Shown here: positions 1 to 64,000 of the stretch, in pieces
How the letters are laid out: every line of letters begins with the position of its first letter
Position numbering within the stretch: position 1 is the first letter of the stretch
DNA from: Pempheris klunzingeri
Lineage: Eukaryota > Chordata > Actinopteri > Acropomatiformes > Pempheridae
NCBI RefSeq assembly: GCF_042242105.1
Contig: NC_092027.1
Location: 67,501-131,500 of the forward strand
DNA: 64,000 bases
Direction: 5' to 3'
Position numbers and translations under genes: made by a program
Notes under the pieces: generated by a model
Seen by the model: the letters and a program-made list of their open reading frames with translations, nothing else
Databases searched by the model: none
Told to the model about the DNA's origin: nothing

Positions 1-605
1 AGCAGTTTGAGAGCACTTTAGTGCGTGAATACAAAGAGACGAGGTGGAACCGTGACTGTGGACCCGCACGGCAGCTAGCGGGCTAGTTAGCAAGCGGCTA
101 ACTTCGTTAGCATAGCACAGCCGCGCGGTGCTCAGTGTAAATGTGGTGGTGGCAGTCTATCCCGCAGTGGGAGGGACGGGTGGGGGGGTCTGGGGGCTCT
201 GAGAGACACCATGAAATAAAATATTGAGTCAGACGGCTAACAAACGGTTAGCATAGTATGCTAACTCTATGTAAACATATAGTTGAGACCAGAAAGTGAC
301 AGATGCGCATGCGTCGTGCTCGTGTTTCACATGTCAAAAGAAGTTCGTGAGTTTGGTGATATAGAAAACTTAATTAACACAGCAGCCTGTGATCAGATCA
401 GAAGCATTACTGGGTAGAAGGGTTGCCGTTACTAACAGGTTAGTATCATTAACAGGTTAACCTTACCAGACAGTTAATATTACTGATTATTAAGGTTACC
501 ATCATGGACATTATCTACAGCCCATAGCTTTTTTTAGCTGGCGAAGATCCGCTGGTCATCACCTTTAGATTGGTGACATCAGTGATGAGAACACTTTAAA
601 CCCAG

Positions 606-683
<78 letters not shown>

Positions 684-685
684 AG
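1..685. other. INTS3 upstream/intron 1 sequence, no coding exon seen
   Basis: I searched both strands for the missing first INTS3 coding exon, which in the family ends with an acidic DELEE-type stretch, and found none. It probably lies before the window. The stretch has several GCTAAC/GTTAGC motifs (about 90-115 and 236-265), as are common near fish promoters, and a pure TG run at about 610-671 directly before the first recognised acceptor. Confidence 0.5.
610..671. repeat. (TG)n microsatellite
   Basis: Uninterrupted TG dinucleotides that grade into a short GCGCGC stretch and end in the CACAG acceptor of the first visible INTS3 exon. The run therefore occupies the usual polypyrimidine-tract position. 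Confidence 0.95.
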
Positions 686-1721
686 AGATTGGAGCGCTGT
701 GTTGGGATCGTCCAGTCGTTGACCAATGGGCTGTCAGAGAGAGAGGCTAACGACGCGCTCACCGCCAATGTAAGAAACATGCCATGAATACACACCACGA
801 ACAGCACTACAAGGACTGCGACTAGCACCACAGGGACTGCGACTAGCACTACAAGGACTGCGACTAGCACTACAAGGACTGCGACTAGCACCACAGGGAC
901 TGCGACTAGCACTACAAGGACTGCGACTAGCACCACAGGGACTGCGACTAGCACTACAAGGACTGCGACTAGCACCACAGGGACTGCGACTAGCACTACA
1001 AGGACTGCGACTAGCACCACAGGGACTGCGACTAGCACCACAGGGACTGCGACTAGCACCACAAGGACTGCGGCTAGCACCACAAGGACTGCGGCTAGCA
1101 CTATAAGGACTGTGGTTAGCATTACTGTAGCTAGCACCACAGGGACTGCGGCCGGCACCACAGGGTCTGCGGCCGGCACCACAGGGACTGCGGCCGGCAC
1201 CACAGGGTCTGCGGCCGGCACCACAAGGACTGCGGCCGGCACCACAAGGACTGCGACCGGCACCACAAGGACTGCGACTGGCACTACAAGGACTGCGACC
1301 GGCACCACAAGGACTACGACCGGCACCACAAGGACTGCGACCAGCACTACAAGGACTGCGGCTAGCACTACAAGGACTGCGGCTAGCACTACAAGGACTG
1401 TGGTTAGCATTACTGTAGCTAGCACCACAGGGTCTGCGGCCGGCACCACAGGGTCTGCGGCCGGCACCACAGGGCCTGCGGCCGGCACCACAAGGACTGC
1501 GACTAGCACTACAAGGATTTGTTGATACTACAGTGAACCAGTAGCCTCTCTGTGATGTCGCTTCCTGTTTACCTGTCCTGCAGGTGTGTAAGGGTCAGCA
1601 GCAGCATGAGGAGGTGTGTCTGGGTCTGTTCACGCTGGTCCTCACCGAGCCAACCCAGGCCCAAAGGGTAAGACACCACCGCATCATCATCCTCATCCTC
1701 ATCCTCATCAGCATTGTCTTC

Positions 1722-1764
<43 letters not shown>

Positions 1765-4700
1765 CAGTGCTACAGGGACCTGACGCTGGTGAACAGAGAC
1801 GGGATGAACGTGATCCTGGTGAAGATCAACCAGATCCTAATGGAGAAGTTTCTCAAACTGCAGGACGTCCCCAGAACACAGGTAAACGGTATACACAGGT
1901 ACACACACTGCAGTAGTAGTAGGATGTTAATGAATCCTCCTTCAGACCAGCTGACCTGGCAGGAGGGACTGTGACGTCCTCCATCAGCAGTCGTTGTGTT
2001 TATGTTGCTGTAAATACTGACATTGTTACTCTCCTTTGGGATTGTTGTGTGGTTGTTTTGTCTGTTTTTATGTTCTGTATCTGTCTCTTGGCCAGGTCGT
2101 CATTGTAAATGAGAACCGGTTCTCAATTGACCTAGCTGGTTAGATAAAGGTTAAATTAAAAAAATGTAAAAAAGCAGGACTCACCTGTCCTGATGGAGAC
2201 TCTGCTGTCACATGGGGGCTGAATATCAGCTGATTAAGTGATTCTGATCAATTGATGTGTGGTACATTATCAGGTGTTGGTGCATACAAAGGGGAGAAAA
2301 GAACACCCCCATGTGTACCTGATGTTTACCTGTGATGCTGTGCAGAGCAGTGTCTCTGATTGGTGGTCACATGGACAGATGATGTAAAGTGTCGGCGCTC
2401 TCTGCTGGACAAACGATTGACGAGCTCTAATGCCTCTGACAAATGGTTGATGTGTGTGTAGCTGGTGTGGCTGGTCAGAGAGCTGGTGAAGAGCGGCATG
2501 ATGGGAGCTGACGGTGTCGTCATGACGCTGCTGAAACAGATTGCAGGTCAGACACACACACGCTCTGTTCTGTCCATTCTGTCTGTATGAGCAGTAGTCA
2601 CATGATGAGTAACCTGAGTTTGCCCTGTGTGCTGACGTCTAGGCGGAGACATCTCCACAAAGAACCTGTGGCTGGCCGAGAGCGTCCTGGAGATCCTACT
2701 GGACCAAAAGTAAGTTTCACTGGATTTTAACACTGGTAATTAAAAATACTGCGACGAAGGAGCAGGAGGGCTCTTCTTGTGAAGGAGCTGATGTTTCCTG
2801 TGTGTAGGGAGTGGGTACTGAAGAGCGGGATGCTGATAGCGATGTCAGTCTACACCTACCTCCGCCTCATCGTCGATCACGGAGCACCGAACCTGCTCAG
2901 TCTGCGCCAGAAGGAGGTCGACTTCTGCGTCAGCATGCTGAGGGAGAAGGTGAGGGGTCTGTGTGGTTTTGTTGCCCTGACGGCCTCTGATGTAACCCCG
3001 CCTCTCTCTGGCGGCCTCTGATGTAACCCCGCCTCTCTCTGGCGGCCTCTGATGTAACCCCGCCTCTCTCTGGCGGCCTCTGATGTAACCCCGCCTCTCT
3101 CTGACGGCCTTTGATGTAACCCCGCCTCTCTCTGACGGCCTCTGATGTAACCCCGCCTCTCTGCAGTTCATGGAGTGTCTAATCATCGGCAGAGACCTGG
3201 TCCGCCTGCTACAGAATGTGGCCCGGATTCCGGAGATGGAGCTGGTCTGGAGAGACCTCCTACACAACCCACAAGTCCTTAGTCCTCAGTTCACAGGTAA
3301 GACTACACTACCCACAATCCTCTGTGCTCAGCCCCCTTCAGCTCCTGCGCTGCTCACTTACTGAAGGTGATGTGACACAATGCTGCAGGCAGCAGAGGTT
3401 TGAGCTGTATGTTTGTTCAGGTGTGTGACAGCTCAGGTGTGTGTTTCAGGTGTGTGACAGCTCAGGTGTGTGTTTCAGGTGTGTGACAGCTCAGGTGTGA
3501 GTTTCAGGTGTGTGACAGCTCAGGTGTGAGTTTCAGGTGTGTGACAGCTCAGGTGTGTGTTTCAGGTGTGTGACAGCTCAGGTGTGTGTTTCAGGTGTGT
3601 GACAGCTCAGGTGTGAGTTTCAGGTGTGTGACAGCTCAGGTGTGTGTTTCAGGTGTCCTCCAGCTGCTGACAGCTCGGACCTCCAGAAAGTTTCTGGCGT
3701 GTCGTCTGACCCCCGATATGGAGACCAAGCTGCTGTTCATGACCTCCAGGGTGAGAGCCGACCTCTGACCTGATCACATGAGCTCTCTGTGAGGCCTGTA
3801 ATGACCTCTGACCTCTGGTTGTGGATGTTACCTGTGCTCAGGTGCGTTTTGGGCAGCAGAAGCGGTACCAGGACTGGTTCCAGAGGCAGTACCTGTCCAC
3901 AGCAGAGAGCCAATCTCTGCGCTGCGATCTGATTCGCTACATCTGCGGTGTGGTCCATCCATCCAATGAGGTGCTGAGCTCTGACATCCTACCACGCTGG
4001 GCCATTATTGGCTGGCTGCTCACCACCTGCACGGTAAGGGGGCGGGGCCTTAAGGTGTCAATCTGAGGATCATCCGGAAAAATCAATAATCAATCAATCT
4101 GTGTTTCTAGTCGAACGTTGCTGCCTCCAACGCCAAGCTGGCTCTATTCTATGATTGGCTGTTCTTCAACCCTGAGAAGGACAGCATCATGAACATAGGT
4201 AATACACCTGTCTGCTGCACTACATCTGATTGGTCGATATCGGTCTGTATAAAGAAGCGTCCTCTGATTGGTTGGTATCAGTCTATAAAGAAGCGTCCTC
4301 TGATTGGTCGGTATCAGTCTGTATAAAGAAGCGTCCTCTGATTGGTCGGTATCAGTCTGTATGGTCCCATTTAGAGCACAATAATTCAGGAAGGGTAACC
4401 AATCAGAGGGTGGGCAGGTGTGTGACTCTGTCTTGTGTGTTTTGTCGTCCTATGTCAGAGCCGGCCATCCTGGTGATGCATCACTCCATGAAACCTCATC
4501 CTGCCATCACGGCCACACTGCTGGACTTCATGTGCAGGGTAACACACACACAGTAACACACACACACACACAGTAACACTCACACTATAACACACAGTAA
4601 CACACACACACACAGTAACACACAGTAACACACACACCTCTGATTGATTAAAGGTGTGAATGAACCAGAATAACACATTATTCCCTCCCCTCCTTTCTCT

Positions 4701-7522
4701 CCTCTCTCCTCCCCTCCCCTACTCTCTCCTCTCCTCTTTCCTCTCCCCTCTCCTCCTCTTTCCTCTCTCCTCTCCTCTCCTCCTCTTTCCTCTCTCCTCT
4801 CCTCCCCTCCTCTTTCGTCTCCCGTCTCCTCCTCTTTCCTCTCTCCTCTCCTCTCCTCTCCTCCCCTCTCCCCCCCTCAGATCATCCCTCACTTCTTCCC
4901 TCCGTTGGAGTCTCAGGTCCGTCAGGGCGTCTTTAACTCGCTCACCTTCATCATGGAGAAGAGAGTGCTGGCGTAAGACACAAACACACACACATTGATC
5001 TCACTGATCGCTCTCTGTCACCTCATATTGATTACTGATTGTTGATTATTGATCGCTCTGTCAGTCACCTCGCTCCACTGTTTGATAACCCGAAATTGGA
5101 CCGAGAGCTTCGGTCGATGCTCAGAGAGAGATTCCCAGAGTTCTGCAGCTCGCCCTCCCCCCCCACAGAAGGTAACACACACACACATACACACACACAC
5201 ACACACACACCCCTGCAGTGTCTGTGTTCATGGTGATGAAATGGTGTGTGTGTGTGTGTGTGTGTCCTGCAGTTAAGATGGAGGAGGCAGTTTCCTTGGA
5301 GATGGACAACCACATGCTGGACAAGGAGGAGGGTTGCTATGACAACACAGAGGCCGCCTTCAGCGATGATGAAGAGGAGGTCAACAACAAAGGTGATTGA
5401 CGAGGCGATAAATGTTTAAACTGGATCAACAGTTTAACAGTTTAACCAGAATAAACCCAGTTTAACCAAACCATGTTACAAAACATTACAATGGTTTGGT
5501 GCAACCAGACAATTTGATGTATTTCAACAAAACAACAAAATTCCATCGTGTGTGTGTGTGGGTGTGTGTGGGTGTGGGTGTGTGTGGGTGTGTGGGTGTG
5601 TGTGTGTGTGTGTGTGTGTACAGTATATTTAACAGAGAGGGGACGTCTGTACATTAAATGTGTCTGTGGGATTCGTCTTTTCCACCTGCTTCTAAACTGG
5701 TTGCCCAGGAGTGTAGAAGTTGTCAGCACAGCCTCTTGAAACAGACCAGATTTGTTCTAAGATGGTGCCTCAGGTCTGTAATCTCAGACATGAGGTTAGT
5801 TGAACAATATGCATGAAAACATTGATTGATCTCTAAGGGATCTGTCATTTATCTGTAAGTACCTCTTCCAGTTCTAGATTGGTCTGCATTCTTTTGACAG
5901 AGCTGATGCTCTCCAGTCTTTGCTGTTTATTCACCATACTGCAGCGTGTGTCGTGGATAGAAGATTGAATTCAGTAATTAGTTGTTGCTTGAATAGATCA
6001 GGTGATGGAGGGTGGGCTCATGTCCCCTCGAGGTGTGGGACATCCTGGGTTACTTTGGGTGCTGTTGGATAGAATATGTCCCCTGAGGTATGCTTTCATT
6101 GATTCCCAAATTACTGAAGACATTCTAGGGGTCGGTCACGTGCCAAATACTCAGTTATTTCTGCTGAAATGAACTAAATAAGTTTTGTGTCTGAGAGAAA
6201 AAATGTTTTGAAAGGCTGTGGGCGGGGCTTGTGTGTGGCTGGTTTACACAGTTAAGTCAGTAATGGAGCATGATCTGACATTATTATTGCTTGATATTCA
6301 TATTCTGTAACTAATGGAAGTAACTCACTGTCTAAGAAAAAAATAGTCCATATGTGGATGCGTTTTATGAACTGGGGAATAATAATAACTTGATAATGCC
6401 AAGCGTCAGCCATCCCCTATGTGTTCAACATCTGAATTGTCTTCGCTGCTTTAGATGGGCCATGGTTTTGGGTGAGCTACGATCCAAAGAGGGTGACAAC
6501 ACACACTTCGTGCCCCCTGCTAGTCTGTGATGGTATGTGTCATCACAGTGTAAAAATGTGCCGTGCACATTCACACTGGGTAGTGGTGGGGGGGTCGTGT
6601 GGCCGACCGACTACTATGACTACTACTAGTAGTCTGCCTCAGCCTGTCCACACAGTAAGTGGGCGGCTTTGCTTTTGTCAAAATGTAACAGGTTGTTTTG
6701 ATTTTAGAAATACATATATTGAGATCAAGTAAGAGGAAAAAAAAATTCTGCTGCCCATTTTTTTGTGATAATATCTCTCATAGCTACGTTTACCCTGTAA
6801 ATAGTAAACAGAACTCTTCCAAACACCCAGGTCCTCCTGTTGTTACACAGCTGTCTCCCCAGGATAACACAAGTTAGGTCCATTCATTTACTCACAGGAG
6901 ATTCCAGAGGAGAAAAACATGGGAGTGTATTCCAGAAAGGATCCTTTGTAGTGCAGTGAAGCAGCCTCTGTGGCCTGCTGCAGGATGTCAGTGGTGCTGT
7001 AATGGCTCAGGGCTTCTGCCCCCCCCCCGGCTGTAGATATCTGTCAATGAGCTGCTTCTATTTTCAGTGAAGATAATAACTTGACTTTTATTTCCATCAT
7101 ATCTTCACGTGGCTCAGACATGTTGCTGCAGGTGAGGTTTCTGTGTTTTTTAAGTGAGGCCGAGCTCAACCTGCTCCACTTAACAGGACTGAACCCAGTT
7201 TAACCGGACTGAACCCAGTTTAACCAGCACACTGCTGTCTGACCGCCTGTCCTGTCAACCAATCATTGTGCAGGAAAGAAAAGGGAGTTCAGGTTCCACC
7301 CAATCAAAGAGGCCGTGATGGAGGAGCCTGCTGACATCACACCCTGGCTTGACCAATTAGACGACACCATGAAGGAGAAGGTCCAGCTGCTGCAGAAAAC
7401 CAGGTGAGACCCGCAGTCCTCCTTAAGGTCCTCAGATCAACCCGGAGGTCAGAGGTCAGTGCTGAGTTTATTGATCAGGTATCGGGTAGTCGGTTAGTGT
7501 CTGACGGGTTAGTTTAAGTTAG

Positions 7523-7554
<32 letters not shown>

Positions 7555-9310
7555 GTCTCTCCTCAGTGACACAGAGACTCAGTGTGAGGTGATGCAGGAA
7601 ATCGTGGATCTGATCCTGGAGGTGAGTTTTATCTGATTGGTGACGGTTAACTTCTCCGTTCCTCTGTGTTCTGCTGAGTTCCTCTGTGTTCTGCTGAGTT
7701 CCTCTGTGTTCTGCTGAGTTCCTCTGTGTTCTGCTGAGTTCCTCTGTGTTCTACTGAGTTCCTCTGTGTTGCAGGAGGATTTTGACTCGGAGCAGATGTC
7801 GGCTCTGGCTTCCTGTCTGGCTGAACTTTTTAAAGATCATTTCAGAGGAGACGTCCTGCCGGAGGAGATCACCGAGGAGTAAGAGCGACTGATCGGGGGA
7901 ACGTTTAGACCGACTGCTGATCGGGGGAACGTTGAGGCCGACCGCTGATCGGGGGAACGTTTAGGCTGATCGGGGGAACGTTTAGACCGACCGCTGATCG
8001 GGGGAACGTTTAGACCGACCGATCGGGGGAACGTTTAGACCGACCGATCGGGGGAACGTTTAGGCCGACTGCTGATCGGGGGAACGTTTAGGCCGACTGC
8101 TGATCGGGGGAACGTTTAGGCCGACTGATCGGGGGACGTTTAGGCCGACTGCTGATCGGGGGAACATTTAGGCCGACTGCTGATCGGGGAACGTTTAGGC
8201 CGACTGCTGATCGGGGGAACGTTTAGGCCGACTGCTGATCGGGGGACGTTTAGGCCGAATGCTGATCGGGGGAACGTTTAGGCCGACTGCTGATCGGGGG
8301 ACGTTTAGGCCGACCGATCGGGGAACGTTTAGGCCGACCGATCGGGGGAACGTTTAGGCCGACTGCTGATCGGGGGAACGTTTAGGCCGACCGATCGGGG
8401 AACGTTTAGGCCGACTGCTGATCGGGGAACGTTTAGGCCGACCGATCGGGGAACGTTTAGGCCGACCGATCGGGGAACGTTTAGGCCGACTGCTGATCGG
8501 GGGACGTTTAGGCCGACCGATCGGGGGACGTTTAGGCCGACCGATCGGGGAACGTTTAGGCCGACCGATCGGGGAACGTTTAGGCCGACCGATCGGGGAA
8601 CGTTTAGGCCGACCGATCGGGGGAACGTTTAGGCCGACCGATCGGGGAACGTTTAGGCCGACCGATCGGGGAACGTTTAGGCCGACCGATCGGGGGAACG
8701 TTTAGGCCGACTGATCACTTCAACATCTGAAACAACAACTACAGCAGACTGACTGCTGACCACCTGTAGACGGCCGGACGTCTGGACTCATGATAGATAG
8801 CCCTGCTCCTGTGTGCCAGGGAGGGGGCTGGAAGTCTGACCACCAGTCCAGGGTCTGATCCGGTCTGGTCCAGTCTGGTCTGATCAGATGCGTTCCGGTC
8901 TGATTTGATCCGGTCTGGTTTGGTCTGGTCTGGTTCGGTCTCATCCACATACGGTCAGACAGATCAATGAATAGGTGTGATGAGGGGCTGTTGGACCCTG
9001 ACTTATCTGCCCCCCCACCCCCCCAGGTCTCTGGAGGACTCGGTGTCCAAACCCGTCTGCCTGGTCTTCAGGAACCTGGTCACCATGCAGGAGGACAACA
9101 GCGGCTTCTCCGTGCTGCTCGACATGCTGGCTGAACTCTACCAGAAGCAGCCCAAGATCGGATACCACCTGCTGTACTACCTCAGGGCCAGGTGAGGGGG
9201 GGGGGGGCACCTGCTGTACTACCTCAGGGCCAGGTGAGGGGGGGGGGGGCACCTGCTGTACTACCTCAGTGGTGGTGGTGGGGGGGGGGGGCTCTGAGGT
9301 CTATGATGTG

Positions 9311-9362
<52 letters not shown>

Positions 9363-9903
9363 CAGCAAAGCGGCCAATGGGAAGATGATGCTGTACGAGT
9401 CTTTTGCTCAGGCGACGGCTCTCGGTGATCTGCACACCTGTCTGATGATGGACATGAAGGCGTGTCAGGAGGACGACGTCCGGCTGCTCTGCTACCTCAC
9501 CCCCTCCATATACACAGAGGTACACACACACCCCCTCCATATACACAGAGGTACACACACACCCCCTCCATATACACAGAGGTACACACACACACACACC
9601 CCCTCCATATACACAGAGGTACACACACACACACACCCCCTCCATATACACAGAGGTACACACACACACACACCCCCTCCATATACACAGAGGTACACAC
9701 ACACACACACACACACACCCCCTCCATATACACAGAGGTACACACACACACACACACACACACACACCCCCTCCATATACACAGAGGTACACACACACAC
9801 ACACACACACACCCTCCATATACACAGAGGTACACACACACACACACACCCCCTCCATATACACAGAGGTACACACACACACACCCTCCATATACACAGA
9901 GGT

Positions 9904-9934
<31 letters not shown>

Positions 9935-10353
9935 CCATATACACAGAGGTACACACACACACACACACACACACCCTCCATATACACAGAGGTACACACA
10001 CACACACACCCCCTCCATATACACAGAGGTACACACACACACACCCTCCATATACACAGAGGTACACACACACACACACCCCCTCCATATACACAGAGGT
10101 ACACACACACACACCCTCCATATACACAGAGGTACACACACACACACCCTCCATATACACAGAGGTACACACACACACACACCCCCTCCATATACACAGA
10201 GGTACACACACACACACACCCCCTCCATATACACAGAGGTACACACACACACACCCTCCATATACACAGAGGTACACACACACACACACCCCCTCCATAT
10301 ACACAGAGGTACACACACACACACACACACACACCCTCCATATACACAGAGGT

Positions 10354-10384
<31 letters not shown>

Positions 10385-11294
10385 CCATATACACATAGGT
10401 ACACACACACATACACACCCCCTCCATATACATGGAGGTACACACACACACACACACCCTCCATATACACAGAGGTACACACACACACACACACACACCC
10501 TCCATATACACAGAGGTACACACACACACCCCTCTCCATATACACAGAGGTACACACACACACACCCCTCTCCATATACACAGAGGTACACACACACACA
10601 CACACCCTCCATATACACAGAGGTACACACACACACACACACCCTCCATATACACAGAGGTACACACACACACACCCCTCTCCATATACACAGAGGTACA
10701 CACACACACACCCCTCTCCATATACACAGAGGTACACACACACACACCCCTCTCCATATACACAGAGGTACACACACACACACACCCCCTCCATATACAC
10801 AGAGGTACACACAGACACACACACACCCTCCATATACACAGAGGCACACACACACAAACGCCCCCTCCATATACACAGAGGCACACACACACACACACAG
10901 TCCATATAACATCCTCCACTAAAGGCTGCAGCCTTTTAGCGTTGGGTTCTGAGGGGGTAGAGGGATCCAGTGTCTGATCAGTGCTTGCTGATTGATTTAT
11001 TGATCGTCTCTATTGATCTTGTGTCCAAACTAACCTGACAAAGAACATGAAGTGATCGAAGTTTCTGCCTCAGTTCCCAGATGAGACGTTAAGGAGCGGA
11101 GAGCTACTCAACATGATCGTTGCCGTCATTGACTCCACACAGGTAACTGATCAATACTCTGTCTGATCAATACTGACTGATCAGTGTTCAGTAACCTGGT
11201 GTGTCTGTGCAGCTGCAGGAGCTGATGTGTCACGTGATGATGGGAAACCTGGTGATGTTCAGGAAGGACTCAGTGCTCAACATCTTGAGTGAGA

Positions 11295-11327
<33 letters not shown>

Positions 11328-11334
11328 AGTGAGA

Positions 11335-11367
<33 letters not shown>

Positions 11368-13725
11368 AGTGAGACTCACACACACACACACACAGACACA
11401 CACACACACACTGTATGAGACTCACACACACACACACACTGTATGAGACACACACACACACACACACACACTGAGTGAGACACACACACACACACACAGA
11501 GTGAGACTCACACACACACACACACACTGTATGAGACACACACACTGAGTGAGACACACACACTGAGTGAGACACACACACAGAGTGAGACTCTCACACA
11601 CACACACACAGAGTGAGACACACACACTGAGTGAGACACACACACACACACACACACATATTGTGTTTGAACAGCAGTGGACAGTCAGTGTTCTCTTCTT
11701 GTCTTTTTGTTCCTGCTCCTGCTCCTGGTGTGTTACAGTTCAGTCCCTGGACTGGGAGACCTTTGAACAGTACAGCACCTGGCAGCTGTTTCTGGCTCAC
11801 AGCATTCCTTTGGAGACCATCATCCCCATCCTGCAGCACCTCAAGTACAAAGGTAACATACACAGAACCCAGTCCAGGAGATACAGGACTCTGTCCTCTG
11901 GTCTCAAATGGTCTTTGTAACTCTGGTCTCCCTGTTTTCTGTCCCCAGAACATCCAGAGGCCTTATCCTGTCTGCTGCTGCAGCTCCGCAGAGAGAAGTA
12001 CGACCACAAACACTCACACAGTATGGACAGACATGTCCTGTGTCCCCACTGACGTCCCTGTGAATGTCCCACTGCACTGATGTCCCTGTGAATGTCCCTC
12101 TGACGTCCCTGTGAATGTCCCACTGCACTGATGTCCCTGTGAATGTCCCACTGCACTGATGTCCCTGTGAATGTCCCTCTGACGTCCCTGTGAATGTCCC
12201 ACTGCACTGATGTCCCTGTGAATGTCCCACTGCACTGACGTCCCTGTGAATGTCCCACTGCACTGATGTCCCTGTGAATGTCCCTCTGACGTCCCTGTGA
12301 ATGTCCCACTGCACTGACGTCCCTGTGAATGTCCCGTTGACGTCCCTGTGAATGTCCCGTTGACGTCCCTGTGAATGTCCCTCTGACGTCCCTGTGAATG
12401 TCCCGTTGACGTCCCTGTGAATGTCCCGTTGACGTCCCTGTGAATGTCCCGTTGACGTCCCTGTGAATGTCCCACTGCACTGACGTCCCTGTGAATGTCC
12501 CACTGCACTGACGTCCCTGTGAATGTCCCACTGCACTGACGTCCCTGTGAATGTCCCACTGACGTCCCTGTGAATGTCCCACTGCACTGACGTCCCTGTG
12601 AATGTCCCACTGCACTGACGTCCCTGTGAATGTCCCACTGACGTCCCTGTGAATGTCCCACTGACGTCCCTGTGAATGTCCCGTTGACGTCCCTGTGAAT
12701 GTCCCGTTGACGTCCCTGTGAATGTCCCACTGACGTCCCTGTGAATGTCCCGTTGACGTCCCTGTGAATGTCCCGTTGACGTCCCTGTGAATGTCCCACT
12801 GACGTCCCTGTGAATGTCCCGTTGACGTCCCTGTGAATGTCCCACTGCACTGACGTCCCTGTGAATGTCCCACTGCACTGACGTCCCTGTGAATGTCCCA
12901 CTGACGTCCCTGTGAATGTCCCACTGACGTCCCTGTGAATGTCCCACTGACGTCCCTGTGAATGTCCCTCTGACGTCCCTGTCTGTGTGTCTCAGGCCCA
13001 GCGAGGAGATGGTGAAGATGGTGCTGAGTCGGCCGTGTCACCCTGAGGACCAGTTCACCACCAGCATCCTGAGACACTGGGCGTCAAAATACGACGACAC
13101 GCTGGGAGAGCACATCAAGGCCCAGCTGATCAAGAACAACAACCAGCCCCGCAAGAGGCAGAGGTGAGCACCCGTCGGGGACGGGTGAGGGCCCGTCGGG
13201 GACGGGTGAGGGCCCGTCGGGGACGGGTGAGGGCCGGTGGCTGAGGGTTGTGTATAAGTAATGTGTGTGTGCGTGTGTGTGTGTGTGTGCAGCCTCCGCA
13301 GCTCCAGCAGTAAACTGGCTCAGCTGACTCTGGAACAGATCCTGGAGCACATGGACAACCTGAGGCTGAGCCTGAGCAACACTAAGAACAACTGTGAGTT
13401 ATTGAGCCACCATCAGTACTGATCAACACCATCAATACACCAAGAACAACTGAGTTATTGATCCACCATTAGTACTGATCACTTTGCCCATAGTTACTAA
13501 ACCTGATCAATACCGAACAATTCACCCAGTAATTGATCCTGATCTGTACCAATCAGTAGGGTTAGGATGATCCCTGATTGGTTAGTGTCCCCGATGTATT
13601 GATCATGATCGGTTATTGTCTTTCAGTCTTCACTCAGACTCCGATCCTTCAGGCTCTGCAGCACGTTCAGGCGAGCTGTGATGAAGCACACAAGATGAGG
13701 TACACACACACACTAACGCTTCACG

Positions 13726-13768
<43 letters not shown>

Positions 13769-14232
13769 TGGTGATGACATCACAGCCTGTGCTGATGACA
13801 TCACCCCCTCCCTAAAGGTTCAGCGACCTATTTTCTCTGGCGGAGGAGTACGAGGACTCTCAGGCGAAGCCGCCCAAGTCTCGTCGTAAGGCTCCGGCCT
13901 CCTCACCACGGTCCCGCAAGGGAGCGGCGCCGCCCGCCAACAATGAGGAGGAGAGCGCCTCCAGCAGCGCCTCGGTATGTATGCCAGACAAGGTCCTGGA
14001 GGGTTAGGGGTTCTGGTTCTAGTTTTCAATCCTGGTCCTGGTTGTAGTTATTAGTCCCGGTTCTGAACTCCTGGTTTTTAATCCTGATCCTGGACTCTGG
14101 TCCCAGTTCTGGTTCTGGTTTTTAGTCCTGGTCTCTGACCCGTCTGTGTTTCAGGAGGAGGAGGACTCGAAGCCCAAAGCTCCGAAGAGGAAGAGGAAGG
14201 GCTCGTCAGCCGTCGGCTCTGACAGCGACTGA
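686..14232 (+). CDS. ints3: Integrator complex subunit 3 (5'-partial, 28 exons)
   Basis: INTS3 is a nuclear subunit of Integrator (snRNA 3'-end processing, promoter-proximal termination) and the scaffold of the SOSS single-strand DNA-binding complex in double-strand-break repair. Exons: 686-769, 1584-1667, 1768-1881, 2462-2546, 2643-2709, 2808-2949, 3167-3296, 3653-3750, 3842-4033, 4111-4198, 4459-4538, 4881-4972, 5065-5171, 5273-5392, 7274-7403, 7567-7621, 7775-7878, 9027-9191, 9366-9519, 11074-11142, 11213-11288, 11739-11852, 11949-11997, 12996-13163, 13293-13393, 13627-13699, 13818-13974, 14155-14232. They sum to 2976 nt (991 residues plus stop) with consistent phases. Recognisable blocks include LERCVGIV at the start, [50 protein letters not shown] and the family C-terminus [15 protein letters not shown], a likely nuclear localisation signal with an acidic tail. 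The alpha-helical repeat fold is known for the family, not read here. Only the first exon is missing. Several introns carry splice-junction-derived arrays. Confidence 0.97.
795..1515. repeat. 21-bp-unit minisatellite in INTS3 intron
   Basis: About 35 degenerate copies of a 21-bp unit (ACTGCGACTAGCACTACAAGG) with CTAGC/CCGGC and ACA/ACC variants. Because the unit is a multiple of three, both strands stay open for 100-300 codons. The apparent proteins are periodic and have no family features. Confidence 0.95.
1725..1763. repeat. (GT)n before INTS3 exon acceptor
   Basis: GT run ending in GTGACAG at 1761-1767, the acceptor of the exon starting at 1768. It replaces a normal pyrimidine tract. Confidence 0.9.
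1975..2170 (+). mobile_element. 3' tail of a non-LTR retrotransposon (5'-truncated)
   Basis: The sequence around 2091-2165 (CATTGTAAATGAGAACCGGT, then CTCAATTGACCTAGCTGGTTAG, then ATAAAGGTTAAATTAAAAAAA) matches the recurrent 3' terminus of fish LINE insertions with an A-rich tail. The 5' limit is uncertain and no coding part is visible. Confidence 0.6.
2985..3160. repeat. 31-bp tandem repeat reaching the acceptor of INTS3 exon 3167-3296
   Basis: Six copies of a GGCCTCTGATGTAACCCCGC-CTCTCTCTGAC unit. The last copy runs into CCTCTCTGCAG, so the pyrimidine tract of the real acceptor is part of the repeat. Confidence 0.92.
3415..3652. repeat. 30-bp tandem repeat carrying decoy acceptors, INTS3 intron
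   Basis: About eight copies of CAGGTGTGTGACAGCTCAGG followed by TGTGTGTTT. Each unit junction reads TTTCAGGTGTG, close to the true acceptor TTTCAG/GTGTCC at 3647-3658. The array ends exactly at the exon boundary. Confidence 0.93.
4213..4362. repeat. Short tandem repeat (about 37 bp, 3-4 copies)
   Basis: Copies of GGTATCAGTCTGTATAAAGA followed by AGCGTCCTCTGATTGGTC within the INTS3 intron between exons ending 4198 and starting 4459. Confidence 0.85.
4539..4640. repeat. GTAACACACAC donor-proximal repeat
   Basis: Begins at the 5' splice site of INTS3 exon 4459-4538 (AGG/GTAACACACA) and repeats the donor-like AGTAACACACAC several times. Confidence 0.85.
4680..4875. repeat. Polypyrimidine (CTCTCCTC)n tract
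   Basis: Almost pure CT stretch of about 190 bp ending in CCCCCCTCAG, the acceptor of INTS3 exon 4881-4972. Confidence 0.95.
5393..7273 (+). other. INTS3 intron, 1.9 kb, largely unique
   Basis: Intron between exons ending 5392 and starting 7274. It contains a GT/GGGTGT microsatellite at about 5548-5620 and otherwise AT-balanced unique sequence. I see no exon, RNA gene or intact transposon in it. Confidence 0.75.
7655..7772. repeat. 20-bp tandem repeat in INTS3 intron
   Basis: Six copies of GAGTTCCTCTGTGTTCTGCT in the short intron before exon 7775-7878. The final copy ends GTGTTGCAG, the real acceptor, so again the array abuts the exon. Confidence 0.93.
7885..8720. repeat. Two-type minisatellite (about 24 and 28 bp units)
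   Basis: Starts about 6 bp after the donor at 7879 (GA/GTAAGAG). Units are GATCGGGGAACGTTTAGGCC plus either GACC or GACTGCT, so a shorter and a longer type alternate. Early copies carry AGACC and later ones AGGCC. There are more than 25 copies. Confidence 0.95.
8855..8945. repeat. Degenerate GGTCTGATCC/GGTCTGGTC repeat
   Basis: Short imperfect repeats of GGTCTGATCCGGTCTGGTCC in the same INTS3 intron. Confidence 0.75.
9166..9290. repeat. Tandem duplication of INTS3 exon 3' end plus donor
   Basis: The exon end CACCTGCTGTACTACCTCAG-GGCCAG/GTGAGG at 9166-9197 recurs intact at about 9209-9240 and in part at about 9251-9270. Copies are separated by runs of about 11-13 G. Confidence 0.93.
9312..9360. 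repeat. (TG)n before INTS3 exon 9366-9519
   Basis: Pure TG run ending in TATGCAG. Confidence 0.95.
9500..10902. repeat. Array of amplified 5' splice sites (exon end + donor + CA repeat)
   Basis: Roughly forty copies of CCCCTCCATATACACAGAG followed by GTACACACAC. The first copy is the real end of INTS3 exon 9366-9519 (TPSIYTE) and its donor. Copy length varies only through the CA run and the number of C residues. Rare variants read CACATAGG, CATGGAGG and GAGGCACAC. Confidence 0.97.
11289..11665. repeat. Donor-derived CA-rich array in INTS3 intron
   Basis: The donor of exon 11213-11288 (CTTGA/GTGAGACTCACACAC) is repeated about a dozen times as ACTGAGTGAGACTCACACAC, with CTGTATGAGAC and CAGAGTGAGAC variants. 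The intron ends at 11738. Confidence 0.94.
12025..12985. repeat. Minisatellite with three unit types in INTS3 intron
   Basis: About 45 copies of GTCCCTGTGAATGTCCC followed by GTTGAC, ACTGAC, TCTGAC or ACTGCACTGAC. The 3' end lies about 10 bp before the acceptor CTCAG at 12991-12995. Confidence 0.96.
13164..13235. repeat. GGGTGAGGGCCCGTCGGGGAC repeat at a donor
   Basis: Three copies starting 7 bp after the donor of INTS3 exon 12996-13163. Each unit contains GGGTGAGG, another donor-like motif. Confidence 0.85.
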
Positions 14233-15340
14233 CGGCTCATTGACCAATCACACACCAGCTCAGACTGTCAGCCAATCAGCCGCTCTGACCACTGGAAGAG
14301 GCCCCGCCCCCTCCCAATGACATGAAGACTGCCGCGGGAGGGGTGGGGCTCCGAGACACCGCAGACTTTAAGGCCACGCGGTGAGACTGAAGATGTTTCT
14401 ACGGAGACGAGGACCCCAAGGCCGATATCCCATGATGCACTGGGAGGAGACGACAAACCCTGGGACCCTGACTAATTTTAACATGGGACGGCGATGATGA
14501 TGATGATGAAGAGTGCGTGTTCTGTATTTTTTTTTTCTCTTTTTGTGGCAGGTGGGATTTTGGACTCTTATTGTGGAGGATCCTGACTTCCTGCTGTTTT
14601 TAGCAGCTTCCTGTTTTTGTCCCGCTGCAGTAAAAGCACCCCATCTGTTCATCATGTTGGAGAAAATTCTTCATATAAAAACTGATGTTTGTTTCAGGGT
14701 CTCTGTCTGTTTTTCTCAGTGCGCCAAAGTGAAAACGTAACAAAATCCAAGAGGAGTTTGGTGTGAGTGGATCAGTCTGTTCAGATTCTCAGCAGCTCGG
14801 CTTTGAAGGAGGGAAACGGCAGAGAAACGACAAACGTCGGGTGTTGATTTATTTATTTCCAACCAGGACGTTAAACACGCCAGTTGGTGAGTTCCAGTGT
14901 TGAAAGAACCAAATAAGAGAAACAACAGAATAAAAAGTAAAGAAGAAAACTGGTCCCAGTTAAACTAAATGAATTCACAATGATCAATAAACAGAACTAA
15001 AGTAACACTGAGGGGATTAAAGGGGATCACAGTGAAAACGAGAAGAGTCCAGCTGGTCTGTGGGGGGTCTGTTGGTCCTGTGGAGTCCCTCAGGGGGGTC
15101 CTGGAGCCACTGGTCCAGTTCAGCTTCATAAAGAGCCAAAGAGACGCTGAGATAAAAAAACAGATTTTACTATCCAATAAATAAAAGAGCCCAAAATACA
15201 CACTGAGTATAAATACACACACTGAGTGTAAATACACAGTATAAATACACACACTGAGTGTAAATACACAGTATAAATACACACACTGAGTATAAATACA
15301 CACTGGCCTCAGGTGTGTGATCACTGTGATTGGCTCCACC
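14233..15340 (+). other. INTS3 3' UTR and intergenic
   Basis: Follows the INTS3 stop at 14230-14232. A candidate polyadenylation signal AATAAA lies at about 14929 (GAATAAAAAG) and another at about 14985. Tandem ACACACTGAGTATAAATAC motifs run from about 15200 to 15302. No further gene is seen. Confidence 0.6.
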
Positions 15341-15344
15341 TGCT

Positions 15345-15360
15345 GCCGCTGATAAAAGCG
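15345..15360 (+). promoter_or_regulatory. TATA-like element of the C2CD4-like gene
   Basis: GATAAAAGCGCTC at about 15350, some 110 bp before the chosen ATG and after a CCAAT-type ATTGG (about 15330). This spacing favours initiation near 15380 and translation from 15466 rather than the more upstream in-frame ATG at 15313. Confidence 0.45.
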
Positions 15361-15465
15361 CTCAGACCAGGTGGGTGGACTCCTGTAATCCGGACTCTGG
15401 TGGTCTCGGTCCCGGTGTTTCCTCTGTCTGACCTGTTTCTGCCTCCCCCCACCCCCCGATGCACA

Positions 15466-15915
15466 ATGTCGGCCGCAAAACCAGGATCAGCGTCCCTGCG
15501 GTATTTGGTTCTGACTCCGGACCGGATCCCGGACTTCCTCATCCCGTCCCCGCGCGCCCCCCGGACCTCACCGGACCGGACCAGGCTGCTGTGCGATCCT
15601 GATGACGATAGTCCGGGTCCCGGCCTGCCGTGGATCCCGCGCCGCGCCGCCCCCGCCGCGGCGGACGCTGATATGGATGTCACGACGCGCGCGGCCATGT
15701 CACTGCCGCACGTGCGGAAGGTGACCACGCCCTACGGCTTCCGGGCCGTGCTGGCCGCGAGCCCGTGCACGCGCCGACGGGAGTCCCTGTTTCACCGAAA
15801 CAAACCGGATCCGGTACCGACCGGAGACGAGCAGGATCACCCTCCTCCCGGTCTTGGTCTGCAGGTGATGACGGAGCTGAAGAGACCAATCAGAGCTCAC
15901 AACCCTGCCCACTGA
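15466..15915 (+). CDS. C2CD4-family-like protein lacking the C2 domain
   Basis: Single-exon frame of 149 residues. Two family signatures are visible: YLVLTPDRIPDFLIPSP near residues 13-29 (C2CD4A-D have VLTPDRIPxFxIPPR) and SLPHVRKVTTPYGF followed by SPCTRRRESLFH (C2CD4 has SLPHL, YGF and SPHTRRRESLFH). The ESLFH form resembles C2CD4D. Human C2CD4D is about 350 residues with a C-terminal C2 domain. Here a stop follows soon after ESLFHRNK, and no C2-coding sequence is seen before AATAAA at about 15970. Human C2CD4D sits in 1q21.3 with INTS3, which fits orthology plus truncation. C2CD4A/B are nuclear and linked to inflammation and islet function; function here is unknown. I chose ATG 15466 because the TATA-like box is at about 15350. 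Composition is GC-rich (proline, alanine, arginine). Confidence 0.72.
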   Translation: MSAAKPGSASLRYLVLTPDRIPDFLIPSPRAPRTSPDRTRLLCDPDDDSPGPGLPWIPRRAAPAAADADMDVTTRAAMSLPHVRKVTTPYGFRAVLAASPCTRRRESLFHRNKPDPVPTGDEQDHPPPGLGLQVMTELKRPIRAHNPAH

Positions 15916-15969
15916 CGTCACCACCGTCACGGCAGCTGAGTCATCAACGTTTTAACGAATTTATTGATC

Positions 15970-15975
15970 AATAAA
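15970..15975 (+). terminator. Polyadenylation signal AATAAA
   Basis: ATCAATAAAGAC about 55 bp after the stop of the C2CD4-like frame, suggesting a very short 3' UTR and an independent transcript. Confidence 0.55.
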
Positions 15976-15980
15976 GACAG

Positions 15981-16001
15981 CCAGTGACGTCACTTCCGTT
16001 T

Positions 16002-16091
<90 letters not shown>

Positions 16092-16849
16092 TGTGATCGC
16101 ACACACCTGAACCAATTCAATATTAAGTAATTGGTTCTCCGGGTCCGGGCTGACGGCGCCGTCGGTTCCGGTGAAAGAGTTCAGATTTACTGACAATCAG
16201 GCTGACACAAACTACAGGTCTGCACACCCCTACGGTGACTGGGGGGGGGGGGGTCGTTCTTTGGTCATCCAGCTGATCGTTTCCCATGTGTTCTGTTTCC
16301 TGTGATGTCACACTGTTTCGGCCTATCCGTGCTCTCTCTGGCCGTGATGTAATAACAGGTGTTTCTCTGAGGGGCATTGCTGCTAGCTTAGCATTGTAGC
16401 AGTTGGCGTCGTCATGGCGTCTTTCGCTCGTTACCAACACAAGGTCACGGTGAGACAGGGCGAGCAGAAGACACTAAATACCAACTTCAAATGATTTGAT
16501 GTGTTTAAAGCTCATTTCATTGTTTCTGCAGCAGAATGGTGTCCATGGCGACAGTCATTAACCAATCAGAGTCGAGTATTCAGCCGCTTCTTCTCTAAAG
16601 GGTAAAGGTGTTTTATAGGTCACCTTCATCATCATCATCACCACCTTCATCATCTTCTTCTTCATTATGCGGGGGGGGGGGGGGGGGCAGTTTGAAACAG
16701 CCCAGGATTAAATGAGACACAGAGAGCTGCTTCCTCCGTCTGTCTTTAGTCTTTGATTAAACCGCCTGATGCAGTAACTCCGGACGGCAGGAGAGCGGCA
16801 TCAGCAGAAGAAGAAGAAGACGCTGCCGACGTCACAGTGGCCTGATGAC
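15981..16849. other. Intergenic region between C2CD4-like gene and GON4L
   Basis: Holds a (TG)n run at about 16005-16090, a poly-G run of about 10 at 16241, a CATCATCATC stretch near 16628 and a poly-G run of about 18 at 16671-16688. One short ATG frame followed by a donor-like site (16414-16449) is discussed in the findings. No gene is supported. Confidence 0.6.
16005..16090. repeat. (TG)n microsatellite
   Basis: Pure TG run of about 85 bp. Confidence 0.95.
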
Positions 16850-17799
16850 GTACACCGGAAATGTAGTCTATGTGGCAGAAGCGTCTCGTCGTTGTGGCGG
16901 TAAGTGTTTCTCTGCCGTTACTGTTAACCCGTATCACAGAGTCCGGGACCGGTAGGTACATAGACTGTTGAACCGGAGAATCAAAGACCGGGACCCGGGA
17001 CCCCAGCCCGGTCTGCAGTCTGTCTGCCGGTATGCTAACTTTAGCCGCTAGCCGGCAGAGTAGCTGGTAGCATGCTAGCCGGAGGAGAGCAAACTGCAGC
17101 CAGATGGGGGCCGGTAGGGGCCAGTTTACCGGACTGAACACACGATAACTCCCCGCTGAGAGAACGACGAGCTGTTCGCTAACACTTAGCCGCTAACAGT
17201 CACTGTACTGTTGGCAGCTAGCTGCACTCAGCCTCATGATCGGTCAGTTCACATCCTTTGATTTCAAACCTCCGACAGTAAATAAAGGAGTTAAAATGAG
17301 CTCGTTAAAGTTCCAGTAAACGGAGCCCCGTTACTTCCTGTCAGACCGGTACTGTTTATTAACGGTGTCAGACCAGGATCTGGACCGGTACCAGGATCAG
17401 GACAGGGATCAGGGTCAGGCGGGTCCAGTTGTTAGAATATTAATAGATCCAGTCCAGGTGTGGCACAGATCAAGTACAGATACTAACAATCACTTAGTGA
17501 TCGATCAGGTCACAGTGACGTCCACCCTTAAAGGGACCTGAATGCTGTGCAGGGTCCGGATCTGACGGTGCAGGGTCCGGCTGGTACCGATAGGGATCAG
17601 AGTTCTTCATGTAACCTCTGGCAACATGATCACGTGTCAGTCTGACGGGTCGGTCGGGTCATTCGCCAAACGCTGGACTTTGACCTTTAGTCAGATGGTC
17701 AGGTGACAGGTCAGGTGGGCATCTGACGTCGATCACATGGCGGTAACGTGACTGTGATGATGTCACTGTGTCACAGGTCAGAGGTCATGTATCTTCACG
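16850..17799 (+). promoter_or_regulatory. GON4L promoter, non-coding exon 1 and intron 1 (inferred)
   Basis: GATGACGTACACCGGAAATG at about 16844-16863 combines a CRE-like TGACGT with an ETS-type CCGGAAAT. The downstream sequence GTTGTGGCG/GTAAGTG gives a strong donor at 16899/16900. A matching acceptor, TGTCACAG at about 17770-17777, precedes the GON4L ATG at 17800. I infer a 5' UTR exon ending at 16899 and a roughly 0.88-kb intron. Confidence 0.5.
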
Positions 17800-29686
<11,887 letters not shown>

Positions 29687-31564
29687 ATGTGGGGCCAATC
29701 ACAGATGAGACTGCAGACCACCATGGCGTGGACTTCAGACCAGAGACCCCGATCCAGATCTGCTGCTGAGGGGGGGAGGGGGCGACAGGAGGTCTGAGAG
29801 GGTTCTGAGATTCTCAGAGTTGGATAGAAGAAGAGTCTCGGCTGTAGACATTCTCCTACAGTTTCTGCCAGATGTTGTTCTGCAGTCAGTTCTGTTCTCC
29901 AGCTGTAGGGAACATGAAGAACACAGACATGGATCTCTGCAATGCACACCTCATCCAGATTGGGTTCTCCAGAGGATTCTGGATTACAGGATGTGGTTCT
30001 GTTCTGTTTTCTAGACTCTTTGGGTTCTAAGCCTGATGGTTCTACAGGAGAATGTCTTCCTGAGTTCCTACCAATCAGATCTACACATATCTCATGTGTA
30101 ACAACAGAAGATCCTCCAGAACCAATGGAGCCAACAGAACCAGAAATCAGAAAATCAGCGAGGCATCTGTGCTGATCTGTGAAAAGGTTCCAGCGTTTCT
30201 GTTCTTTAAATGTTCTTTTGTTTTTTACATTTTGTGTTCTTTGCATTCATCTTATTTTTGCATGTCACCTGGTGAAACCAGTTCCAGTTCGGCACGTTCT
30301 AGATCCGGTCAAAAGTTCCGCTCCGGTTCTGGTTCTGTTAGAGTTTTCCTCATAGACGTTTGGAAGCTGTCAAGAAGGAAACATGAAGGCTCAGTCTTCC
30401 CATGATGCACTGGAGTTAAATGTCTGGATCATTCCCAGGATTCCTAGCAGCCACATGTTGGAGCAGAAGGTTTTCTAGAGACTGCTGATACACAGAGGAG
30501 GGATGGAGGGAGGAGTGGGTGGATGATGGGTGGATGAACTGTTGAACTGTTGTCGTTGTGTTGAAGGTCAACCTGCTCTGCAGCTCATCTGAAGGAAAAT
30601 CAACTGGTCGTGGTTAAGCTGTAAAAAAGCTTTGATGGCCCTCAAACAGGTTTCTGCTGACCTTGACGTTAGATGTCAGATCTGCTCCCAGGATTAAAGA
30701 TTTTTAAAGACACTTTAAAACTGTTCACTAAAATATGAAAAGGAGAAATGTTGGACTTCTATATGAAGATCAGATAACAGGCAGCACATGAAGCTGATGA
30801 GCTGTAACAGTGATAATAACAAACGCATCTTTAACAACTTCAAAACTTCAAGTTTATTAAATAAAAATGTTTAAAATAAGTTTTACATTTGCTGTTAATT
30901 GTCAAATTGTATTTACCTGCAGAAAAGATTTTAAGTTTATCGGGTTTAAAGCTTAAAACATTCAGTTTGGGTTTAAACTTAAGCTCAATGTTGTGAATTG
31001 TTGAGTTTTAATGTAAAACTGTTTGGATCAAGCTAACAGCTAATCAATAAATCTCAGTAAGTGTCAGGACTTTATTAATAGCATCGGCGGTTATGAGGGG
31101 TGATTGACAGGTCATTGGACCAATGAGATGACACCTCTGAAAGCTCTGGACCAATCAGAAAGCAGCTTTCCGGTATTTTCTCTTTACGGCCCGCCTTCTA
31201 TTTGACAGCTGGAGAAACGGTGAAGCCAGACGGGCGAGGTGGTCCTGCCTTCACAATAAAAGCACTCGATATCGCCTACGGATGAATATAACGTTATGGA
31301 CCGTGTCAGTTGTATGAAGAGCTGCTCAATGTAATGAAGATGTGACGCATTTAAGCATGTTTATCATTTATATCACTCTTGGACTTTGACATGCTGACCG
31401 TCTGTAACAGATGAGGGTTTTATTTTGGAGTCAATGACCGGAAACGTGGGTTGCGTCGCCGGCTCGCTGAGGGAGGAGCGGAGGGTCTCCTCGGTCTGTG
31501 GCGGTCTGGTCTCCTTCTTATTTGCTCCTTCTCCGTCTCAAATCATTCCTCGGCTCCCTCCATC
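29687..31564 (+). other. GON4L 3' UTR and PDI promoter region
   Basis: The GON4L stop is at 29684-29686. Candidate polyadenylation signals are near 30859 (AATAAAAATG) and 31045 (CAATAAATC). The PDI upstream region has two CCAAT boxes (ACCAATGAGATG at about 31118 and ACCAATCAGAAAG at about 31152). Small out-of-phase frames here have no family features. Confidence 0.55.
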
Positions 31565-34500
31565 ATGGCGGCCGCTGTCCGCCACCTTCCCGCCGTCACG
31601 CTCGCGCTGTTGTCTTGTTTTCACGCCACGGTGTCCTCGCGCAGAGACGTGCTCGAGCTCGGGGACGCGGACTTCGACTACCTGGCAACGGAGCACGAGA
31701 CCATGCTGGTGAAATTCTACGCTCCATGGTAACGGACGTGAGCGTCACCGTCAGCGTCATTATTAGCATTAGCACTAGCTAGCTCGAGATTAACAGAATC
31801 AGATGTTATGGGAGATAAACCGTTAACCTGTCCTCCTCCATCCCTTCATCATCCCTCCATCGTCCTCTATCCCTTCATCCTCCATCCCTCCATCGTCCTC
31901 TATCCCTTCATTCTCCATCCCTTCATCATCCCTTCATCCTCCCTCATCCCTTCATTTTCCATCCCTTCATCATCCCTCCACATTCCTCCATCCCTTCATC
32001 ATCCCTTCATTCTCCATCCCTTCATCATCCCTCCACCTTCCTCCATCCCTTCATCATCCCTCCACCTCCTCTATCCCTTCATCCTCCTCCATCCCTTCAT
32101 CATCCCTCCACATTCCTCCATCCCTTCATCATCCCTTCATTCTCCATCCCTTCATCATCCCTCCACCTTCCTCCATCCCTTCATCATCCCTCCACCTCCT
32201 CTATCCCTTCATCCTCCTCCATCCCTTCATCATCCCTCCATCTTCCTCAATCCCTTCATCCTCCTTCATCCTCCTCCATCCCTTCATCATCCCTCCATCG
32301 TCCTCTATCCCTTCATCCTCCTCCATCCCTTCATCATCCCTCCATCGTCCTCTATCCCTTCATCCTCCTCCATCCCTTCATCCTCCTCCATCCCTTCATC
32401 CCTCCATCTTCCTCTATCTCTTCATCCCTTCATCCTCCTCCATCCCTTCATCATCCCTTCATCCTCCCTCATCCCTCATCCCTTCATCATCCCTCATCTT
32501 CCTCCATCCCTTCATCATCCCTCCATCTTCCTCCATCCCTTCATCCTCCTCCATCCCCTCATCATCCCTCCATCTTCCTCTATCCCTTCATCCTCCTCCA
32601 TCCCTTCATCATCCCTCCATCTTCCTCCATCCCTTCATCATCCCTTCATCCTCCTCCATCCCTCCATCTTCCTCCATCCCTTCATCATCCCTCCATCTTC
32701 CTCCATCCCTTCATCATCCCTCCATCTTCCTCTATCCCTTCATCCTCCTCCATCCCTTCATTATCCCTCCATCTTCCTCCATCCCTTCATCATCCCTCCA
32801 TCTTCCTCTATCCCTTCATCCTCCTCCATCCCTTCATTATCCCTCCATCTTCCTCAATCCCTTCATCCTCCTCCATCCCTTCATCATCCCTCCATCTTCC
32901 TCCATCCCTTCATCCTCCTTCATCCCTTCATCTTCCTCCATCCCTTCATCATCCCTCCATCTTCCTCCATCCCTTCATCCTCCTTCATCCCTTCATCATC
33001 CCTCCATCTTCCTCCATCCCTTCATCCTCCTTCATCCCTTCATCTTCCTCCATCCCTTCATCATCCCTCCATCTTCCTCCATCCCTTCATCCTCCTTCAT
33101 CCCTTCATCATCCCTTCATCCTTCCCCATCCCTTCATCTTCCTCCATCCCTTCGTCATCCCTCCATCTTCCTCCATCCCTTCATCCTCCGTCATCCCTTC
33201 ATCTTTCTCCATCCCTTCATCCTCCTCCATCCCTTCATCATCCTCCATCCCTTCATCCTCCTTCATCCTCCCTCATCCCTCCATCCCTTCATCCTCCTCC
33301 ATCCCTTCATCATCCCTTCATCTTTCTCCATCCCTTCATCCTCCTCCATCCCTTCATCATCCCTTCATCCTTCCCCATCCCTTCATCATCCCTTCATCCT
33401 CCTCCATCCCTTCATCCTCCCTCATCCCTCCATCCCTTCATCCTTCCCCATCCCTTCATCCTCCTCCATCCCTTCATCATCCCTTCATCCTCCCTCATCC
33501 CTCCATCCCTTCATCCTCCTCCATCCCTTCATCCTCCCTCATCCCTCCATCCCTTCATCATCCCTCCATCTTCCTCCATCCCTTCATCCTCCTCCATCCC
33601 TTCATCATCCCTCCATCTTCCTCCATCCCTTCATCCTCCTTCATCCCTTCATCTTCCTCCATCCCTTCATCATCCCTCAATCCTTCTTCATCCTTTCATC
33701 ATCCCTCCATCCTCCATCCCTTCATCATCCTCTATCTCTCCACCCTCCATCCCTTCATCCTCCATCCCTTCATCCTCCATCCTCCTTCATCCCTCCATCC
33801 CTTCATCCTCCATCCTCCTCCATCCCTTCATCATCCTCTATCCCTCCACCCTCCATCCCTTCATCCTCCATCCCTTCATCATCCCTCCATCCTTCTTCAT
33901 CCCTCCATCCCTTCATCCTCCACCCCTCCATCCTCCTCCATCCCTCCATCCTCCTCCATCCCTTCATCATCCTCCATCCCTTCATCATCCTTCATCCCTC
34001 CATCCTCCTCCCTCCCTCCCTCCTCTTCCTCAGGTGTGGTCACTGTAAGAAATTGGCTCCAGAGTTTGAGAAAGCAGCGACGAGACTGAAAGGAACTGTC
34101 CAGCTAGCAAAGGTATCACCTTCATCACCTATACCACCTTCATCACCTATACCATCTTCATCACCTTTACCATCTTCATCACCTTTACCACCTTCATCAT
34201 CTTCATCACCTTTACCATCTTCATCATCTTCATCACCTTTACCATCTTCATCACCTATACCACCTTCATCAACTTTACCATCTTCATCACCTTTACCACC
34301 TTCATCATCTTCATCACCTTTACCATCTTCATCACCTATACCACCTTCATCAACTTTACCATCTTCATCACCTTTACCACCTTCATCATCTTCATCACCT
34401 TTACCATCTTCATCACCTATACCACCTTCATCACCTTTACCACCTTCATCACCTTTACCACCTTCATCATCTTCATCACCTTTACCATCTTCATCACCTT

Positions 34501-37500
34501 TACCACCTTCATCATCTTCATCACCTTTACCATCTTCATCACCTTTACCACCTTCATCATCTTCATCACCTTTACCACCTTCATCACCTTTACCACCTTC
34601 ATCACCTTTACCACCTTCATCATCTTCATCACCTTTACCATCTTCATCACCTTTACCACCTTCATCACCTATACCATCTTCATCACCTTTACCATCTTCA
34701 TCACCTTTACCACCTTCATCATCTTCATCACCTTTACCACCTTCATCATCTTCATCACCTTTACCATCTTCATCACCTATACCACCTTCATCAACTTTAC
34801 CATCTTCATCACCTTTACCACCTTCATCATCTTCATCACCTTTACCATCTTCATCACCTATACCACCTTCATCACCTTTACCACCTTCATCACCTTTACC
34901 ACCTTCATCATCTTCATCACCTTTACCATCTTCATCACCTTTACCACCTTCATCATCTTCATCACCTTTACCATCTTCATCACCTTTACCACCTTCATCA
35001 TCTTCATCACCTTTACCACCTACATCACCTATACCATCTTCATCACCTTTACCATCTTCATCACCTTTACCACCTTCATCATCTTCATCACCTTTACCAT
35101 CTTCATCACCTTTACCACCTTCATCATCTTCATCACCTTTACCATCTTCATCACCTATACCACCTTCATCAACTTTACCATCTTCATCACCTTTACCACC
35201 TTCATCATCTTCATCACCTTTACCATCTTCATCACCTTTACCACCTTCATCACCTTCATCACCTTTACCATCTTCATCACCTTTATCACCTTCATCACCT
35301 TCATCACCTTTACCATCTTCATCACCTTTACCACCTTCATCACCTTCATCACCTTTACCATCTTCATCACCTTTACCACCTTCATCACCTTTACCATCTT
35401 CATCACCTTTACCACCTTTACCATCTTCATCACCTTTACCACCTTCATCACCTTTACCATCTTCATCACCTTTACCACCTTCATCACCTTTACCATCTTC
35501 ATCATCTTCATCACCTTTATCACCTTCATCACCTTCATCACCTTCATCACCTTTACCATCTTCATCACCTTTACCACCTTCATCACCTTCATCACCTTTA
35601 TCATCTTCATCACCTTTACCACCTTCATCACCTTTACCATCTTCATCACCTTTACCACCTTCATCACCTTTACCACCTTCATCATCTTCATCACCTTTAC
35701 CACCTTCATCACCTTTACCACCTTCATCATCTTCATCACCTTTATCGCCTTCATCACTTTTACCATCTTCATCACCTTTACCACCTTCATCACCTTTACC
35801 ACCTTCATCATCTTCATCACCTTTACCACCTTCATCACCTATACCACCTTCATCATCTTCATCACCTTCATCACCTTTACCACCTTCATCACCTATACCA
35901 CCTTCATCACCTTTACCATCTTCATCACCTTTACCACCTTCATCACCTTTACCACCTTCATCATCTTCATCACCTTTATCACCTTCATCACCTTTACCAC
36001 CTTCATCACCTTTACCACCTTCATCATCTTCATCACCTCCATCACCTTTACCACCTTCACCACCTTCATCACCTTTACCACCTTCATCACTTTTGCCACC
36101 TTCATCACCTTTACCACCTTCATCATCTTCATCACCTTTACCACCTTCATCACCTTTACCACCTTTACCACCTTCATCACCTCTGTCCTGTCTCACCTGT
36201 CTCAGGTGGACTGTACGGCCTACTCAGACACCTGCGCTCGTTTCGGGGTCTCTGGTTATCCCACTTTGAAGATCTTCAGGTACGGCAGAGATTCCGCCCC
36301 CTACGACGGACCTCGCACCGCAGGTAAAACAGACACACACACACCTGTCAACACACACAGACAGGTGTGTTGACAGGTGTGTGTGTTCAGATGGGATCTA
36401 TCACTACATGAAGAAGCAGACCGGTCCGGACTCGGTTCACCTGAAGACTGAGGAAGACCTGCAGACCTTCATCAACCACTACGATGCCAGCATCGTTGGT
36501 ACGGTAACCACGACGATACGTTAAGTCACGTCAGCCCACAGAAGACTGTTAACTGTTCTACAACCTGCATCATGTGACCCACCTGTGTGTGTCTCAGGTG
36601 TGTTTCCAGGTGAGGAAGGCTCCCGTCAGTCAGAGTTCCTGAAGGCTGCCGGTCTGCTGAGGGAACAGTTCAGATTCGCTCACACAGCCGACATCACGCT
36701 GGTGGAGAAACACAGGGTCACCTCCGAGTGAGACACACACACACACACACACACACACTAAGACACACCATTAAAAAACAGCAGTGTAAAGGTGTGTTTA
36801 CCTGCGTGTGTGTGTGTCAGGTGTGTGTTGCTGTTCAGGCCTCCCAGACTGTCCAATAAGTTTGAGGACGTCGTCGTCGTCTTCACAGATTACCTGACCA
36901 TCGGATCCCTGAGACGCTTCATCAGAGATCACATGTGAGTCCACCTGCCTGTCTCTCACCTGCCTGTCTCTCACCTGTCTGCCTCTCATCTGTCTACCTC
37001 TCACCTGTCTGCCTCTCACCTGTCTGTCTGTAGTTATGGTTTGTGTCCTCACATGACTGTGGAGAACAGAGATCACCTGAGAGTCCGTGACCTGCTGACA
37101 GCGTATTATGACCTGGACTACCACCACAACCCCCACGGGTCCAACTACTGGAGGAACAGGTAACACACGGGTAACACACAGGTAACATACAGGTAACATA
37201 CATGTAAAATATGGACAGGATTCGGTTAGGGATGCGAACACTAAGGACAGATTCCGGCCCGAGAATCCTTTTATCAGCTTTATTTGTTTGTGTGTTTGTG
37301 GTCTAAACAGAAACAACAAGAGAAAAATAAATAATACAATGAGTATGATAGTTGTATAAATAAACAACAAATTCGTAATACAGATGTAAAACAATAACAT
37401 TACTGTAACTATAAACACATTAAATATGTAAATAGTGCAGTAAACCCAAAGAACAGTAAATGCACAGCATGCATGCACAGTTATATATATATAAAACACA

Positions 37501-39913
37501 AAGACAGCCTAGCTCTAATTACACACAGGTCATGAACAGGCCAACACAGCATTGAAAAGTACTAATAAGTCACGCAGACCAACACAGGGAAAATACCTCA
37601 AGTTAATACACATAAACTTAAGATCTTGATAATAAATATGGAACATGTAGCAATAAACTTACTTATTGTCAAAACGCACACAAAAACTAGGAATGATAGT
37701 TCTCCGTGTCTGCTATCGTCCCCAAGCACGAACAACTGGGCAGCGTGCTGCATCCACTGTTCACGTGCGGTTCACATGATGAGACGTTCAAGCGCATCTG
37801 GGAAATCCTAGCACTAAGCAAATAGGCTTTCGGACAATACAGGTAATACACAGGTAACATACAGGTTACATACAGGTAATACACAGGTTTACACACAGGT
37901 AACACACAGGTAACACACAGGTTACATACAGGTAACATACAGGTAATACACAGGTAACACACAGGTAACACACAGGTAACACACAGGTTACACACAGGTA
38001 ACACACAGGTAACACACAGGTTACACACAGGTAACACACAGGTAACACACAGGTTACACACAGGTTACCTACGGGTAACATACAGGTAACATACAGGTTA
38101 CACACAGGTAACACACAGGTAACACACAGGTAACATACAGGTAATACACAGGTAACACACAGGTTACATACGGGTAACATACAGGTAACACACAGGTAAC
38201 ACACAGGTTACACACAGGTTACATACGGGTAACATACAGGTAACATACAGGTAATACACAGGTAACACACAGGTAACACACAGGTAACACACAGGTTACA
38301 CACAGGTTACATACGGGTAACATACAGGTAACATACAGGTAATACACAGGTTACACACAGGTTACACACAGGTTACATACGGGTAACATACAGGTAACAT
38401 ACAGGTAATACACAGGTTACACACAGGTTACACACACATGACACAGGTTACATACAGGTTACATACGGGTAATACACTTGAACACCTGCAGCGCATTTTT
38501 TAAAGCCCCGCCTCCTGTGTCTGGTTGCCAGGGTGATGAAGGTGGCGTCTAAATACACTGAGCGGGGCCTGATGTTCTCAGTAGCCAATAAAAGGGACTT
38601 CCTGTCTGAGCTGGAGGACGACTTCGGTCTGGGGACGTCAGACGGAGGAGGGCTGCCTTTCATCACCATCCGGACCAAACTGGGCCACAAGTACACCATG
38701 AGAGAGGAGTTCACGTACGTACCCAGGCCGAACCAGTCCAAGCCAGGCTGAACCAGGCTGAACTAGGCTGAGCCAGGCCAAACCAGGCTAAGAACCTGAT
38801 AGAGGAGCAGTAGGTAACCCGCTGGTGGTTGTGTGTTGCAGGAGGGATGGCCGGTCCTTGGAGAGGTTTCTGGACGATTACTTTGCAGGTCGACTGAAAC
38901 GTTTTGTGAAGTCTGAGCCCGTACCTGAGAGGAACTCTGCTGCTGTCAAGGTGAGACGAACACCAGACACACCTGGAGGTCAAACTGACCCACAAAACAA
39001 AACAGGAGTCTGATTGGATGGAAGTCAATGAGAAAATGAGCCACCTTCTCTCCTGATTTATCAGCTCAGTGAACACTTTCTGGTCTCAGTCTCTAGTTTA
39101 CAGTCTTCAGCTCAGACAGGTGTGTGGTGTCTGCAGGTGGTTGTGGCCGAGTCGTTTGATGACATCGTCAATGATCCAGATAAAGACGTTCTGATCCAGT
39201 TTTACTCTCCGTCCTGTCCACACTGCAAGAAACTGGAGCCGGTTTACACGGAGCTGGCGCACACAGTATGTCCCTCATCTTCATCTTCATCCTGGATGAA
39301 AAAGGTTTCGTCTGTTCTGTCATTTCCAAACCTCCTCCTTTACTTCTGTCCATCAGCTGTACTCTGAACCCAACATCGTCATCGCCAAGATGAACGCCGC
39401 CGACAACGACGTGCCGCTGGGTTACGACGTCCACGGGTGAGAAGAGCACGTTCATCTTCCACATGTTACTGTTGGTTAGCGTGAAGGAGGACGCTGGCTG
39501 ACTGTGTGTCTCCTCAGGTATCCCACCATCTTTCTGGCTCCAGTGGGCAGGAAGGACGAGCCAATCAGATACGAGGTAACAGCGGCGCTCTCACTCACCT
39601 TAAAGTTCACGGTAATGTTGTAGTAAGAACTCTGGACTCTGCAGGTGTAGTACATTAGTAAATTTGTAGTAAATTCATTCATTTCACTGAAAACCATCCA
39701 GGTGACCTCATGAAGCTGAGAACACCTGGAACAAAGTATCGCCCCATACCTGGCGGTCACATGACATCTGACGGGTATGTGACGGCTGATGGCGTCTGGT
39801 GGTCACGTGACGTGTCGTCTGTGTTCCAGGGGGGTCGGGAGCTGAAGGACTTCATGAGGTTCCTGAAACGTGAGGCCAGACTGATGTCCGGCGGGTCAAA
39901 GGACGAACTCTGA
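31565..39913 (+). CDS. PDIA3/ERp57-like protein disulfide isomerase with KDEL tail
   Basis: Secretory-pathway thiol oxidoreductase. Exons: 31565-31728, 34034-34112, 36206-36323, 36391-36498, 36598-36727, 36821-36934, 37034-37159, 38532-38714, 38842-38950, 39137-39265, 39357-39436, 39518-39575, 39830-39913; 1482 nt, 493 residues, close to PDIA3's usual 505. A signal peptide spans about 1-25 ([20 protein letters not shown]...). The a domain has FYAPWCGHCKK (Cys56, Cys59). The b domain has [16 protein letters not shown] and [17 protein letters not shown], diagnostic of ERp57-type PDIs. The a' domain has [11 protein letters not shown] (Cys404, Cys407), so the usual Trp-Cys-Gly-His-Cys became Ser-Cys-Pro-His-Cys. 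The C-terminus SGGSKDEL is a canonical ER-retrieval signal. The Lys-rich tail of mammalian PDIA3 is absent. I call it PDIA3-like because human PDIA3 is on 15q, not in this synteny block. No symbol is assigned. Confidence 0.92.
31830..34020. repeat. CATCCCTTCATC minisatellite filling PDI intron 1
   Basis: About 2.2 kb of 12-15-bp units (CATCCCTTCATCATCCCTC, CATCTTCCTC, CATCCTCCTC). It is strongly strand-asymmetric (C+T plus A, almost no G) and ends about 10 bp before the acceptor CTTCCTCAG at 34025-34033. A 746-codon open frame (31808-34048) results from unit lengths that are mostly multiples of three; it is not considered a gene. Confidence 0.97.
34113..36185. repeat. CTTCATCACCTTTACCA minisatellite filling PDI intron 2
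   Basis: Starts at the donor itself (AAAG/GTATCACCTTCATCACC) and continues for about 2.07 kb in 9-18-bp units that are multiples of three: CTTCATCAC, CTTTACCAC, CTTTACCAT. Both strands are open for over 700 codons (Ser-Pro-rich on plus, Gly-Asp-Glu-Lys-rich on minus). The acceptor is CTGTCTCAG at 36197-36205. Confidence 0.97.
36935..37033. repeat. Short CACCTGCCTGTCTCT repeat in PDI intron
   Basis: Five degenerate copies of TCTCACCTGCCTGTC fill the 99-bp intron after the donor CAT/GTGAGTCC. Confidence 0.85.
37160..37212. repeat. Donor-derived CAGGTAACACAC copies, part 1
   Basis: The donor AACAG/GTAACACACGG of PDI exon 37034-37159 is followed by ACACAGGTAACATACAGGTAAC copies, then interrupted by unrelated sequence. 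Confidence 0.9.
37213..37835. other. AT-rich insertion interrupting the donor-derived array
   Basis: Non-repetitive AT-rich block of about 0.62 kb lying between two parts of the same array (37160-37212 and 37836-38475). It carries GGATGCGAACACTAAGGACA near its left end. I see no convincing coding sequence or terminal repeats. It is probably a mobile-element insertion of unknown type. Confidence 0.45.
37836..38475. repeat. Donor-derived CAGGTAACACAC array, part 2
   Basis: About sixty 10-11-bp units ACACAGGTAAC / ATACAGGTAAC / ACACAGGTTAC / ATACGGGTAAC. Each GTAAC form presents CAG/GTAAC, the same core as the real exon-7 donor. Confidence 0.96.
38735..38790. repeat. AGGCTGAACC short repeat
   Basis: Five degenerate copies of CCAGGCTGAA just after the donor of PDI exon 38532-38714. 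Confidence 0.8.
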
Positions 39914-40477
39914 CGGCACTTCAGCCAATCAGGTCTGGCCAGCCTGTCTCCATGACAATGGTCGTGACTGGGGGGTTGCAGAGTCCTGATCCTGCTTACG
40001 GACCTGGACCCAGACCTGAGGCAGGACGTGATGGTCAGACCGCCAGATGCTGCGTCCAATCAGAGACCCCGTTACCACAAACACTTGTGATGTCATTGGT
40101 GACATCACCGGGCTACCTGCCATTCAGTGAAGTCATTTGTTTTTGTTTATTTGTTATTTTATTTTTATTAATTTTGGGGGGGCATCAAATGAAGGGGGTG
40201 TGGTTGTTACAGCACAGCATCTGAAGGCGAGCTCCCTTTTTCTCGTCTTTCCTCCCTTTTGAAAGTTTCTAGTTAATTTTAGCCATTTAGTAATTTTTAG
40301 TGGATAATTTTGAGCTGCATGCTTCAGTGTGTACAGCGCCTCCTGGTGGTGAAGCAGGTGATGAATGTGTGCAGTGCATGCAGAGAGTTTCTGTTGGCTC
40401 TACACTGTAAGTGATCAACGAGCTGTGTCTGCAATTGGACATAATGTCTGATTGTGTCTTTTATGTCTTTTACTGTA

Positions 40478-40556
40478 CCAGTACCAGTACCAGTACCTGT
40501 ACCAGTACCAGTACCAGTACCAGTACCTGTACCTGTACCAGTACCAGTACCTGTAC
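40478..40556. repeat. (GTACCA)n hexanucleotide repeat
   Basis: About 13 copies of GTACCA with GTACCT variants in the PDI 3' region. Confidence 0.93.
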
Positions 40557-41519
40557 CACACCACTAAATTGACAGCTGAAACAATAAACTTCCAGACCTG
40601 TGAAACAGAAGGAAGGCCGCTCTGAGGACAAAAGCGCAGAGTTGATCTCAGGTGTGATTCATGTAGAATCATGAACCTCTCACCATCTGTTCAAACCTGA
40701 GTGATGTGTTTGCCCTCTGTCTTTTGGTCCTAGCTTGATTGGATCAGGCACATTTAGACATTAGAGTCGTGGACTATTCACTCTCCCATCTGTAGGGTCA
40801 ATATGAAGCTATGACGACTCCCGCTGCCCCTGTTTGTGGCTCGTCTCTCTGGGGGAGCGGCTGGGAGAGGGTGTGGCCTTCCTTCTCTGAGCTAAGCGCT
40901 GCCTGTCCTCTTTGTTTGGTTTGCTGCAGATATCTGACATCCACACACTGCTGACAAGTGATTCCCCTCCATCTTCCACGCTCCATCTTGGTATCATTAT
41001 GTGGGACCCTTTATGTTCAATAAATCAGATTCTGTTACAGCCCTAGCTGTGTGTTGCGTCCCTTCTTGCTGTCACCCCTGAGCCAGGTGGTAACAGGTGC
41101 TTAGCTTAGCATAGCATAACGACAGAAAACGGGGAAACAGCTGGACTGGTTCTTCCTGCACCTTTAAAGAGCGATCGATGATAGTGGAAGGAAAGGTTCT
41201 GTCTAATTGCTGGAAATATCTGTGTGATGGTTCATCCTCACAGGGGAAGGCACGCTGAAAGGATTTCATTAAGCAGCAGTGTTGCCTAAAAAAGTAAAGA
41301 GACAACGTGATCCCCTCAATACATCAGCACACTGCAGATCAATAAGTCCTCATTCACACTGGGAGAGCACCTATAGGCACTGCTGCAAGTCCTCAAAAAA
41401 ATAAAGAGAAATAAATAATAGTAATAGTTTGCCTGTCTTTGTGCTCTGTCTTGAAAATAAAAAGTGAACAAATGCAGACTAAATGAACAACAACAACCCC
41501 CCCTGTTGTTTCTCAGTCT

Positions 41520-41690
41520 TTGATTGACGTGGCCCTGAACCTGTCCTGTACCCTGCACTGTGGAAGAGGGGGTGGGACCTCAGGTAGCGGTTCCTACTGA
41601 CAGACCTGCTCTTTATGGAAAGCATCTTGAGATAACGCTGTTATGAATTGGCGCTCTATAAATAAAGATTGATTGATTGATTGATCATGA
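41520..41690 (+). mobile_element. Solo 3' end of the L2/CR1-like LINE
   Basis: TGCTCTTTATGGAAAGCATC, TTGAGATAACGCTGTTATGA, ATTGGCGCTCTATAAATAAAG and a (ATTG)n tail reproduce, in reverse complement, the 3' end of the copy at 56519-56600. It is an extreme 5' truncation. Confidence 0.85.
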
Positions 41691-42528
41691 AAAGGCCGTC
41701 CAAGCCCTCAGGTGTGGCTTTCAGAAAGCGGAGAGAGGTCCCAGTGTAGAGGTATGTCGTCTTTTCTAACATTAAAAAATGCTGTTTGACTTTTCATCTG
41801 TACAGCTGGAGACCAGCTCAGTTGAAATAAAGCAAAGTTGCCTAATAGTTCTGCTGCAGCTACTGTGTAACTATAAAACTTTTATTTTAGTAATGCATAA
41901 CCACCACTAGGTAACGACTGATGTGATGCTGAACACATCAGTAGTCTGTCTGCTGCAGCTCCATGTGTTGCTTGTACTTCTAGTTTGATGTTCTGCTTCG
42001 ATAAGGCCCGTTGTTACCAAGTACAAGTACAACGTGTTCACTGACCGTAGCAGCATTTCCATTTATGTTTGCTGTCCTGCAAATATGACCAGCTGCAGGT
42101 ACCACCGAGGAACTAGGAGGTGGGGGGGGGGCAGAGCCTCTACACCTTCAGCTGGCAGTTAGCCAGGGAGTGACCCTTCCTCCAACTGTCCAGCCTCCAT
42201 ATGGCAACCAGAAAGTGGCCATGTTCATGTGACCAGGCCGTATACATGCACACTGCCTGATATCAGCTGTGGGGGGGGCTCAGTGGCTACCACAGTTTGT
42301 GAGGGGCTGAGGCCTGATAGCTTGTCCTATTCAGTAGCCTGGCCAGGAACACCAATCAGGACACTGAGGGTTCTCCCTGAAGGCAAACGGGCTGCAGGTG
42401 GAGCTGCCTCTCACTGCACATCAGACACATCACACCCAGATGTTCTGCTCACCGGGCTCCTCTTCACCTGCTGATGAAGAGGAAGAGGAGCTGCTCACAG
42501 ACAGTCTGACTGTCGTAACTCTGGATGT

Positions 42529-42641
42529 TAGTTAAACTTACTGACCTCTGCAGACTTTGATTAATTAGGAAAAAAACGGAATGATAAAACCGTCCTCAGT
42601 CCTGTGGACATCATGTCAGGATGTCCACCAACACCAGAGAC
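42529..42641. repeat. Inverted repeat, left arm (pairs with 43844-43957)
   Basis: TTAGTTAAACTTACTGACCT ... ATGTCCACCAACACCAGAGA. The arm is the reverse complement of 43844-43957 over about 113 bp. I find one clear mismatch (CCGTCCTC against CCGCCCTC). Confidence 0.93.
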
Positions 42642-42669
42642 GGTTCACCCAAACACCACACATAGAGAC

Positions 42670-42800
42670 CACTGGGTCCTAATCTAATCTCTGAGCTGCT
42701 CTGTGGGGATTCTTGAATCCTTCCTGTTGAATTCCTGAATCTTTGGTCTCTGAATGAAAGAGTTTGTTCTGAGCTGCTCTTTCTGGAAACAGTCTGAGAG
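42670..42800 (+). mobile_element. LINE 3'-region fragment
   Basis: CCACTGGGTCCTAATCTAAT, CTCTGAGCTGCTCTGTGGGG and ATTCTTGAATCCTTCCTGTT match the reverse complement of 56634-56705 in the longer LINE copy. Confidence 0.8.
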
Positions 42801-43172
42801 AACAGTTCTGACCAGGAGCTGGAGAGAGAAACACTGACTGACTGAGTATAGATATATTGTTATGTACTCTTAATCTTCACAGACAAATAGATCCAGTTAA
42901 TATCGGTGTTTTTAATCTAATTGAAAATAATAATAAGTCAGGTTCTAACTAAAAATACAACAGTATTAAAATCAAGAAAGATCTGAATGAGGTCGTTTCC
43001 TCTGATCGCTGTAAGTCTTTCGCTTCTTTGATTTAATTGGTGGAAGCGTCTGTCCATCACAGCGAAGCTCTCCACTGATTGGTTGGGCCTGCGGTTGTTT
43101 TCCCGCCCCTTCTGATGAGCCCTCCCTGTCCTCGTGCCTCTCAGAAGCTTCTGTCCGGCTCGCGCTGTCAAG

Positions 43173-45730
43173 ATGTTCGGCCAGCAGGTTTTAGTGCTCA
43201 GTGAGTATCAGGAAAACACCCAAAAGCGTCCGTCTGTCTCGGGGGCCGGTACCGTCTCCGTTCTGTGGCCGCATACCGTCGGCGTGGCCCGGCTGCGACA
43301 CAAAGCGGAGAGCGGAGAGCGGGCGGCGGAGCATGTGCTGCCGGGGTGCTAACCAGGCTAACTGTTAGCATCGGGGCTCATAGACAACGAGCTAACGGCT
43401 ACGTCCTGCCGGGGTTAGCGCCGTTAGCTCCTGTGTTCAGAGGCAACGGAGAGCGTGGCCAGATGCTAAGCTAAGCTGCTTTATCCTCATTACTCAGCAT
43501 GAACATGTAGCTAGCTTCAGGCCTGCCCGCTCATCAGTGTGTATTTAAAGCTGAAGCGTCAGTTAGCGGTTAGCTGGACTACAGACACCCGGTTATAATG
43601 TGTTCATGTCCAGTTTAACACAGGCTACACGTGAGGCTGTTTATGAGGGCAATACCTACAGCAGAGCGGAATCTCCATCTGTGTTTGAGCTGCTACAGTA
43701 GCACTGTGAGCTAACATTAGCACTGTGAGCTAACATTAGCACTGTGAGCTAATAGTGTAATGAGGCAGCCACACCTTCACACACTGATTTCCTGTCATGG
43801 TGAGGTATTGGAGAGTTAGTGGTTTCTGTGTGTGGTGTTAACTGTCTCTGGTGTTGGTGGACATCCTGACATGATGTCCACAGGACTGAGGGCGGTTTTA
43901 TCATTCCGTTTTTTTCCTAATTAATCAAAGTCTGCAGAGGTCAGTAAGTTTAACTAAATTCTGGTACGTCTGCGAGCAGCTCTGTTGACTTCATTATTTC
44001 ATCAGCAGGTGAGGAGGAGTGTGTGTGTGTGTGTGTGTGTGTCCGTCCTGAGCTTCACTTCCTGTCTTCATGTCTCTGCAGACCAGAACATTAAGAGAGA
44101 GTCGGGACGCAAAGTCCAGACCGGAAATATCAACGCCGCTAAGGTCAGTGTGTGCTCTACAGGAGAATGTTCTGGGTGGGGCCCCAATTAGGTTGATGGG
44201 TAACCATGGTGCTGGGTATCACCACTGGTTACCATGGTTACCAGTGCCCAGATTTCATGACTGTTCCAGCTGTGAATCAGGTTTGATCAGGATGAACCTG
44301 GAGCCGCCAATCAAACCATTGTGTGTGTGTGTGTGTTTCAGACCATAGCGGATGTGATCCGGACTTGCCTCGGCCCGCGGGCCATGATGAAGGTGAGAGT
44401 TTGGTGTCTCTTTGGTTAAACCAAAAGGAACCTAAACCACAGATTACCACGGTGGGTTAGTTAACTAATCTATGTGTGTGTGTAGATGTTGCTGGACCCC
44501 ATGGGGGGAATCGTGATGACCAACGATGGGAACGCCATCCTCAGAGAGGTGAGACAGTTATGTTTTTACTCACCTGGACCTCATTGGGTTAATCGGTGTC
44601 ACTGACCACCTGCGTCTCCCTGACAACAGATCCAGGTTCAGCATCCCGCCGCCAAGTCCATGATCGAGATCAGCCGTACGCAGGACGAGGAGGTGGGAGA
44701 CGGGACCACGTCGGTCATCATACTTGGTGAGACCACATGGGACCAACACGTTATCCATAAGTTATTGATACGTAATTCATACTACGTTATTGATTCGTTA
44801 TCGATGTTTTCCTATCAGGTGAATCCTCATCAGCTTTCAGCTCCAAATTGGTTATTTGGTTGTCAGCGAAACCTCGATCAGTTTGTTGAACATTCAGTTT
44901 AGCTGACTGTGTGTGTGTGTGTGTGTAGCGGGAGAGATGCTGGCCGTGGCAGAGCAGTTCCTGGAGCAGCAGATGCACCCGACGGTGATCATCAGCGCCT
45001 ACCGACAGGCTCTGGAGGACATGCTGGAGACGCTCAAGGAGATCAGGTGCTCACACAGGATTTTATTGTGAAAGGGCAGCAGGACGTCGCTGTTGGTGTT
45101 AACGTGGGAATGCTAATGCTAACACTGTGTCGTCCCCAGCACCCCTGTGGACACGGCGGACCGGTCCATGATGCTGAAGATCGTCCACTCAGCCATCAAC
45201 ACCAAGGCTCTGAGCCGCTGGTCTGAGCTGGCTTGCAGCATCGCGCTGGACGCTGTCCGCACCGTGGAGCTGGACGACAACGGCCGCAAAGAGATCGACA
45301 TCAAGAAGTATGCTAAAGTGGAGAAGGTACTGTCCCTTCCTTTCTGACATCATTGGCGGCCCGGCCCCCATGGAGCCTCACTTCCTGTAACCACGCCGTG
45401 CTGTGTTTAGGTTCCAGGCGGGATCATCGAGGACTCGTGCGTCCTGAAAGGCGTCATGATCAACAAGGATGTGACGCACCCGAGGATGAGACGCCTGATC
45501 AAAGGGCCACGCATCGTCCTGCTGGACTGTTCTCTGGAGTACAAGAAGGGCGAGAGCCAGGTAATACACACCTGACCACGCACACACACATCTCAGAGGT
45601 AGAGCAGGGCGTTCAGGAGGTCATACACAGCTGGCCAGCATGATGATGTTCATCATCTTGAGTCTGTCTGACTTCACAGTCAAACACCTTAAATATCCAG
45701 TCAGCACCCAGTCAAAGTGTGTGTGTGTGT

Positions 45731-45764
<34 letters not shown>

Positions 45765-47562
45765 CGGACATAGAGATCAGCAAGGAGGAAGACTTTGCAA
45801 GGATCCTGCAGATGGAGGAAGAGTACATCCAGCAGATCTGTGAGGACATCATCCGCCTCAAACCAGACCTGGTCTTCACTGAGAAAGGCATCTCAGGTAC
45901 ACACACACCTGGATCACACTTGTGTCAGGCTCGGGTATCAATGAACCTTTATTTATACAGCGCAAATTCTTAACAAACATGATCTCAGACTGTTTCCTTA
46001 AAGGGTCCGTGTTGGGTGTTTCCTGGTAATTTTACCCAGAGGAAATAATATCAGTTCCAGTTCCGAACCATTAGAAAAGGAAGACGCCTGCTTATGTCGT
46101 TATGACATCATGATGATGTCATCCCTCCCTGTGTGCTTCCTGTCTGTCAGATCTGGCTCAGCACTACCTGATGAAGGCAAACATCACTGCCATCCGCCGC
46201 GTGAGGAAGACTGACAACAACCGCATCGCCAGGTAACCAGGTCATGTGTTTCTCCTGCAGCAGACACGGGGCGTGCGAGGTTCACACTCCTAACTCTCTC
46301 TCTCTCTCTCTGTGTCAGGGCATGCGGGGCTCGTATCGCCAGCCGGACTGACGAGCTGCGTGAGGAAGACGTTGGTCTGGGGGCGGGGCTGTTTGAGGTG
46401 AAGAAGATCGGCGATGAGTATTTCACCTTCGTCACCGAGTGTAAAGACCCCAAAGCCTGCACCATCCTGCTGAGGGGCGCCAGCAAGGAGATCCTCGCCG
46501 TGAGAACACGCTTCATTTACTCACATCCTCCTCCTGCACTCTTTGGACAGACGCAGCGTTCCGTCAGTCAGCGTTCCGTCAGTCAGTCAGTCAGTCAGCA
46601 TTCTGTCAGTCAGTCAGCGGTCCGTCCATCAGTCAGCATTCTGTCAGTCAGTCAGCGGTCCGTCCATCAGTCAGCGTTCCGTCAGTCTTCACCAGCTCCT
46701 CTTGGACCAGTTCACATTGAACCCGTCTCCTCGTTCACATCAGTCCAGTTTACTGTGAACTGCTTTAGTCGATGACGCTGACCGACCCTTAAACACACCA
46801 CATTCACCTGACAGGGAGCCACGTGAGGCGTTCACGGCCCTCTGTGTCTGACGCTGTGTGTGACCTACAGGAGGTGGAGAGGAACCTGCAGGACGCCATG
46901 CAGGTGTGCCGTAACGTGCTGCTGGACCCCCTGCTGCTGCTGGGCGGCGGCGCCGTGGAGATGGCGGTGTCGAAGCGTCTGGTGGAGCGTTCACGCGCCC
47001 TGACGGGCATCGAGCAGTGGCCGTACCGTGCCGTGGCCCAGGCCCTGGAGGTGATCCCCCGCACGCTGATCCAGAACTGTGGAGCCTCCACCATCAGGGT
47101 GCTGACCTCACTGAGGGTGGGAAACTTTATTCACACTGACAGGAACTTTATTTATGACAACCTTGATGCCGAACGTTGTTTCCAGTATTGATGAGTTATT
47201 GATCGTGTGTGTGTGTGTCAGGCCAAACACACCCAGGAGGGCGGGCTGTGCTGGGGGGTGGACGGTGAGACCGGCTGTCTGTCTGACATGAAGCTTCTGG
47301 GTATCTGGGAGCCGCTGGCTGTCAAGGCTCAGACCTACAAGACGGCCGTGGAGGTCAGAACCCACACGGATCGATCACTATTGGTTATTGATCACTATTG
47401 ATCCTGATCACTTAATGCTCCCTGTTACTCCCCTCTCTGTCTCTCTCTCTCTGTCTGTCTCTCTATCAGACGGCCATCTTGTTGCTGCGTATTGATGACA
47501 TCGTCTCTGGTCACAAGAAGAAAGACAAAGATGATCAGACAGGAGGACATGGAGCCGAGTAG
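43173..47562 (+). CDS. cct3: T-complex protein 1 subunit gamma (CCT3)
   Basis: One of eight subunits of the cytosolic chaperonin TRiC/CCT, which folds actin, tubulin and other proteins in an ATP-driven double ring. Exons: 43173-43200, 44082-44143, 44342-44392, 44486-44548, 44630-44726, 44929-45046, 45140-45326, 45411-45560, 45764-45896, 46151-46232, 46319-46499, 46871-47116, 47222-47353, 47470-47562; 1623 nt, 540 residues (human 545). Start MFGQQVLVL. Group II chaperonin motifs: [18 protein letters not shown] and [11 protein letters not shown] near 40-70, nucleotide-binding [12 protein letters not shown] near 95, KISG-equivalent segments, and [17 protein letters not shown] near 405. The end [15 protein letters not shown] is a charged tail of the usual type. 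In human 1q22 CCT3 lies close to GLMP, as here. No defect seen. Confidence 0.97.
43680..43755. repeat. CACTGTGAGCTAACATTAG short repeat
   Basis: Three copies of the 19-bp unit in CCT3 intron 1. Confidence 0.9.
43844..43957. repeat. Inverted repeat, right arm (pairs with 42529-42641)
   Basis: GTCTCTGGTGTTGGTGGACA ... AGTAAGTTTAACTAA; it lies in CCT3 intron 1, 644 bp after exon 1. Confidence 0.93.
45940..46010 (-). mobile_element. Degenerate LINE 3'-end fragment
   Basis: TTTATTTATACAGCGCAAAT and TAACAAACATGATCTCAGAC resemble 21200-21250 in the longer copy. It sits in a CCT3 intron. Confidence 0.6.
46552..46695. repeat. GCGTTCCGTCAGTCA repeat in CCT3 intron
   Basis: Eight or so 15-28-bp units built from CAGTCAGC and GTTCCGTCAGT after the donor of exon 46319-46499. 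Confidence 0.9.
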
Positions 47563-47593
47563 GTCCACGTCGGTCCACATCCATGTCAGAGTC

Positions 47594-47631
<38 letters not shown>

Positions 47632-47642
47632 TGTGTGTGTCT

Positions 47643-47688
<46 letters not shown>

Positions 47689-48387
47689 CACACGACTCAC
47701 TGAAACTGTCATTAAAGTCATGAAGTTAGAACCTGGTTGTGGTCTCTGGTTTCCTCCTGTAAAGGACTGGGGGGGCAGATCGGGGGGTGGGGGGGGGCAG
47801 GAGAGGCTCATCAACACAAAACCTTCTCATAAGTTTGGTCGAGTGTTTCTTTAAACTTCTGTTGTAAATGTGTGTTTGTTGCTGATCACATGATCCATGA
47901 TGTCGACCCAGTTCTGGTTTCATCTGAACTCGGTCCGACTCTTTAACCTTTTAAGATCAACAGAATTATTTGAAGATGACTCTGTCACTTCTGGACTAAA
48001 TGGCCACGTGATGAATTCCCACTAAAGATGAAGCGTTCAAGTCAGACGTGAGGAAATGATCGTGGAAATCAGGAAGTTTGGATTTCAGACCATTAAATCT
48101 GCTAACTTCTTCAACATGTGAACACATGAATGTTTTGGATCAAATGAATCGCTGATAAAAGGACCCTGTTCACATTTCTGATGAATCTTGAACAAACCGC
48201 TCTGAACTGAATAAAAATAATGAAATAATCAGATTCAGCTCCAAGTCTCATTTTAGAGGAAAAACGTGTCTGACTGCGGCTGTTGATAAAGTTATTTAGA
48301 GAGCCGTGACGTAGCGGGGCGGGGTCCGAGGGCGGTCAGCTGACATATGAAGGAACGGGTCATGTGACCTGCTCAGTCACAACAAAG
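47563..48387 (+). other. CCT3 3' UTR and GLMP promoter
   Basis: A GT/CT microsatellite occupies about 47597-47686. ATTAAA near 47711 is a candidate CCT3 polyadenylation signal. The last 90 bp hold a GC box (GGGGCGGGG, about 48315) and two GTCANNTGAC E-boxes described separately. No other gene seen. Confidence 0.6.
48335..48368 (+). promoter_or_regulatory. Paired GTCANNTGAC (CLEAR-like) E-boxes before GLMP
   Basis: GTCAGCTGAC at 48335-48344 and GTCATGTGAC at 48359-48368, 24 bp apart start to start, the second ending 19 bp before the GLMP ATG. The TFEB/TFE3 CLEAR consensus is GTCACGTGAC, so both keep the flanks and differ in the centre. Confidence 0.5.
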
Positions 48388-51300
48388 ATGGCGGCAGCGG
48401 GGAAGGAGCGGAGCGGCCGCGTTTGTTCTCTGGTTCTTCTCCTGAGTGTCTCCGGTTTGATCCGCGGAGCAGACGCGACGGAGCGGACGGTGAGGAAGAC
48501 ATCCGGGTATTACACCCGACTAATTATGGTGGATCTGAGCGGTGATCGATCTATTGTGATTAAAGTCACGGCGGAAACAGTTTAACAGTTCACTTCCGGT
48601 TTGCAGCTCCGACAGAAAGTCTTCGAAATGTTTTCGCTGCTTCGTGATTTAAACTTTGATTTCTATTTTATTATGAAACAAACGGAACAGGAAGATGTTT
48701 CGAAAAAATTCCGATTTCATTTTACTCTAAACTAAACTTTGGTGGTTTAAGGTTTCATGTCCGTTACTGCAGTAAAAGTAGTGGTCATACTAGGCTGCAG
48801 TACCTTTACTGCAGTATTGGCACTAATTCAGTAGTACTAATACTTTGACTGTGGTAAAAGTACTCGGATACTTTCCTCCTCTGGTAACTTTAATTTGAAG
48901 TTTCTGCTTTTCTGTCACGTCATGTTTGACCCAATCAGCAGCTGATCAATAGTTCACTGGACTGATTAGATGATTGATTACAAATAAATGAGGTTTCTAT
49001 TTGAAAACAATCAACTGATTAAAATGAGGAATTGTTATAAACTTTATTGATCATCAAGACAAACAGAAGTTCAAAGATGATTGGTGATCAGTTTCTTCTT
49101 CTGCAAAACGAGCTGCCAATCAATCCGTCAGTATGTCCATCAGTGTTTGATCCCAGGTGACTGATGGTCTGTTTCTTCTTCTCTTCCGCAGTTGTCGGTA
49201 GAGTTGAACCCTGGCTCGCCGTCGCCGCCTCCTGGTGGCGACCTACTTCATGTGAGAGCCGTGGGAAACAATGACACACTTCACTTCCTGTTCTGCAGTC
49301 AGGGGGCGCCGACGCTGCTGCTCGTCCACACCGACATCACTTCCTCTACAATCCAGGTCGATTCAGCGCCGCATGAAGCTAACGATGCTAACAGATCACC
49401 TGACCTTGTTCATGAAGCTTGTTAATGCGTTAAATTGCTCAGTCGTCATGACAACAGATAAACGAGAAGAACAAGCTGCAATCAAACAGTCATGTGATCG
49501 CTGAGGGGGAACGGCCTTCATCCCAGCAGCAAAACGTCTTGCTGTTGGGTTCCTAATAATCTGACTACCGTCTGTCTGGAGACACGGACAACAAATGTAG
49601 AGCCTAGTGGAACCTTACGTAGAACTCATCCATCCGTTTTCTTCCTCTTATCTGGGGTCAGGTCGCCATGTCAGCAGGCTGATCAGGACGCTCCAGACGT
49701 TCTTCTCCTTAGCAGCTCCTGGGGGAACCCGAGGCCATGAGGAATTCCTCCAGAGAGTTCTGGGTCTGCCCCGGTGAACCTCCAAAGGGAGACGCCCAGG
49801 AGGCATAGTGGAACCTAACGTAGAACAAATAGCACCAGTAGAACCATGCTATTCAGATTAATCTCAGTCTGTCTCCCTCCTCGCCGCCGCGTCTCCCCTT
49901 TGTATTTGACTGTTTTAATCTCATTCGGTTCCACCAGTTCTCTCTCAGAACTAATTTAAACCGAGCGTTAGCCTTGATACATTTATGTCTAACTGACCTT
50001 GGTGTTCGCTAAGGGGCGAGCCAGCTGTTTTATTATTATTGTTAGATTTATTTTGATAGCACTTTCCACAAAACTGAGAACTGAGAAACAAATGAACCCA
50101 CATTTATTCCCTGTCTCACCTCCAGAGTGCAGCACATAGCGTAGCATCGTAACTTAGCATATTCATTTATTGTTTCTACTCGTCTTTCCCATTCGCTGGT
50201 TATCACGTGTTTTGAAACAGGAAGTGATGGTCGACCAATGAGCCAATCATCAATGAGGAGCAGCCATGTTCATTGATCTGACCTCGGAGATGTGGCTTCT
50301 GATTGGTTGATACCTGCTCTGAGGATTGCACCTGATTAAATCCTCTGGTGTTTCTCTCTCAGGTGAACTGGACTCAGTTTGAGGCACGTAACCACAGCAA
50401 CAGCCTTAAGGTGGAGCCAGAGAGCAGTATCCTGTACAGTGCCGCCATCGTCTTCACCAGGGTCAGCAATATCCACCTTAAATCACTCTGTCCCCCTTAA
50501 ATCTACTATCATCACTCTGTCCCCCTTAAATCTACTATCCTCACTCTGTCCCCCTTAAATCTACTATCATCACTCTGTCCCCCTTAAATCTACTATCCTC
50601 ACTCTGTCCCCCTTAAATCCACTATCCTCACTCTGTCCCCCTTAAATCCACTATCCTCACTCTGTCCACCTTAAATCTACTATCCTCACTCTGTCCCCCT
50701 TAAATCTATCATCACTCTGTCCACCTTAAATCCTTAAATCTACTATCCTCACTCTGTCCCCCTTAAATCTACTATCATCACTCTGTCCACCTTAAATCCT
50801 TAAATCTACTATCCTCAGTCTGTCCCTCTTAAATCTACTATCCTCACTCTGTCCACCTTAAATCTACTATCCTCACTCTGTCCACCTTAAATCTACTATC
50901 CTCACTCTGTCCACCTTAAATCTACTATCCTCACTCTGTCCACCTTAAATCCTTAAATCCACTATCCTCACTCTGTCCCCCTTAAATCCACTATCCTCAC
51001 TCTGTCCACCTTAAATCTACTATCCTCACTCTGTCCCCCTTAAATCTACTATCATCACTGTCCACCTTAAATCTACTATCCTCACTCTGTCCCCCTTAAA
51101 TCTACTATCCTCACTGTCCACCTTAAATCTACTATCCTCACTCTGTCCCCCTTAAATCTACTATCCTCACTCTGTCCCCCTTAAATCTACTATCCTCACT
51201 GTCCATCTTAAATCTACTAAATCACTGTCCACCTTAAATCTACTAACATCACTCTGTCCCCCTTAAATCTACTATCCTCACTGTCCACCTTAAATCTACT

Positions 51301-53652
51301 ATCCTCACTCTGTCCCCCTTAAATCTACTATCCTCACTCTGTCCACCTTAAATCTACTATCCTCACTGTCCATCTTAAATCTACTAAATCACTGTCCACC
51401 TTAAATCTACTAACATCACTCTGTCCACCTTAAATCTACTATCCTCACTCTGTCCACCTTAAATCTACTAACATCACTCTGTCCACCTTAAATCTACTAT
51501 CCTCACTCTGTCCACCTTAAATCTACTAAATCACTGTCCACCTTAAATCTACTAACATCACTCTGTCCACCTTAAATCTACTATCCTCACTCTGTCCACC
51601 TTAAATCTACTAACATCACTCTGTCCACCTTAAATCTACTATCCTCACTGTCCACCTTAAATCTACTATCCTCACTCTGTCCCCCTTAAATCTACTATCC
51701 TCACTCTGTCCACCTTAAATCTACTATCCTCACTCTGTCCACCTTAAATCTACTATCCTCACTCTGTCCACCTTAAATCTACTAAATCACTGTCCACCTT
51801 AAATCTACTAACATCACTCTGTCCACCTTAAATCTACTATCCTCACTCTGTCCACCTTAAATCTACTATCCTCACTCTGTCCACCTTAAATCTACTAACA
51901 TCACTCTGTCCACCTTAAATCTACTAAATCACTGTCCACCTTAAATCTACTAACATCACTCTGTCCACCTTAAATCTACTATCCTCACTCTGTCCACCTT
52001 AAATCTACTATCCTCACTCTGTCCACCTTAAATCTACTAACATCACTCTGTCCACCTTAAATCTACTATCCTCACTGTCCATCTTAAATCTACTAAATCA
52101 CTGTCCACCTTAAATCTACTATCCTCACTCTGTCCACCTTAAATCTACTATCCTCACTCTGTCCACCTTAAATCTACTATCCTCACTCTGTCCACCTTAA
52201 ATCTACTATCCTCACTCTGTCCACCTTAAATCTACTAACATCACTCTGTCCACCTTAAATCTACTATCCTCACTCTGTCCACCTTAAATCTACTATCATC
52301 AGATGTAACTAGCTCTCTGATGTCACTGCGGCTCTGTGATGTCAGCAGCGTTCTCCTGTTAAAAAACCGCGGTCGGTGAAATATTGGTGACCACAGATGG
52401 TGTTTTGTGTGGAACCCACCTGTTGGTTCCACCTGATGGCTTTGACTGACACGTTCCCTTTAGAACGCGAGCTCTGACTTCCTGTTTGCTGTCTCAGTTG
52501 TTGGAGTACGACGACGTTAATGACACGGCGGTGCCGACCTCTGACCTCTTCCCGCCCTATGAGCTGCAGAGCTTCACCTGGTCTCGCCTGAACCTGTCCG
52601 GGCCCGTCGCCCTGCTCTGTGGCGCCTCCCCGACCTTCACCAACGGGTCGCTGTGCCTGCAGGTCAGACCCACAGCTCGGCTGTCTGTTCCCATCGTGAT
52701 GTCATCAACCCGTGATGACACCGTCAGCAGGGGACCGATGGCTGTTCAGGACCTGTGATCGGTGTCAGACGTCTACGGACCGGCCCTTTAATCAGCCTTT
52801 TTTCCCTTCCAGCTGTCTGTGTTTGAGTCGGAGGGACGCGGTCGGTCCTGGCCCCGCCTCCTCCACACGGCTAACTCCTCCCAGCTGGAGGTGTGGCTCG
52901 ATGGCGTGTCGCCGCGGGCAACTCGTTCAAGGTTCCTATTGGAGGTGCAAGCGGTGGGCGGGGCTTATCCTCTGAGCAAAGTGGAGGTTCGTCGATCCAT
53001 TGACGACGAGTTCACGCCATCGATATTCCAGGTGACCAATCAGAAACGGGCGTCTGTGGATGTGACCCGGTTTAACCCTCGCTAACCTGCTGACCTTTGA
53101 CTCCTCAGGTGACTCACTGGGTTCCGTCGGTGAACAGCAGCTCTGACGTTCCGGGTTTCATCCAGTGGAAGCCGGTGGCGTACCGGCGCTCTGATCCAGC
53201 TCTGGAGGACGCCACGCCGTGCCGACACTCCAACCCGCGGCCTCAGAGCGGTGAGGCGGTGGCGGTGGCGTCCGGTCTGATCAGAGCATTCTACACAGAA
53301 CCCAAAACGTTTGGACTCAATGTGAGCTTCGGCCTTGCAGGAGAACCGTTCTACAACAGCACCAAGTTCCTCCGCTGGTCTGTGGCTCTTTAATGAGATG
53401 AAGTTAATGATGTTTATGTTAATGAGTTTCCACTGATGGCGTGGAACATGACCTCTTCCTCTTGGCGCCCCCTGCAGGACGCTGCTGGTCGGCTCCGGCT
53501 CTCCTCCTGTCGACGCCTTCTCTCCCTTGGTTCTCAGCATGATGGCGGTCGGGCTGGGAACTCCCATGATCCTCCTGCTGCTGGGCGGAGTCTGTGTCTG
53601 CATCCGTAAGAGGGCGACGGCCTCGACGACCAACTATGAGCCAATCAACTGA
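48388..53652 (+). CDS. glmp: Glycosylated lysosomal membrane protein (GLMP / NCU-G1)
   Basis: Type I lysosomal membrane protein; in mammals GLMP is the accessory subunit that stabilises the transporter MFSD1. Exons: 48388-48489, 49192-49356, 50363-50461, 52498-52662, 52813-53031, 53109-53377, 53478-53652; 1194 nt, 397 residues (human 406). Signal peptide about 1-28 (SLVLLLSVSGLIRGADA). Family blocks: LLHVRAVGNNDTLHFLFCSQ, SILYSAAIVFTRLLEYDD, RLLHTANSSQLEVWLDG, SIDDEFTPSIFQV and IQWKPVAYRR. Several N-glycosylation sequons (NDT, NWT, NHS, NDT, NLS, NGS, NSS, NVS, NST). One transmembrane segment near 358-380 (LVLSMMAVGLGTPMILLLLG), then a short tail ending NYEPIN. YEPI is a YxxPhi lysosomal sorting signal, as human ends YQSIN. 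A 1.8-kb minisatellite fills intron 3. Confidence 0.96.
48490..49191 (+). other. GLMP intron 1
   Basis: About 0.7 kb of mostly AT-rich unique sequence between the donor ACG/GTGAGG and the acceptor TCTTCCGCAG. No internal gene or transposon seen. Confidence 0.75.
49627..49815. mobile_element. Dispersed repeat of the fish TTATCTGGGGTCAGGTCG type
   Basis: CATCCGTTTTCTTCCTCTTA, TCTGGGGTCAGGTCGCCATG and, later, CTCCAAAGGGAGACGCCCAG, with GGAGGCAT following, are typical of a very abundant fish interspersed repeat. Degenerate and non-coding; family not assigned. It is in GLMP intron 2 (49357-50362). Confidence 0.65.
50470..52300. repeat. CACTCTGTCCACCTTAAATC minisatellite in GLMP intron 3
   Basis: About 65 copies of a 27-30-bp unit (CTGTCCACCTTAAATCTACT + ATCCTCACT). 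It starts about 10 bp after the donor ACCAGG/GTCAGC. Variants CCC/CAC, ATCATC/ATCCTC and AACATC define subtypes whose proportions change along the array. Confidence 0.97.
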
Positions 53653-54365
53653 TGGCGGAATCACAGCCAATCAGAAGGCAGATACTTTTTTTTTAAGAGT
53701 TCTGAAGACTCGCTGATGACGGACAGGATGCATGACTGATCCAGCCAATCAGGGCCCAAGAGACTCATTTTATTTCCTTGTTTTTAATGAGACTAATTGT
53801 TTTTAAAGTATTACAATAATTCTGCTAATTGTTCCTTTAAAATCATTAAATTTTCTTTGTGTTGTCACTTCCTGTCCGTGGCGCTTTGGTCTAAAGGTCG
53901 ACCAGTGAAAATATTCCACATGCAGCCTCCACATGTAAACTAACTTTCGTTTTATTAGTTGCGTCTTGTTTTCGGGAGGGTTACCCCCCCCCGGCTCCTG
54001 ATTGGACCATTCTACCTGACAGGTGACTGACGAGACTTCACACCTTTCACTTTCTCTTTATTCATTCAGAAACAAACAAAATGATTCAAACAGGTAGGAC
54101 CCACCTGCTGCTGCGTTTGACCGACAGGTAAAATCATCCAGACACCGACCAATCGGAGGAGGCTCTGATCATGACATCATCACCTGAAGGGGGTCCAGCT
54201 GTTTGTTTGTTAATCTGTTTTAAATAAAGTTGAGGATAAAGACAATCAGTCCAGTTCTCTGCAGGTTCCTTTAATCCTCACAGTCCAGATCACTTTAAAA
54301 TACTACTGCAGGACGAGGACCACACACAGGTCCAGGTCCAGGTCCGGTTCCTGGTCTCCGCCTTC
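53653..54365. other. Convergent 3' regions of GLMP (+) and JTB (-)
   Basis: Plus-strand polyadenylation candidates: ATTAAA at about 53846 and AATAAA at 54223-54228. Minus-strand candidate: TTTATT at 54057-54062 on the plus strand. If the distal GLMP signal and the JTB signal are both used, the transcripts overlap by about 170 bp or more. No other gene here. Confidence 0.5.
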
Positions 54366-55265
54366 CTAGATGGACTCGATCTGGCGGCGAACCTTCTCAG
54401 AGGCGAGGCGGTCCAGCGAGCGCTGACGAACTACTACTAGGATGGCGAAGAGAGCCGTCAGAGCCAACATGGCCGCCTCAAACTTCCAAAAGAGATGTTC
54501 CTCCATCACGGCGGAGCGACAGCTGGGAGGGGGGATAAACAGAATGAATAAATACCGAACGTTTCCTACTCGGCTCATTGGAGGGACAGCGGAGCGGCTA
54601 AGAGGCCGTCGGCGCCCCAGTGGTGTTCTGACCTCTTGTACTCGTCCCGGTTAGATCGGGTGCAGTTGACTCGCTCCACGTATCCCGTCGGTCCGCAGGC
54701 CGACCACGACCTCTGAAACACAACAACCGCTCCGTCACGCACACACTGCTGCCGTTGTCATAACAACCACATGCCGTTTTCAGAATTCTCCAGGAATTCA
54801 AGGTCGTGGAACGTTTGTGGTTTGGACACTTACGGTCTGGAAGGCGTTACACTGAGAGCACTCCGTGGTCACCACAAACTCCTCCAGCAGCCAGCAGGGG
54901 GCCACCACAGTCTTCACCGCTGGGGGGGGGAGGGGAGGGGGTCAGAGGTCACTGAGACACATTAAATATGAAACTTTCTGATTGGTCTTTTATTTCCCAG
55001 CAGTCTTTGCTGCGGCAGGTGTCTCACCTGTAGTTTTGACGTCACTCAGTAGAGCCGCTCCAAACACCCTGAAACACACAGTCCAACCATCAGTCCTGGT
55101 TCTGCTATTATAAAATAGCCTGCAGAACCCCTGAAGGACCGGTGGAACCTGTAGAACCTCTACACTACAGACTGACCTGAGGGACACGAGGCCCCAGAAC
55201 AGCACGTGGAGGACGAGGACTCGAGGCCGACAGCAGGCCACCGGGATCCGACAGTCGCTCTCCAT
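54366..55265 (-). CDS. jtb: JTB (jumping translocation breakpoint protein)
   Basis: Small type I membrane protein, reported in humans to act in mitochondria, midzone cytokinesis and apoptosis. Minus-strand exons in order: 55265-55177, 55068-55028, 54919-54834, 54712-54633, 54522-54366; 453 nt, 150 residues (human 146). Signal peptide-like N-terminus (VLVLHVLFWGLVSLR). Luminal cysteine-rich block APCWLLEEFVVTTECSQC, then CGPTGYVERVNC and KSCRSAVMEEHLFWKFEAA. Transmembrane segment near 114-134 (AMLALTALFAILVVV), then the family C-terminus RQRSLDRLASEKVRRQIESI, almost identical to mammals. Start chosen at 55265 because further upstream reading loses the signal-peptide context. Divergent from the region to its right; convergent with GLMP. 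Confidence 0.96.
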
Positions 55266-56518
55266 CAGCAGACTCCTCCACCAGGGCGACACCCCCGCCA
55301 CCCTGACACGCTGGTACCACTTCCTGGCTGGTTCCCGGCTGGTTACTGGCTGGTTCCCGGTCAGTCTGGTCACATGTTCTGAGGCTCCAGGCTGCTGAAA
55401 CCTGAAGCGTGAAGCAAATGAATAAGTCGGATTCCTTCTGATCATCAATCACTAACATGTTGAGCCTCCATACCTTCACCTGTCTCAACTATCAGCTGAT
55501 TGATTAGTCAGAAACATAATCAATATTAGTCATGGAAGTCATTTATCCCCTAAATGACCAATCGGTCAGATTATAAACTGGAATAAAGTCACTTTGGACT
55601 CTGAGTTCTGGTCTGTTAATCTAATCGATTAAGAAGATAAGATCGATGCTGATGTCTGCTCCTCAGGTGTGTGTGATCATGTGACCACAAGGTAACACTG
55701 GTTTTATCTGGTTACCCTCTAACAGCTGATCAATCAGCTGACTGCTGATAATCAATAAAGCTGTCTTTAAACTGTTTGTGCTCCTGCATCACACCTGCAG
55801 TTAACTGTGATCAAACTCACAGAGTGATTCTGTGCCGAGCTGACGGCAAATTAACGTCATTATAATAACTATTAGTATAATAGCCGTAACATTACGCTAT
55901 GCTAACGTTAGCTTGCTAACGCAGCGGTACTGCCCCACAGACAGATGCTAACGTTAGCTTGCTAACGCAGCGGTACTGCCCCACAGACAGATGCTAACGT
56001 TAGCTTGCTAACGCAGCGGTACTGCCCCACAGACAGATGCTAACGTTAGCTTGCTAACGCAGCGGTACTGCCCCACAGACAGATGCTAACGTTAGCTTGC
56101 TTAGCTCCGGTCACCCACAGTCCTCTGAAGCAGCCGCCATCCTAAACTCCGCGGGGACACAGCGGGAAGGGCTCGTTTCTACCGAAGAGACCGGATTCTG
56201 CTTTGATCCACCGATTGTTACCGACTCTGTTCGCGGCCCAACAACAACAGCTCACCGACAAATAACACCGGAAACACTTCAGGGGCGGGATTTTCACAAT
56301 TACAGCCTGATCTCCGGAGCTGTCATTAACAGCGTTTTGAACCACACAGACGGTCAGCACACATTACTGATCATTTATTTATTGACCTACTGCTCGATAC
56401 CTGCATGAGTCCTTACTAACTCATTCCTGAGGATCTGTCTTCGTTGTAATATTTTTAATCACTGTGTGAGGATAGAGTTTATACATCACACAGGAAGGAA
56501 GGAACTGTTTTTCTTTTA
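55266..56518. other. JTB upstream region
   Basis: Contains unique AT-balanced sequence to about 55890, a 46-bp promoter-type repeat at 55899-56106, and mixed sequence to the LINE end at 56519. The 103-codon frame at 56097-56408 (+) has no recognisable domain and starts inside the repeat, so no gene is called. Confidence 0.55.
55899..56106. repeat. 46-bp direct repeats carrying palindrome GCTAACGTTAGC
   Basis: Four full and one partial copy at exact 46-bp spacing (starts 55899, 55945, 55991, 56037, 56083). Each holds ATGCTAACGTTAGCTTGCTA followed by ACGCAGCGGTACTGCCCCAC. Copies look identical, about 0.65 kb upstream of the JTB ATG. Confidence 0.96.
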
Positions 56519-58281
56519 TCAATCAATCAATCAATCTTTATTTATAGAGCGCCAATTCACAACAGCGTTATCTCAAGACGCTTTCCATAAAGAGCAGGTC
56601 AGACCAAACTGTTTAATTAGAGAGAGACCAACGATTCAGGAATTCAACAGGAAGGATTCAAGAATCCCCACAGAGCAGCTCAGAGATTAGATTAGGACCC
56701 AGTGGAGGAAGAACTCCCCTTTAACGGGAAGAAACAGACCCAGGATCAGTGTGGGCGGCTTCTGTAGGGTCCATGTTGGGTGGAGGGGAGAGAGAGAGGG
56801 AGAGAGAGAAAGAGAGAGAGAGGGAGAGAGAGAAAGACAGAGAGAGGGAGAGAGAGAAAGACAGAGAGAGGGAGAGAACACAAACAGCAACCAACACACT
56901 AACAGCAGCTACAGCACTAACAACAGGAGTGAGACTAATAAATTATCACTATGGTAACAATGAAAAACATGATGAGTGGACGACGATCTGCAACAGTGAT
57001 TCATGAAGCAGAGAACCACAGCAGGAGAACCAGAACCAGGATCCACAGGAACCAGAGAACTGCAGCAGCAGGACCAGGACCAGGATCCACAGGAACCAGA
57101 GAGATGAGAAAGCACAGAAAGGCTCCGGGGGAAGATAGTAAGTTAGAGGCAGACATTTGGCTGACATGAGACATAATGATGGAGAGGAAGAGGAGGAGAG
57201 AGAATAGAGGAGCCCAGTGCATCATGGGAGTCCCCCGGCAGTCTGAGCCTATAGCAGCATAACTAGGGGCTGGTCCAAGACCTGATCCAGTCCTGAACTA
57301 TAGGCTTCATCACTAAGGAAGGTTTTTAGTCTACTCTGAAATGTAGAGAGGGTGTCTGCCCCCTGAACCCAGACTGGAAGGAGGTTCCACAGGAGAGGAG
57401 CCTGATAGCTGAAAGCTCTGGCTCCATCACTACTTTAGAGGACTTTAGGAACCACCAGTAGGCCTGCAGTCTGGGAGCACAGTGCTCTAGTGGGGTAGTA
57501 CGGTACTATGAGCTCTTTAAGAGATGATGGAGCCTGAACATTAAGAGCTTTGGAGGTGAGGAGAAGGATTTTAAACTCTATTCTAGATTTTACTGGAAGC
57601 CAGTGAAGAGAAGCCAGTACAGGAGAAAGATGGTCTCTTCTCTTAGTTCTGGTCAGAACAGGAGCAGCAGCGTTCTGGACCAGCTGGAGAGTCTTTAAGG
57701 ACTTATTGGGGCAGCCTGATAATAAGGAACAGAAATAATCCAACCTGGAAGTGACTAATGTGTGGACTAGTGTTTCTGCATCATCTCCAGACAGGATGGA
57801 CCTGATTTTAGCAGCATTAGTAGATGGAAGAAGGCAGAGCTGGAAATCTGTTTAATGTGGGAGTTAAAGGACAAATCCTGATCAATAAGACTCCAGATTC
57901 CTCCCAGTGGAGCTGGAGGCCAGAGTGATGCTGTCCAGAGCAGTTATGTTAGTAGAAAAGGTGTCTCTGAGGTGTCTGGAGCAGAATAACTTCAGTTTAG
58001 TCTGAATTTAGCAGCAGAAAGTTGCTGCTCATCCAGGACTTTATGTCCTTAAGGCAGATTTGGAGTTTAGCCAGCTGATTGGATTCATCAGGCTTCATTG
58101 ATCAGTATAATTGGGTATCATCTGCATAACAGTGGAAATGAATGGAATGCTTCCTGATAATATTACCCAGAGGAAGCATGTATAAGGTAAATAGTATCGG
58201 TCCAAGCACTGAACCTTGTGGAACTCCATGTCTAACCTTAGTGTGGACAGAGGACTCATTGTTAACGTGAACAAACTGAAA
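56519..58281 (-). mobile_element. L2/CR1-like non-LTR retrotransposon copy (5'-truncated)
   Basis: Minus-strand element whose 3' end is marked on the plus strand by (ATCA)n at 56519-56535, then ATCTTTATTTATAGAGCGCC. A purine GAGAGAGG microsatellite lies at 56790-56875. A reverse-transcriptase C-terminal frame runs 57435-57743 (LVQNAAAPVLTR, LASLHWLPVKSRIEFKILL). Catalytic-core remnants lie at 58102-58280, with [20 protein letters not shown] and YADDTQLY on the minus strand. The two regions are not in one frame and homology to the 21195-23402 copy stops near 58281. It is inactive. Confidence 0.87.
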
Positions 58282-58524
58282 TTTATCTAATAATTTATTT
58301 TTATAGTTGATATAAATCTTGTTATTAACTTTAATCACGTCAATCATACAGCATATACTCGTTTGGTGTTTTTCAAATGACTCTACACTATCAAACGTGA
58401 TTAAATACCTTTATTTTGAAGGACAAATATTTTGCATCACTTCCTGGTGCAGCCTCGTTCTGATGAGTTGGAAACGTAAACGTCATCAGAGTGACTTACA
58501 ATCGGAAATGTTAGTAATAACAAC

Positions 58525-58527
58525 AAC

Positions 58528-58599
<72 letters not shown>

Positions 58600-58603
58600 A
58601 AGA
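58525..58603. repeat. (AAT)n(AAG)n compound trinucleotide repeat
   Basis: About 14 AAT/ATA units followed by about 11 AAG units. Confidence 0.95.
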
Positions 58604-59817
58604 ATGTATGAAACACCTGTTCTCCAGACCTCAGACATCCTGTAAGGATCCCATATGAAACAGGAAATAAGAAATGTCACTATCAAAATAAGAGTAGTGG
58701 GGTTCTCTGTGAGTTGAAGCTCCTCCATGAAGTTCCAGAGTTTGGTGAAGAGGAATAAGGTCAAAGTTCGGTTGTGTTTTCAGGAATTTATTGTGCAGTA
58801 AAAATCATGTTCTCCGTATAATAATCATGTTGATGTTCATTCAGGGAAATGATCAGATTTAGAACAAGTGAGCAGCTCTGATGATCTATCGACGAGATCA
58901 CCGTCTTAAATGTTCATGTTGGTTCTGTTGGTGTTCTGTTGTTCTGTTAGTGTTCTGTTGGTGTTCTGTTAGTGTTCTGTTGTTCTGTTAGTGTTCTGTT
59001 GGTGTTCTGTTGTTCTGTTAGTGTTCTGTTGGTCTGTTAGTGTTCTGTTGTTCTGTTAGTGTTCTGTTGGTGTTCTGTTGTTCTGTTGGTGTTCTGTTGT
59101 TCTGTTAGTGTTCTGTTGGTCTGTTAGTGTTCTGTTGTTCTGTTAGTGTTCTGTTGGTCTGTTGGTGTTCTGTTGTTCTGTTAGTGTTCTGGTGTTCTGT
59201 TGGTGTTCTGGTGTTCTGTTAGTGTTCTGTTGGTGTTCTGTTGTTCTGTTAGTGTTCTGGTGTTCTGTTGGTGTTCTGTTGTTCTGTTAGTGTTCTGTTG
59301 GTGTTCTGTTAGTGTTCTGTTGGTGTTCTGTTGTTCTGTTGGTGTTCTGTTGGTCTTCTGTTGTTCTGTTAGTGTTCTGTTGGTGTTCTGTTAGTGTTCT
59401 GTTGGTGTTCTGTTGGTCTTCTGTTGTTCTGTTAGTGTTCTGTTGGTGTTCTGTTGGTCTTCTGTTGTTCTGTTAGTGTTCTGTTGGTGTTCTGTTGGTC
59501 TTCTGTTGTTCTGTTAGTGTTCTGTTGGTGTTCTGTTAGTGTTCTGTTGGTCTTCTGTTGGTCTTCTGTTGTTCTGTTAGTGTTCTGTTGGTTCTGAACC
59601 TCCAAACACACTCCCTGATGGAGGCAACAGCAGACATCCTTGGATGGAACAGGTGGGTAATAACCATGACCAGAAATCGATCTGATTGATCTGTTTTATT
59701 GATCGATATGTTTACCGTCCGTCTGTTGAGGAAGACCATGCCGTTCCACTGAGAGCTCCACAGCAGCTACTACATGATTATTATCATTACTGTCTTCGTA
59801 CACAGCTCCTCCTCACT
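58604..59817. other. 3' flank of the CART-like gene
   Basis: Minisatellite at 58918-59595 (listed separately). The minus-strand polyadenylation signal AATAAA is at 59700-59695 (TTTATT on the plus strand), about 120 bp past the CART-like stop, giving a compact 3' UTR. No other gene seen. Confidence 0.6.
58918..59595. repeat. GTTCTGTTAGTGTTCTGTTG minisatellite
   Basis: Units of 10-11 bp (GTTCTGTTGGT, GTTCTGTTAGT, GTTCTGTT, CTTCTGTTG) arranged in higher-order blocks over about 680 bp. Confidence 0.96.
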
Positions 59818-60666
59818 TCACAGACTGTGGATGAAGAAATGGGAACACCTGGACCCACGAGGACACCGGCACACCTGCACAGGTGTCTTCTGGCTCCGCC
59901 CCCTCCAACAGTACTTCTCCAGGTTACACTGAAGGGGGGGGGGGGGTTAGTTCATTATTGTTAGTAGTAGAAGTATGTTTTGGAGCAGATTAACTCTCTC
60001 TGGCTGTCTCTCTCTCTGCCTGTCTGTCTCTCTGTTACCAGGATGGTGATTCTTCTTCTCTTCAGGCGCCGACAGATTCCAGGAAGTCTCCTGTTCCTCA
60101 ATGACGTGACAACGTTTGAGTTCTCAAAGACGTCGACCTGAAGAACACAAAGACCCAGATCAACAATAGAGCACCTGTCCTCCCGTGCACCTCTCCACCT
60201 GTCTTCCTGTCCTCCTGTCTTCCTGTCCATCTGTCTTCCTGTCCTCCTGTGCACCTCTCCACCTGTCTTCCTGTCCTCCTGTCCACCTCTCCACCTGTCT
60301 TCCTGTCCTCCTCTCCACCTGTCTTCCTCTCCACCTGTCTTCCTGTCCTCCTCTCCACCTGTCTTCCTCTCCACCTGTCTTCCTGTCCTCCTGTCCACCT
60401 GTCCTCCTCTCCACCTGTCCTCCTGTCCTCCTCTCCACCTGTCTTCCTCTCCACCTGTCTTCCTGTCCTCCTGTCTTCCTGTCCACCTCTCCACCTGTCC
60501 TCCTGTCCTCCTCTCCACCTGTCTTCCTCTCCACCTGTCTTCCTGTCCTCCTGTCTACCTGCAGCGGCGTCGTGGCCGGAGTGAAGTCGGGCAGACTGCA
60601 GTCCACCGTGTGCAGACAGATGCAGCCAATCAGCAGCAGGAACACGGCACATGCATCCGGCTTCAT
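59818..60666 (-). CDS. CART-like (cocaine- and amphetamine-regulated transcript-like) peptide precursor
   Basis: Secreted neuropeptide-type precursor of 105 residues in three exons (60666-60559, 60137-60039, 59928-59818), all phase 0. Exon 1 encodes a signal peptide (MKPDACAVFLLLIGCICLHT, cleavage likely near VDC). Exon 2 holds dibasic sites (RNRR, CRRLKRRR) suited to prohormone-convertase cleavage. Exon 3 is the cysteine domain. CNLEKYC matches CART's C-x5-C (CDAGEQC), CRCPRGSRC matches LCDCPRGTSC, and the end SHFFIHSL matches NSFLLKCL. Length, three-exon layout and a boundary just before the C-x5-C motif agree with CART genes as I remember them. The sixth CART cysteine is Ser here (AGT), while an additional Cys is present in exon 2 (LPGICRR). 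Splice sites are GTAGAC/TTCTTCAG and GTAACA/CCCTTCAG. CART peptides regulate feeding, stress and reward in fish brain; function here is inferred. Alternative: an unrelated small Cys-rich peptide. Confidence 0.75.
60176..60556. repeat. CCTCTCCACCTGTCTTCCTGT array filling CART-like intron 1
   Basis: About 35 units of 8-22 bp on the plus strand (TCTTCCTGTCCTCC, CTCTCCACCTGTC). On the gene strand these read CAGGTGGAGAGG and resemble the donor GCTGCAG/GTAGACAGG. The array begins at the donor (60558) and ends about 40 bp short of the exon-2 acceptor. Confidence 0.95.
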
Positions 60667-61192
60667 CTGTCAATCAGTCAATCAATCAATCAATCAATCA
60701 GTTAGTCAATCAGTCACCAGTTAATCAATCGTCTGCTCGCCCTCTCTCTCTGTCGTCTCGTCTGATCACTGAAACAGGAAACAATAATCCTCTTAGTTGG
60801 TTTAGGAGACACGTGATCAGGTGATGACATCATGCTGGTCTCCATGGAGATGTACCTGGTTAAATCTCACCTGGCTACATTCAGATCAGGTGACGTGACG
60901 TCAGCCTGCTTCCAGCTAGCATGCTAAGCTAACTTCTGTAGCTTTGTGTGGAGATGAGTCAGAGGTCAAAGGGGAGTTCTTCCTCCACTGTGATCACAAA
61001 CTCTGTCAACGGAACTTTTATTTTGAAAGCTGTCCCCGGAAGTGATGGCGGGTGTCTGACCGGGGGTCGGTCAGTGGAGGAAACCGTTAGCTGGACGGAA
61101 ACAGGGGCAGAAAACCGTGAGGGGGGAGCTCGGTGAGCAGAGCGCGGACGGACCGACACCGTGACCCGCTGGACGAGCGTCTGAACCCGGAA
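60667..61192. promoter_or_regulatory. Bidirectional spacer between CART-like (-) and zinc-finger (+) genes
   Basis: Contains an ATCA repeat at about 60672-60700, the palindromic CRE TGACGTCA at 60896-60903 and a GC-rich first-exon-like stretch at 61030-61192 for the zinc-finger gene. A TGACGTG half-site overlaps the CRE. No TATA box is evident. Confidence 0.5.
60896..60903. promoter_or_regulatory. Palindromic cAMP response element (TGACGTCA)
   Basis: Perfect 8-bp CRE, preceded by an overlapping TGACG half-site (60891). It lies 230 bp upstream of the CART-like ATG and about 290 bp upstream of the zinc-finger ATG. Mammalian CART promoters carry a functional CRE. Confidence 0.5.
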
Positions 61193-63287
61193 ATGGAGCC
61201 CAGAGGAGCAGGTTGGTTTCCGCTGGAGGCGGCTTCACTGCTCTGCTAACGATGCTAAGCTAACGTTAGCATTCACGGCCTTTGAGAATCATCACTAACG
61301 AACAGGTGATGTCATACTGAAGCACACCCGAGACACGTGGTCAGAGGATCGATCGATCACAAAGGTTAATCAATGATCTGAATCAGGGCAGACAGGGGCG
61401 GGACTTTTACTCTGAAAAACTAAACAGAAGCAGGAAACAAACACGTTCACTGAAACACAGAAATCAATAAAGCTGTGACCTCCTCCTGTCCTCCTTCTGT
61501 CCTCCTCCTGTCCTCCTTCTGTCCTCCACCTGTCCTCCTTCTGTCCTTCTCCTGTCCTCCTTCTGACCTCCTTCTGTCCTTCTGTCCTCCTTCTGTTCTC
61601 CTGACCTCCTTCTGTCCTTCTGTCCTCCTTCTGTTCTCCTGACCTCCTCCTGTTCTTCTGTCCTCCTTCTTTCCTTCTGTCGTTCTTCTGTCGTTCTTCT
61701 GACCTCCTCTTGTCGTTCTTCTGACCTCCTTCTGTCCTCCACCTGTCCTCCTTCTGTCCTCCACCTGTCCTCCTTCTGTCCTTCTCCTGTCCTCCTCCTG
61801 ACCTCCTTCTGTCCTTCTGTCCTCCTTCTGTTCTCCTGACCTCCTTCTGTTCTTCTGTCCTCCTTCTCTCCTTCTGTCGTTCTTCTGACCTCCTTCTGTC
61901 CTCCTTCTGTTCTTCTGTCCTCCTTTTGTCCTCCTGACCTCCTTCTGTTCTTCTGTCCTCCTTCTCTCCTTCTGTCGTTCTTCTGACCTCCTTATGTCCT
62001 CCTCCTGTCCTCCACCTGTCCTCCTCCTGTCCACCTGTCCTCCTTCTGTCCTCCTCCTGTCCTCCTTCTGTCCTCCTTCTGTCCTCCTCCTGTCCTCATT
62101 CTGTCCTCCTTCTGTACACCTGTCCTCCTTCTGTCCTCCACCTGTCCTCCTTCTGTCCTCCTCCTTCTCTCCTTCTGTCCTCCTTCTGACCTCCTCCTGT
62201 CCTCCTTCTGTCCTTCTGACCTCCTCCTGTCCTCCTTCTGTCCTCCCTCTGCTGGTCAACACTTCTGTCTGTCTGTGTTCCAGTTTCTCCTTCAGACATC
62301 CTCAAAGTGATCGTTATGAAAGAGGAGCAGCAGGACCCCCCAGAGCCCCCCCACATTAAAGAGGAGCAGGAGGACCCCCCAGAGCCCCCCCACATTAAAG
62401 AGGAGCAGGAGGAGGTCTGGACCAGTCGGCAGGGAGAGCAGCTTCAAGGGCCGGAGGAGGCTCATATCACCGAGTTCCCACTGACTCCTGTCCCTGTGAA
62501 GAGTGAAGATGATGAAGAGGAAGCTCAGTCCTCACAGCTTCATCACAGACACACTGAACACATGGAGACAGAAGCTGATGGAGAGGACTGTGGAGGACCA
62601 GGACCAGACAGGAACCCACATCCACGTGGACCCTTAGAGGCCGAGGACCAGACTGAAGACTCCTCAGAGACCGAGACTGAGGACAGTGAGGACTGGGAGG
62701 AGACCAGAGAAGCTCAGTCTGGGTCAAAGTCCCTGAAAAACACCAAAGTGAGGAGATGTTACATCGGCAAGAAATCATTTGTCTGCTCTGAATGTGGGAA
62801 AAGATTTAGTCAGATGGGAAGTCTGAAGAGACACCTGTCCATTCACACAGGGGAGAGACCATTTAGCTGCTCTGACTGTGGGAAAAGGTTTGACTGCAGG
62901 GGAAACCTGAAGAGACACATGAAAATTCACACTGGGGAGAAACCATTTAACTGCTCAGTTTGTGGTAAAAGATTCACACATCGGGCGAATGTGACACAGC
63001 ACATGGCCGTTCACACGGGGGAGAAACGGTTCAGCTGCTCCGTCTGTGGCCAGAGGTTCGCCTGGTCCACTCAGGTCAAAACTCACCGCTGTGACGGAGA
63101 GTCCTTGCCGCTGAACCAAGAGAAACCCTTCAGTTGCTCCAAGTGCAAGAAAACATTCAGCCGCAGTACAAACCTGAAGGCTCACATGAGAGTCCACACA
63201 GGAGAGAAACCATTCGGCTGCTCTGTCTGTCATCAGAGATTCACCTGGCATCATCAGCTCCAGACTCATACTGATGTTCGTCATTAG
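61193..63287 (+). CDS. C2H2 zinc-finger protein (fish multi-finger type), 2 exons
   Basis: Putative DNA-binding transcription factor. Exon 1 61193-61211 (MEPRGA) splices at G/GTTGGT to exon 2 62284-63287; total 1023 nt, 340 residues. A start inside exon 2 (ATG 62307) is the alternative. The acidic linker contains [12 protein letters not shown] twice, then [28 protein letters not shown] and [16 protein letters not shown], a hallmark of fish zinc-finger clusters. Six fingers follow. Fingers 1-3 and 5 are canonical C2H2 with TGE(K/R)PF linkers: [56 protein letters not shown]. Finger 4 ([21 protein letters not shown]) ends H-x-C and is followed by an irregular linker. The last ([24 protein letters not shown]) has lengthened His spacing. 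No KRAB, SCAN or BTB domain. The intron is largely a CT-rich minisatellite. Confidence 0.85.
61478..62255. repeat. TCCTCCTTCTGTCCTCCTCCTG array in zinc-finger intron
   Basis: Polypyrimidine 11-13-bp units (TCCTCCTTCTG, TCCTTCTG, ACCTCCTTCTG) over about 780 bp. The array ends about 28 bp before the acceptor GTGTTCCAG at 62275-62283. Confidence 0.96.
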
Positions 63288-63429
63288 TCCTCAGTTCCAG
63301 ATGGACGCTGAAAAGTAGAGACTGAGGACTAAAGTCAGGGACGAGGACGGGACGAGACCAGAGAACCTCAGTCGGGTCTAAACACTGTTAAACATAACTT
63401 TAAATAACAAGATTTGATCTCAAACTCTA

Positions 63430-63960
63430 TCTGAAGACACACATGACTCCTCACACAGGAGAGAAACCCTTCGGCTGCTCAGTCTGTTAGGAGTGCTTCA
63501 GTTACAGAGGAAGCGTATGGAGTCACATGAGAATCCACGCATGGCAGAAATGCTTCACGTCCAATGTCAGTACACAATACTCACACAAACATTCACAGTA
63601 AAACTCCCAGAGGACCAGAAGCAGCCAAGAACTCCGATCCAGAGAGCCTCAGTCAAGTTTAAATGCTTTGAAAAATAAAGAGCCTGTAAGTGATGAGAGC
63701 TGTGACACTGACAGGAAACCCTTCAGCTGCTTTGACTAGAGGAAAACATTCAAGACCAATCTGAAGTCATATGCGGATTAACACAGAAGAGAAACCGTCT
63801 GGTTGCTCCGTGTGCCTCAAAGGATCTGCATATCAGACGAATGTGACAACACGTGGCTGTTCACATGGGAGAGAAACCGTACAGCTGCAGCGTCTGTGAG
63901 AACAGGTTCACCTGGTCCACTCAGGTCCAACACCACCAGCGTGTCGGCAGGTACTCCTTC
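63430..63960 (+). pseudogene. Degenerate C2H2 zinc-finger relics downstream of the intact gene
   Basis: Recognisable finger pieces are scattered with stops and frame changes: [19 protein letters not shown] followed by an in-frame TAG at 63487-63489, then ECFSYRGSVWSHMRIHAW. Further on are KPFSCFD with a stop and KTFKTNLKS (about 63716-63765), and EKPYSCSVCENRFTWSTQVQ (about 63872-63930). This looks like an older tandem copy of the neighbouring finger exon, or fingers lost from its 3' end. The window closes before the relic ends. Confidence 0.75.
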
Positions 63961-64000
63961 TGACCTCTGACTCTCAGGAGGTCTGGACCAATCAGGAGGG

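Follow-up and report, generated by a model that had tools for sequence, protein, structure and literature searches.

CART is an appetite peptide, characterised by brain expression and anorexigenic action. The CART genes of vertebrates (cart1-4 or CART1-6; Pfam PF06373, structure 1hy9) have three exons and encode precursors with a hydrophobic N terminus, basic cleavage-like sites within exon 2, and a third exon that starts at the first cysteine (C1) and specifies the spacing C-x5-C, the motif C-x-CPRGS-x-C and a terminal Leu. According to a 2026 paper (PMC13364575), every vertebrate CART has kept the six cysteines, here called C1 to C6, with Atlantic salmon cart4 as the one exception; the same paper states a IV-VI disulphide pairing and treats the question of the CART receptor as unsettled. 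A Cys75-Cys88 bond is given in PMC4436185. The salmon exception (XM_014141614), a teleost CART whose set of six cysteines is incomplete, has an mRNA that was detected only in a preoptic nucleus (PMC9828751).

A second point of reference is si:ch211-191i18.4 of Danio rerio; UniRef labels several of its relatives "cocaine- and amphetamine-regulated transcript protein". The zebrafish gene and its relatives share a cysteine near the end of exon 2 (C0) within the block RLPGxCRRL(K/R)RRR, five core cysteines, and mostly Ser or Thr at the place of C6. A literature search conducted mostly short of full text did not turn up the name, and met no account of the group apart from the remark on salmon cart4; as far as that search shows, si:ch211-191i18.4 has so far been annotated as a gene and not described as a group. 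One salmonid member, P0081 of Oncorhynchus keta, carries the name CART and has no C6, and Atlantic salmon cart4 may be the same gene as the one described here.

The window analyzed here, a stretch of 64,000 nucleotides from the fish Pempheris klunzingeri (NC_092027.1, positions 67,501 to 131,500), contains an ordinary percomorph-type member of this group, from which nothing essential sets it apart (Table 1). All three coding exons are in phase 0 and are bounded by GT donors and AG acceptors; joined, they make up 318 bases, or 105 residues and a stop codon. The first-pass annotation had assembled these minus-strand exons by hand, and its 105-residue precursor is borne out by translation, by phase and splice borders, and by a six-frame scan of the window with a profile of 65 relatives, which recovered exon 3 (E 1.3e-14) and exon 2 (E 7.8e-8) independently of the hand-built model. 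The same scan revealed no second CART-like gene above the inclusion threshold in the window, the next match standing at E 0.03. The exon 1 junction, between LQ and V, is also seen in many full-length relatives. As read from the sequence, the precursor begins with a hydrophobic N terminus and carries RNRR and RLKRRR within exon 2. The minisatellite of intron 1 happens to be open in frame with exon 1, producing a 169-residue open reading frame (60160-60669) in the mechanical ORF list, and such an in-frame open repeat is a trap for gene prediction.

Table 1. Features of the CART-like gene and its neighbours, in window coordinates
Feature	Position	Strand	Description or basis
Exon 1	60666-60559	minus	108 bases; start codon, signal-peptide-like N terminus, propeptide start (MKPDACAVFLLLIGCICLHTVDCSLPDFTPATTPLQ)
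Exon 2	60137-60039	minus	99 bases; propeptide and cysteine-bearing block (VDVFENSNVVTSLRNRRLPGICRRLKRRRITIL)
Exon 3	59928-59818	minus	111 bases; CART-like core, C1-C5, stop codon (CNLEKYCWRGRSQKTPVQVCRCPRGSRCSHFFIHSL)
Conserved stretch RLPGICRRLKRRRITIL	60039-60089	minus	block absent from human CART; C0; RLKRRR convertase-like site
C0 (Cys58), exon-2 cysteine, TGT	60074-60072	minus	aligned column in relatives
Ser104 (AGT), in the position of C6, the sixth cysteine of CART	59826-59824	minus	translation and alignment
AATAAA, likely polyadenylation signal	59695-59700	minus	sequence, 3' of exon 3
Minisatellite, 40/80-base unit	60172-60561		fills almost all of intron 1 (60138-60558)
C2H2 zinc-finger ORF	62220-63284	plus	Pfam
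JTB	54369-54650	minus	Pfam
NCU-G1 (GLMP)	52792-53082	plus	Pfam
TCP-1 exons	44624-44899, 46793-47188	plus	Pfam
Thioredoxin-domain exon	39032-39364	plus	Pfam

The window gene has the layout of a CART gene, with three coding exons, a first cysteine that opens exon 3, and an exon 2/3 junction at the same place as in CART. It differs from vertebrate CART in having Ser for C6, an extra C0 block at the end of exon 2, and a score below the Pfam cut-off: exon 3 reached 14.4 bits against PF06373, under the gathering score of 27, and PF06373 was not listed at all for the full protein. Many percomorph relatives differ further from CART by insertions between C2 and C3. Of the six cysteines expected in exon 3, C1 to C5 are present and C6 is Ser104, as the first-pass annotation had read from the AGT codon, and the IV-VI bond of CART is impossible in a protein without C6. 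That annotation had also named the second Cys of C-x-C (C4) as the CART partner of the missing residue, in agreement with the IV-VI and Cys75-Cys88 statements in the two papers cited above. A PDB search with the window protein gave human CART 1hy9 as its sole match up to E 10, at E 0.53. Alignment of exon 3 with its human CART counterpart gave a score of 55, which was reached in none of 2000 shuffles with the cysteines held fixed (mean 27, best 53) and in none of 2000 free shuffles (best 48).

The affinities of the protein become clearer through its relatives. Three protein searches, which key on exact shared five-residue words and may thus miss members without the conserved stretches, returned 48, 113 and 74 relatives, 118 of them distinct. 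The named relatives among the 118 are all teleost, and many are labelled si:ch211-191i18.4 or CART; the 48 from the first search have 47-80% local identity to the window protein, and the third search, with its 74, contained no canonical CART and no non-teleost among the named rows. Going by their names, the relatives include osteoglossomorphs, elopomorphs, cypriniforms, characiforms, salmonids, pikes, smelt, cod and many percomorphs. Ten relatives were scanned against Pfam CART, and four passed the cut-off of 27, namely Arapaima P0096 (67 bits), Albula P0098 (57), Paramormyrops P0092 (56.9) and Oncorhynchus P0081 (32.4); four others scored 16.5-24.0 bits, and cod P0066 and Zoarces P0001 were unmatched. 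A six-row profile searched against the PDB matched CART 1hy9 and nothing else (E 4e-10). Together, the relatives that pass Pfam and the profile match to 1hy9 make the window protein's link to CART firm.

The E 0.53 match to 1hy9 and the sub-threshold Pfam score of the window protein, taken alone, could suggest a cysteine-rich secreted peptide that is unrelated to CART and has converged on it. This reading is scarcely credible, given that Arapaima, Paramormyrops and Albula match CART at E 2.5e-15 to 1.7e-18, over 62-68 of the 70 profile positions, and that the exon 2/3 junction of the window gene coincides with that of CART. The CART-like exon 3 and CART ancestry proposed in the first pass are upheld by both the shuffles and the Pfam-passing relatives; by profile the family does group with CART, although the window protein alone stays under the Pfam cut-off. 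Common descent is indicated by a chain of relatives that leads from the window protein to near-human cores, in a comparison with human CART and the Pfam CART profile. Since the window protein falls below the Pfam cut-off and lacks the six cysteines, it is, on the evidence of its sequence, best called a variant descended from CART.

The distribution of cysteines was followed in an alignment of the 118 relatives with the window protein (119 rows). C0 is Cys in 117 of the 118 relatives, and in 118 of 119 rows with the window protein counted, the exception (P0100) being a fragment without exon 2. Ninety rows, that of the window among them, are complete for C0-C5, and at the place of C6 these have S in 81, T in three, H in two, R in one, G in one and C in two. 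Non-Cys residues at C6 are therefore found in 88 of 90 complete rows, including those of zebrafish, carp, salmonids, cod and many percomorphs, and four elopomorph rows have S, H, H and R there. The two rows that keep C6, from Paramormyrops (P0092, ending LKCT) and Arapaima (P0096, a partial protein ending LKCL), are both osteoglossomorph and carry C6 together with C0. They depart at C6 from the pattern of the si:ch211-191i18.4 group, which the window protein shows in full: the RLPGxC-x-RL(K/R) block with C0, C1-C5, and a non-Cys C6. Counting from C0 on, there are six cysteines in 84 of the 90 rows, seven in the two osteoglossomorphs, and 9 to 12 in P0030, P0050, P0054 and P0109, which are odd gene models. 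At C4, 106 of the 119 rows have Cys and seven have a gap; the remaining six (P0091, P0097, P0101, P0105, P0112 and P0113) have some other residue, and in them exon 3 appears to be truncated or wrongly read. The 29 rows without one or more of C0-C5 were excluded from the C6 count, and on inspection they look like cut or misread gene models for the most part. Some public models (P0044, P0045, P0047, P0048, P0082, P0090, P0091, P0095 and P0097) have apparently been read through the exon-2 donor; they show Val at the place of C1, and C1 or the whole core is missing from the predicted protein.

These counts bear directly on what the absent last cysteine means. The first-pass annotation had noted that the AGT codon is one base from TGT, which implies a recent loss, and had offered the exon-2 cysteine as a new residue and a possible substitute partner. 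The cysteine is a candidate for that role and is present almost throughout the relatives; a recent loss of C6 is not supported, since nearly all complete rows lack it. The absent cysteine and the low Pfam score might also be read as marks of a paralogue that is decaying or recently damaged in this species, as the first pass had allowed. We regard this as very improbable: a non-Cys residue at C6 is shared, along with C0, by 88 of the 90 complete rows, the frame of the window gene is open and its splice borders are intact, and every column that is invariant in 65 relatives is retained in the window protein.

In a tree built from the window protein and 37 relatives, with the exon-3 stretch of human CART as outgroup, Arapaima branches off at the root and Paramormyrops next (support 92), followed by the elopomorphs (66), which are joined to all remaining rows (61); these remaining rows, neither osteoglossomorph nor elopomorph, group together with support 99. 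By parsimony, C0 would have been gained before C6 was lost, because both rows that keep C6 also have C0, an order that rests on the two rows from Arapaima and Paramormyrops. Alternatively, C6 may have been regained in osteoglossomorphs, or the rows from these fishes may represent a different paralogue.

Conservation along the precursor peaks in the C0 region, which exceeds even the CART core. Over 71 full-length rows selected for C0-C5, residues 53-69 (the C0 region) average 0.81 in pairwise identity, exon 3 0.57, the signal 0.29 and the propeptide 0.26. For the window protein against the others, the values in the same order are 0.83, 0.63, 0.37 and 0.33; the row selection and the word-based search inflate all these figures somewhat. 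That the C0 region surpasses the core speaks against decay, and also against a site that serves for cleavage and nothing else. Within RLPGxC, the R, L, P and C do not vary among the relatives and the Gly hardly does; the Thr that follows the basic run is nearly invariant too, and the basic residues of RLKRRR are conserved to a similar degree. In 88 of 90 rows, the sequence R-x-K/R-R occurs in the interval from C0 to C1. Exon 3 shows a mixture of constancy and change: as read from the alignment, the spacing C1-x5-C2 is found in 35 of 38 fish rows (x7 in the three salmonid and pike-like rows) and C3-x-C4-x5-C5 in 38 of 38. Gly/Arg/Ser-rich insertions of variable length lie between C2 and C3 in the percomorph rows P0020, P0028, P0034 and P0013.

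When human CART was aligned with seven fish proteins, five alignments (Arapaima, Paramormyrops, Albula, Synaphobranchus and zebrafish) contained a 13-residue gap at the same point, between VP and M; in the Oncorhynchus and window alignments, a gap fell in the fish protein instead. The Pfam coordinates also reveal extra residues, with 75 residues over 62 positions in P0096, 79 over 66 in P0098 and 80 over 68 in P0092, or 13, 13 and 12 extra. From this shared gap and these coordinates, exon 2 appears to have been extended by some 39 bases (about 13 residues) immediately ahead of the exon 2/3 junction, an extension that brought in C0 and the basic stretch. As the source of the block, a duplication within the protein of the upstream helix (VLDKLQKKRLSLL versus VCKRLRRRVITIL in Arapaima, 22 residues apart) was tried and is only weakly favoured: in a joint column permutation over six species, 104 of 3000 permutations were as good or better, and the signal was absent in Paramormyrops alone and in Conger alone. 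The other possible origin is a downstream shift of the exon-2 donor.

The neighbourhood of the gene offers some indication of which paralogue it might be. JTB, GLMP (NCU-G1) and the TCP-1 exons stand in a row (44624-54650), and their human counterparts are on 1q21-22; the upstream thioredoxin-domain gene resembles PDIA3, which is at human 15q15. Because CRTC2 adjoins CART genes and JTB is close to CRTC2 in human, the JTB neighbour would fit the CART5/CART6 locus. For the window gene, CART6 and a second CART5 are both possible identities. PMC4436185 is the source for CRTC2 adjoining CART genes, and also describes CART6 of tilapia as possibly lost. Long minisatellites lie on both sides of the gene (58911-59596 and 61479-62251), with 11-base units GTTCTGTTGGT and CCTCCTTCTGT. 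Further away, a 1480-residue ORF at 31827-36269 consists mostly of Ser/Pro repeats and looks like a minisatellite inside a PDI-like gene rather than a protein, and similar repeat-made ORFs occur at 9301-10935, 11797-13083 and 17761-20064.

We consider it probable, while allowing appreciable room for doubt, that the locus represents an intact and conserved CART-descended neuropeptide gene of teleosts in which C0 most likely replaces C6 as the partner of C4. Gene structure, homology and conservation are established by the results above. The sequence of events would begin with an ancestor whose exon 2 acquired, just ahead of its junction with exon 3, some 13 codons carrying C0 and the basic run. 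Seven-cysteine precursors, with C0 and the classic six, survive in osteoglossomorph fishes; with C0 present, C6 would have become dispensable and have disappeared, in one or more events, from the remaining teleosts sampled. Six cysteines are thereby kept in the peptide part, with C0 most likely bonded to C4, the second Cys of C-x-C, in place of C6, and with the C1-C3 and C2-C5 bonds unchanged from CART. The product would probably be secreted and would signal like CART, presumably through a receptor.

The disulphides might instead have been wholly reshuffled, for example with C0 bonded to C1 or C3, so that in a gene that still descends from CART the fold no longer amounts to the CART core of two bonds with a third one moved. 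We think this unlikely, although percomorph exon 3 is much changed, with its variable C2-C3 insertions and 57% mean identity. Two AlphaFold models were of low confidence and too poor to judge the pairing, and the first had no match when searched against the PDB. Against reshuffling stand the spacings kept in 35 of 38 (C1-x5-C2) and 38 of 38 (C3-x-C4-x5-C5) fish rows, and the near-human core of the seven-cysteine rows; this kept spacing and these near-human cores suggest that the other two bonds persisted through the change.

Any cut at RLKRRR, between C0 and C1, would under the C0-C4 replacement yield two chains joined by that bond. A branch of teleost CARTs that makes such a two-chain peptide, with the LPGxC block cut at RLKRRR and held by C0-C4 in place of C4-C6, and with osteoglossomorphs still making the seven-cysteine intermediate, is a tentative proposal that we rate as possible and no better than that. 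Insulin and relaxin are two-chain peptide hormones whose chains are held together by disulphides; the likeness would depend on RLKRRR being cut after the bonds form, the cleavage is hypothetical, and no homology is claimed. The same convertase-like site could, on the other hand, sever C0 from the core. C0 would then be unpaired within the peptide, staying in the propeptide or forming dimers, C4 would be free or would join chains, and the basic stretch would simply be the main cleavage site. We find this quite improbable, since a pure cleavage site has no need of the invariant RLPGxC residues and the nearly invariant Gly and Thr, and since C4 is retained even though its old partner C6 is gone.

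The six cysteines have been treated as defining CART, and a teleost-wide group breaks this rule in a consistent manner, with a conserved replacement cysteine. The seven-cysteine survivors and the C0 group provide a natural test of how disulphides can be rewired without loss of the peptide. For the search for the CART receptor, it is relevant that the C0 region, the best conserved part of the precursor, sits outside the classic core. If the two-chain proposal were true, a swap of disulphide partners in a vertebrate neuropeptide would be traceable step by step through the seven-cysteine intermediate of osteoglossomorph fishes.
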